64,000 nucleotides of DNA, from positions 41,542,001 to 41,606,000 of the forward strand of contig OX485806.1 in the NCBI GenBank assembly GCA_950295325.1. The letters are read 5' to 3'. Below are positions 1 to 64,000 of the stretch, in pieces. The translations under genes were made by a program, and so were the position numbers. Source of the stretch: Polytrichum commune (taxonomy: Eukaryota > Streptophyta > Polytrichopsida > Polytrichales > Polytrichaceae). The notes under the pieces were generated by a model, which did not search any database, was not told where the DNA came from, and was given only the letters and a program-made list of their open reading frames with translations. How positions within the stretch are numbered: position 1 is the stretch's first letter; every line of letters starts with the position of its first letter.

Positions 1-902
1 ACCATTCGCATTCCTCCATGCTAATGATTAGCTCCTCCTACCCCGGACCTTATAGTTCATAGGAGGGAACCAACCCTCCTACTTTGCTTTCGGGACTCAC
101 CCCTTAATCGGTAACCCATTCCTAGATGTGGACTTCCATCCATGGAAGTCCAATCCCATGTTGATCATCGCATTGCCGGAGCAACACTACAACAACCCGA
201 ACCATACTCGACAACTATGGCCTCACATTGGGCCAATGCCCATGGAGGCCGTGCCGTTCGGCATCGGGTGGGTGAGGCCACACCACCTCACCCATATAAG
301 CCTCTAGGACTCTACGCGGGGCCCCTACCCCACCGTCAACCAACCTCTTGTCTCTCTACCAAGAGTTGGGGCCAAGTGGACACTTTCCCTTAGCCGCTGG
401 GCCTAGAAGCCCCAAGCAGCTTCAGACCATCATAACTTCCTTGTATGATGTCCGATGCTAACAAAAAACCACTCCATCCTCATCTTAGTTTCACGTAGAT
501 GCAGATGAACTCCTCACTTGCCCCATTCGAGCAAGTATTGACGAAGTTATGCCTGTTTAAACCTTGGCAGTCCCGGGAATCACTCCCAGGCACTGCTGTA
601 CCAGGGCGCTGTCCTGGGACAGCGCCCCACTCGAATGGCCATAACTCCTAGCTCACACCTCCGATTGAGGTGTTCTTGAGCATTCTAGAATCACCACGCC
701 ATGAGCTACGCATAGCTCATGGCCTTGCTCTTGTGCCTCCTAGTCTCCGTGGGTGGGAGGCGTTCCCAACGCCCGGGGCCCTCACCCACACTAGGATCAC
801 TTGGGCCCTCTCACCAATGGCACCACAAGTCCCGGGTGTCACTCCGGGGTCCCCCTCGTGCCCATGGTGTTTCGGGCACTCCTCATGGAGAGGTGCGCGA
901 CA
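1..902 (+). repeat. R1 LTR, cut by the window start
   Basis: This is a copy of the R1 long terminal repeat whose 3' end is GCGCGACA at 895-902. It matches the reverse complement of 5484-6455 along nearly all its length. A TATA-like CATATAAG lies at 293-300, followed by the transcribed-looking part. The 5' end lies before the window. The sequence after 902 differs from that after the other R1 copies, which fixes the 3' boundary. The short reading frames here have no recognisable domain and are treated as non-coding. Confidence 0.75.
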
Positions 903-1601
903 CGCAATGAGGGTAATGAGGATTGAGCTGCTGAATGAGGCGACTACTCTCGAACTGGCTGGGAACCTGGTTGGTTACTATTGCTGCAATTAGATAGCCT
1001 GGGAGTGAAACTTCTAGGCCAGTAGGTTGAGGCACCCCATGGCAACTGAACATCTGGGGTTGCATGACGTTTCTTACACACAACGACCAGTAAGGAGGCT
1101 TAACAAAATGACTATTTCGGTTGACAGTGCATACCAGCATTGCGGGAGAGTGGTGAGATGGCTCGGAGTATGCAAGTGATTAATCAATGCCCCTACTAAT
1201 GGATTAGTAATACTAGGTGAAGTAACGTTAATTAGGACATTGACATTGAGTAGTGAATTAATTAGTTAGCTTGAAGTAGGGAGGGAATGAGCCTCACCTA
1301 GTGTGTGACTTGGTGTTGGCATTGACCCAAAGATCTGGATAGTCTATTGTGGTAGGGTTTAGGATTCTGGTAGTGGTGTGGTGGAGATGTGACAATTGAT
1401 TTCCTTGCACTGATCACAAGGGCAGAAAATATTTCTCAATATTACGGCCATGTGATGTTTAAATAAAGGTTGTGTGTTCAATGTTAAAGTTGGAAAGCAT
1501 TGAGAGTTGGACTTCAAGGCCAAGGAAATTAAGTGAGTGCATGTGAGCCATAGGCTCTCACCTGGATTACGACGCACAAGGGTGGGAGTTTAAGGCTAAC
1601 A
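903..1601 (-). repeat. Partial R4-like repeat
   Basis: On the minus strand the segment starts TGTTAGCC at 1601 and runs into a block like CCCACCCTTGTGCGTCGTA. The same block follows the starts of the R4 copies at 8259 (plus) and about 40297 (minus). Similarity fades away from that end, and the segment stops where the R1 LTR ends. No gene is visible. Confidence 0.4.
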
Positions 1602-2288
1602 CCTTCTATGTGGGAAAACCGTTGTTAGGACTGCGTAAGGGGTGCGAGGGGTACTCAAACTTATGCCATCCGACCTTTCGAAGAGGTCCCACAGTATCTG
1701 GGAGGGGTAGTTCGAAGAGCGGTATGGGTCGCCCAATTATCCCGGATTTATAGACCCCGGGCGGATCTATATCTGGGAGGGGTAGTTCTGGGCACACATT
1801 ACGGATTCTCTGTGTGACCTGCCAGGCCTGATTAAGCTGATCCGGACTGGTTGTGAGGGAAGACCGGAAAGTGGCCAGATCGAGGCATCTTTCTCAGATG
1901 AGCCACATCACCATCGGAGGTAGGTATAGAGGAGGTAGGAATTGAGGAGGTAGGAGTAGGAGTAAATCTTAACTTTAGGGGTTCATCCGGAAAGCAAGTC
2001 CTGGAAGTGAGGATTTCCAACTAACCATCCGGAAACGGAAAGGCTATTCCGCCCAGTGGTTGATTTTCAAGCAGGGAAGGAGCGGAGCTGCCATCCTACA
2101 CTTCACAGGGTCCCTGGAATGATACTCGGATCATCCGGACAGTCGGATTAAGTGTTAATAACGTTTAACCGGATTCTTTTGTTGATCCCGTGTTCCCACA
2201 ATGATGCATAAGAATCAATGTAATGGATGGATGAAAAATATCATTAGATTGAATGTAAAATTCAAAAGTCTACAAAAACATAATTTAT
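1602..2288. other. Unassigned, probably repeat-derived
   Basis: No gene is seen. A short motif, TATCTGGGAGGGGTAGTTC, occurs twice (about 1694 and 1770). A GAGGTAGGA-rich purine stretch lies near 1915-1965. The segment runs up to the minus-strand R1 LTR that begins at 2289. Confidence 0.3.
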
Positions 2289-2687
2289 TGTCGCGCACCT
2301 CTTCATGAGGAGTGCCCAAAACACCATGGGCACAGGGGGGACCCCAAAGTGACATTCAAAACTTGTGGCGCCATTGGTGAGAGGGCCCAAGTGATCCTAG
2401 TGTGGGTAAGGACCCCGGGTGTTTGGAACGCCTCCCACCCATAAAGGCTAGGAGTCACGATGGTAAAGCCATGAGCTATGAGTAGCTCATGGTGTGTGGA
2501 TTCTAAATAGCTCAAAAAACCCTCAATCGGAGTGTGAGCTAGGAGATATGGAAATTTGAGTGGGGACATTTCTCTTGAACAACAGTGACCGGGGAATGGC
2601 ACATGAGATTGCCGAGGTTAAGATTGGCATAATTTCCTAAATTCTTATCCGAATGGGCCAAGTGAGGAGTCTATCAACATCTACGCA
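2289..2687 (-). repeat. Older R1 LTR, 3' part
   Basis: The minus-strand copy ends TGCGCGACA at 2289 and matches the 3' half of the R1 LTR at 5484-6455. It stops at 2687, where the R2 LTR begins. The match resumes at 5205, so this is one R1 LTR opened by the R2 insertion. Confidence 0.75.
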
Positions 2688-5204
2688 TGTCGAGGTCACC
2701 TTCAACCCTCAGCAACTTAGACGGTGTAACCCGTTGCTGAACCGGTTTACATGGAAGTTACTCCCACCAAAATTAGATCATCTTAGATTCCAATACTTGT
2801 GAAGGTGTTTATACTTTCTCCGCTGTCTTAATTTTGCAACATGTAGCTTCAGTGTTCTTTTGATTCTTCAAGGAGTAGTTGGCCCAAGATTGCAAGTTTA
2901 TGTTCCCCGAAGCCTACTATAAAGGTCAAGTGTTTCTTAAGCATGAATCCTTCCTAGTACTTAGTTACTAGATCTTGCATCTTTCATGGTTCGAATGACT
3001 AGCAAGATATTCTTATTCTCTCCCTATCAAGAATGTTGTACTAAGGTCTTCTATAAATCCCCAAGGAGAAAGTGGCATAGTTTTCAAGGTTATGTTCCCC
3101 GAAATCCTAATGTCAAGGTTAAGTGTATCTAAAGGAACTCATGAACTCTCGAGGAGTAGTTGACCTTAGTCTTTCAAGCTTATGTTCCCCAAAAGCCCAA
3201 TGTCAAGGTTAAGTGCATTCAAAGAAACTTCAATATTGTGTACAATATCTTTCATGGTTTGAATGATTAAATCTTTCCTTATTCTCTCAAAGATATTTCA
3301 AAATATTCCATTAAGAGGGTCTATAGTTTCAAGCACACTCTCTCACTAAATGGAATCCCTAAGAGATCTCTAGTCTCTCCAATATTCAATTGAGGGTCCT
3401 TGCCTAAGTTCTATTACGAGGCAAGCATACTCCCTCACTAAAATTCCAAGCTACCTAATTTAGATGATCCTCTTGATGTCATGTAATCCATGTTCATTCC
3501 ATCATTCATAAGTGCATATTACTCCGATTGTTATTCCAAGGTGTGTTGATTGACAATCCCCTATACATCTAAGGGAAGTTCTAATTCTTGGCCATTACTT
3601 GCCTAAATTCCCCAAGTGTCCCCCTTAATTGCTTTACATTCCCAAGTATCCCCCTTGGTTGCTTTTCATTCTTCGAAATCCACATATAGGCTAGGTGATT
3701 CGATTGGCAAGGTGGCGGTCTAGGTTACTTTAGATCATCTCTTCTTGCTCGCGTAGTCCATGATGGCTTTAGGTACTCATGGAGTGGATCTTACCCATCA
3801 TTTACCTCAAATCCGAAGTCACTTGGAGGAAGGTAATCACCATCTTTACAACTTAGGTGTCCACTCCGAATTTGACGGCTTCTCGTCTCAATCTCCCGCG
3901 CACGCCTTGCCTATGTGAGTCTTTGCTAGCTCCTCGTCCATCCTCTTCCTCTTTATCTCAACCCCTTTACTCGTTTGGTACCACTTTTGTAATGTCATAA
4001 TTGCCCTAAGTATGTAAATCTCAAGGTTGGTCTCTTTTGTTGTTTCCGATGATTGTGTATGATTTACCAACCGGTCATGAAGTAATTTCTCAATTTCCTA
4101 AGTCGTAAGAGACCTCTCGGTCGTATGCACGCTTGATAACTCCACCTAGTTCGCACCATGCGTGCATCTCAATTCCCCCTCCTAGAGCACCACGCGTGCC
4201 TTAAGTATTTAATTTGCACCAACGCGTGCCTCTAAGAAATAAGTTGCACCAACGCGTGCCTTAAGTATTTAATTTGCACCAACGCGTGCCACTAAGTAGT
4301 AGATTGCACCAACGCGTGCCTCTAAGTAGTAATTTGCACCAACGCGTGCCACTAAGTAGTAGTTTGCACCAACGCGTGCCACTAGTAGTCATTTGCACCA
4401 ACGCGTGCCACTAATAGTAATTTGCACCAACGCGTGCCACTAGTAGTAATTTGCACCAACGCGTGCCACTAATAGTAATTTGCACCAACGCGTGCCTCTA
4501 AGAATTAATCCAAGACCCGGACACTCATGTAGGATATTCGGAATGGAATGAAGTGTATTAGGGGACCTAACTTGGCCCCTTTATATAGTGTCTTACATCT
4601 AGGTATTTGTAGATTTTTGTAAATGTTAGCTTCAGCTAAAATTAGCACTGTATCTAATTTTAGCCTGATTTAAAAGTCTTAAATCATAGAGACTAAATCT
4701 ATTTAGTCTAACATGTAATATCTACTTACATATCCTTTCATATCACCTAAGCTACTTAATTGACATGTGCTCTAAAGCGGGAATAGGACCGTGCTTCTAC
4801 GCTTCTCAAAATGGTCCTATTTATATTCATTTTCCCACTTAACTATCTATGCCATGTGTGCTGGCCCTAAGCCCGGCCTATAATTGGTTCGTTCGTTCCC
4901 CTACTAGTAAATCGCCAGTCCGCCAGCTCGCCCTTATTAGTGGCTTGGTTAGCTTGCTTTCGCCAGTTAGCCTGGCCGGTTAGTCTGCTCGCCTTCGCCC
5001 GTTGGCTAGTCTGCCAGCTCGCCTTCGGGGACCCTGCCAGTTGGCTTCCTCAGTGAACTGGACCCGTTGCTTCCCGTTGTTCAAGGCTCCCTCAACCAGC
5101 CCTGTTCACACTTGCTACCCTGCTTGCTTTGATTCCGCTTGCTCCCGGCACTCTCACCTTGGCTCTGTTCTTGCTGGCACCCTGAGCTCGCTGGTGCCTC
5201 TACA
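2688..5204 (+). mobile_element. R2 solo LTR, copy A, with 5-bp target duplication
   Basis: This 2,517-bp element starts TGTCGAGG and ends CTCTACA, so it has TG...CA ends. It is flanked by ACGCA at 2683-2687 and 5205-5209. Both flanks belong to one R1 LTR, which confirms the ends. A TATA-like TTTATATAG lies near 4579-4588, after a block of about 30-bp repeats. There is no internal coding region, so this is a solo LTR or a non-autonomous element. The gypsy or copia lineage cannot be told from the LTR alone. Confidence 0.8.
4145..4505 (+). repeat. About 30-bp tandem repeats in R2 U3
   Basis: About eleven copies of a unit built on TTTGCACCAACGCGTGCC plus a CTAAGTAGTAA-like spacer lie about 80-430 bp upstream of the TATA-like box of R2 copy A. 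Copy D has a parallel block with CACCNCGGGTGCC units at about 53325-53560. This suggests a fast-changing enhancer-like region. Confidence 0.8.
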
Positions 5205-5483
5205 ACGCAAAGAGAAAAAGTTGATGGAATGGTTTTTTGTTAGATTCAAGGACCAGACAAGGAAGTTATAAAGGTTTGAAGCTACTGAGGGAACGCATTT
5301 CCAGCGGCTGAGAGAAAATGTCTACTTGGCCCCAACCTTTGTAGAGAGACAAAAGGTTATTTGCTGGTGGGGTAGGGGCCGTGCCCAAAGTCTGAAAGCT
5401 TATATAGATGAGGTGGTGTGGCCAACCAAACCCATCCAAGGCCGAAAATCACGGCCTTCACAGGCCATGGCCCAACGTGGATG
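5205..5483 (-). repeat. Older R1 LTR, middle part
   Basis: This continues the R1 LTR broken at 2687. It matches the internal part of the R1 LTR at 5484-6455 and ends at GTGGA (5479-5483), where a younger R1 LTR has inserted. A further piece of the same old LTR lies at 6456 to about 6503. Confidence 0.7.
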
Positions 5484-6455
5484 TCGCGCACCTCTCCATG
5501 AGGACTGGGCAAAACACCATGGGCACAAGGGGGACCCCAAAGTGACACCCAAGTCTTGTGGCGCCGTTGCTGAGAGGGCCCAAGTGATCCTTGTGTGGGG
5601 GAGGGCCCTGGGCGTTGGGAACGCCTCCCACTCACGGAGACTAAGAGGCACGAGGGTAAGGCAATGAGCTATGCGTAGTTCATGGCGTGGTGATTCTAGA
5701 ATGCTCAAGATCACTTCAATCGTAGGGGTGAGCTAGGAGTTATGGCAATTTGAGTGGGGCACTGTCCTGGGACCGCGCCATGGTACAGCAGTGGCCTGGG
5801 AGTGGCTCCCGGGACTGCCAAGGTTTAAACAAACATAATTTCCTCAATACTTGCCCAAATGGGGCAAATGAGGAGTCCATTGGTATGTACGTGAAGCGTA
5901 AATGAAGATGGAGCGGTCTTTTGTTAACATCAAACATCATGCCAGGAAGTTATGATGGTCTGAAGCTGCTGGGGGTTTCTAGGCCCAACGGCTAAGGGAA
6001 AATGTTTACTTGGCCCCAACTCTTGGTAGAGAGACAAAAGGTTTCTTGACGGTGGGGTAGGGACATTGCGTAGAGTGCTAGAGGCTTATATAGGTGAGGT
6101 GGTGTGGCTTTACCCACCCGAGGCCGAACGGCATGGCCTTAATGGGCATTGGCCCAATGTGAGGCCATAGTTGCCTAGTACGCTTCAGGTTGTTATATTG
6201 TTGCTTCGGCAACGCGATGATCAACATAAGATTGGACTTCCATGGATGGAAGTCCACATCTAAAATTTGGTTACCAATTAAGGGGTGAGTTCCGAAAGCA
6301 AAGTAGGACGGTTGGTTCCCCTCTTATGAACTATAAGGTCCGGGGTAGGAGGAGCTAACCATTAGCATGACGAAATGCGAAGGGTTAGCGCTCGTAACCT
6401 TTGCTAGAAATGAAAATTTGCAAGATTGTTAAGGGGGCTAGCAAGGGTTGCGACA
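5484..6455 (-). mobile_element. R1 solo LTR with target duplication GTGGA
   Basis: Read on the minus strand, this 972-bp repeat starts TGTCGC at 6455 and ends GCGACA at 5484. It is flanked by GTGGA at 5479-5483 and 6456-6460. The flanking DNA on both sides is itself R1 LTR sequence, so this is an LTR inserted into an older relative. No internal region is present. Confidence 0.82.
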
Positions 6456-6539
6456 GTGGAGGCATAGTTGCCTAATATGGTTCAGGTTGTTGTAGTGTTG
6501 CTCAAGATGTCTATAGAATAATTTATTTACAATCTAAAA

Positions 6540-8258
6540 AATCATAAAAATAATGACATGGTATTTATGAAGGATGACATGAGCATTGGAAATGCTTTTG
6601 ACATGCGTCCAAATAGGAGAAATAAAAGCCCTACAGCAGTGGACAAATCTGTCAAATCATCTTCGTGTGATGATGGTGAGGAGTACAAGAAGCAATTGAG
6701 AGATCATTTGGTTACAAATGAAGGGGGAATTAAATTTTTTGCAGAGAATGACGGCTATATTGGAAGATATCCCAAGAGGGAGCGACGTCCGCCCTAAGAG
6801 TGGTGGAAGAATCGATTATAACCCAACTCGGCCAAGAATGGGCCAAGAATGGGCCAATATGGCATTGTTAGACGATCTTTAGAATTTGTACAGAGCGTTT
6901 AGATTCAAAGATGCGAGCAAATGAGAGAATCAAAGCAAAAGGAGTACGACTTGCTCATGGCCAACAATATGTGGGAATTGACCAAGCTTTCAAAAGATCG
7001 CAAAAGTGTAGGATGCAAATGGGTGTCATGCACCAAGAAGGATGCATTGGGTGAAATTGGTAGGTATAAGGCATAATTAACAACAAAGAGATGTTCTCAA
7101 TTGGTAAAAGTGGATTTTTATGAAACCTTTGCTCCCATGGCCAGATTTATTACTATTAAATGTATTTTTGCATTAGAATCGGCTATGAATTAGGAGATTC
7201 ACCAAATGGATATAAAATGGCATTTTTAATATAATATTAGATGTGGAGATTTATGTGGATCAACTGGAGGGTTTCATACCAGAGGGGGAAAAAAATAGTA
7301 TGCAAACTGAAAAAAAAAATTATATGGGCTCAAGCAATCGCCAAGGGCGTGGTACCAACATATCGATTTGTCTTTTACAACGCGGGTTTTTGTAAGAGCC
7401 AAACGGATCATTTGTTGTATGTCAAACAAATGAATGAGTATTTGTTGGTGGGAATCGTCTATGTGAATTATTTGATCATATTTGCAAGTATTATAACCCA
7501 ATTGAAGTGGCTCGAATTGGTGCTCGAGAAGGAATTTGAGATGAATGATCTTGCATTATTGCATAGGAATGGAATCTGAGAAGAATAAAGAAGCATGTAC
7601 CATTACCATGAACCAAAAGAGCTACATCGAACAGAACCTCGAGTGTTTTAATTTGGAAGAATGCAAACTAGTCGGACCTCTGTTCAATGTGAATTTAAAA
7701 TTATTAAAACGTCCAGATGAAGGATTTGTAAATGTACAAAGGGAAATGGAAGGTGTTCCATACAAAGCCAGAGTAGGATCTTTTATGTATACAATGTTGG
7801 CCACGAGGGCCAATATTGTATTTGCGGTGAGTATGGTGAACCAAGATATGTCGAAGGCCGGTCCACCACAGTGGATGGCTATAAAATGCATCATGAGGTA
7901 TTTGAAGGGCATTTTGGACTTCAAATTATGCTTTGGAGGCAAGGATATTGTCTTGAGAGATTTTTGCGATGCGAATTGGGTGGGAGATGCAAACAACCGG
8001 CAATCCACCATGGGGTACATGTTTTTTTTGTTGGCGTTGGAGTCATTTTTTAGAAATGCAAGAAACAACCACCCATTGCATTGTATATGACAAAGGCAGA
8101 GTACATGGCTACTAGCCATTATAATAAGGAAACGGTTTGGCTTAGGCAACTTTTGACGGATGTGGGATATTTGCAAGAAGGATCGACATCCATCATATGT
8201 GACAATCAAGGATGTATAGCACTTGCAAAGAATTCTACACACTATTCTTGCACCAAAC
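6540..8258 (+). pseudogene. Decayed copia pol (RT and RNase H), main part
   Basis: Several broken frames add up to the C-terminal half of a copia polyprotein. They include an RT-like stretch near 7000-7220 (an ETFAPMARF-like block, then HQMDIK), an EFEMNDL block near 7533-7553, and RNase H at about 7600-8258 (GVPYKARVGSFMYTM, then MRYLKG, then CDNQGCIALAKN). Frames shift repeatedly and several stops are present, so the element cannot make a polyprotein. The reading breaks off inside RNase H at 8258, just where the R4 repeat begins. The missing C-terminal end, polypurine tract and 3' LTR lie beyond 32492 on the same strand. Confidence 0.85.
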
Positions 8259-9063
8259 TGTGAGCAACCATTCCCCCACCCTTAAGTGAATCTTAGTCCG
8301 GGAAGGGGTTTTGCTCTCATTTTTGCCAATCACTCAATGTGAGAACTTAAGTGGTGAAATCATTACTCACATATTTAACAACCATACAAGTAATCATATA
8401 TACTTAATTCTTATTACAATGCAAAGGAGTGGAAATTCCATTCTCCCAATCCATGGTCCTAATGCCCAACTATCTACCTCATTAATCACTCGCTAACTAC
8501 CTTATGAATTTATTAATGTATCCTCCTTTGCTAAGCTTCGTCTCACTACTCAGAAACAATTGTTCCTTTTGCACTCTCATCTTGTAACCCACTTTGCAAC
8601 AACCCTTCACAAGTCACATTGATTGGCTTTTCACTGTGGCTTGCTCATGCTCAAGCTTAGTTCCCAATTCCCTGCAGCCACTTCCCACATAGCGCCATTA
8701 GCAGCCGACCATCACTACCCCGTCTTAGCAACCATTTGCTACACTAGCGGCATGGTGCTAGCCCTTCTCCGTTAACCTTTGCTACTCCCTTACAGGTCTG
8801 CTACTCCCTTACACGTGATTTGGAGCTCCACAACCAAAAATCCCCCCCCCCACCTATTCGCCACCGCCAGAACACTCAACCTAACAATGCAACGCATCCA
8901 ACTCCACATGCAACCCCCACATCAATGCTCCCTCCTCTCACAAGCCCTTCTACCAGCTTCAGGTTTTTGATACTACCACCAAAACATTGCCCCCTCCTTT
9001 TTGTATCTCGTACCGTCCACTCGATTCCCAAATTGTAGCAGCTTTCGCCTTTCCGAACAGATG
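8259..9063 (+). repeat. R4 element, left arm
   Basis: The arm starts TGTGAGC followed by a CCCCCACCCTTA block, as in the R4 copies at about 40297 and 1601 (both minus). It is C-rich and has no convincing gene. It interrupts copia RNase H on the left and ends at the MULE target duplication. The right arm is 30797-32492. Together the arms make about 2.5 kb, which fits a solo LTR or a non-autonomous retroelement. Confidence 0.6.
9055..9063 (+). other. Left 9-bp target duplication of the giant MULE
   Basis: GAACAGATG here is repeated exactly at 30788-30796, just outside the right inverted end. Nine bases is the usual target duplication of Mutator-family elements. Confidence 0.88.
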
Positions 9064-9094
9064 GGACGAAGCTATTTTGCGAGCGGTGAGCGGT
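9064..9094 (+). repeat. MULE left terminal inverted repeat
   Basis: The left end starts GGACGAAGCTATTTTGCG and then has a GAGCGGT heptamer repeated about twice. Its reverse complement matches 30756-30787 with changes only in the outer 7-8 bases. Weaker similarity may continue inward: CCTATGACCG occurs at 9207-9216 and, inverted, at 30691-30700. Confidence 0.88.
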
Positions 9095-9515
9095 AACTTC
9101 CGCGATATTTTGATTAAAATATTATTTTAAGCAGTAAGTTTAGGGTATATTTGGACTAAATGTATTTTAAGTAATTTTTTTCTTCTAAACTTAGTGAACA
9201 GTGGGACCTATGACCGTGGACAATTAAGGGCTATGATATAGGAAAAAATGTTATTGTATCAGTGAAAAATATGGTTTAGGGGCTTAAATCGAACATTTGG
9301 AACTAATATCAGTAATAAATATGGGTTTGTCTCAAGTCAAACACGTATTGTTTCAGTACAAGGAGAATTACTGGTACTCCAAAAAGGTCACGCAACTTTG
9401 GAAAAGAGAAATACATGTGGTGCGTCAAATGTCTTGTAGTGGCCTTTTTAGTATCACTACATCATGATTATAAAAAATCTTGCATACATATGTTTCTTTA
9501 AAGAAACAGAAAACT
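9095..9515. other. MULE left subterminal region, non-coding
   Basis: AT-rich sequence lies between the left inverted end and the transposase stop codon. It would hold the 3' untranslated region of the transposase. No gene is seen. Confidence 0.5.
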
Positions 9516-12500
9516 CTAAGAGTCAAGGTACTTCAATGAACCAGCATCCAAAACTCGCTTCACTTCGTTGAAGCTAAAACTAGCTGCATGAATAAATGTC
9601 TCTGAATCTGAGTCCAAACCACACACTACAGTAAACAAATAATACAAATGCTTACAGTTGGCCCATTGACCCTTTTTTCCAATTGCTTTAGTCGCCATGT
9701 CCTTGAAGTTAGGACAAGTGCATGTTGGCAGCTGCGAAATCGTCAAGTAGTATTGCTAAACCTTTGGGGGCGTGCCGGAATCCAAGGAGACGATGCATCC
9801 TAAGGCAGGGGCTGGAAGCATGCACAGTTTGTGCACTTTGGCTTTCAGTGATAGGGTTGAGGCACAATTATTGGCGTGTTTTGTTGACGGGGCCTTCTTG
9901 TTGCGCCTAATCAACTTCCCTGAACGCCGGGTGGGAAACTCATCTGGATATGCAGGAGTCGTGTAGCTTGCTAAATCCAAAGGTAATGGGTGGTCCTGAA
10001 AAATTCTGGAAGGTGTCATCTCCATCCGCTGGGGCAGTTTAAATCCTCCGTTTTCTAAAGAGAGGATCTCTTTGCATGTTAAGTTGGTCCCCAACTTAAC
10101 CGGCCATACCTCCGGAACGTTCGGGACTGAGACCACCCACCTCCTTTTTGTACCCTTAACGCATCTCTCAATGTCGTCATTGCAGAAAAAAAAGTCTTGA
10201 GGGTCCAATCTCTTCTTCCGATAGTTATCCATGAGGCCTGAGTAGGTAGGTGCAGCGGTGCTCTTCCCGTCTTGTACAATCCGAGCGACGCACTTCTTTT
10301 TGGTGATTGCTCGTAGAGCAAAGCAAGCCTTCGCAGATGTCTTAGGCAGCCGTGCGATGTGCCACTGGGCAGGGTTGCATAATGTCTCCTCAATCGCGGT
10401 GACGTGGTGCCGATCCACCCGCTGTGGAGCGTCGTGTGTTGGAAATTGCGGTTGGTCTTCATCTGCAGTTGTGGAAGAATCTGGAGTTGTCATAGGAGGT
10501 GGAGAATCGTTCAGTCGGGCAGATCTGGTTTGGACGCGTGGTCGGGATATACTGATCTTGTCTGGCCTGTGAGATTCACGTTCGTCACCAAAAGCAGTAT
10601 CCGATTTACGCTTCAGAGAAACAAATACCTCTTCCCCTTCGAGGTGGGGAGTCCTGGTGCACCACTCGTCACCGCTAGGCATCTTCAAGATGGCCTCATG
10701 CAGCGGTTTCGAGATTCCTGTTTTTACGGCAGACCTCTGAGCACGCCTCAGCTTCAATTCCTCCTTCGACGGTCCAGTTCCAGGGTTCTCTCCCTTTAGG
10801 AATTGGGAATATGCTGAGCACTGCATGAAAGCACGCACGAAGTCATCGATTGTTGCCACATAAAGGTCGCTGCCCCGATCGCCAGATTGCTGCTTCCACT
10901 TGTTGTGGATAGATTCAGCAAGGTTACAGGATGGCATTTCCGCTAGTTCAGCTTCACTTAGATCCTGCAATGCCCAGACAGTCCGAATTAGAATAATGGC
11001 GGAATCAATGTAGTTGAACCATAAAGTGGGAACTATACAGGAAATATAGAGGGAAATATAGACTTACCAACTCCATAAATCCATCCCATTGGCGGTAACG
11101 GAAATGCCAGAAGGCCAGCCAGAGCTCAAGTCGAGGTAGACCTTGTTCAGTTGCTGCCCCGGATGACATCCACCATGCCTGAATTGCCAAATACTTTGTC
11201 TCGGCCTCCGCCATCGATTTCGCATTCTTGTATTGCTGGCATAGTATTCGATGCTGATGTTGCAGGTCTTGACGGATATCGGCCTTGGTATGTTTCTCCA
11301 AGGACTGCGTCCAATGGAAAAGACAAGTCCTCTCTCTATCCACCATCTTCTTAGACGCATCTCCACTTCCGTATATGATTCGAACAACATTCCAGTTGGT
11401 TTGGGCACTGTCGGCCATGAAACCTTTAAAATTTACTTTGTCCACTCCATGTTGAGCCATGAGAGCGTTCAGGGTCTTCCATACGACTGACTGGGCTGCA
11501 ACATCTTCAGACTGCATGTCGCATACTGTGATGGTCATGACACGGCAATATGTGGAATCGTACACATGGCAAGCCATTGTCGTCCACGACCTGACCCGTT
11601 TGACATGGTCAAACATTATCCAGAAGTTCTCCAAGTCACCACCGGGTTGCATTCGTTGGACCAGGTCGACTCCGCTGCCCGGTCCAACTTCAGACATCTT
11701 GAAGACAAAGACCTTGTCCATGTCCGCTCCTTGCCCTGGAAACCTATTCTGCTGCACGAACCTCCAATTGCTAGCACCGCATAACTTGGTAATACTGTCC
11801 ATGACTCCAAAGCGACGCATAGTCCTGAACGTGGTGACTGCGTTACGAATGTTGGGCGAGGTGAGGTGCTTACACCGATCGAAAATAACTTGCAGCTCGT
11901 CCAGCTCCAAGATCTTTTGTGGGTCACCTTCTTTAGCAAGGAGGAGTAGGCCCAGTACTTCCTTTGCAGTTTCAAGCACAATAGCGGAGCGAGTGGCTGA
12001 TGGGGTGCGTTCGACTTGATCCCCAATCAAGGTGTTTGTCAAATCGATGAAGCCCCGATGATCACCTAACTTGACGGGATGGTCGTGAGATCCCAAGTGC
12101 ACACAAACCCTCGTCATGTGAGGTGTCGCGGTAACATAGTAGATCTTGGTAGTGCAGACAACAACACAAGTGGGAGGGACGTTACATGATTTGCAAACAA
12201 CGGTCGAACTAGTTGGAGGCTTGGACCCTACTTCAAACAATTTCTCAGATAATCCTTCCCACTCTGTTTCATTCACTTGGGAAGTCCTGTGGTCTTGCCG
12301 AAGATACTCACAAGCAGGATTGTCGCAACGGAGGTGGCCCAAACAAGAAGATGTACGAAACAAAAGCTTGAGATCTTTATGAATATTGGTTGTAATTGTG
12401 CGAGACCAAGCATGGCCATCGTACCTTCTATCCATTCCACAAACCAGCTTGGCCTTTGTATTCTGGCCATGGTCACCTAAAGGTGGAAACTCGAAGATAA

Positions 12501-13158
12501 CGTCCCCATCGTAACAAGGGGGAAGGTATTCAACATGCTGGAGTCTGATCGCATCAAAGTTAATATGAGATAACACACTTTTGGACCGCTTACGAGCTCC
12601 AAGGCGAATCAATGAATGAATGATACTGACAACATGACTTGTCACAACATTGGACTGACCAGGATTACGAAACGGACTAACAGGAGGAGTTGTTTCCTTG
12701 CGAACTACTTGTGGAGAGAGCGAAATTGGGACTTTCCTCTTTGATTTTAGGAATTCAACATCGCCATCGGAATCATCACTCAACTCATATATTGTATTTA
12801 GACCGGGCTCAATTTTGACCCTAGCCAGGACCGGTCTCTCAATGCTAACAGTGGACGACTCCTTAGGTGTTAGAAGTTCAGTCGAACACTCTAACATAGA
12901 CTCTGAGACTCCATATACACGATATTTTCCAGGCTTCAGCAACCAGAACGCACCGACGTCATTCTCTACCCTAGTTTGACGAATTGCATGTGAAAGTAGA
13001 CCGGTATGATCGTCAAAAACTTCTTCTTCGACAAAGATAGTGACCTCACGATACTGAAACCTCAAACTCAATGTTGCACAAGTGACTATAGCATGACCGT
13101 CTTCACCTAATGGAAAGAGGACCGGAACAGAATGAGGTTCAGCACGAAGCAGGGCCAT
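9516..13158 (-). CDS. MULE transposase, two exons, in-frame TAG before SWIM finger
   Basis: This gene would cut and paste the element by acting on its inverted ends. Exon 1 is 13158-11068 and exon 2 starts at 10964. The 103-bp intron (11067-10965) has GTAAGT and TTGCAG edges and keeps frame. I chose the ATG at 13158 because the open frame above it looks non-coding and an AG lies just before it. In the 1,099-residue product, an N-terminal Cys/His module (about residues 235-360: SCLGHLRC, CKSC, HLGSHDHPV) resembles the WRKY-GCM1 fingers of transposases. The catalytic triad reads DSTY (D534), MADSAQTN (D583) and NLAESIHNKW (E714), with the MULE C-x2-H motif CLFH at 612. A TAG at 9758-9756 stops the frame. 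The same frame resumes at once with QYYLTISQLPTCTCPNF and ...CKH, a SWIM finger (CxC...CxH), ending at 9516. Readthrough would give about 1,178 residues. The nuclease core is complete upstream of the stop. Confidence 0.87.
10965..11067 (-). other. Transposase intron
   Basis: A 103-bp GT-AG intron lies between the second catalytic Asp and the catalytic Glu. The donor is TTG|GTAAGT and the acceptor is TTGCAG|GAT. Both junctions are phase 0. Without splicing the frame runs on and stops after about 17 codons. Confidence 0.85.
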
Positions 13159-14066
13159 AGTAAACCACTGAATTCTAAACAAAACAAGTACTCTGAACAA
13201 AACAAGTACTGTGAACATTGAAATGGAGAGAATATATAACAGGAAAGAATTTACTGTGCAATCTGGTAATTTATGTACCAGCAAGCGGAATTTCAGAGTC
13301 ATGCAGAGTAAGCTGAAAGACGGCTGAAAAACCAATTTTGGATGCAAGTCCGAGATAGGCAAGAAACCGAATAGTAGAATCCTATAACAGGCATACATAT
13401 CAAATAGTACAATCCAATAACAGGCATACATTCTAAACATTGTTAATTATAATATATATTGGCAAATAAGGTCATAAGAATAATGTAGAGAGCATGATAG
13501 TAGCTCGGCAATAATATTAGAATGCTACATTGTGATTAACGACGAAGACGCTTATGGGGCCCTTTGCCATTTTTGTCACCGTCATGTTTATGACAATGGT
13601 CAATCCCTAAACTATGAACTGCAGTGCATCCTGCGCAACTGAGTCCCTGACCTTAGGGACGTGGGGCCTGCCTTAATAGAGATCTAGAATAAGTGCCCGG
13701 TTTAATAACCCCTACTCTAGAATAGGCATGAGTTTGTAAAGTAGACTTGTCACTACAAGGAAATGTGTGTATAATTGACAAAAATGTGACACTAAAATGT
13801 CCGAAGTGACAAAATCAGCTCAAAGCTATGAGTTTTTGTCAATTCGGACATTATTCAAAATTTGTGTCAATTTTCTGTCATCAGATTTATATATTTCACG
13901 TTTAACTTATTCCCTTCACCTGAGCATGTGTCTCATATTTATTAACAACAAAAGGTGTTACAAAAGGTGTTACAAAAGGTTTTTAATTATTGTAATTACT
14001 AGTATAAGTAATTAATATAATTAATGTATTTACTATAATTAATGTAATAACTAATTTAATTAATTA

Positions 14067-14290
14067 ATGTACATACTGAAATTACCCATTTGAGTAAATA
14101 CTGAAATTACCAATTTAAGTAAATGGGGAAATTACCAATTTAAGTAAATACTGAAATTTGTTCATTTAAGTAAATATTGAAATTTTCTAATTTAGGTAAA
14201 TACTGAAATTTGCTAATTTAAGTAAATATTGAAATTTGCTAATTTAAGTAAATACTGAAATTTGCTATTTTCAGTAAAATACTGAAATTA
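14067..14290 (+). repeat. 25-26-bp AT-rich tandem repeats in the CACTA element
   Basis: About eight copies of a TAAATACTGAAATTTGCTAATTTAAG-like unit, each slightly altered. They have no coding value. Confidence 0.85.
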
Positions 14291-14518
14291 TTGTAATTAA
14301 TGTAGTTAAAATAATTAAAATAATTACTGTAATAATGTTCAGGAGTATTTTGTAAATTGTTTTTAATACAAATACAATACGTACTAATTAAAAACAGTAA
14401 ATACATTAATTCTATGTTTGTTTTTACTTTCACTAATTAAAATATATATATACATAAGTTTATAAGTCTTATGGCTTCTTCATACAAAACTCTTACATAC
14501 TTGGCCTATATCATGTAA

Positions 14519-14731
14519 TGAGCGGTGGCTTAGTGGCTAAGGCCTTCACACTATAGCCAAGAGTTTCAAGGTTCGATCCCCTTGACCCCTTACCCTTGGC
14601 TTCGCCTAGGGTAGGTAGGTGGCTTTGTCCATTAGCCTAGGTTAGGTGAGGTGGCCCTTCGCCCTTAGACCTATGTGAGTAGGCCCCGAATGCGAGGGTG
14701 GATTACTAATTTAGGATTTTTTTACTAGTAT
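14519..14731 (+). mobile_element. tRNA-derived SINE-like unit
   Basis: The head carries a polymerase III A box (TGGCTTAGTGGCTAAGG, about 14526-14542) and a B box (GGTTCGATCCC, 14570-14580). The B box sits in a good T-arm stem (CAAGG/CCTTG). There is no matching acceptor stem, so it is not a working tRNA gene. About 140 bp of unrelated body follows, ending in a T-run near 14717-14723. That layout is typical of plant tRNA-derived SINEs. No clear target duplication was found, so the ends are approximate. Confidence 0.65.
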
Positions 14732-15178
14732 AACTTGGACATTAAACCACATCACCATGGGTAAATGACGAGGTAAAGAGAATCCAACATGGCAAGGGGG
14801 CCGGAGTAAATGGAATCCTACGTGTATAATTGTCCCAGATGACAAAGAAATTGACAAAACTCTGTTAATTGTATGACCGAATCAAGGTGCCCTATATGAC
14901 ACCCAAATTAACAGAATTTCGTCACATTTTTGTCAAATAGGTCATATAAACTCTTGTAGTGTGTCCTCTATCAGCGTTGCAACGTCCGTCTGCAAAGATG
15001 GAGTCCCGGGATGTGGACTCTGAATTGCGACCGCCGGAGTAACTGAGCAGTAAGGTGGGTTTAGAATCTTCATGTTGTTGACGTCTGGAAAACCATCAAT
15101 CGACGATGTGATGTGGATTTGTGATGCACTAGGAGCACCTAAAGGAGCAAGGCTCGGGAGACTTGAGTCAGTACCCAT

Positions 15179-15723
15179 TGGAGAAGAATATGATGAGATG
15201 AGATGAAAGAATGGGTACAAGTAATCGGGTATTATATACACCTAGGGTAGACAGCAATGCCCGAATATTAGATAACCTGATAGATCAATTAATAGTCAAT
15301 AGATATTTATGTAAATTTTGGACAACCTGTTTCATGTATGAATAAAATGTACTACAATAGTAGTCATCCCTTTATCACCACGAATTATCTGACATGGAAG
15401 GATACGATTATGTAGAAAAGGATTTTGTAGTGTATGAATGCAGGGTGGATTAACAAAGGATCACTTTAAGTAACTGCAGATTAACTATCTAAATACAAGA
15501 AAATGTGAACATAACGATGGCGCATAGATGTTAATTCTGACAGACTTGAAAATGATATATAAGATGTGTTTGCTCCAGATGTTTGTTAGAGATGAACACT
15601 AGGTCGAGAGCAAGAGCAGAACGAGAAGTAATGAGGAATAGTGAGAAACAGAGGCGAATTGAGAGAAGGCAAAGGTTAGAATAAAGAGAAAGCTTAGGGA
15701 CGCCGTACAATTTGCGGACAACA
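15179..15723. promoter_or_regulatory. Candidate divergent promoter region
   Basis: The gap separates the starts of the small minus-strand gene (15178) and the plus-strand methyltransferase-like gene (15724). A TATATAAT on the minus strand (about 15239-15232) is some 55 bp above the small gene. A TATATAAG on the plus strand (about 15556-15563) is some 160 bp above the other. Both are only candidate TATA boxes. Confidence 0.4.
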
Positions 15724-16195
15724 ATGGGTAGAAGAGGGGTTACTTCTTCTAAGGGTACAGGTAGAGGTTCCAAAGGGGAAAAAACGTTTGATGTTGAAGC
15801 GGTAGCTCCCATCGTTTTATTTCCAGTAACGGAGGAAGACAACCCAGATGACAAAGGGGGCAGTGAGGTGTTGTTTATCAAAAATCCTCATGATATTGTT
15901 TTCTTCAAAAACGTAATGTGAACCACTCTCACGGATAATTAGAACAGTTGAGACCCAATAGCTTTCCATTATGTTGTTTTTATTTTTGGTGATGGAATGT
16001 GAATAGGATTTGGATTGGGCATCTGGAACAGGGAATGACACAGACACAACTTCAACCTGGGGCAGCCTCGAGTGCCTCAACATCAGATCATAGTGAGCAA
16101 CAGGTTTGTGAAGATTGTTTTCAATTGGTGACTTTTATGGTTTTGGGATTAGGGTAATGTTTCTATCCAACGAAAATAGTTTATTCACTTAACAG

Positions 16196-16276
16196 GGACT
16201 CGGAGATTTTGATCGGGACGCAGCTGGCCTTTGCGAAGGGACCATGGATAATGACGAGATGCAATTCGAGGAAGAA
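16196..16276 (+). other. Exon 3, apparent duplicate of exon 4
   Basis: Exon 3 ends EGTMDNDEMQFEEE and exon 4 (22279-22365) ends EGIMDHDEQNVGEE. Both start with (G/S)LG, both are phase 0 on each side, and both are followed by a GTAnG donor. They look like a duplicated exon now separated by the 6-kb repeat intron. Confidence 0.65.
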
Positions 16277-16439
16277 GTAGGCTCCTTGAATCTGTTTTCT
16301 GATGTAGGGTTCGAAGAGAGACATTTGGAGACCCAAACCAGATTTTTGGATACCTGAGAGAGAATTTTAGGTAGAGCACCACTTGCCACTTGTGGCTATC
16401 GGTCCTGAAATCAGATTTCTGAAAGCCAGCATTATTCTC

Positions 16440-19400
16440 CAAAGTGTGTCCGGGTTCCGAGATACCCTTTGGGGGGGTCTAACGTGGGCTGAATTGAGTG
16501 TGAAGTGAGTTTAGGGTACACTTAGGTAAGGTTGTGATTAGACCTGAATCTGATGTGAGTGTGAATTTAGTTTAGGTTAGAAGTCAATAAGGTTGTGATA
16601 AGGCATCAATCTGATGTGGGTGTCAATTCACTGTTGGTTTGATGTTGCAAAGGTTATGAATAGGCCCGAAATCTGATGTGAGTGTGAAGTGAGGCAAGGT
16701 TAGAAGTTGATAAGGTTGTGATTAGGTTTGAATCTGAGGTGAGTGTGAATTCAGTGTTGGTTAGATGTTGATCAGGCCCGAAATCTGATATGGGTGTGAA
16801 ATCATTTGGGTTAGAAGTTGCTTAGGTTGTGATTAGGCCTGAATCTAATTTAAGTGTGAAGTGAGTTTGGGGTATATGTTGCTTAGGTTGTGACTAGGCT
16901 TGAATCCGATTTAAGTGTGAAGTGAGTTTGGGTTATATGTAGCTTAGGTTGTGATTAGGCCTGAATCTGAATTAAAAGTGAAATGAGCTGGGGTTATATG
17001 TAGCATAGGTTGTGATTAGGCCTGAATTTGAATTGTTCAAAATAGTGTGTCTCGGTCCCGAGAGACCCTAGAGAAGGTCTTAACTGGGTTGAATTATGTG
17101 TGAAATCAGTTTAGGTATAATGTTGTTGAGGTTTCTGCTAGGCCTCAAATCAACCTTAAGTGTGAAATGAATTTGAATCATATGTTGGTAATAATCTGAT
17201 AAGGCCTGAAATATGATTTAAGTGTGAAGTTGGTAAAGCTGATATAAGGCCTGAAATCAAATTTCCGAAAGTTAGGTTTGTTCAAAAAAATGTGTCTCGG
17301 TCCCGAGACACCCTAGACAAGGGTAATGAGTGGGCTGACTTTAGTGTGAAATCAATTGGTTTAGAAGTCGATAAGGTTGTGATTAGGCCTGAATCTGATT
17401 TAAGTGTGAAGTGAACTTGGGTTATATGTTGCTTAGGTTGTGATTAGGCTTGAATCTGATTTAAGTGTGAAGTCAGTTTGGGTTGTATGTTGATAAGGTT
17501 GTGATTAGGCCTGAATCTGATTTAAGTGTGAAGGGAGTTTGGGTTATATGTTGCGTATGTTGTGATTAGGCCTGAATCTGATTTATGTGTGAAGTTGGTA
17601 AGGCTCATATAAGGCCTGAAATCAAATCTCTTAAAGTTAGCTTTGTTCAAAAAAGTGTGTCTCGGTCCCGAGTCACCCGAGGCAAGGGTCTTCATTGGGT
17701 TGAATTCAGTGTGAAATCAATTGGGTTAGAAGTTGATAACGTTGTGATGAGGCCTGAATCTGCTTTAAGTGTGAAGTGAGTTTGGGTTATATGTAGCTTA
17801 GGTTGTGATTAGGCATGAATCTGATTTAAGTGTGAAGTTGGTAAAGCTCATATAAGGCCTGAAATCAAATCTCTTAATGTTAGCTTTGTTCAAAATAGTG
17901 TGTCTCAGTCCCGAGAAACCTTTGAGAAGGGCATTAAGTGGATTGACTTAAGTGTGGAATCAATTGGGTTAGAAGTCGAAATGGTTGTGATTAAGCATGA
18001 ATCTGTTTGAAGTGTGAAGTGAGCTTGGGTTATATGTTGCTTAGGTTGTGATTAGGCTTGAATCTGATTTACGTGTGTACTGAGTTTGGGTTGTATGTTG
18101 ATAAGGTTGTGATTAGGCCTGAATCTTATTTAAGTGTGACGTTGGTAAGGCTCATATAAGGCCTGAAATCAAATCTCTTAATGTTAGCTTTGTTCAAAAA
18201 AGTGTGTCTCGGTCCCGAGACACCCTTGAGAAGGGTATTAAGTGGGCTGACTTAAGTGTGAAATCGATTGGGTTAGAAGTTGATAAGGTTGTGAATAGGC
18301 CTGAATCTTATTTAAGTGTGAAGTGAGCTTGGGTTATATGTAGCTTAGGTTGTGATTAGGCCTAAAATCTGATTTAAGTTTGAAGTTGGTAAAGCTCATA
18401 TAAGGCCTGAAATCAAATTTTTGAAAGTCACGTTTGTTCAAAATAGTGTGTCTCGGTCCTGAGACACCCTAGACAAGGGTATTAAGTGGGCCGACTTAAG
18501 TGTGAAATCAATTGGGTTAGAAGTTGCTTAGGTTGTGATTAGGCCTGAATCTGATTTAAGTGTGAAGTGAGTTTGGGTTATATGTTGTGTATGTTGTGAT
18601 TAGGCCTGAATCTGATTTATGTTTGAAGTTGGTAAGGCTCATATAAGGCCTGAAATCAAATTTCTTAAAGTTAGCTTTGTTCAAAAAAGTGTGTCTCGGT
18701 CCCGAGACACCCTAGACAAGGGTATTAGGTGGGCTGAATGAAGTGTGAAATCAATTGGGTTAGAAGTGGATAAGGTTGTGATTAGGCCTGAAATCTGATT
18801 TAAGTTTGAAGTTGTTAAGACTCATATAAGGCCTGAAATCAAATCTCTTAATGTTAGCTTTATTCAAAATAGTGTGTCCCGGTCCCGAGACACCCTTGAG
18901 AAGGGTATTAAGCGGGCTGATTTAAGTGTGAAATCAATTGGGTTATAAGTTGATAAGGTTGTGATTAGGCCTGAATCTGATTTAAGTGTGAAGTGAGTTT
19001 GGGTTATATGTTTCTTAGGTTGTGATTAGGCCTGAAATCTGATTTAAGTTTGAAGTTGTTAAGGCTCATATAAGCCCTGAAATCAAATCTCTTCATGTTA
19101 GCTTTATTCAAAATAGTGTGTCTCGGTCCCGAGACACCCTTGAGAAATGTATTAAGTGGGCTGACTTAAGTGTGAAATCAATTGGGTTAGGAGTTGATAA
19201 GGTTGTGATGAGGCCTGAATGTGATATAAGTGTGAAGTGAGTTTGGGTTATATGTTTCTTAGATTGTGATTAGGCATGAATCTGATTTAAGTGTGAAGTT
19301 GGTAAGGCTCATATAAGCCCTGAAATCAAATCTCTTCATGTTAGCTTTATTCAAAATAGTGTGTCTCGTTCCTGAGACACCCTTGAGAAGTGTATTAAGT

Positions 19401-22260
19401 GGGCTGACTTAAGTGTGAAATCAATTGGGTTAGGAGTTGATAAGGTTTTGATGAGGCCTGAATGTGATATATGTATGTTGCATAGGTTGTGTGTAGGCCT
19501 GAAATCTTAATTGTGTTAAAATAGTGTGTCTCGGCCCCGAGAGACCCTAGAGAAGGTCTTAACTGGGTTGAACTATGTTTGTAATCAGTTGGGTTAGGAT
19601 GTTGGTAAGGTTTTTGTTAGGCTTGAAATCAACCTTGAGTGTGAATTGAGTTTTAATCTGATGTTGGTAATAATGTGATTAGGCCTAAAATCTGATTTAA
19701 GTGTGAAGTTGGTAAAGCCGATATAAGGCCTGAAATCAAATTTTTGAAAATCACATTTGTTCAAAATAGTGTGTCTCGGTCCCGAGACACCCTAGACAAG
19801 GGTATTAAGTGGGCTGACTTAAGTGTGAAATCAATTGGGTGAGAAGTTGATAAGGTTGTGATGAGGCCTGAATCTGATTTAAGTGTGAAATGAGCTTGGG
19901 TTATATGTAGCTTAGGTTGTGATTAGACCTAAAATCTGATTTAAGTTTCAAGTAGGTAAAGCTGATATAAGGCCTGAAATCAAATCTCTTAAAGTTAGCT
20001 TTGTTCGAAATAGTGTGTCTCGGTCCTGAGACACCCGAGGCAAGGGTCTTCAGTGGGCTGAATTCAGCGTGAAATCAATTCGGTTAGAAGTTGCTTAGGT
20101 TGTGATCAGGCCTGAATCTGATTTAAGTGTGAAGTTAGTTTGGGTTATATGTAGCTTAGGTTGTGACTAGGCTTGAATCTGATTTAAGTGTGAAGTTGGT
20201 AAGCCTCGTATAAGGCCTGAAATCAAATCTCTTAATGTTAGCTTTATTCAAAATAGTGTCTCTCGGTCCCGAGACACCCGAGGCAAGGGTCTTCAGTGGG
20301 CTGAATTCAATGTGAAATCAATTGGGTTAGAGATTGATAATGTTGTGATGAGGCCTGAATCTGATTTAAGTGTGAAGTGAGTTTGGGTTATATGTTGCGT
20401 ATGTTGTGATTAGGCCTGAATCTGATTTATGTGTGAAGTTGGTAAGGTTCATATAAGGCCTGAAATCAAATCTCTTAAAGTTAGCTTTGTTCAAAATAGT
20501 GTGTCTCGGTCCCAAGACACCCTAGACAAGGGTATTAAGTGGGCTGAATTAAGTGTGAAATCGATTGGGTTAGAAGTCGATAAGGTTGTGATTAGGCCTG
20601 AATCTTATTTAAGTGCGAAGTGAGCTTGGGATATATGTTGCTAAGGTTGTGATTAGGCTTGAATCTGATTTAAGTGTGAAGTGAGTTTGGGTTATATGTT
20701 GCATAGGTTGTGTGTAGGCCTGAAATCTGAATTGTTCATAATAGTATGTCTCGGCCCCGAGAGACCCTAGAGAAAGTCTTCACTGGGTTGAATTATGTTT
20801 GAAATCAGTTGGGTTAGGATGTTGGTATGGTTTTTTTTAGGCCTGAAATCAACCTTAAGTGTGAATTGAGTTTGAATCTGATGTTGATAATAATGTGATT
20901 AGGCCTAAAATCTGATTTAAGTGTGAAGTTGGTGAAGCCGATATAAGGCCTGAAATCAAATTTTTGAAAGTCACATTTGTTCAAAAAAGTGTGATCCGGT
21001 CCCGAGACACCCTAGACAAGGGTATTAAGTGGGCTGACTTAAGTGTGAAATCAATTGGGTGAGAAGTTGATAAGGTTGTGATGAGGCCTGAATCTGATTT
21101 AAGTGTGAAATGAGCTTGGGTTATATGTAGCTTAGGTTGTGATTAGACCTAAAATCTGATTTAAGTTTCAAGTAGGTAAAGCTGATATAAGGCCTGAAAT
21201 CAAATCTCTTAAAGTTAGCTTTGTTCGAAATAGTGTGTCTCGGTCCCGAGACACCCGAGGCAAGGGTCTTCAGTGGGCTGAATTCAGCGTGAAATCAATT
21301 GGGTTAGAAGTTGCTTAGGTTGTGATCAGGCCTGAATCTGATTTAAGTGTGAAGTGAGTTTGGGTTATATGTAGCTTAGGTTGTGATTAGGCCTGAATCT
21401 GATTTAAGTGTGAAGTTGGTAAAGCTCATATAAGGCCTGAAATCAAATCTCTTAATGTTAGCTTTGTTGAAAATAGTGTGTCTCGGTCACGAGACACCCT
21501 TGAGAAGGGTATTAAGTGGGCTGACTTAAGTGTGAAATCGATTGGGTTAGAAGTCGATAAGGTTGTGATCAGGCATAAATCTGATTTAAGTGTGAAGTGA
21601 GTTTGGGTTGTATGTTGCATAGGTTGTGTGTAGGCCTGAAATCTGAATTGTTCAAAATAGTGTGTCTCGGTCCCGAGAGACCCTAGAGAAGGTCTTAACT
21701 GGGTTGAACTATGTTTGAAATCACTTGGGTTAGGATGTTGGTAAGGTATTTGTTAGTCCTGAAATCAACCTTAAGTGTGAAGTGAGTTTGAATCTGATGT
21801 TGGTATTAATGTGATTAGGCCTGAAATCTGATTTAAGTGTGAAGGTGGCAATGCTGATATAAGGCCTGAAATCAAATTTTTGAAAGTCACATTTGTTCAA
21901 AATAGTGTGTCTCGGTCCCGAGACACCCTAGACAAGGGTGTCTCGTTGGCTGAATTATGTGTGAAATCAGTTGGGTTAGGATGTTGGTAATGTTTTAGTT
22001 AGGCCAGAAATCAACCTTAAGTGTGAAGTGAATTTGAATTGGATGTTGGTTATAATGTGCTTAGAATTGAAATCTGAAATTTCATTGTTGGTTAAATGAT
22101 TATTGGATTGTAATTAGGCCTGAAATCTGATTTGAGTGTGAATTTAGTTTATATGCCAAGATGTTGATTACGCCAAAACATATTATTTGACTTTGAATTT
22201 AGTTTGGGTTGGTTGTTGGGAAGGCTGTGATTAGGCCTGACATCAAAATTGGAAAATTAA
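16440..22260 (+). repeat. 61-bp satellite-like array in intron 3
   Basis: About 95 tandem monomers of about 61 bp, with a core like GTGATTAGGCCTGAATCTGA followed by TTTAAGTGTGAAGTGAG. A palindromic block, GTGTCTCG-GTCC-CGAGACAC, followed by CCTAGACAAGGGTATTAAG, recurs roughly 22 times. Spacing is mostly 243-245 bp (four monomers), with some at about 183, 304 and 363 bp. Short frames starting MCEVGK... recur by repetition only. The array lies wholly between splice sites 16277 and 22278. Confidence 0.92.
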
Positions 22261-22455
22261 GCATTGGATTTTCCGCAGAGTTTGGGAGCTACCGATCTTG
22301 AAACTTACGTTTCAAATGCTATTGAAGGCATCATGGACCATGATGAGCAGAATGTTGGAGAAGAGGTAAGTACTCATGTAGTTACATAATGTGTGAATTA
22401 GTTGTACCTTATGCCATGCAGCTTTGTGTCTTAAATACATACCTGTGTTTTGTAG

Positions 22456-24044
22456 GTCGAGTGCCCCACCCCCCAGGACTCACCGGCACCGGCTTCACCG
22501 GCAGCGACTCAAGCTTCAAGAGAGACTGCAATTGATCTTGACAGTTCTGATGAAGGTCAGGATGAGGATGAAGATGGGCTTGGAGATAAGGATACGTTTG
22601 ACGGGGATGAAGATGAACTTAGATCCCGTCAAAAATTGAATTCCGTGGCCATGATCTCTCAATTGAGAGTCAAACCTTTCAGTTCATCGAGGTTCAATAT
22701 TCCTTTATGTAGAATGCTTGCCATGCCTATGGTGAGGCCAACACTCTCAACTGATCTTGATAAATTAGAGCAGGAGTTTGTCCATGGGTATAGAGAGGGC
22801 TCCTCAGTTTTTTATGTGACATTAACAGATGAAGAAGGCAAACACACAGGAGGTGTCTGAAGCTGATAAGGCATCCTGGGGTCCCATTTGGAATTCAAAA
22901 AATGAAGAATTTAATTCCTATCTTCAGTCTGTTCCGGAGTTAGCCGGTTTCAAGGATTTGATGTTCTTTGTATGTGACGGTAACCATAGGCGTCAGGCAT
23001 GGTTAAATCATATTGAAAGACTTCACAAAACAGATGAGGCCTGACATTATATGGTGGATAGCATCCTACTTGACACAAAAGGCAAAGTTGGGGTTGTTAT
23101 GCAAGTGATGCATAACATCAACAAGTAAGTTTTGTTAATTAATTTGTATTTCTTTCTATGTAAAATACTTCTTGTTATACCATTAATGTCATGTGCTAAT
23201 CCACCCTTTTTTTATTAATAATTGCAGGCATACTGAAGACTCTCATGTCGAGACCAACTTTGTTCACACCCTTTTTAGGATTCAAAAGTATGGTCTTATG
23301 CCAATCGAACATTATCAAGACATATTGACTCCATCAGAGATGAAGAGGTGCAAGAGAACTCAAAATGCCAAAAAAACTTGGTACACATTGAATCTTAAAG
23401 TATTCACGAACTTCATCTTCCGGGTATGATCTCTATAATATGTACTGCAAGTTTTAATCACTAACATATTGTCATTATCTAAAATCAAATGATCACATAG
23501 GTTACAGTATACTTGGATGACTAACTAAGTCTACCCCTGTGCAGCATGAACTTGGACTTGCTGCAGATGAGGGTGTTCGACAACTTGTGGAGCAATCAGA
23601 TGTAGAAGTGTCCGCCGCTAAAAAAACAACCGCTATGAAAGTTGCTACAAAGAAAAGAGCCAAGGCACTTCATAAGAAAATGTCGAAACTAGTTGCTCTG
23701 GCAAACCCGGACTTGACGGATGGATGGCTTCGAGAGGTATAAACTCTACTTTACAAGCACATTTTTCAATCTTCATGTTCTTTAATGACCCCTGAGATTC
23801 TAATAAATAGCTATATGTTTCAAAGATTGGACGTCACTATAGTCTTAGCTCAATTACACCCGAGCTCAATATGGAGAAATTGCAGTTGATCGTTACTGCA
23901 AAAGCATCGGCCGCTTCTAAGGTTAAATGGTTGGAATATTTAAACTCCTCTGCATCTACACGTGAGGCCCGCAAACTGCCCCCTAAGCCCACCAACGAGG
24001 AGAAACTGGGTGCATTTCTAGCTAAGGCGTGCTTTTGGGCCGGA
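22456..24044 (+). other. Exons 5-8: acidic and unrecognised domain
   Basis: This block lies between the two repeat introns. Exon 5 (22456-23124) has an acidic run, then a folded-looking region with VKPFSSSRFNIPLCRML, SVFYVTLTDEEGKHTG and FKDLMFFVCDGNHRRQAW. Exon 6 carries FVHTLFRIQKYGLMPIEHYQ. Exon 7 is Lys/Ala-rich (KVATKKRAKALHKKMSK), and exon 8 ends LGAFLAKACFWAG. I do not recognise the fold. The frameshift (about 22840-22858) and the TGA (23042) both fall in exon 5. Confidence 0.6.
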
Positions 24045-24064
24045 GTGAGTTAATACTTCGCAAT

Positions 24065-26350
24065 CAATTCGTTTAATCTGTTTGTCTTGAGGCCTGAAAA
24101 CAATTTGGGTTATATGTTGCTTAGGTTGTGATTAGGCCTGAAATCAAATTTTTGACATTAAGATTTGGTCAACAAGGGTCTTAAGTGGGCTGAACTAAAT
24201 GTGAAATCAATTGGGATAGATGTTGCTATGGTTGTGATTAGGCTTGAATCTGATCTAAGTGTGAACTGAGTTTGGGATATTTGTTGCTTAGCTTGTGATG
24301 ATGCCCGACAGCTGATTTCAGTGTGAAGTGAGTGATGGATAGACTTTGGTAAGCTTGTGAATAGGCCTGAATCTGATGTGAGTGTGAAATTTAAGTGTCA
24401 AGTTGTAAAGGTGTTTAGTAGGCCTAAAATCAAATTTCTGAGAGTAAGATTTGGTCAATAAGGTGTGTCTCGGTCTTGGACCCTAGACAAGGGTCTTAAG
24501 TGGACTGAAGTAAGTGTGAAATCAATTGGGTTAGATGTTGCCATGGTTGTGATTAGGCTTGAATTTGTTTTAAGTATCAAGTGAGTTTGGGTTATATGTT
24601 GATAAGGTTGTGATTAGGCCTGAAATCTGATTTAAGTGTCAAGTGTGTTTGGGTTATATGTTGCTTAGGTTGTGATTAAGCCTGAAATATGGTTTAAGTG
24701 TCAAGTTGTTAAGGCTGCTATAAGGCCTGAAATCAAAATTTTGAAAGTCACATTTGTTCAAAATAGTGTGTCTCGGTCCCGAGACACCCTAGACAAGGGT
24801 ATTAAGTGGGCTGACTTCGGTGTGAAATCAATTGGGTTAGAAGATGATAAGGTTGTGATTATGCCTGAATCTGATTTAAGTGTCAAGTGCGTTTGGGTTA
24901 TATGTTGCTTAGGTTGTGATTAGGCCTAAAATCTGATTTAAGTGTCAAGTGCGTTTGGGTTATATGTTTCTTAGGTTGTGATTAGGCCTGAAATCTGAAC
25001 TAAGTTTGAAGTTGTTAAGGCTGACATAAGGCCTGAAATCAAATTTCTGGAAGTCAGCTTTGTTCAAAAAAGTGTGTCTCGGTCCCGAGACACCCTAGAC
25101 AAGGGTCTTATGTGGGCTGAATTAAGTGTGAAGTAATTTCAGATTAGAAGTTGATAAGGTTGTGATTAGGCGTGAATATGATATAAGTGTGAAGTGAGGT
25201 TTGGTTATATGTTGCTTAGGTTGTGTTTAGGCCTGAAATTTGAATTGTTCAAAATAGTGTGTCTCGGTCCCGAGACACCTTGGACAAGGTCTTAACTGGG
25301 CTGAATTATGTGTGAAATCAGTTAGGGTAGGATGTTGGTAAGGTATTTGTTAGGCCTGAAATCAACCTTAAGTGTGAAGTGAGTTTGAATTGGATGTTGG
25401 TAATAATGTCATTAGGCCTGAAATCTAATTTAAGTGTGAAGTTGGTAAAGCCGATATAAGGCCTGAAATCAAATTTTTGAAAGTCACATTTGTTCAAAAT
25501 AGTGTGTCTCGGTCCCAAGACACCCTAGACAAGGGTATTAAGTGGGCTGACTTAAGTGTGAAATCAATTGGGTTAGAAGTTGATAAGGTTGTGATTAGGC
25601 CTGAATCTGATTGAAATGTGAAGTGAGTTTGGGTTATATGTAGCTTAGGTTGTGATTAGGCCTGAAATCTGATTTAAGTTTGAAGTTGTTGAGGCTCATA
25701 TAAGGCCTGAAATCAAATCTCTTAATGTTAGCTTTATTCAAAATAGTGTGTCTCGGTCCCGAGACACCATTGAGAAGGTTATTAAGTGGGCTGACTTAAG
25801 TGTGAAATCAATTGGGTTATAAGTTGATAAGGTTGTGATTAGGCCTGAAATCTGAATTGTTCAAAATATTGTATCTCGGTCCCGAGACACCCTAGACAAG
25901 GTCTTAACTGGGCTGAATTATGTGTGAAATCAGTTAGGGTAGGATGTTGGTAAGGTATTTGTTAGGCCTGAAATCAACCTTAAGTGTGAAGTGAGTTTGA
26001 ATTGGATGTTGGTAATAATGTCGTTAGGCTTGAAATCTTATTTAAGTGTGAAGTTGGAAACGCTGATATAAGGCCTGAAATCAAATTTCCGAAAGTTAGG
26101 TTTGTTCAAAAAAGTGTATCTCGCTCCCTAGACACCCTAGACAAGGGTATTAAGTGGGCTGACTTAAGTGTGAAATCAATTGGGTTATAAGTTGATAAGG
26201 TTGTGATTAGGCCTGAATCTGATTTAAGTGTGAAGTGAGTTTGGGTTATATGTTTCTTAGGTTGTGATTAGGCCTGAAATCAAATTTGATTTTGAATTTA
26301 GTTTAGGCTAAATGTTACTCAGGTTGTGATTAGGCCTCAACTGAATTGTG
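24065..26350 (+). repeat. 61-bp satellite-like array in intron 8
   Basis: The same monomer and palindrome as in intron 3 fill most of the intron between 24045 and 26402. Palindromes lie near 24462, 24768, 25075, 25258, 25502, 25748, 25870 and 26117. Their spacings are close to 5, 5, 3, 4, 4, 2 and 4 monomers. Confidence 0.9.
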
Positions 26351-27824
26351 CATATGCGCTTATTTGAATTCGGGGAGCTTCTATTATATTTTCTTTCCAT
26401 AGATATCTGAGCAAGCTTCTATTATCTATGAAGAAACAGTGAGTCAAGATAGACTGGTTATCAACTTTGAAGTACCCAGCGAGCCCTTATCCTTGGTTGC
26501 ATACATCGAGGATTGTAGAATGAAGTTATGGGACAATGCATTCCCCACCTTCTTTCGAGGGCAGGATGCTTTTAACAAAACTCACGAATTTGAGGGCTTC
26601 AAAGGAACTGACTTGATTGTGAGAAGAGTACTCTTTTGGTAAGATTTATCCTTCTCCAACTAGAATTCTTGTATTTGTCATATTGATTTGGTTGTTCACA
26701 TGGCATGTATTTTGATTGCAAGGTATATAACGATGAGGTTTTTTTTAACCCGCAGGTTTTTCAAGTACGAGCTCCTTGCAAAAGGAGCAATAACAAAAGA
26801 AGATCTCCCAATATTTCTCTCTACATGGCTTGACAGGTCGAACTCAACGTGCATGTTCTCAGCAAATCAGCAGCGGACGTGGTCTACCTCGCATCTCACA
26901 GGAGGTGGATGGTACCTCGACTGTGCTCCTAGTTTCACTCCCTCCTTTGAAACTGAACTTAGGAAGTCGAGGGATGCAGTTGGTGAGTCTTGTGTTGAGA
27001 TGGTTGATTTACAGGGCATTGAAGACGAGCACGAGAGGGCAAAGGCCCTCTCGCGACATCTAGAAGAAGATAGGAAGAAAACGCTTAAGGTGAAGGAAGC
27101 CGAGGAGAAAGCGGCCCAGAAAGAGATGGCAAAACTCCACAACTCTCTGGAGAAGACTAACAAGAGGGGGAAGAAGAAGATGAACCCCCCTCCAGAGCCA
27201 GAATGTAAGAGCCCACCTGCGCCTAGTCCTACATATGACTCTGGTTCTCATGCTCCAATTCAGTCTAGAGGAACCAAACGCGATTCCTCCTATGAGCAGT
27301 TAAGCCAAGGAATCCCTGTTTTCACATCGGTTGAGGAGAATGATGGCCAAGTTGGGGAGTGGATTAAAAACTTCTCACTAGAGCAAGTCCTTGGTGGCGA
27401 CACGAGCAACTTGAGTCCATTATATGACGAGTTAAAGAGCTTCATTTCTAAGGTACCATACTGCTCAACAGCTTTGCTTTGTTTATGTTTTCATTCAATT
27501 CTAATTCTCAAGCTGCGGAGTCCCATGAATGAGTTCTCAAGTTTCTTTCAATCATTCGTAGGTCATCATTCTCATTACAATGACATCCAACACATTTCTT
27601 TGTTAGTTTTCATTGTATGAAAACTTCAGCATTTGCTTAAGTCATTGACTTCTATCTGTTTTTGTATGTTATATGCGATTTCATTACATACACATCTCCT
27701 TCTCATGTATTTGATCTCGAAGTCAATTAATTGATTCACATTAATTCAGAACGGTGTCAAGTTAGAATGTGTGCAATCTTTGATTTTCTTGTCGGAGTTT
27801 TGATAAATTTATTTTCATGCGCAG

Positions 27825-28922
27825 CACTCAAGTGACAAAGGCCGACGCTACAAAGGATCTGCTGCGGAAGTACCCTGTGTGGACTTGATTCTTGCAGATC
27901 TTCCAGAGGGCCTTCTTGTTCCAGGAATTTCGAATCCACCTTCGTCTATTCCCGCCTGGAACATAGAACCTGAGGATTGGTTTCAAACAATCTTTGATTT
28001 TGCAGACCATCACCTCCAAGACGATGGGGCGATAATTTTGTTCCATCCTTTTCGAATGTCTACAAAGTCAATCATTCTTGGGTACTATTCCACGTATGGA
28101 TTTGCTGTTTGCAAAGAGTGGTGGGGGATGAACAAGCTTCACCTGACGTCACCAATTAATCCAGTCTTGACTGTGAGTTCATTTTATGATATGACTTATT
28201 GCTAATTTGATTGATAGTTGTATCTTATGTTATTAATCTTGTGAAACTAATCTTCCATTTCATTTGTTGGAATGTGCTTAATGATTTTTATCTTATTTCG
28301 TAAGTAAAGTAATTAACTGTTTTTGTAATCTGCAGACCATGAGGTTTGGAATAACTTTAGTTTTGAGGAGCATTCCGGAGGTGCGTGCTTCCAGATTTTG
28401 CTTTCAACACATCCCTGCACTAGACCGTCACGGGGTTGATGTGGCACGGGATGACATTCTCCAGAACCTGGTGTCAAGGGAGGATCAGTTAATGGATGGA
28501 TCCACCCCTTGGCGTGGTCCTCGCGAAAAATCCCTCGCCCTTATACAGATGCTCATTCAGGCATCTTCTTCACCCGGGGATATTGTTCTAGACTGCTCTA
28601 CAACTACAGGTACGTTGAACATCTCTTCATGTTTAAGTAAATAACCGTTGACCATTTCATGTTAATTAATTTTTATGTTGTTTGAGAACTGAACTTCATT
28701 GTTTTCTTATTTTGCAGGAGTTTCTATTCATGCGTGCCGCAATGTGAACCGTCACATTGCGGCATTAGAGGCTGACAAGGCAATTTTTGAAGCCTTGATC
28801 GCTCCTCTAATTCGATCTGCTTCGGCCATAGAAGTGAAATCAAGAGATGTTGTCATGTCAGAGGATCCACATAGCGAAATCATTGTTGTTCAGAAGATCG
28901 TGAAGAAGTCAAGGTTTAGTAA
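27825..28922 (+). other. Methyltransferase-like domain (exons 11-13)
   Basis: Exon 11 has VDLILADLPEGLL, which fits motif IV of amino methyltransferases (D-P-P-Y type) but reads D-L-P-E. A helix and strand (LQDDGAIILFHPF) and YGFAVCKEWWGMNKLHL follow. Exon 12 has REKSLALIQMLIQASSSPGD, like the block before motif I. Across the exon 12/13 join comes IVLDCSTTTGVSIHACRN and then IAALEADKAIFEAL, matching a motif I (D-P-F-x-G-x-G) that reads D-C-S-T-T-T-G. The IV-then-I order is that of the beta class. The changed key residues make catalysis doubtful. Confidence 0.65.
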
Positions 28923-29310
28923 GTGAGTATAGCTACTATTTCTACTACTAGTGATATATTTTCTTATTTGCTTTCATATGAGGCGGTTTTATGACCATGT
29001 TGCCATTTGCATTTGCAGAAGCGGTAATTTGAGATACCCTTATCACCGCGCTTTTTTTTGTGACCCTAAGTTCTATCCAAGCCCTCCAAAGTCATGGCGG
29101 CTCCCTTCATACGCAAATGATGTTGCCAATGAATTAGCGGAAGGTTCATATCGTACTTTTAGACCTAAGGAGTTGATGCTAAACGGTATAGAGTATGTTG
29201 ATTTAGAAGCTATTGAGTCTGAGGATGAAGGTTCTTCAGATGCAGATATTACAGATTCTAAAGTCTCTGTAGCATTATTTGATAATTGTGATTTCGATTA
29301 TATGTCTTAG

Positions 29311-30755
29311 GTAGAATTTTGTGTCTTATTGCTTGTATAATAATATATTTTTGCATTTGATTGTTAATTGTCCGTTTAGTGCGGTAATCTTCATGGTTTT
29401 CCTTAGACAGTGAATTATATTTTGTAATGCCTTCTTACACTCTTACCCTACACCCTCCTTGCACTCTATTATTCAATAAGACATAGAGGTAAACTACCTC
29501 ATTATCCACCATAGCATCATCCATGTAAAAAAATTCAAAACAAAAAACAAAAAACATAAAGAAATGTAGTTGTAAAAATATAGATCAAAACATGAAACAA
29601 AGACTAAGGAAAACTAAACCGAAAAACTAAACCAAAAAATTAAAGATGATAAGTATAGAATATCAATACGTTTTTTAGAATTACAAAAAATAAGAAGATA
29701 GACTGGAAGAAGAATGGAAGAATAAAAAAATCAGAAGATAGAATGGAAGAAGAATGGAATAACCCAAAAAAGGCTTGTGCATAAAATATGGACAACATCC
29801 TATGTTTTTGGTTCAAATCAAACATCAAACCCCAAGAAATCCGAGGCCATATCCAAAGTGGCCACTCCCACATGGAATCTGAACCACTTGGCATGCCGAA
29901 ACTCAACCTGAAACCAATGATTTCATGTCAAATTTATGGAGTCAGGTTGAATGTAGCTAAGCATGAAACCCAAACATGGCATGCCCACATTCAACCGGAA
30001 ACCATAAACTTTAATTCACCCTAAATATAAAACCCCTAGGCCTTGTCCAAAGTGGCCATGCCGAGACCGAACATGAAATCTAAGCCATTGGGCATGTCGA
30101 GACCCAAATTGATACCAATGATTCGATTTCAAATTTATGGAGTCAGGTTGAATGTAGCTAGACATGAAACCCAAACATGGCATGCCTGCATTCCATCTGA
30201 AATCATAAACTTGACCTCAAATCAAACAGCAAACCCCAAGGCCAACAGACCTCGGATCCGAGGCCTTCTGCAAAGTAGCCCCTCCACTTGAAATGCCGAA
30301 ACCCACCCAGAAACCACCAACTTTATACACAATCAAAATTTAGGGGCTCAAGCCATGAGGCCTCGGGTCCGAGGCCTTCTCCCAGTGGGACTTCATCCAC
30401 CTCAAATGACAACCTGTAACCATCCGAGACCCATTCCCAACCTACAAACCTTATACCCAATCTGAAATGATACTGCAGCCATGAGGCCTCAGATCCGAGG
30501 CCTTCTCCCAGTGGGACTTAATCGACCTCAAATGACATCTTGTAACCATCCGAGAGCCATTCCCAACCTACAAACCTTATAAGAGAAGGTGCAAGCAAAT
30601 ACCGTAACAGTATAAGTTCATCAACCACGTTTATAGGTTCTTTTGTCAATAAAATTGTCAATAAATATTTCAAAAGTTAGCTCTACACCGCGGTCATAGG
30701 GCATGTTTCACCACACAAAATTTCAATATTCTAGAAAACTCACCGCTCACCGCTC
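29311..30755. other. MULE right subterminal region, repeats and palindromes
   Basis: No gene is seen. It holds A-rich sequence (29520-29770) and two related units about 200 bp apart that share TTTATGGAGTCAGGTTGAAT (about 29933 and 30134). A 126-bp direct repeat starts at 30351 and 30477. The perfect palindrome CCTCGGATCCGAGG is at 30250-30263, with near copies at 30361-30374 and 30487-30500. Confidence 0.7.
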
Positions 30756-30787
30756 ACCGCTCACCGCTCGCAAAATAGCTTTTCCCC
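30741..30787 (-). repeat. MULE right terminal inverted repeat
   Basis: On the minus strand the end starts GGGGAAAAGCTATTTTGCG, then GAGCGGT repeated about four times (the left end has about two). The part matching the left end is 30756-30787. The target duplication GAACAGATG follows at 30788-30796. Confidence 0.88.
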
Positions 30788-30796
30788 GAACAGATG

Positions 30797-32492
30797 CACT
30801 CCACCCTATTATTGCAAATGCATTCCATCACAATCACGTCCTGACCGGATTGTCCACCACAACGATTGCAGCTTGATCTTGACTCCTGCAGTAATTATCA
30901 CCTTCCCCAACCCAACAATGCAAGCAAACTCAAGTTGTTGACAAGTCCGACCTTGCAATTGCCTCTTGCAACTTACGATTGATTCTAAACTAGAATGAGA
31001 TTCAAGGTTACGAACATTCAAAGTGCAGCCAACCCCAATCGTTTTGAGTGGCGGATTGTGTTTGTCTTGCAGCAAGACTATTTGTTACTCCGATCATAAT
31101 CTCGCAATTCAATCTACCCCCACCTAGCTAATGTTGATACATAATGACAGTCACTAAGATTCACCCCCTTCCCCAATAGTTCCATCCTCAATTGCCTACT
31201 TAGGGAAGTAATTGGTTTGTTGGGTTTAGATGTTGCATTCATTACACCTCATGTCATGAACTGATATTGAATCGTCTCATTTATCCCTACACAACCACAC
31301 AACCACACAACCACACAACCACACAACCACACAACCACACAACCACACAACCACACAACCACACAACCACACAACCACACAACCACACTACCAATCAACC
31401 TACTTACGGTCAAAGTCTAATGCTCATAAGTGATGCTAGATGAAATCCTTAAATTCAAAAACAAACACCAAATCTTGTGTTGATTGATCTGTGACTGACG
31501 CAAAGCTATGTTGTAGCTGTTGCTTTGCCGATCGAAGTGCTTCCTAATGCCGCCATTACCCAGCATAGGCAACCCTTATGCGATCAGTGTTTCCTTGTTT
31601 TACCTGGGAGTGGATTGATAGGTTGTAGCTGGTTGGACTCTACTTGCCCGAACATAGGGTTGCGGTGACCAAGTCTAGTGTCATGAAGCTCTTCTTTGTT
31701 GCTTATTATTGGGTTTTTCTTTGTCATTGCCTATCTTAATCTCCCCATGAGCCAACCCAAATCGCTTACTCTCCTCACTCCCACCACATGTGTCTCATTT
31801 CCTACTAATCATGCAGAACACTGCTTAGATCTCACTTCCCCTCATTAAAATGATGTCTTGAACTGCTAATTCATTAGCCTTCGCGGCGCACTCATTCACT
31901 CATGCACACCAAAGATGAGAACCACCGAATGGCAATAACACCCCAACAAAACTGCTCACGATCTACCCTCTCCGAATGACCAGATTATTGTCCACCCCTT
32001 AGCCTTTTTTTGGCCACTTCTTACACCATCAGGCCAAAGGCTCTTGCCTCCCCATCTAACTACTCCAGAATTTTCACACCCCCCTTGCTCACGCCATGGC
32101 CCGATGTGCACCAAAATCTCCCTCTCTGATTTAGCAACACCCTAAGCCCTCCGCATGCCTTTCTCGGTTCGTCTCCCTCTCTCCCTCACAATGAGACCCC
32201 CTTCCTAGCTCCTGGAGACCCTTCCAAGCTTCTCCTTTTTTTCATGCGTTGCCCGGCATCTTCGGGTCGCCCGAAAAAAAATGGAATACTCTCGATTTTT
32301 TTTTTACTCCCCTTGGCTCTTGCTTCTCAACTTGACTTGACTTAACATACCTTAATTATTACCTAATTTAAGTTCCTTTTGTTTATTTTCTTTTTGTTTT
32401 GTGTGTCTCTTAGGTTCTTAATTTTTTTTCAACGTCAACATACATTACCCTTGGATTAATTATGCATGTGACCACAATTTTGGGCTCATACA
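30797..32492 (+). repeat. R4 element, right arm
   Basis: This continues the R4 repeat broken at 9063 and ends TTTTGGGCTCATACA. The same ending, GGGCTCACACA, appears on the minus strand at about 37073, and a weaker form at about 55408. A GC-rich motif, CATCTTCGGGTCGCCCGAA, near 32248-32270 has relatives on the minus strand near 35240-35275 and 37285-37315. No gene is supported. Copia sequence resumes just after it. Confidence 0.6.
31286..31388 (+). repeat. (AACCACAC)n minisatellite
   Basis: An 8-bp unit is repeated about twelve times without visible change, inside the right arm of R4. Confidence 0.95.
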
Positions 32493-32676
32493 CACGTATC
32501 AATGTACAACATCACTTCATTATATAGAAACTGGAAAATGAAGAGATATGTTTAAACTATAGTCCAACAGAGGATATGATAGCGGACGTGTGAACCAAAG
32601 GACTTGCAAAAGATAGACATCAAACATTAACATAGACAATGGATTCAAGAGCCTTTGACTACTCGCAAAGTGGGAG
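32493..32676 (+). pseudogene. Copia RNase H tail and polypurine tract (continues 8258)
   Basis: The broken frame reads NVQHHFI, then LNYSPTEDMIADV, a stop, and TKGLAKDRH. This corresponds to the end of copia RNase H just past the point where the 6540-8258 copy stops. A polypurine tract, AAAGTGGGAG, at 32667-32676 abuts the 3' LTR. Confidence 0.8.
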
Positions 32677-33030
32677 TGTAGAGGATAGAGCATTAGATTG
32701 CTTGTAATCAATAGATATATAAAAAAATAGGCATGCAAAAAAGAAGTTAGAATAAAACTACCATACTAGTTTGAAGAGGGACAAGAGTTATCCCATATTG
32801 TTTGTCTGAACCAATGAAGAGAAAAAAAACAATAAAAAACAAAGCAAAGAGATGATGACACCATCTCACTCCAAACATTGTTCATATGCCTTTATATAGG
32901 TGTCTATACTTGTGCAGTCTTATCTCCCATGGATTCCTATATTTTTAATTGGCATTGATTTTAGGTTTGGAGCATTGAGACTACATTTATGCTAGTGCCC
33001 ATACCTATAACATTTACTCCATCTCCAACA
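32677..33030 (+). repeat. 3' LTR of the split copia element
   Basis: The LTR starts TGTAGAGGATAG right after the polypurine tract and probably ends CTCCAACA near 33030, giving about 354 bp. The 3' limit is by TG...CA only, because no 5' LTR is in view to compare. Confidence 0.6.
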
Positions 33031-33158
33031 ACAATTAACTTGCAAATTGAAGTCTATTTTTTTGCTATACAATATTTTATTATTTTATACTCTCCTTTAG
33101 ATCATGTGTTACCTGAATTTATTATTAAATAATTAATGAATGATAAAATTGTGAGCCC

Positions 33159-35050
33159 TGTCGAGGCCACCTTCAACCCTCAGCCTTAGACGGTGTAACC
33201 CGCTGCTGAACCGGTTTACACAGACACTACACCTATCAAAATTAGCTTGTACATAATTTCCTCAAACTTCGAAGGTGGTCTGATGCATAGCGTTTCTAAT
33301 AATTGGTATGATGTTTTCTCTTAGGGAATCTCTAAGGAGAAAGTGCCCTAAGTTTTCAAGCTTATGTTCCCCTAAATCCTAATGTCGAGGTTAAGTGTCT
33401 CAGAGACACTCCATTCTTGTAAACAATATCTTTCATGGTTTGGATACTTAGTCCCGTTCCTATCTTCTCATATAATCTAAGAATGCTTTATTAATAGAGT
33501 ATGTAGCTTTGATAGATCTCAAGCATACTTCCTCACTAATGTAAATCAATTCACTTAGATAGTATTCAAGTATAAGAATTTCCTCATTCACTTATCATGA
33601 ATTCTTTCATCAAAGAGTTTGTTCCATTTCCTATTCAAATTCTCATTCCTCTAAATCTTTTGCTGTCATTTAGAATTTCCTTTGATTGATGAGGTAGGAT
33701 TATTGAGATGGAATCTTAATCTTGCTCGAGATTTGTGTGGTGATTGATGTGGCCCAATTGTCTGCCACTTCCTTTGTCCTCTCGAGATGATGCTTTCCAC
33801 CTTGCCCTTTTGATGTCCGCTAAATTTAGCTAAATCCGTATTTTATTTTCTCCAACATTTCTAAGTTCCAAAGTTGAATTATGGCCTTGAATCTCTAAGT
33901 CCTCCAAATTATCAATCTTCCGATGCCTTCAAGAATGCCCTCATCTTCAAAATGCCTTAGTCTTCAAAACGATCTTCTTCAATAAGCCTTCGGCCTCAAA
34001 TTGCCTTAGTCCTCAAAAAGTTCTTCTTCAATTATCCTGTGTCTTCAAAATTGCCTCCGATCTTGGAGTGAATCTTCTTAGTCTTCAAAACGCCTTTGGT
34101 CTTGAAAGAATCTTCGGCCTCGCGGGCCTTCAGTCTCGCGGTCCTCCGGTTTTCGAGTAAATTCGCGGTCCTCCGGTCTTCGTAAATTCGCTCCCAATAA
34201 ATTCCTTTCGACGCTCACATTGAATAGTTCGTATTTGAGAATGAGGTGCTTTAGGGCCCCTAAGTGCCCTCTTTATATAGGGTCTAAAATCTATGCGTTT
34301 TCTAATTGGGCGGTTAGGCCTTAGTCCCCTAATACCATATGTAGGGATCGGCTATTTTAAGTCTTGTATCTACTTATAGTCTAATTTTAGTACAGGCGTA
34401 TCCATTTTAGTAATGAGCACATGCTCAAATTAAATGTTCATGTGGTATGCATATGATGTAATCCTCTTCTTTTCTACATGTGCCTAGGGAATTCGGTTTC
34501 CATCCATAGGCTCCGTTCATTCAAAATACCAATATTCATTGCCGAATGGTTGAGGTGGTTGCGTCCCAAGGGATTCTCATCCCTTGGCATTGTCTTTCAT
34601 CTACATCCATTAAATGAGTAAGTACGTGTCCACTAAGTGAGAACTAAGTGTTTACTATTTCCTAAACCTAATCTACTCATGTCCATATCCGTTCTCGCCG
34701 GCCTAGTCTCGTTCCCGAGGTCTCTTCTCGTTCCCGATAAGCTAAAACCCTAATGGAGATTGTGATGTCCCCGTAAGGCCGCCCCTCAGTCGCTTCGAGT
34801 TGGCTCCCCGTGCCTTTAAGTACTTGACCAAACAGGTCCTTGGACAGTGCCCTTCCTACCCACCGATCCAGGCTTCTCCAGCCTGGCTCGCTCCCGAGCC
34901 TCCACCTGGCCTCGTCTTCAGCTCCTGGCTATGTCTCCGCCCCCCTCGCCTACTCGGTGCCGCTCCTCGGTCACCTGCTATTGCTACTCCATTCGGTGTT
35001 GGTTACTCTGCATCTGTGCTTGTTACCCTCTTATGCTTGTTGGATCTACA
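33159..35050 (+). mobile_element. R2 solo LTR, copy B, with target duplication AGCCC
   Basis: This 1,892-bp copy starts TGTCGAGG and ends GGATCTACA. It is flanked by AGCCC at 33154-33158 and 35051-35055. A TATA-like TTTATATAG lies near 34271-34280. The variable block above it has CTTCAAAA and CGGTCCTCCGGTCTTCG repeats instead of the CACC units of copies A and D. The Pro/Ser-rich open frames after the TATA are not conserved between copies, so they are not called as genes. Confidence 0.8.
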
Positions 35051-35055
35051 AGCCC

Positions 35056-37072
35056 AAAATGTGCCCTTATGTTTAAATTACTGACTATTGAAGGCGATTC
35101 CAAAGAAAAGACAGAATTTAAGGCACCTTACAAATGTTGAAGGGATAAGATGAATCAAAGTTAAGAGAAATTAAGGTTAGTTAAGTAGAATAATTAAGTT
35201 GAAAAAAAAATGAGAAAAAAAATAGTGTAGTAGTTTATTTTCTTCGGGCGGCCCTATGTTGGGCAACGCGGTAAAAAAAAAGATAAAGGAGGGGTCTCGG
35301 AATTCCAGTGAGGAGGAGCTCATGGATGCATGCGTAGAGGGAGAGAGAGAGCAGGGGGAAACCCTGCCGCGCTAGGGAGTGGTGTTGTGCTTTGAGAATT
35401 ACTAGTATGGGTGCGACAAGATTTGGTGATTAGGATTTGAAGAGCATGAGCGTAAACGTAAGCACAACAGGTGTAGGTGAAGAGGCGGACTCTGACCTCA
35501 GTGTGAAGTTTGAGTTGGGATAGATGCAAGGGAGTGAGGGTTCTGGTTGGGTCACCTTGAATGTGGTCACCTAAGGTGATGTGCTTAAAAAAAATTAAAA
35601 AAATAGTGCAGGGGTTGTAGAGAAATTGGAAGGGTTGACTTAGTAGTAAGTACCTCTATGAAAGGGCAGACGTGGATAGGTGAGATCGCAAATAGAAGAG
35701 TCATGGATGAATGGCTTGGAAATCAGTCAGGTTACCTAGTAAAGCATTGAGGAACACCAACACAAAGATTTCATGTGCGTTACTAGTGATGGTAGTGATC
35801 TCTGGTGCAAGAATCGTGGGGGAGTGACACTGCGGAGAGCCAATCAACACACCAACAATGGAGGAAAAGACAAGACAGGAGTCAAAAAAGTTGAAAACAA
35901 TGCACGTCCTTTGTCTTATACCTTGCCTACGTTGACACGGCTCATTGAGCTCTTTGTTGTAGATGTTCGTTCGGTGGATCTGCTGCTCTTTCATTTTAAA
36001 TTTTTTTGTAATGTCTTTAGTTTTGACAAACCCTTGCATGACTTCAGGCCATTAGTAAGTATTCTACTGCATTGCGGTGGTTTCTAGAAGAAGGTAGATT
36101 GTTGCTTCTTGGTGTAGGCTAGTATGTGAAGGAGACGGTGCGGTGTGGTTATGTTGTGGTTCAATCAAGGTTTGTCAAGCGTGGCTCACAACATGGTGTT
36201 ATGTTTTATGGGTGGAGTCTGTTGGATGCATGCATGATTGATAGGCTTCATGGACTAACTCGGTTCAGATGGTAGAATCGGAAGGGGTAAGGGAGAACAA
36301 GAAATGCTTAGTGTAGTATTGCGATTGCGGAAGTACAAAGGCAGCGGTGTTCAGTCCAAGATGTTTGGGCCTCTATGTTGATGGCCACTCGTCTACATTA
36401 GTCTTTGTATAGGGGTTCCATGTAGCTACCTCCCTCTTCTTAGGTTTCTAGGAGTGAGCAAAAGCGATCCGGAGGGGAAGGTCGGGTTGCACAAAGAATC
36501 GCCACATGATTCCATAGCCTCGCCAGTGTCATGTTGTCGTTTTCTTAGGATTGGTTAATGCATGAAGGAGTGACCAAGGCATGCGGAGTGTCATTCTCAA
36601 GAACAAACCAAGTCATCCATCGGTGTTGAGCTTCTCAGTTGGCTGGGACTCTCTGTACGACCTTCCATGGTAGCCTATTGTCTTGATGGTTGAAGTTGTT
36701 TATGCTAAGGAATCGGTGAGAAGCTAGGGTTGACTCTCTCACAATTAGAAACATTCAGGTGCCTTGCTCTAGCTTATTGATCCCATAAGGACTAAAGGTT
36801 CTTTGATTTCTAGATTTGCATAGAAGTTGACATATCAGTCACACAAATTCAACAAAGGTTGCAAAAATTAGGTGTGCATCCAAATTCTCTGTTGATTAAT
36901 CTAGTCTTGTCTTGCTACCACATGAAATAATTCATGTGGCATCTCGATTGTGGTTTCTACAACTAGTCGTGCTCGCACCGAGGTTGTCTATTGGGTGAGC
37001 ATGTTGCGCAACCGTAAGGCCAGATGAGAGTAAGATAATTGTCACCAACACGGAATATGGGAAGAGTAGATG
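35056..37072 (-). repeat. R4-like partial copy
   Basis: Minus-strand sequence near 35130-35330 has the T-rich and CCGCCCGAAG-type motif seen in the R4 end region. No complete ends were found and no gene is supported. Confidence 0.35.
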
Positions 37073-40000
37073 TGTGAGCCCGACAAATGTCCTCACATGT
37101 TAAATAACCTTAACATAAAATTTGGGAAATGAAAATGCAATGTAAAGAGGTCAACCTCATCCTTAAAAAAAGGTCAAGTGAATTAAACTAAAATAAAAAG
37201 GAGTAAGTGCAATTAACGTGTGTGGGAGGGTGGAGTTTTAGAAGGGAAAAGGCCAAGGAGGGAGGACACACCCGTTTTTTTTTCTTTAGGCGGCCCGAAG
37301 ATGCTGGGCAGCGCGAGAAAAAAGGTGGAAAGTTGGAGGGGTCTCGGGAGGTAGGAGGGAGAGAGCTCATTATGGAGGGAGAGGGGAGACTAACAGAGGG
37401 TGTGCAGAAGCCCTGTCAAAATGGAGAGGGGGCATTGAGAGGCAAAAGAGGCAGCTAAGATCCTCAGGGATGTGGGCAGGGAGTGCTCGATCGTGAGCTT
37501 GGTGAGGAGAGAGTGATGGACATGAAACTCAACTTGCTAGGGTCACGGATCTGTGGGCTTGAAAGTGGAGTCGAATGATGTGATCACTAAGTGAGGCTAG
37601 GTTAGATGTGGACGGTGGTTCTGGGTGGATTTGGCTTGTGGCTCAGGATGGTGGGTGGGATCACGATGACACCGCACGCTAACCACAATCGGGAGCTTGA
37701 GGATGCGAGGCCTTCCATTCTAGTGGCGTTGTTGCCATTACGCACAAGATTCGGGAACACCAATGCAGGCCAAGTTTTCGTGCAGGAGGTGGGTCACGAT
37801 GGCAGGTGAGGGAGTGAAAAGAGATAAGTAAACAGGTGAACGGCGGTGTGCAACATCAGTGACCAACTTAGAAGGGGAGAGCAGTAATGCCAAACTAAGC
37901 AACACGCTGGAATTTGCACTAGAGGTTACAAACTGAAGAACGAGGTAGAGGGCGCACTAGTGGGTAGCTGCACAACTCCTAGAGACATTAACGTAGCATT
38001 GTTGCGCGTGAAGGGTTTGCACCACTTACCACATCAACAGGCGAGGCACCTTGGATTGAAGCTTGGGCGGAGGGATCAGAGGAATGTTGTCCTCGATCGG
38101 TCATCCGTTGATTCAGTGCAGCAGGTGAAGGGTTTGATCAGGAGGACCGGAAGAGTGGATCAAGTGATCGAACCACTAGGAGGATGTCGATTTCTGCAAA
38201 TGGTTCCTGGTCACTCAAGACTAGTAGAATTGCTGGCGCATGACATTAATTCAGCCAAAAGTCAGAAGGATAGCCAACAGAATGAATCCTGCTCAAGGTA
38301 GTAGTACCGGAGGCAGCCCAATGGGAAGCAGTGTCAGGCGAAGGGAAGAATGCATTGCATTCGGGAGCAATTCGGGGCCCTCAATGTTGAGCGGTTGCTA
38401 GAGGAGACTGTAGCAATCCCCCCTGCGACACTTTCCAAGGCAGGATGAGTGAGCCCTCATGGATCTGGTGGCGGGGGGATGCGCCTAGTAGTGCACTCAC
38501 CTCCAGATTCCAATCATCTGGGAGGGCGAGGCACTTCAACTGCGGAGCTGTGAGCTCAATTGGGAGCCCACATGGGTTCTTAACCCTTTAAAACCATTAG
38601 GAGTTAGACTTTGATGTTTTATGTTATTACTCAAAAAAATAAAAAGAGTGAAACCTTAGTTCTAGAATAGCAATGTAGTAAAGACTAGAGTATGAGTTAT
38701 CATAGGATTTTATCTAGGGAAAGGATTTGAATGAGTTGTGGTAGAAGTGAAGGCTTAGGCCAAGTGATTGTTTGGATAGGCTAGGATTAGTTGATTGATG
38801 CAACCACGGTTGTTGAAGTAGTTAAGGTGTTGTTCAAAATTAGGAGTGAGGTGGAGATCAAATTGAGTTCACCAGTTAACCACATTCATTTTCGATGCTA
38901 ATTCGGGTATGCCTGAAAATGTGCTTGAGGTGGACTTATTGTTGTTATTGCAACGGGTTGTGAAAAAGGAGAAAAAACCAAAATAGAGTGTGCGTGTTTT
39001 ATTGTGAGTTCGATTTAGAAAGGTTAAGTAGAGCCTTGTTTGGAGTTATTGTCCGTCTTAGGATTAGGTAGTGTTGATTTTAGGATGAGGAGTGGGAGTA
39101 TAGGCGATGGAGGGGGGTTTTCTATAGGTGGGTCAATTGAAAAACCGTTAGGTTTTGGTGGGGGGAAAGGGCCGGAGGCTGCTGTCTTTCCTCTCTCGAA
39201 GGTTGGGTGAAGGCAGCCATGGCTGCGGCGGAAAACAGAGGCGAGGAGCTGGATGCAGATCAAGGAAACATCCGACTGGGCTAGAGAGAAGGGGGGTTGG
39301 TGTGAGGACTAAGGGCAGATTTTGATCAAGGATGAAGCTCAGCTGAGAAAAACCAGGAAGAGCCGAGCGCTCTCGGTTGAGGAGTTGATGCCCTCGAACC
39401 GAGCGCAAGAGGAATGGATGGCGGGGTGAAATTTTGGTGATCAGTAAAGTTGCTTCCCTCAACTGGAGAGGTTGGGAGCTGCTTGGGCAATCTCGGAGCA
39501 ATGAAGCGGGTCGAATTCGCAGCCACTACGAGGGCGAGAGGCCATTAGGTGATGGAACAATTATCAAACTTGGCATTAATTTCAAGAGGTGTTAGTGCCT
39601 GGAGGAGCAGAGAGTCTTCCGAATGCTGAAAGGCCTCAAGAATGCCGAATTCCACCCTGATTAGCTAGCATTGTGTTAAGAGATCTCGGGGCAGTGAGGG
39701 TTCAATGGGGAAAGGCTGGATCTCTTGAAGCTAGAGGGGAGGGAGCTCTCAGGGGTCCGCAGAATGTTGCTAGATGGAAGAGAACACAGTCGGGAGTGCC
39801 GAACTGTGCCTCCAAAGTACCGGCCATGCCGGGGACGAGTAGTGATGGGCAACGACAGGCAATGACGGGCCCTGGCCGTCACCGGACAGCGCAGAATTGA
39901 GAGCTGGCTTTTGCTACTGAGATCGGTGGATGGGGCTTATTAGTTAGGCTTTATGCTTAGGCAGATGGGGTTTTAGTTACTAGGTGGGAAAAATATGGGG

Positions 40001-40297
40001 ATAGTAAGTTGGGGATGGAATTAAAGGATTTAGCCACACTTGGGGGGTTACCACTTAGTAGTTTGAGGTTTTAATGAAAGTGAGAGGCATTAAGGAGTAA
40101 GGGTGTGGCATGAGGGAGAAGGATGTGAAGGGCAGTGTCACATACATGTACCTCGGACTATGAAATAAAACCTATGTGGGTGACTTTGCATTGAGTCTTG
40201 GAGCAGTCTCAAAGCATCACAAGGCCTTAGGAAAAGAGTTATAGTTGCACACCTCCACCTGGACTACGACGCATAAGGGTGGGGGTTTGTGGCTGAC
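37073..40297 (-). repeat. R4-family element, minus orientation
   Basis: On the minus strand it starts TGTCAGCC near 40297, followed by CCCCCACCCTTATGCGTCGTAG. It ends GGGCTCACACA near 37073. Both ends match the other R4 copies, but the length (about 3.2 kb) exceeds the 2.5 kb of the copy split by the MULE. No target duplication was found. Short frames inside look incidental. Confidence 0.5.
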
Positions 40298-40880
40298 AGG
40301 AGCAGAGGGAGGAATTAAGTCGAGTGCTTGAGCTTAGGCATGTTGTTCTTTTCTTTTCTCTTTATAATGGAGTAGGAAGCAGTAGGAAGTCTTGTCATTG
40401 AAGGGGTTGAGGTGCTGCCCACCGGGCTTTGAAGTGGGGAGGGCAGAGCTTCATCCTCCTAGCGGTGGATTTTGCAAATGCATGGATTGCTATTTGGAGA
40501 AGTCGGTGTTGCGGATGAGGGGAAAAGTCCGCGAAGACGTCGCGGGGTGTGAGAAGGAGTGAGTAGAGGTTGAGACTGCCTCGACGCATATTGAAGCAAG
40601 GCATAACCAAATGGGGTGTCAACCTCAATCGAGGTAAGTCCTCACCTTCCTGAAGGTGTCCACCTTACACCCAACCTGCCGCTCCCAATGACCTCAACAA
40701 CTGCAATTCATGAAATAAGGATTGAGGGGCACGTCGATATGGTCAATGGGAAAATTGCGGAACTCAGACCATTGACAATGGCCCTTGATGCCCTAGGAAA
40801 GTTCCCCAATCTTGCCTTCTGTCGTAACCTCTGCCACAACTTGACCCTCCATTTAGGAGTCCATTTAGGAGATCGTTCAT
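40298..40880. other. Unassigned
   Basis: No gene or named repeat is supported. A short duplication, CCATTTAGGAG, occurs at about 40850-40872, next to the R2 start. Confidence 0.3.
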
Positions 40881-40993
40881 TGTCGAGGCCACCTTCAACC
40901 CCCAGCCTTAGACGGTGTAACCCGCTGCTGACTTGTTTACATAGACACTGCACCTATCCAAATTAACATGTTTATAACTTCTGATACTTGAAG
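40881..40993 (+). repeat. R2 LTR fragment, copy C, left of copia
   Basis: The copy starts TGTCGAGGCCACC like A and B. It is interrupted at 40993 by a copia element and resumes at 46249 with GAAGGTGGTCT, which B also has. Similarity ends near 46411, so the 3' part of the LTR is missing. Confidence 0.75.
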
Positions 40994-41185
40994 TATTAGG
41001 AAATGAGAGGAAGAAGCAAAGAGATCAGCGTAGGAAGCAAGAACACAATACACAATGGTTGCATACAATGGAGAGAGTGATTAGCTCCTCCCCTTATGCC
41101 TTTATTTATATGTATGGGTTAGGACCAGCGTAGACAATCCATATGGGACAATGTCACCGATGCAACCTAACACTATCTTCCAATA
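40994..41185 (-). repeat. Copia 3' LTR
   Basis: This 192-bp LTR is nearly identical to 46057-46248. A TATA-like sequence lies on the minus strand near 41118-41105. The polypurine tract AAAGTGGGAG (41195-41186) abuts it. Confidence 0.93.
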
Positions 41186-44100
41186 CTCCCACTTTGCGAG
41201 GTGGCATTGTACTCCAACCCCATTATTTTACTTAACCCCTCATGCCTATCTCTCGCTAAAACCTTTGTTAGAATGTCCGCTACCATATATTGCGTTGGAC
41301 AATATTCTAACTCTACAATTTTGTTTTCAATCTTTTCTCTAATGAAATGGTGTTGCACATCTATATGCTTCGACCTATCATGGTTGGTTGGGTTCTTAGC
41401 TAATGCCATAGAACCTTGGTTGTCGCACATGATGGTCGTGGCCTCCTCTTGTACACAACCTACATCCTCCATTAATTGCCTTAGCCAAATGGCCTCCCTC
41501 GTGCATCGGTTCATGGCCATATACTCCGCCTCCATTGTTGATTGTGCCACCATTTGTTGCCGTTTGCTATTCCACGAAACGGCTCCCTCTCCAACAAAGA
41601 ATACGTACCCGGACGTGGACCTACGGTTTTCCACATCGCCGGCCCAATCCGCATCCGAATATCCTTTGACGTTAATATGATTGCCTCCGATGCGCAACTT
41701 CATATCTAAGGTGCCCTTCAAGTAGCGCATGATCCGTTTGACCGCCATCCAATGCATCGGACCCGGTTTCGACATATACCGGCTTACCACGCTTACCGCA
41801 AATGCGAGGTCCGGTCTTGTGGCCACCATGGCGTACATCAACGACCCCACCGCCTCTTGGTATGGAACGTCCTTCATTTCATGCAAATGCTCTTCGTGCT
41901 CGTCATCCGAAAGCTTCGGCAACGATGTCTTGGTGTCGAGCGGGGTTGCGATGGGCTTGCAATCACTCATGCCGAATCGCTCCAAAATGGTTTCGATGTA
42001 GCTTCGTTGATGCATGGTGATGCATGGTCCTCCTATCCCGCTCGAAATGGACTCCGAGGAAGAAATGCAATTCGCCGAGGTCGCTCATCTCGAATTCGCG
42101 CTCGAGGCTAGCCTTCAACTCGTTGATCATGTCCACGTCGTCCGACAAAATCACGAGGTCGTCCACATATATGATGACAATCACAATGTAGTTGCAAGTT
42201 TGCAAAACATACAACGAGTGATCCGCATGGCTCCTCGTAAAGCCTTTGTTCACGAAGAACACGTTAATGCATTCGTACCATGCTCGTCCGGATTGCTTCA
42301 ATCCGTAGAGCGTTTTCCTCAACTTGCATACGAGATGCTCTCGGCCTTTTTGCACGAACCCCTCCGGTTGCTCCATGTAGATCACCACGTCCAATTCGCC
42401 GTTCAAGAATGCGGTCTTCACGTCCATTTGATGTATCTCCAAGCCCATGGCCGCCGCCAATGCGAGTATGACTCGAATGGTGTTGAATTTGGCCACCGGT
42501 GCAAAGGTTTCGCTAAAGTCTACGCCTTCCACTTGCGAGCACCCCTTTGCTACTAACCTTGCTTTGAAACGAACCACCACGCCTCTCGCATCTTTTTTCG
42601 TTTTAAACACCCATTTGCACTTCACGGCCTTGCGGCCCTTCGGAGTTAACTCCCACGTGCCATTGGCAATGAGAGATTCGAACTCCTCTTGCATAGCCAA
42701 CTCCCACTCGCTCGCATCACTCGATTGAATGGCCTCTCTCACATTCCTAGGTTCCCCGATGGTTGCCATGTTTGCATGCTCTTTGTCTTGGGGCGGCGGA
42801 ATGTGGTTCTTCCACCATTCCCCGAGCGGTTTGCGTGCCCTATCCGGATACCTAGAATGGCCCATGGTTTCATTGCTATGTTGCGGTGGTGGAGGTGCTT
42901 TGGTTGCGGGTTTCTTACCGTTGTCAAGTTTCGATGCCTCCGCGTTACGAGTGGATTTCGTGGCCGGAATGTTGGCCTCCGCATCCTCCTCCTCCTCCTC
43001 GATGTCGAGGTCCTCCAAAGGATCGTCGCCGTTGGCCTCCGACTCGTCCACGTCCGATTTGGCGGATATGTCCACCTTGACCGCCGGTGTTTCGTCAATG
43101 CTCCCACTTGGACAATCCTCCAAATGCGTTTTGTCCTCGAAAAACACCACGTCCGGACTCTTGATGATTTTCTTCGTCTCCAAGCAAATGAGCCGGTACG
43201 CCTTCGTGCCTTTGCAATATCCGAGGAACAAACACTTGACGCCCTTCGCGTCCAACTTCGTCCGCCGTTGATCCGGCACCTTCGCATAAGCCACGCAACC
43301 GAACACGCGCATGTGGGACACGTGCGGCATCCTCCCGCTCCACGCTTCCTCGGGCGTTTTACCTTCCACGGCCTTCGTGGGACACCGGTTGCGCACGTAC
43401 ACCGCATTGCACACCGCATTGCACACCGCCTCCGCCCAAAATTCGTGGCCGAGGCGTTGGGCATGAATCATGGACCGTGCCATCTCCATGATGGTGCGAT
43501 TGGCCCGTTCGGCCACCCCGTTTTGTTGCGGCGTGTAAGGTGAAGAATTTTGGCGTGCAATGCCATGTTTGCTTAAAAAATCATCGAATGCCTTAGAAAT
43601 GTATTCCCCACCGTTATCCGTCCTAAGGACCTTCACTACGTGTTCCGATTGCCTTTCCACCAAGGTTTTCCATTCTTTGAACCTTGCCAACACCTCGCTC
43701 TTGGATTTGAGCACATACACCCAAATCTTGCGCGAAAAATCGTCAATGAAGGTGAGAAAATACCTTGCGCCTCCGATGGACGGCGTTTTCATCGGCCCGC
43801 ACACGTCGGAATGCACGAGCTCCAAGATCTTGGTGGCGCGGGTGCCTCCCTCCGTGGGAAACGGACGCCTCGCTTGCTTGCCTTGGACGCATCCTTCGCA
43901 CGCGAACGAATGCACGTCGTTGGGCACCGCTTGCACGTCCATGCCGCTCACCATGGTTTGGAGCGATTTCACGCTATTGGCGTTGAGATGCCCCAACCTC
44001 TTGTGCCAAAGTTCCAAAGGATGCGAATTGGCCTCCGAATGCGCCAAAGAACTCGTTTCGGCCTCATGCATCACCTTCGTGTCCAATTGGTACAAATTGG

Positions 44101-45241
44101 ACTCCAACGACGCCACGGCCAACATCTCGCCGTTGCTCGCCCTCACCACGCATCCCAACGAGTTGAAATGCACTTTCAAACCCCGCGATATGAGTTTGCT
44201 CACCGAAAGCAAGTTGGAATGCAAGTCAGGCACGTGAAGCACGTCGTGCATTCTAATGCTCCGTGCACGACCCTTCACACGTGTTTCCACTAGGATGGAG
44301 CCTTTGCCTAGGACCTCTACGATGCCATTGTCACCCATAAACACTTTACGGCCCGAAATGGATTCATACGTGTCGAAAAATTGCTTATGCGGTGTCATGT
44401 GGTTCGAGGCCCCCGAATCAACTATCCATCTAGTGGTGGAGGTTTTAGACGCCCCATCTCTCACAACAAATGCAAAATCATCGCTCGACCTCGCGATGTT
44501 GGCATTCACCTTGCGTTTCAATCGACAATTGCGAGCAAGGTGGCCCAACTTACCACAATTGTAGCACCTCGGGCCCTCACCTCGCCTCTCGTTGTTGTCG
44601 AACGTGCGAGGTTGGCGGGACAACATGGCCGCATCGTCTCCTTGAGGCTCTTTCTCCTTCCTCTTGGACACCTCGTGCATGAGACGTGCGGTGATGAAAT
44701 CCAACGTGAGCTCCTTCATGGGGCGCGTCTCCAACGCCGTGATCAAATGGTCGAATGAAGGCGGTAGGCTATCGAGCAAGGTCATGACCACATCCTCGTC
44801 CTTCATTGGCACCTCCAAGCATGTGAGTTGGTCGGCGAGAGATTTTACCTTGTTGATGTGGTCGAGGATGTCGGCGCCTTCGTCCATCTTGATGGTGAAA
44901 AACTTGCGCCTAATGAACAAGATGTTGGACAAGCTTTTGGTTTCGTGGATGTTGCACAACGTCTTCCACGCTTCTGCCGGTCCTTTACATCCTTTGATGT
45001 GCGCCAACTCCTTGTCCACCAAGCTCGTGGCAATGATGGCGAAGGCTTTCTTGCATCGACGCTCGTACGCCTTCTTCACCTCGTCGCTCGCCGTGGACGG
45101 TGGCGGCAACTCCGAACCCTCCACGATCTCCCAAAGGTCTTTGGTGGACATCACCATCTCCAACTTGAACTTGTAGAGGTTGAAGTTGTCGCCGCCGAAC
45201 TTGTCGAGCGTGATGTGGCCATCGCCCTCACTAGAAGCCAT
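41173..45241 (-). pseudogene. Copia gag-pol polyprotein with one frameshift
   Basis: This would make the capsid and the enzymes for reverse transcription and integration. I prefer the ATG at 45241 (MASSEGDGHITLDKFGG), ten codons inside the longest frame. In order: Gag; a CCHC knuckle (CYNCGKLGHLARNC, about residues 226-239); protease (WIVDSGASNHM); integrase zinc motif and core (HKRLGHL, CEGCVQGK, HSDVCGP, LRTDNGGEY); RT (HQMDVKTAFLNGEL, then YVDDLVIL); and RNase H (GYSDADWAGD, MCDNQGSMALAKN). The long frame ends after LHFFLGVHFERDRR, and the rest of pol continues in another frame from 42015. A 10-bp tandem duplication, GATGCATGGT, at 42009-42028 sits at the break and explains it. A 12-bp in-frame duplication at 43405-43428 adds four residues in the integrase region. 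The frame is GC-richer than its surroundings. Confidence 0.93.
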
Positions 45242-45292
45242 TTTGCAACTCAAATGCAAGCTCCCACTCACTTAATGTACCACGAGGGCTAA

Positions 45293-46042
45293 AAAACCCT
45301 CGAAAATTTTAGAATTTGATTTTAAACTTTGGAATTAATTCAAGGTTCTCACACACTCAAGTCAGCACCTTTCCACTCCGAAACTAAGCCAAATAACTAC
45401 ATAACCATCAAAAAGCCACAACTAAGCTTTTTGGAACTCAAAACACCTCAAAGTAAGCATAGAATGGATGGATCTCTCAAGTCAGCACCTTTCCACTCCA
45501 AAACTAAGCCAAATAACTAGATAACCATCAAAAAGCCAAAACTAAGCCTTTTGGAACTCAAAAAACCTCAAAGTTAGTTTTGAATGGATGGATCTCTCAA
45601 GTCAGCACCTTTCCACTCCAAAACTAAGCCAAATAACTAGATAACCATCAAAAAGCCACAACTAAGCCTTTTGGAACTCAAAACACCTCAAAGTTAGCAT
45701 AGAATGGATGGATCTCTCAAGTCAGCACCTTTCCACTCCAAAACTAAGCTTAATAACTACATAACCGTCAAAAAGCCACACCTAAGCCTTTTGGAACTCA
45801 AAACACCTCAAACCCTCCAAAATGCGAATCGATCTCACATAAACACTCAAGATACAATGAACCTCAACCTAAGGTGTCCTCCACGCTGGTCCAAGTGTCC
45901 AAGAATGCTCCAAGGCGCTCCAAAAGTGCTCCAAAAGTGCTCCAAAACTCCACCAAAAGCTTGAAACACCTCCAAATCGCCTCCGATCAGATCCGGCTCT
46001 CTCCTACCTCTTCCTAAGTTGATCTCTAAGCTCTAAAGCAAA
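45293..46042 (-). other. Copia leader between primer site and gag
   Basis: This untranslated leader is unusually long for its LTR size. It contains a 120-bp tandem array (45359-45812) and short AAAAGTGCTCC repeats (45920-45950). A related leader without visible 120-bp units follows the LTR at 63602-63793. Confidence 0.75.
45359..45812 (-). repeat. 120-bp tandem array, about 3.8 copies, in copia leader
   Basis: The motif GTCAGCACCTTTCCACTCC starts at 45361, 45481, 45601 and 45721, exactly 120 bp apart. Copies differ at only a few bases, which suggests recent expansion. Confidence 0.95.
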
Positions 46043-46056
46043 GTGGGCCCATAACC
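46043..46056 (-). other. Copia primer binding site, half-tRNA type
   Basis: On the minus strand GGTTATGGGCCCAC follows the 5' LTR directly. It is complementary to the anticodon arm of plant initiator tRNA-Met (GTGGGCCCATAACC), not to the tRNA 3' end. Drosophila copia uses the same site with a cleaved half tRNA. Confidence 0.88.
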
Positions 46057-46248
46057 TATTGGGAAATGAGAGGAAGAAGCAAAGAGATCAGCGTAGGAAG
46101 CAAGAACACAATACACAATGGTTGCATACAATGGAGAGAGTGATTAGCTCCTCCCCTTATGCCTTTATTTATATGTATGGGTTAGGACCAGCGTAGACAA
46201 CCCATATGGGACAATGTCACCGATGCAATCTAACACTATCTTCCAATA
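46057..46248 (-). repeat. Copia 5' LTR
   Basis: This 192-bp LTR matches 40994-41185 except at three positions. The primer binding site lies next to it on the inner side. Confidence 0.93.
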
Positions 46249-46411
46249 TGAAGGTGGTCTAATGCATGATATTTCCTTTTAGTGAATCTCGGAGGAGAAA
46301 GTGCCCTAAGTTTTCAAGGTTATGTTCCCTTAAATCCTAATGTCAAGGTTAAGTGTTCTCTAAGGGAATTCATTCCCATACAATATCTTTCATAGTTTGG
46401 ATGATTAAAAC
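46249..46411 (+). repeat. R2 LTR fragment, copy C, right of copia
   Basis: This continues 40881-40993 after the copia insertion. It matches R2 copies A and B (TTATGTTCCC...AATGTCAAGGTTAAGTG) up to about 46411, where similarity stops. Confidence 0.7.
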
Positions 46412-46800
46412 CTTCATGTAGATAGGTTTTTAGATTGGGTTCCAATTAAGAAAACCACACAGGGAAGACCAAATGAGTGTTAGGTGTTACATCTAGGGAT
46501 CACCATTAAGCTCGGGGGGGGCAGTGTGTTAAAAAGTTAAGGATATAGGTACGAACAACCACTATTTTATAGGGGGGTATTACTTTCAATTTTTTTTTTT
46601 TCACATGCTATCATTATGTAAGTTTCTACTTTGGGTTAATAAAAAAATAGCTTGCATTACTTATAATTCCAAATTACCTATTATTCCATACCCTATAGTA
46701 CTTTAAAGATGTCCAGTGCCATTTTTGATACCCTATATTATTCTTAAGTCCATTTATAATTTTTAGCCCCCTGTGAACCCTTTGAGTGGTCCACCACTCT
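46412..46800. other. Unassigned AT-rich segment
   Basis: No gene is seen. A poly-T run lies near 46589-46602 and a G-run near 46515. Confidence 0.3.
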
Positions 46801-49800
46801 GCGGGATCACTTTTAGTTAGAATGTTAGCATTAAAAATTAGAATTGATAGGGAATTTAGGGAAAATTAGTTCATTTAGCATTTAGCCTAGAAGAAGGAAG
46901 GTCAAAATGAAACTAAGTAGTGCTAGAAGATAGCAAAGTAGAAAAAATATGCTAGCTAGTAAAAACAACTAGCTAAGCAAATATTAGTAGATGCTAGTTA
47001 TTAAGCAAATGTTAGTAGATGCTAGCTAAGCAAGTGTTAGTTTATTAGTTAGTGTGAGGCACACAAGACTATTAGAGGTGTTTTACGTAAGAAGATAAAA
47101 TCGGCGTGAAGAATTTTGAAGACAAAAAAGAAAGAGAGCAAGGGGGATACTTGCCCACTTGCCCCCTTGCCAACTCGATGGCGGAAAAATTAGAAAGATT
47201 TCTAAAGGTTTTTTGTCGGAGCCACCTCGGCGAGAGGGTGGCAACCTCAACCGGGAAAACCCCCGAGCCAAAATTTCGGGAAAGGGTTTGAAAAATGGAT
47301 CCGGTGGAGGAGGGGTCCAACCCTTTTGTGAGAGGGTTTAAAAACCCCTCCTTCCACCTTGTAGCTCTCGCTCTTTCTCTAGTTTTTGGGCGAAGCCCTG
47401 CTTCAATGTAGTTAGGAAAAAATCCTTTAGCATGTATTCTCAATGGTCTAAAAGAAAGGCTTGAGAACCTCCTCTACTCTCTCTCTCCTAGTTAGGTTGT
47501 GTGTTTATTAACATACCAACAAAATTATTCCTTCTTTCGTAGAGGTAGGTTGGATGTAGAATTTTGAGTAGAGGCATTATAGACCTCATCTGCCAATGCC
47601 CTGAAGGCTTAGTTCAGAAGCTAGAACAAGATACTTATCATTTTTCTCTTAGAGAGATTTCCTACAGCTATCCATAGCCGTTTCCCATTTGTGATTTGGT
47701 TAAGATGACAATTAGTTATGAATTTTCAAAGATGGAGTAGAAAAACTGGGTGGTCTTGTGGGTAGCGGCTGCTGGATCAGACCTGCGAGCCCAATAGGAA
47801 TTTTAATTCCAAGAAATTATATTTTTCCCAAGTAGAACTTTTGTGTAGCTTTCCAAAATGGCTTAGAACATTTGATTTGAGCATGATTTAAATCAGATAT
47901 GAATTATGCAAGATGGGACACATAGTTTGAGAACTTTTGGTTGACTGCTGCATTACAGAGGACCTGCTGGGTTCACTTCGGCTTACCTTTCTAATCACAT
48001 ATTTTTATCAAATACATCTTTTTAATATCTCTCCAGGGTCATATAGAACGTTTGATTTGACTAAGATTTGAATTAGATATGAATTGTTGAAGGTGAAATA
48101 CATAGTTTAAGTCTTCTTGATTGACTGCTGTGTTACAAGGAGTCTGCTGAATTTTTATTAGCTTAACCTGCTGATGTCATAATTTTTCTAGTTAGAGCTT
48201 GTTCATAGCTTTCCAATGGTATAAGGAAAGCCTAGATCCAAGTAGTAAGGAATGTGCTATGAATTTTTGAAGTTAGAAGGTAGATAGGTGGGTTGGAAGG
48301 GTCGGTTGAATCGACCTCACACTTCCAACCCTCATAACTTTTGCATTTCTTATCCGATTAGAGTGATTTTTAGATCATTGGAAAGATAATTTGGTGCACT
48401 AAGTATAAATATTATGCTTAGGATTAAATTACAGTGCAGAATAAATACTTTATATTTTAATTGTTAACTAAGGTACGCTTACTACCAAACTAGTTACAAA
48501 GAAGGAGGCAAGGTCGACGCTCGGAAAGTGGAGCAAGGAAGGAGGTAGCGGCTCGGCCTACATCAAGCCCAAATCAACCGAGGAGAATTGAGGTAAATTT
48601 ACTAACGCTAACCTTCCATTTAGGGTTGGAGGGAGCGCGGCTAAGGTACGCATCTCTAAACCCACTCACCTATCTCGTAAGGTCAAGTGGCTTGACCACT
48701 TGACCGCCAAGGGAATACCCAACTCCATTGTTTTCGGGGCCCTTGGTATGTTTTGTGGTAGTAGCTTCATTTATTAGCAAGTTTCGTGTGTGGTAAGTCG
48801 GATTAATCACCGACACGACCACTCTGAATGTTGTTGGTGGAAAGGTGGGGTTAATGACCCGCGAATCCACTATTATGTTGTTGGCCCCATAGATTGGGAG
48901 TAATGGCCCCAATTTATGAAGATTGCGCAACAGATTGAACCTACAGGTTGCCCGTCACCCTGGTCCCATTGAGTTGCATTTCGTGGTCTATCCAGTGTAA
49001 ACACATTTAACAATCAAAACATACAAAATAAATCGTGAACCCTTGTTGGCAAGAGACCCGAATCGGAAACTTAACTCGGTAGAGTGATACCACCCTTCGA
49101 ACCATTGATGTTCGAATGGGTTTGAGATGTCACTCAACCTTCAAAGGACCTGCACGAGGCCTTAGAAGGTTCCGAGGTAAGAGGTGCACCAACCAGGTAA
49201 GGGATGATGCCTAATATGTTAATGTAGTGAGTTAGGACGTGCAAACAAAAGTAAGTAATTAAGAAGGAATTTGTGTGAAGGGTGGGACTTAGGCCAAGTT
49301 CCCCCGCTTAGAAAACTAAATAAAACTAAATAAAAAAAATAAGAAGAATTGAATGGTCCATTAAATTGTCGTTATTCCGTTCGTTGAGTTAGGGTGGTAT
49401 GAGTCACACCCGGTTGGGTGTATTAGAACCATCCCAATTCACAAATTAGGATTGCATTGGTTTCAAGGCTGGTGCGTCTGCGCGTAGAATAGGTTGTAGG
49501 TTAAGGTTAGAACTAGATATGAAATTGGTTAGTGGAGTTTAAAGCCACACTAGTAAAAAACTAAGGCCCAACCTCCGGAGGTACTACGACGCATATTTAA
49601 TCTCCCTTAAAAATCTAACTACTCACGTTATACACCTATCATCCGGGTTCGGCTTGGGCGCCTGCAAATGCAGGCCACCTTCACCGAAGGGCTTGTGTGA
49701 TACTTTTAGACTCCCTCGAAAGGGGGTGGCCCAAAAGTACCACACCCCCATGTTTTTAAAATATCCTATCATTTGTTCGTACGTATATTGCTACTCCAAC

Positions 49801-49830
49801 CAATGACTACCCCCCCCCCGAGCCATTAAG
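46800..49830 (+). repeat. R3 LTR-like repeat, copy 1
   Basis: The 3' half matches 57100-58180 in the same orientation, for example at 48590-48870 and 49460-49745 (GGTGCGTCTG, GGCCACC, CGAAGGGCTTGT). A TATA-like GGGTTTAAAAACCCC lies near 47333-47347. Three imperfect units of about 170-190 bp follow at 47660-48330. The outer ends were not defined. No coding frame is supported. Confidence 0.5.
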
Positions 49831-52385
49831 TTAATTGATAGATCACAAGGGGATTATAATGAATTTAGGACAACAAACACAGGGAAAAAAAGTTCTAAAG
49901 TGAGTTTTAGGATTGATTTAATTAAGGTTGGGGGTCACTCACAGCCGTACATGCAATTGATGAGTCACTCCCTCACAACCCACTCTCGTCAGTAACATCA
50001 CTCTTGTAATGTGTTTTGCAATTCAGGGAGTCACAACTCAGCCATAGACATTTGGGTACGCCATAGTCTCAGAAACCCAAGGCAAAAACTCCTTGAGGTG
50101 ACCATAGTCTCTTCAAATAAGTAACCAAGGACTATCGGCCATACCACATGTTAGGAAACATCACAACCACACATGACTCTCCTACCTCTAAGCAATTAAA
50201 TTAATTGATTTACTTCAATATCTTAAAGTTGAATTACTGTTAAATCATTTTAGACTTATCAAAATCAAATGGAGTTTTAACATATTAGAATTAATTGTTA
50301 TAACATGCAAAAGTCTAGTTACGAGTAACGGGAACCTAATGAACGAGTCTAAGCGAAGCGAACTGAACCGGACCGGGACCGAAAGCGTCTAATGGCAGGA
50401 CCATAGTCTTCACGGCACGGCCATAGTCTAGTTCCAAGTAACAGTCACCAGTAACCAGTCTCAAGTAACGAGTCTCACAGAGAGGGCCATAGTCTTAGTA
50501 ACCAGTAACCAGTAACCAAGTCAGCGTCAAGTTCTCGAACAAGGTGCTGGCCACTCCTCCTTTTATGCTTGCCCCAAACAATATGGGTTAATGGGCAGAT
50601 TATCTAACTCCCACAGCTTCTCCCTCGCGTTCGAACGCGTCGACTCCGTCACGATAATTTGCAGGGCAATTTCTCCAATCTCCCTTCGATTTCGTTGCTG
50701 TTATCACAGACTCCATGGTTAGGGAGATTGCTAGGCATAATCGATCGTGATCCTATAATCTGCAAGCCCCACCAGTTATAGAGTGACCTCCTTCTGTCTC
50801 CCTCTATTGAATTGGTGTGTATTCGGCGAATCCCTCCGAAACGATCGGTGATTTCCCTGCAGTCTTGAGCTTCAACCCGTTATTTCTCAAACTCAACTGG
50901 ATCATTTGTAACTCCATGCTGGTTCTTCCCAAACATTCCTCCCGTTATATCCATCTCTTCCCGAGAATTAAAGCGCACAGCAAACTGGTTAGGATTCCTC
51001 TTTTTTGAGCTACTCGGCTGGGCATTCCTAAAGGCTCAATCTTCCTTTCACAGGATTTGGATCTCAACGTGCGCACTTATTGGAATTGCAAATTGTGTGA
51101 AAAGTTGTTGCTTAGGCATTTGCTCTGACTTCACATCAGATAGCTCAAGTTTGCCACAGCCAAGTCACATGGCCGATCACACCCAAGTCACTCCCACAAG
51201 TTTCATTCACTTCACTACTAAGGGAGACGACACACAACTCGACATTACTTCTCACCGTACTCATAAGATTAAGGGGTAGTTACTTCACTCCTTTCTCAAG
51301 AGGAATTCACCGCACCATCATACTCGAACTCAAGCAGGTGATAGAATTCTACACTTGAGGTTCTCTCAGACTTATTCTGCAAGACCACTTCAATGTGTGG
51401 ACAATTCTTCTCGACTAAAGTAGGAGATCACACTTTTGAAACCTACGAATATGTTGCAACATCAACTGCAGTAGCACGGTGATAGAAACTCCCTCTGACA
51501 TTTTATGCACCAGACAGAGGGACACTTACAAACTATCCCAATTTCCTTTGACAGGATTCAAGACACAATTCGTGTATCTTTTTAGACAAACTCCTTTCAC
51601 ATGATTATAGTGTTAAAGCACCTCCTCATACTTAGATACATTCACAATATGACTTATTACAATTGGAGGCTTTCAGGACGATTCATGGAATTCAATTCAC
51701 TTTGATGACCCCAGAAGGATCTCTTCCTTCTCAGAAGAGATTCAACATTCCCACAAGCAAATACTCTCAATTCCCTTGAGAGAAACATCCACTCAAGTGA
51801 CTTTGCAAGAGTTATGATCAACACCACAAAGACTTACTCCCTTCACGAAAGTAAGGTATCAAACATTCTGTCAGGTTTCTTCCCTAACAAGGGATATACA
51901 TTTCTACTTCATCAATTCACAACACACCATCACAACAGGTACAATCCTTACCCTTATAATTGATAAAATAACTTCACACTATTATATTATGTAGAGTAAC
52001 ATGTACAATCAAAAAGGGCTTCACACCCAGGCTAGAATCGCTCAAAAACTGCAAGACGAGGGAGGCTCTCTTCTCGAGAGGAACTTTATTCTCCCTCTCC
52101 ATCTTTCCTCTATATTCCCTGAGTTAACTTCCTCGTCTCTTGGAACCAGATATCATGAGGCTCTTCAATTAAGTCACATGCCTATTGTCCTGCCCAAAAG
52201 ACGCTTCATCTCTTGGAAACTGATTCAGATGAGTAATTGAGTCACTTTTGGCTCATTTCCACTAATTGGTCATTAATCACCTATTTCAGTGTTCATTTGG
52301 CATTCTAATTTACATTTTGAGTTCATATTTTGCCAAAATTCCAAAATGTCTACTCCTAGACCAAAAATCTGTATCACACTTCATT
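49830..52385. other. Unassigned, probably retroelement-derived
   Basis: No gene is supported. The segment has an AGTAACCAGTAACC microrepeat near 50440-50520 and repeated CCATAGTCT words between 50060 and 50495. Small frames show no domain. Confidence 0.3.
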
Positions 52386-54161
52386 ATTCTCTAAAACTAT
52401 TCCAAGAATGTTCTATTAAGAGGGTTTATAGCTTCGAGCATACTGTCTCACTAAATGGAACTCATAAGAGTTCTCTAGTTTCCCCAATATTCATTTGAAG
52501 ATCCTTGCATAAGTTTCTATTACAAGGCAAGCATACTCCCTCACTAATTCCAAGCTACCTAGTTTAGATAATTCCCTTGATGTCATGGAATCCCTATTCA
52601 TTCCATTATTCATAAGTGCATATTACTCCGATTGTCAGTCCAAAATGTTTGATTAATAATCATCCACGTGCTTAAGGGGTATTCCAATTCTTGGTCATTA
52701 TTCATATAAAATTCCCCAAGTGTTCCCCTTAGTTGCTTTGAATCCCCAAGTATCCCCCTTGGTTGCCTCACATTCCCCTAAGTCTATATGTGAGGTAAGA
52801 TAGGAGATGGGATGGCGAGGTGGCGGCTTCGCCCTCTTTAAATCATTTCTTCTCGCTTGCCTAACACTTGAGAGCTTAGGTATCCATCGAGTAGATTTCC
52901 CTTATCAATTACCTCAAATCCGAGGTTACTTTGAGGGTAATCACAGTCTTTTCATCCTAGGTGTCCTCCTCGATTGACAGCCTACCATGTCCATCCTCCA
53001 CATACGCCTTACCCACGTGATTCGTTGCTAGCCACTTGGCCACTCCTCTTACCCCTACCTTAACGATTGCTTAATTTTGTATAATTTTGTGTATGTCGTA
53101 ATTGTCCAAAGCTTTTATGAAAACCTCAATGTTGGCCTCTTTCAAGATTCCGATGAATGCGCATACAAACTCCTCTCTCCCACAATTCACTTAGTGGCCG
53201 AGAGTGATTTTCACAATTCCGTAAGTCGTAGGTAACCTTAAGGCCGCATGTAGTTACTTCAATTTGCTTGCTCCCGAATGCTCGATTTCCTCACGACTCA
53301 AGCTAATCCTTTAACACTCAAATTAGTTTGCACCACGGGTGCCTCACGTCTCAAGTTAATTTGCACCTCGGGTGCCTCACGTCTTAAGTTAATTTGCACC
53401 TCGGGTGCCTATGGAGAACCCTAATGCACCGCGGGTGCCTATACGTTGTGTGGTAATGTTCTAGTGCACCGCAGGTGCCTATAAGTCGAGTAGAAACCTC
53501 TAATGCACCACGGGTGCCTATAAGCCAATTAGAATGCTAATGCACCACGGGTGCCTATAAGGGCTCGGGAAGGCGAAGAGGCTCGACACTCATGTAGAGT
53601 ATTCGTGTGAGAATGAAGTGTATTAGGGGGCTCAACTTGGCCCCTTTATATAGTGTCTTGCATCTAGGAATTCGCAAGTTTCCTTAAATGTCAGCTGCAC
53701 CTATATTTAGTACTGAATCTAATTTATAGTCCGAATTTAGAGTTTTAATTCAAATTACTAAATCTACCTTGCTTGGAATGTACTTCCTACTTACATAACT
53801 TTTCATATCACCTAGTTGGATTATCATCCATCCTAATTCTATTTAATATGTGCTCTTAAAACGGAGAAGCATTCGTGCCCCTTTAATTCTCGGGACTGGC
53901 CCTATTTCCATTGCCGTTCGGCCGTCCCGCGGCACTGTTTCCACTGCCATTTTTGAGTCGGGCGTTCCCCTCCCGGCCGTGCTCACGTTCCCGCGTTCGC
54001 ACCGTTCCCAACTGCCTCTCGAATCCACCTTGCCTCTTGAGTCCCCACCGCCACCGGTCCGGTGGCTTATTCCTCCTCGTACCTGCTTGGGCTTCTTGCC
54101 CTCCGGCCTCCCCTTTGGGTTGGGGAGGAAGGCGAGCTCTCCATTCATTCTGTTAGATGCA
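52386..54161 (+). repeat. R2 LTR, copy D, 5'-truncated
   Basis: Matches R2 copy A from its internal CCATTAAGAGGGTCTATAG region onward. It has CACCNCGGGTGCC tandem units at 53325-53560 and the CCTTTATATAG box near 53643-53653. A probable end, GTTAGATGCA, falls near 54161, by likeness to the ends of B and A. The TGTCGAGG start is absent. The Pro/Ser frames at 53850-54250 are not conserved in the other copies. Confidence 0.6.
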
Positions 54162-55408
54162 GCATGTCCACGTCTTTCTTTCCGCAGCCAATTTTGATGC
54201 CCCGACCCCATCCCCTTTCTTAGCAATATAGCAATCCACATCAGCATCCCTCACCACCCTGCGATCCCGAGGCAACCTCTTCACCAGTTCCACCTTGCCA
54301 TGAAGAAAATCACAAACGAAGTTGTGCGGCTTGCATGCTTGTTCCAACAAAACCTCCTAGACCTAATCCGCACAACCTTAGGAAACACAAGATGCATCAT
54401 TCATTCATAATCATATGTTTCCCCTGCTACTAAAATGGAGCTGTGAAATCCATGCCATATATCCATGTTTGTCAATCATCTCTCTTCCTACACTACCTAA
54501 GATTACCGCCCTCACATCCACACCCACAGCGTCTCGAGAATCGCCAAAGACCACTGACCATAGGTCTCTATAAAACTATTCCTCCGTGCAACTTTTACAC
54601 ACATGATGCTAGCTATCAAGATGACCGTATCGGCAACCCATATCTAACAATTGGCCCCTGCAAGTTTGGGATGAAGTTAACGCAAACCACTGCGACAAGT
54701 AGCACCTACACATCTAGGCTAGCAACTGCGGCTACCAATGGCTACGCAAGCATGTGACTACAAATTGATGCTTCGACATTGTTGTGATCCACGTTGATGA
54801 TCACTTCCAAATGTGCTCTCCCTATCCTCATGTCTCATTCCCAAACCCTCTAATTATTTTGTCGCAGCAATGGTCACCACCGCAACTCTCTATCTGCAAC
54901 CACCAAAATACTAACAGTTAGGAAAAGTTATAGGAAACCACATCCACTACACCCGGCAGTTTTCCTACTCACACCAACAAAAACTCTAGACCTAATTTTC
55001 ACGGTGTTTACTCTGTGAAACCGACATCTATCTTTCATTTTGCACTCATTGCAGCTCACCGCTACCGAAGCAACACATGGAGGTCCTCATATCAAATAAT
55101 CTAGCGGCCTTGCCCAAAAGCACTGAAAGCCTCTTAACGCAGCATCGTTTCCGCCTCCCTACTCGCTATTTTCCTTCCATTTTTTCTAATGAGCGTCTCC
55201 TCTCTGGACTCCCAAAACCCTTCCAATTTATTTCCCCCCCATGTAGCGTGACATTTTTGGGGCAACGTGAAGGAAAAAAAAACGAGCTTACCACTTGATT
55301 TTAATCTTTATATCCTTCTTTTTCCTTGCATTTTCAACTTAAAATTGCTTAACTTAACTTAACTTTGTGTGAGCGTCAAAATTGCCCCCAACAGCAATTT
55401 GGCTCACA
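54162..55408 (+). repeat. R4-like partial copy, C-rich
   Basis: C-rich sequence ends in a T-rich stretch and CAATTTGGCTCACA near 55408, like the R4 endings at 32492 and 37073. The R4 start is not present. No gene is seen. Confidence 0.4.
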
Positions 55409-58281
55409 ATAGAGGTGTTTTAGCAAAATCATTAGATTAGTAATAGGGAAATTTAGCGAAAATACCATTTAGATTAAGGTAGGTTGGCTAGGGGTGTTTT
55501 ACCCTTGGAATAAAATTCTTGGGCAAGTAGAAGTTAGAGATCGAAGGGGTGAAAAGGAAATGCCCTTTACCTGAATCGGAAGCGTGAAAGTAGTGGGCTA
55601 GTTGGTAGGTATGTTAAGTTAGGAACAACCAAATCAACCAAGCAAAAGTCAAGCGGCGGCAAAACAAGGGTAATTCCAAAAGCGGCCAAGAAAAAAAAAT
55701 GACAATTACGAGCGTAAGGATTTTGCCAACTAGGGCAAGGGGGCAATGTTGCCACCCTTGCCGACCAAAAAACGAATTTCAAATGGAAATGAAAAAAAAC
55801 TTTCTAAGGGCTTGAGCAAGTGGGGTGCGAGGTGACATCCCTTACCCCCATCCACCTCCGAGGGCTTGGTTCCCACCGTTCAAGGAACGGGACCCCTCGA
55901 TGAACGGAAGGGAGAAGGGGCCCTACCCTTCACTTGAAGGGTGATAAAAATCCCCTCTTCTCCTTTCAATCATCTCTCTGAATTTTCATTTAGCACGGCA
56001 AAGCCCTCTAAAATTTTAGTCAGAAGGATGAAACATCCTCATTCATTCAATATAGTAATAAGTTAGAATTCTTGTAGTTAGAAATCTTGCGAGAAAGTAG
56101 TGTGTTTTTTAACACACTCCTAAGTAGCTGTGCCACTTTCAAGCGAGTGTAGTGAACAAAACAATTATAATTTAGCCTTCTGATTTTGAATGAATGTAGT
56201 TCTTCTTGTTAGCTTTCTAAAAAGCCTAAGATTATTAGAATCAGAATTAGGGAGCAAAAGTTAGAAGTGCTTGAGTGAAGGTGTCTCAACTACCTCTTAA
56301 ATTACAAGCGTTGACTTTACAAGCGCATAACTAAAAGAAAAGTCATTCAGATGCTTTAGTATTTATGTGTCTTATAGTTCTTGTTCTTAGTTTTTTAGAA
56401 TGTGTAAGCATGCTAGAATCTAATTTGATGTGTGAAAGTTATAAGTGATTTAATGAAGGTATTTCAGCTGCCTCTCAAATTACACGTATTGACTTTGCAT
56501 GCGCATAACTTAAAGAGAAATGATCCAATTGCTTTGATATTTAAAAATGTTATAGTTTTTTTTGTTAGCTTTCTAGAAACTATAAGGATGTAACAATCAA
56601 ATTTAAGAAATGAGAGTTATGAATGTTTAAATTAAGGTATCCCAGCTGCCTTCTTAAATATAAGAGTTGACTTTGTAAGCTTATATCCGCAAGAGGAAAC
56701 ATGGAGTTGTTTTGATATTTAAGACTATTGTAGATTTGATCTTAAGGTTTCTATAAAGTCTAAGTTTGCTCAAATCTAAGTGTATAAGAAAACATTATAG
56801 ATGTTTGAATGAAGGTATCATAGCTGCCTCTTGAGGTCTAAGAGCTGAATTTATAAGCTCATATTTTTAAAAAGATACATGTTGTTTCTTTCATAATTGG
56901 ATGAGTTATATTTTGTGTTGTTAGCTTTCCAAATTACTAACAATTGTTCCAATTGAAGCTGGTGAGCAAAAATTGTGGCCGTTTAAGTGAAAGGGCGTCT
57001 GCTGCTTTCTGAGAAGAGTTTCGGCCATCCAAGGTTGGCGGGTACGAGTTGGTGTTGTGGGCGGCCTAGCGTTGGAGTAGGGGTTCCGCACCAACCATCG
57101 CCAAGCCAAAATAAGAGTCAATCTTTTTAACCCTACAACCTTCAATTTAAGAACGGAGGGAGCGCGGCAAAGGTAAATTCTCACTCCAACTCAACTATCC
57201 ATGTAAGGCTAGGGGGGCATCACCCACCTAGCCGCCGAGGGGTATTCCAACTCTCATGTGTGCGGAGCCTCTTGGTTAAATGTTGTGGTAGTAGCTTTCC
57301 ATTCATAGCTCGTTCGTGTGTGGTGAAGCCGGGTTAATCACCTGCATGACCACTCTGTATGTTTGTAGGTAGTAAGGTGTAAGTAATGACCCACGAAACC
57401 ACCATTTTGTTGTTGGCCCCAAGGGTTGGAGGTGATGGCCCCAACCCTTGAAGATTGTACAACAGGTTGAACACACATGTTCCTTATTCTCCGGTCCCAT
57501 CTAGTTGAATTTTTGTGGTCAAACCGTGTTAAACTAATTAATAACCAACACAATTCGGACAAATCCCGTGGGCAAAAAAACAACCGGAAACTTAACTCGG
57601 AAGATTAAGACTACCCCTCCGGCGGCAAAGATCGGAGGGTGTAAGTATCAATCGACCTTCAAGAGACCCGCACAGGGCCTAGAAGGGTTCGGGTTAGGGT
57701 GTACACCAAACATGTAGGTGGTGATGCCATGAATTATAAACTTAGTAACATAGGTTTTGTTCAATCAACCATAAACTAAGATTGAAGGTTGAGAAGGTGG
57801 AACTTAATTAAGGTCCCCCCTTTTAGATAATTTAATATATATTAAGAAGTAAAGAATTAGAGGTGGCCCAAGGTAAAAGGTAAGGTTATTTCATTCATTA
57901 GGGTTAAGTTGCCTTGATCCCAAGGCCGGTGCGTCTGTGCGTAGATTAGGATAGAGTAGGCATTAGGTTAGGGAACTTGATAATTATTCTAGGCACTTAA
58001 AATATAGGCACAATCTATCGGAAGGATACAACGCGATTATCAAATCCCTCCACTAACACATAACAACCGGGTTTGGCTTGGACACCTGCCAAGGCAGGCC
58101 ACCCCTCAACGAAGGGCTTGTCCAATTCTTTTAGGCTCCCTCGGAGGGGGTTGCCCAAAAGCACCACACTTTGGTTATTCTTATCTCGTGAGTGTTTCTA
58201 AAGTTCTTAGAATTGTTTTTAACACCAAGTTTACATTGCCTTTAAATTAGTGATGCATATGGGCACAATCTTGGGTCGACA
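55409..58281 (+). repeat. R3 LTR-like repeat, copy 2
   Basis: Direct repeat of 46800-49830. A TATA-like GATAAAAATCCCC lies near 55945-55957. Four to five imperfect units of about 175-180 bp (each near TTAGCTTTCT) follow at 56200-56930. The 3' end is GGTCGACA at 58281. A TTGGCGACCATCAGAGGA block follows, so the plus orientation is favoured. The 5' limit is approximate. Confidence 0.5.
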
Positions 58282-58284
58282 TAA

Positions 58285-58302
58285 TTGGCGACCATCAGAG
58301 GA
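58285..58302 (+). other. Candidate gypsy primer binding site
   Basis: TTGGCGACCATCAGAGGA lies a few bases after the R3 3' end. It resembles the TGGCGAC-type primer sites of plant gypsy elements. The matching tRNA was not identified. Confidence 0.45.
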
Positions 58303-58339
58303 TGGATTCAAAAATTCTTACTTGCAGGTGAGATAATTG

Positions 58340-61300
58340 CAACTCATGCCCTGAACTCTTTGCATCTACTTCTCAATTGCACTGAGTTGTTAGGAAATAT
58401 CTCATTCAGCCAAACATGAGAATTTACTCAAAATATCCAACTTCCTAGGATCCTAAAATAGTACCAACATTTCCAGTTTCAAATTGCGTTTCTTGTATCT
58501 CCAACCAAAGATGACCTTCTTCCTCCGTTGAATAGCCTCCATATGCTAGGTACTTAGCATGCGACTTTCCTCTAGTGCTTCTTAGGAGGCAAACCTCTCC
58601 TTCAAAGACTGATTGTCCATTAGTGTTGATTCGATCACCATTCTTAAAGAATCAACCTCGAACTCAATGGGCAAGGTTGCCTGGATGCCCCAAACTAAAG
58701 AAAAATTTGTGGCTTGGGTGGTACCTTAAAGGTGGTCCTATAGGCCCACAATGCTGCAATCACGTTCCAATCACGTTTAGAATCCTGCATTTTTTTCTTC
58801 AAAATACTCACCAATGTCTCATTTACTCTTAGTTTGACCATTAATCTGTGGGTGGTAAGGCGCGTTTTTTGGGTGGTCAGTCTAGAACTGCTCAATCACT
58901 CACAAACCATACTACCCAAAAAGTGGGTACCCCTATCTCTAAGCAATATTTTTGGGCACTCAAACTTGAAAAATGATACTCTCATATAAAAAAACCATGG
59001 TATTTGCAGTTGTATCCATGCAAACTGCCTCAACCTCCGCCCATTTGGTAAGATATCCGGTTGCCATAACAATGTAAGCCATCCCTTTAGATGAATGTTG
59101 GTGCACCTCTTCGACGTAGTCAATCCCCCACTTCTCAAAGAGAATCAAAGGCAACAACATGTATAAAGGTAATTCCAATTGCAAGTTCTTGTCATACCGT
59201 CGACATCCGTCACATTTTCTAATATACGCATGAGCATCCTTAAACATTGTGGGCCAAAATTACCCTGCCTAAGAATCTTTTGACTCGTGATCTATCCTAA
59301 AAAATGATCGCCGCATGCGCTATCATTACAAGTTGTTAGAATGGAAGGCACCTTTGTTGCGGCCACACACCTCCAAAATAGAATGTTTGCCCTTCATCTA
59401 AGTAACCGATTCCCAACTACTGCAAAATGCCTGCTATTCACTCTTATATTCCGCAATTTTTTCTTTGACAATCCAACACGTAGTTGTTGAGTGGTAAGGA
59501 ATTCGACGATCCTTGCACACCACTCAGGCAACCCCGTAATCATAAAAAGATTCTCATCTGCAAGCCTAGCATTTAGTGGAGTGAGACCTACCTGCTCGGA
59601 CAACCTAGACAAGTGATCGGCCTGCAGGTGGGTTTTTTCGTGTAGTTGAACTCCTCAAATAACAACACCCATCACCCATCTAGTCATCTTCTCGCTAAGC
59701 TCAAGTTTGTTTACCAAAAATATAATTGCCATATGATCCACAAAGAAAAGAAATTTGGGTTACATATCAGGCAATGTCTGAACTTCTTTACCATGATGAC
59801 CATTGCTAAGCACTCCCTCTCAGTTGTGGCATAGTTACATCGTTGGCTGCAGTCAGTTGCCTACTAACGTAGGGCACAAGTTAGTCCTTACCTTTCTCTA
59901 TGTTCGACTGACATAAAATGTTTCTGACCACTATTGCACTTGCATTACAAAATACATGGAAAGGAATGTTCTACTTCAGAGGCATCAAGACAGGGCAGGT
60001 ACTAAGTCTAGCCTTCAACTCTTTGAATGCCTCCCGACGTTCCTTTATCCACTCAAACTTAATATCTTTCCTAAGCAGTTTAATGATTGGCAAGGCAATC
60101 TTGGTATAATCCGAAATCAACCCTCTATATCATCCCACATGCCCTAAAAACTTAGTTATTCACTTACCGTTCGTGGGTGGAGTGAGACCTTCAATCACTG
60201 CTATCTTTTTGGGATTTGGCTATCTTCTTTTCTTGCTCACGACATAGCCCAACAACACTCCCCTCTGCATAGCCAAGTAGGTTTTCTCTGGATTCAGAGC
60301 CAAACTTTTTTTCCTACATTTCTTTAAAGCCTCGTGCACACACTCAAGGTGGTTGCCTATATATGACCGTGTGCTAAAGTCATCCACAAAGACGGTCATT
60401 GGCTTGTACAACAAGTTGGAAAAAAAAAACATCACTAGGTTTTGAAAGATGGCGTGTGCGTTACCAAGCCCGAAAGGCTTAACTAACCAAATAAAGGTTC
60501 CCCATAGAGTAGTATAGGCCATTTTGTGCAAGTTCCTTGGTGCTATACATATCTTATTATAACCGGCATACCCGTCCACAAACGCGTAGCATCCATGACT
60601 GCCCATTTCCTCTAAAATGTTAGAAATGAAGGGCAGCGGGAAATGATCATTCTATGTATTGGCATTAAGCTTCCGATAATCAACACAACCCTCATCGTCC
60701 TGTTTTTCTTCCTCACTGGGACTATCGGTGACACCCAATCTATAATCGCAATAGTTCCACTGAATCTTGCCTTCACCAACCATTCAAGTTTGGCCTTTAC
60801 AAGCAATTAGAGTTGAGGGTTCATCCTTCTCTCTTGTTGTCAAATCAGCTTGGCCCCCAAAACCAATGAGATTTTGTGTTCAACCTCCTCGAGCAAAATA
60901 CCCTCAAGTACTTGATACAACGAGGCAAACACGTTGTTGAACACTTTTACCAAGTTGCCATATGCCTTAACCATTTTTTTGGCTAGGTGAATTCCCATCC
61001 TCATATGTCTCACCTCACCGCTATTAATCTTGACCCCTACATGCCTCCAATTGGATTTTGCGACATGTGATTGCTCAGTAGTGTTCATGTACCAATTGGC
61101 AAGTACGCGCTTTCAACCTTCACACTCACCATGGATCCTATAGGCACTTTTGCTCGATTCCCCATAGGTCCATAAGCAATTGAAGGCTTAGCCCCTCCCT
61201 AGTCCACGACCACATTGGCCATCCTTAACCAAGGTTGGCCTAACAACATAGTTCGTGGAGTGCATTCGAATCACGTGAAAGGTGACGACATATTTTTCTC

Positions 61301-61800
61301 CACCTGTACTAATCCTAGAATCTTTTACCTGTCCCAAAGGCACTGCTAGGCTTTGATTAGCCATGTTAATTATGAAAGGAGACGGCCATGTCAAGCTAAA
61401 ATCCATTTTTTCCATTGTTTGAGTCGGTAAAATATTCAATCCACTTCGCCTGTCCATCAAAACGTTAGGCACCATCTTATCCATTATCATAGCCTCTATC
61501 TCTACTACCTTCACATCACATGGACTACATGGTCATGCACCCAAATTGCTACCCTAGTCTTTGCCCTCCGTTTCTTTCTTACCACTAGCATCATTTCCTT
61601 TAGTGTTACGTACGATAGGTGAAATTTCAAATAATTGTTTGAAGGTAATGTCTGACTTTAACGAACTAAAGTCAGACCATAGATCGTAAGCATCACCCTT
61701 CTTCTCATTTTCCTTATTTGCCACTCCAAATTCCTCTCTCGGAATTCCCGGTCCTTTCCATTCTTCCATCACAGTACCTTCCGTTTTTTGAAATGCCAAC
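58340..61800 (-). pseudogene. Decayed Ty3/gypsy pol
   Basis: Broken minus-strand frames give, in pol order, a protease-like block at 61514-61188 (VLMDRRSGLNILP, where D-x-G-S is normal), then RT at about 60806-60220 (WLVKPFGLGNA, VFVDDFS). Next come a middle region (59612-59394) and integrase (59247-58695: IRKCDGCRRYDKN, EKWGIDYVEEV, LRDRGTHF). A C-terminal stretch (PIEFEVDSLRMVIES) reaches about 58600. Stops and frameshifts separate the parts. No LTR in the same orientation was found, so it is a fragment. Confidence 0.85.
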
Positions 61801-61877
61801 TCCCCTATCCCTCTCTACAGAACCTCTGCCGTTCTCTTTAAGTCCTTAGCCACCCTCCTAGCGGTTATTGCTACCTT

Positions 61878-61935
61878 CTCCTATATACCTATATAGGTGT
61901 ATATGTATACGTATACGTATATGTATACATATCTA
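61878..61935. repeat. TA/GTATAC-rich microsatellite
   Basis: An alternating TATATAC/GTATAC run that is nearly self-complementary (TATACGTATACGTATA). Confidence 0.85.
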
Positions 61936-62510
61936 CCATTTTGTTGCCTTATTCAATGTCATAATTAATTCTTGAATATCTAAGCTACTCTATTGTCAAC
62001 CATTTTGGTTGATTGATTGCCTAAGTACTGAAAAATCAATAACAATGTGAACTAATGAATATGGATTAACATGATAATCCTAAATCAATATGGATTTGAC
62101 TGCATTATCCTAAGTATTGATTGATACATATCTATATAGCCACATTAAAATTAGACCGTAGCTCATATAATTGTGATGCTACATTAAGGATATTGTGTTG
62201 AAAGATTATTATGAAAAAAAAAAGTTTAGTATAAAAAATTTGAGGATTGAAGGAGATAATAAGTTTCTATAGAAAGACGCAAGATGTGTTCTCAAAAATT
62301 GATAGAAAAATGGAAAGTTAGGAGAGGTGTTGTTATACAATGTGAAGAGGAAATCTCTTCAACATAAAAAAAAATTATCCAACAATATTTTGTTGCTTAT
62401 TAAGTTGATTGCTACCTACATCATGTCAAAAATGTACTCTGCTAACAGAAAACAACAATTAGGAAAGTAGAAACAAAATTCAAGAGATAAAAGGTAATTG
62501 GAGGAAAGTT
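61936..62510. other. Unassigned AT-rich segment
   Basis: No gene or named repeat is seen. It has several A-runs and one repeated ATATGGATT word. Confidence 0.3.
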
Positions 62511-62514
62511 AATT

Positions 62515-63030
62515 TGTCATTTGGTTACTTGGCTATTTAGCTACTTGGAAGAAATATTACCTTGTTACTTGGCTACTTAGCTACTTAGCTACTTGGAGGA
62601 AATGTTAAATTGCTATTTGGCTACTTAGCTATTTGGAGGAAACATTAACTATTATTTGGTTATTTGGCTACTTAGCAATTTGGAGGAAAAATCAATTTGT
62701 TATTCAGTTACTCGGCTATTTAGCAATTTAGAGGAAAAATTAATATGTTGCTTGGTTACTTAGCTAGTTGGTTATTTGGCTATTTGGTTACTTGGTAACT
62801 TATAGAACAATTACTCGGCTACTTGGCGCATTGGTTACTTGGTTATTGGTTACTTAGCTATTTGGAGGAAAAAATAACTAACTACTTGAGAAGGAAAAGG
62901 ACTTGTTATTTGCCTACTAAATTACTTGACGGAAACATAACTAGCTACATGAAGGAGAAAAACACACTTAAACTACTAGAGCTTTTGGATCTACAATGGC
63001 AAACAAGGTAACTTAAAGTTATTTGGTTAC
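62515..63030 (+). repeat. TTACTTGGCTACTTAG-type tandem repeats
   Basis: A short unit (TTGGCTACTTAGC-like, 8-12 bp) repeats many times inside a longer period of about 60 bp marked by GGAGGAAA. Frames through it are artefacts of the repeat. Confidence 0.85.
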
Positions 63031-63601
63031 TTAGTTCCTATCACAAGAGGATTGAGGCAACAAAACAAAACTTTGATACAAATTGAGACAAGGATTTAAG
63101 CCATCAAGTAAGAGAAGATTTCTATCACTACAATGCACGAGAAGTTAACATGATCTAGATTATTACCAATAAACAATACTTGAACTTAAAAAACATTTGT
63201 GGAACATGAAAATATGCAACATTACATATACAAAGAAAATTATCAAGATCAAGATCAATGCTAAGAAATAACACTTGAGCTAAACGGACAACTATGGCAC
63301 ATGAAAAGTCTAAGAATCAAAGAAAATTACAAACAACCAAGTTAAATAGATTAGGAGCAAATTTGACGTTTGACGTAACTACTTAAAGAGATTTCACCGA
63401 CACAAAGGTTCATCACATAAAGTTCCATTATGATAAACACAAAGAATAAGAGTTTTTCAAAGAGGAGCTAAGACACTATAGCAAAAGACACATTTTCAAA
63501 ACCAAAAAAAAACAACAACAAACGACAAGGAGATTACATAGTTTAATCATCTTAAATTGGACCACACTTTTAGGCACTACGATACAATCAATCCTAGAAA
63601 T
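63031..63601. other. Unassigned
   Basis: AT-rich sequence before the copia LTR. No gene is supported. Confidence 0.3.
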
Positions 63602-63793
63602 TATTGGAGGATAGAACTAGGTTGCATTGGTGATATTATCCCATATGGGTTGCCAACGCTAGTTGTAATTTAGTCATATAAATAAAGGCATAAGTGGAGG
63701 AGCTAATCATTCTTTCCATTGTATGCAATCAACGTGTGTTGTGTACCACCTTCCTACGTTGGTCTCTTTACCTTCTTCTCTCATCTTCTAATA
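63602..63793 (+). repeat. 5' LTR of a second copia element, same family
   Basis: TATTGG...CTAATA, exactly 192 bp, aligns along its length with the LTRs at 40994-41185 and 46057-46248 but is clearly more diverged. A TATA-like CATATAAATAAAG lies near 63675-63687. A primer site follows directly. Confidence 0.87.
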
Positions 63794-63807
63794 GGTAATG
63801 GGCCCAC
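63794..63807 (+). other. Primer binding site of the second copia element
   Basis: GGTAATGGGCCCAC differs by one base from the site at 46043-46056 and again fits the anticodon arm of initiator tRNA-Met. Confidence 0.82.
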
Positions 63808-64000
63808 TCCACTTTAGAAGAAGGAGATTAAGTTAGGATGAGGTTAGAAAAGGTTGGATCTGATTGGAGATGCTTTGAAATTGTAAAGAGCATTTAGAGG
63901 TTTCTTGAAGCTCTAGAGCAATTTTGGAGTACCTAACAACATTCTTGGAGGATTGGACCAACGTAGAGGACCTTGGAGGAGTGTTGCCACATTGGAGAAC
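63808..64000 (+). mobile_element. Leader of the second copia element, cut by the window end
   Basis: The sequence matches the minus-strand leader near 46042-45860 (GGATCTGATNGGAG, GGAGCA, TTGGACCA, GGAGGAC). Gag-pol would lie beyond the window. Confidence 0.75.

Follow-up and report, generated by a model that had tools for sequence, protein, structure and literature searches.

Introduction

The described systems closest to the locus studied here are transposable elements that carry a gene besides the one needed to move. In VANDAL elements, MULEs of Arabidopsis with VANC anti-silencing proteins, short family-specific motifs form arrays in noncoding parts, and both the VANC protein and its site differ between related families, according to PMC10398659. 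Among the two-gene MULEs covered in PMC6446971, MuDR pairs mudrA with mudrB, which seems to be needed for integration, while Mutyl carries the DNA-binding mutB. DNA methyltransferases occur on retrotransposons in Symbiodinium and Klebsormidium, and DIRS elements carry Dam-like enzymes; those of Klebsormidium are under purifying selection (Ka/Ks < 0.2) and keep their key residues (PMC5890265). An N4 methylase is also on record for bdelloids (PMC8885841).

Outside transposons, the bacterial ParB, Noc and KorB proteins are CTP-binding clamps with palindromic parS-type sites. N4-methylation is known in Marchantia.

Here, we analysed a window of 64,000 nt from Polytrichum commune (GCA_950295325.1, OX485806.1, positions 41,542,001–41,606,000, forward strand), which holds a large cut-and-paste transposon with a cargo gene adjoining the transposase. 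An accessory gene, family-specific noncoding motif arrays and protein/site divergence make VANC, as a preliminary description of this DNA had proposed, the nearest apparent functional parallel, a likeness drawn from layout. In contrast to VANC, the cargo has ParB-type and methylase-type domains and the putative sites are palindromic; moreover, the element has 26-bp inverted ends, whereas VANDALs are described as non-TIR in PMC6446971. The pairing of a transposase with a second gene recalls MuDR and other two-gene MULEs (PMC6446971), but the present element measures about 20 kb or more, has arrays in its introns and carries a cargo of ParB/methylase type. With the methyltransferase retrotransposons it shares a DNA-methylase domain borne by a transposable element; here, however, the element is a DNA transposon and the catalytic motif is replaced. 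Unlike the bacterial clamps, the candidate clamp resides in a eukaryotic transposon, is fused to a methylase-like domain and has no sequence-level match, and no site-binding helix-turn-helix was identified in it. The preliminary description knew of no MULE with this gene set, and literature searches covering open-access papers, in listings and the openings of abstracts, likewise gave no description of the set or of a ParB-like or N6/N4-methylase-like MULE cargo.

Results

Ends and transposase of the element

The element occupies positions 9064–30787 (plus strand, 21.7 kb) between exact copies of the 9-bp target-site duplication GAACAGATG already reported for it (9055–9063 and 30788–30796). Its inverted ends, thought at first to share 18 core bases, have 26 identical bases, AAGCTATTTTGCGAGCGGTGAGCGGT, at 9069–9094 (plus) and 30756–30781 (minus). 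With up to three mismatches allowed, the 18-mer occurs at these two places only in the 64 kb, against 0.02 expected. The four copies with both ends inside the fetched stretch, that is, the window and three others, all show a 9-bp duplication (GAACAGATG, ATTGAACAT, where 10 bp fits too, CCTGAGGAG and ATTCTCATG); this count is confined to them, the right end of the remaining fetched copies not being visible within the fetched stretch.

The expected MULE transposase was located on the minus strand, as a MULE/IS256-type gene of two exons. Exon 1 (11068–13158) encodes an N-terminal domain, a putative GCM-like zinc domain and an IS256-like DDE domain (D517, D583, C612..H615), as read from homologues, invariant residues and structure; the DDE, the IS256-like fold and the CxxH after the second D are the MULE features. 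Exon 2 (9516–10964) contains a putative SWIM-like CxC..CxH motif. In the window copy it has a TAG at 9756–9758, a place through which the homologue P0001 reads. A Pfam search with the whole transposase gave no family at E ≤ 1, a sign of a divergent lineage; such a match does not on its own define a MULE. All ten transposase copies examined contain at least one stop, with no active copy among them, and the window element, a member of a large MULE family, has decayed.

The cargo gene and its linkage to the element

Transcribed divergently from the transposase, the cargo gene (15724–29310, plus strand) comprises 14 exons and about 1270 codons: 15724–15917, 16007–16103, 16196–16303, 22279–22365, 22456–23124 (read in three pieces), 23228–23423, 23545–23736, 23826–24044, 26403–26638, 26756–27452, 27825–28172, 28336–28609, 28718–28922 and 29019–29310. 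The window copy is broken: its reading frame shifts at about 22849, and a TGA interrupts it at 23042–23044. As judged from a dN/dS of about 0.12, the cargo gene is under purifying selection. A search with the whole protein returned nothing at E ≤ 1e-3 among 7999 scored candidates, likely because public collections call each of its exons separately; a search with just the ParB exon retrieved 994 clusters. Of the pattern matches, 8 were viral and 14 prokaryotic, and none of them encodes a relative.

The methylase exons have 27 close copies in the genome, the window included. In 25 of these, at least one further landmark (left end, transposase, small ORF or right end) sits in the expected order and on the expected strand. 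The left end lies at most 85 kb upstream in 19, and the right end 1.9–3.3 kb downstream in 15. Conversely, 9 of the 10 left-end loci read, again including the window, hold the cargo gene or its 5′ exons. The preliminary description had named copies with the same ends lacking the plus-strand gene, or a gene found mostly outside such ends, as grounds for abandoning its view of a linked, multicopy cargo; neither was borne out by these counts.

The one left-end locus outside this count, C4_49.0, resembles a nested copy that has suffered a deletion. Its left end is preceded by 50 bp that match, at 86%, the left portion of a family-C element (L042 reversed, 1311–1360), and its right part regains similarity to that element further in. 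On this basis, nested insertion plus deletion is simpler than a cassette swap joining a family-A transposase to a family-C cargo, and the swap was dropped.

Two further families share this layout, with domains 32–42% identical. The multi-exon cargo gene was found in three families, with at least 40 scored matches per search, and the layout is preserved across diverged transposases. As genome candidates number 848 for the transposase and 135 for the cargo, transposase relatives without cargo may exist.

A predicted ParB-type fold joined to a methylase-like domain

The cargo had been described as methyltransferase-like; it does contain a domain of the DNA-methylase family, and additionally a ParB-fold domain that had been overlooked. 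The latter is encoded by exon 5 (22456–23124) and includes a GNHR motif. No Pfam family was found at E ≤ 5 for this domain in any of three members, nor did a PDB sequence-profile search return a ParB match. The assignment to a ParB-type fold comes from the predicted structure (pLDDT 79.9): the 13 top rows of 34 VIA rows in the structure comparison are ParB-type, the best PDB matches are ParB/Noc, and the top Foldseek row is ParB at E 0.015, with none at E 1e-3.

The second domain, C-terminal and of the N6_N4_Mtase family, is encoded at 27825–28922 (plus strand). It matches PF01555 (E 2.8e-8, 34.4 bits against a cut-off of 26.7) and, in the PDB, 5hfj (E 5.6e-8); members of two of the three families match PF01555 at E ≤ 5. 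Active enzymes have a catalytic (D/N)PP(Y/F/W), and the SAM motif of N6/N4 DNA methylases is FxGxG; neither of these beta-class hallmarks is present as such. The motif IV position (ADLPEG in the window) reads D[LIV]PE in 4/4 family-A copies having that exon, in 9/10 copies of subfamily A′ (L041 is damaged there) and in the single family-B copy, a reading that covers families A, A′ and B, the place being unreadable in family C. At the motif I position, family A has DCSTTTG in the window and family B has DWQCGVG, in which GxG is kept. With D[LIV]PE at the catalytic motif, the cargo is therefore probably no active methylase, as far as sequence can tell. Of the roles once suggested for it, marking, reading or protecting the element's own DNA, marking by methylation becomes unlikely because the catalytic motif is replaced in every readable copy, and reading or protecting becomes more likely.

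Arrays of palindromes in the giant introns

The earlier account also left out the likely target of the cargo. Two giant introns on the plus strand contain tandem-repeat arrays, with 13 exact CTCGGNNCCGAG palindromes at 16304–22278 (commonest form GTGTCTCGGTCCCGAGACAC) and 5 at 24045–26402. The right subterminal repeats (30247–30503, plus strand) contain palindromes with the same core and other flanks (AGACCTCGGATCCGAGGCCT and relatives), two exact and one with a single mismatch. In total, 20 exact CTCGGNNCCGAG palindromes lie in the two introns and the right end, against 0.01 expected, and none elsewhere in the window. The two introns hold 24 overlapping dyads, compared with a maximum of 1 across 20 Markov simulations; the right subterminal stretch alone has 2 long dyads, equal to the best of 20 simulations (2).

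The arrays are conserved between two subfamilies. Subfamily A′ keeps the identical 20-bp palindrome, with no other likeness to the window introns among the matches listed. In family A, conservation is just modestly higher in the palindrome columns (0.71) than across the remaining repeat unit (0.62), by a rough count per column in which many anchors were spurious. The family-B palindrome has the same core and other flanks, and the remaining family has its own palindrome; in both the right subterminal region and family B, the core sits within unrelated repeats and its flanks are altered on both sides, mostly symmetrically. Within family B, C4_48 has an array and L057 one palindrome. No palindrome occurs in the sequence sampled at L055 (1.7 kb upstream and 2.2 kb downstream) or at L056 (2.2 kb downstream); as two of four family-B loci lack the palindrome where sampled, the gene does not always have an array next to it. 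L061 is also counted among the family-B loci without palindromes. Overall, the arrays look like putative binding sites of the cargo protein itself.

Discussion

What the cargo may do for the element

The best explanation, for which we see a roughly even case, is a ParB/parS-like and VANC-like self-recognition system that the cargo runs on its own element. The protein, as a dimer, would recognise the palindromic repeats, load there as bacterial ParB does at parS, and then spread across the element, which would prevent silencing or make the element visible to the transposase. Binding, spreading and anti-silencing are what we infer for the cargo protein. Protein and site would co-diverge, and if they diverge together, each family serves itself. 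A fuller version is tentative and less likely than not: a eukaryotic ParB–parS-type system in which a CTP-loaded clamp with a dead methylase as reader domain loads at family-specific, CpG-containing intronic palindromes, slides and shields the element from DNA methylation, families diversifying by changing protein and palindrome together.

That the cargo is instead an accessory transposition factor, which binds the palindromes and joins the ends of a 20-kb element or aids integration, silencing being uninvolved, seems rather unlikely. Same-core palindromes do adjoin the right end (30251–30499), and mudrB and mutB are precedents (PMC6446971), but the leftmost palindrome, at 17051, is some 8 kb from the left end, and most sites lie deep in introns. 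We regard it as quite unlikely that the palindromes are a by-product of array origin, through hairpins or unequal crossing-over, with no protein partner and a cargo acting elsewhere. Any motif multiplies through tandem duplication alone, which, together with the two family-B loci empty where sampled, would suit such an origin; it sits poorly, however, with the 20-mer kept in A′ amid otherwise dissimilar introns, with a core that recurs in unrelated repeats under mostly symmetrical flank changes, and with the excess of intron dyads over simulation.

It is very unlikely that the cargo is a functional N6-adenine or N4-cytosine methylase marking the DNA of its own element: the replaced motif IV and the window's motif I speak against it, despite the scores against PF01555 and 5hfj and the example of Dam-like adenine methylases on DIRS retrotransposons (PMC5890265). 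Least credible, indeed barely so, is a host fragment captured passively, in the manner of Pack-MULEs, since the low dN/dS and a multi-exon gene kept in the same layout in three families with diverged transposases argue against it, even though MULEs are prone to acquiring host gene fragments (PMC6446971).

If the self-recognition reading is true, the element may protect or control itself by a bacterial type of DNA-marking device. This would be a second solution to VANC's problem, escaping silencing without harm to the host, built on a bacterial-type DNA clamp. Three families with three palindromes provide concrete candidate protein–site pairs that lend themselves to testing.

A small open reading frame

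A third, small gene had also been proposed. The corresponding putative ORF of 103 codons (13655–15178, minus strand) is indeed present, in two pieces (15178–14965 and 13750–13655) split in the window by a nested 1211-bp insertion (13751–14961, TSD TGT), presumably CACTA-like from its family signature. Its status as a gene is doubtful, as its sequence shows little constraint (dN/dS 0.96 within the family and 0.36–0.73 against relatives). It is matched only partially in C1_10.9 and not at all in C5_32.6. The frame is open in all seven of the remaining fetched copies, in which it is complete, and, over equal length, in 10 of 11 relatives, where it reads beyond the stop codon of the window.

Copies of the element, linkage of its cargo gene and an empty-site test

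The element at 9064–30787 is flanked on either side by GAACAGATG, confirming the 9-bp target duplication claimed in the preliminary description. Its inverted ends are likewise real, although they share 26 identical bases rather than the 18 first counted. The left-end 337 bp gave 107 candidates in the 407.8-Mb genome, of which 40 were scored, including the window, each matching at 92–100%. Adjoining 7-bp CTCACCG repeats at the right end (30739–30769), which differ in number between copies, are a possible transposase-binding array.

Among the 40 scored of 135 candidates for the methylase exons of the cargo gene, 27 (including the window) matched at 92–100% and 13 at 69–71%, the latter being the group named A'. 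The close copies were paired with element landmarks, 40 matches being scored for each (of 107 candidates for the left end, 848 for the transposase, 164 for the small ORF and 408 for the right end). A same-strand left end was located up to 85 kb upstream of at least 19 of the 27 copies (two of these ends, at 55 and 79 kb, may belong to other copies), and a right end 1.9–3.3 kb downstream of at least 15. The transposase and the small ORF were paired with at least 16 and at least 17 copies, respectively. The cargo gene thus mostly stays with the element's landmarks: at least one was paired with at least 25 of the 27 copies. Unpaired copies (2 for all four landmarks) carry little weight since partners were sought among 40 scored matches per landmark. 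Given that transposase candidates (848) far outnumber cargo candidates (135), related elements without this cargo may exist.

Copies with the same ends lacking the plus-strand gene had been named as counter-evidence; family-A cargo exons were present, within the stretch read, in 8 of 9 further left-end loci. At the ninth, C4_49.0, the cargo gene belongs to family C, a situation explained by nesting and deletion. An empty-site test was made at one locus: at C4_48.0 (the same locus as L015–L017 and L031), a family-A copy is inserted into a cargo-gene exon of family B, and removing this copy and one duplication by script left an open frame. Here, the cargo gene of one transposon family was disrupted by a sister family.

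Palindrome arrays

The palindrome CTCGGNNCCGAG occurs exactly 20 times in the window (0.01 expected), always inside the element: 13 and 5 times in the two large introns (16304–22278 and 24045–26402) and twice near the right end. An exact search found none in the cargo exons and transposase half of this element. Allowing one mismatch, 30 occurrences were found in the window, two of which (34708 and 34887) lie outside the element. Exact counts in other family-A stretches were 25 (C2_11.86), 32 (C5_32.6), 30 (C3_6.7), 15 (C1_15.2), 3 (C4_12.97), 12 (C1_10.9), 10 (C4_42.2) and 18 (C4_48.0, those within the family-A copy among 28 in the stretch), and 0 in the stretch of C4_49.0, where the family-A cargo is lost.

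Long dyads, nested ones being counted repeatedly, were compared with 20 Markov simulations. They numbered 24 in the window's introns (simulated maximum 1), 43 in family B (2), 23 in family C (1), 10 in A' (3) and 2 in the window's right subterminal stretch (2). The A' stretch L054, located between an A' left end and an A' methylase copy and which we infer to be an intron, contains five sites, each GTGTCTCGGT[CG]CCGAGACAC. It has no match to the window's introns at E≤1e-5, and with permissive blastn all 15 among the matches listed fall on the palindrome. Family B at C4_48 has 13 AGCTCTCGGATCCGAGAGCT across two array stretches, and a blastn comparison of the one inside the gene with the introns of the window gave nothing significant (best E 0.08). 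In family C, GGCCGTTAACGGCC was found 10 times in L042, twice in C4_49.0, once in L058 and three times in L059, while L060 had none and one symmetric variant, GGCCGTTTAAACGGCC, instead. CpG is read on both arms of these sites.

Counting against palindrome arrays beside every cargo gene, the sampled stretches of L055 and L056 contained no palindrome, and L057 has a single one, GACCCTCTCGGATCCGAGAGGGTC (~950–975), located in a family-B gene within a short intron; it shares its core with the family-A palindrome and differs in its flanks.

Selection and possible role of the cargo protein

Gene models are predictions from splice consensus and homology. In all nine copies compared between A and A' (excluding the damaged copy L041), dN was 0.17–0.18 and dS 1.4–1.5 (ratio 0.11–0.13). 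Within family A, mean dN / mean dS was 0.40 and 0.31 for the transposase (10 copies), 0.29 for the ParB exon piece (7 copies), 0.49–0.78 for later cargo exons (4 copies, few changes) and 0.96 for the small ORF (8 copies); against 11 relatives, the small ORF gave dN 0.081–0.100 and dS 0.130–0.226.

The element's architecture, the linkage of its cargo and selection are established, and modelling predicts a ParB fold for the cargo protein. This protein would bind the palindromes, as suggested by its co-occurrence with them, the symmetry of the sites, their footprint-like conservation when A is compared with A', and a site that changes with the protein family. By analogy with VANC, it may have an anti-silencing role: VANC, too, has targets that consist of motifs repeated in tandem in noncoding stretches of its element (PMC10398659). 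The main rival to such an anti-silencing role is that the cargo protein acts as an accessory transposition factor.

Nested and neighbouring sequences

A CACTA-like insertion (13751–14961), in which no transposase was recognised, is nested in the small ORF; it has CACTACAAG ends and the TSD TGT, which we take to be a CACTA-type signature. Within it, a tRNA-like stretch seen by eye (14520–14590) is perhaps SINE-derived. Directly left of the element, a Copia-type retrotransposon ORF fragment was noted by eye at 7545–8090.
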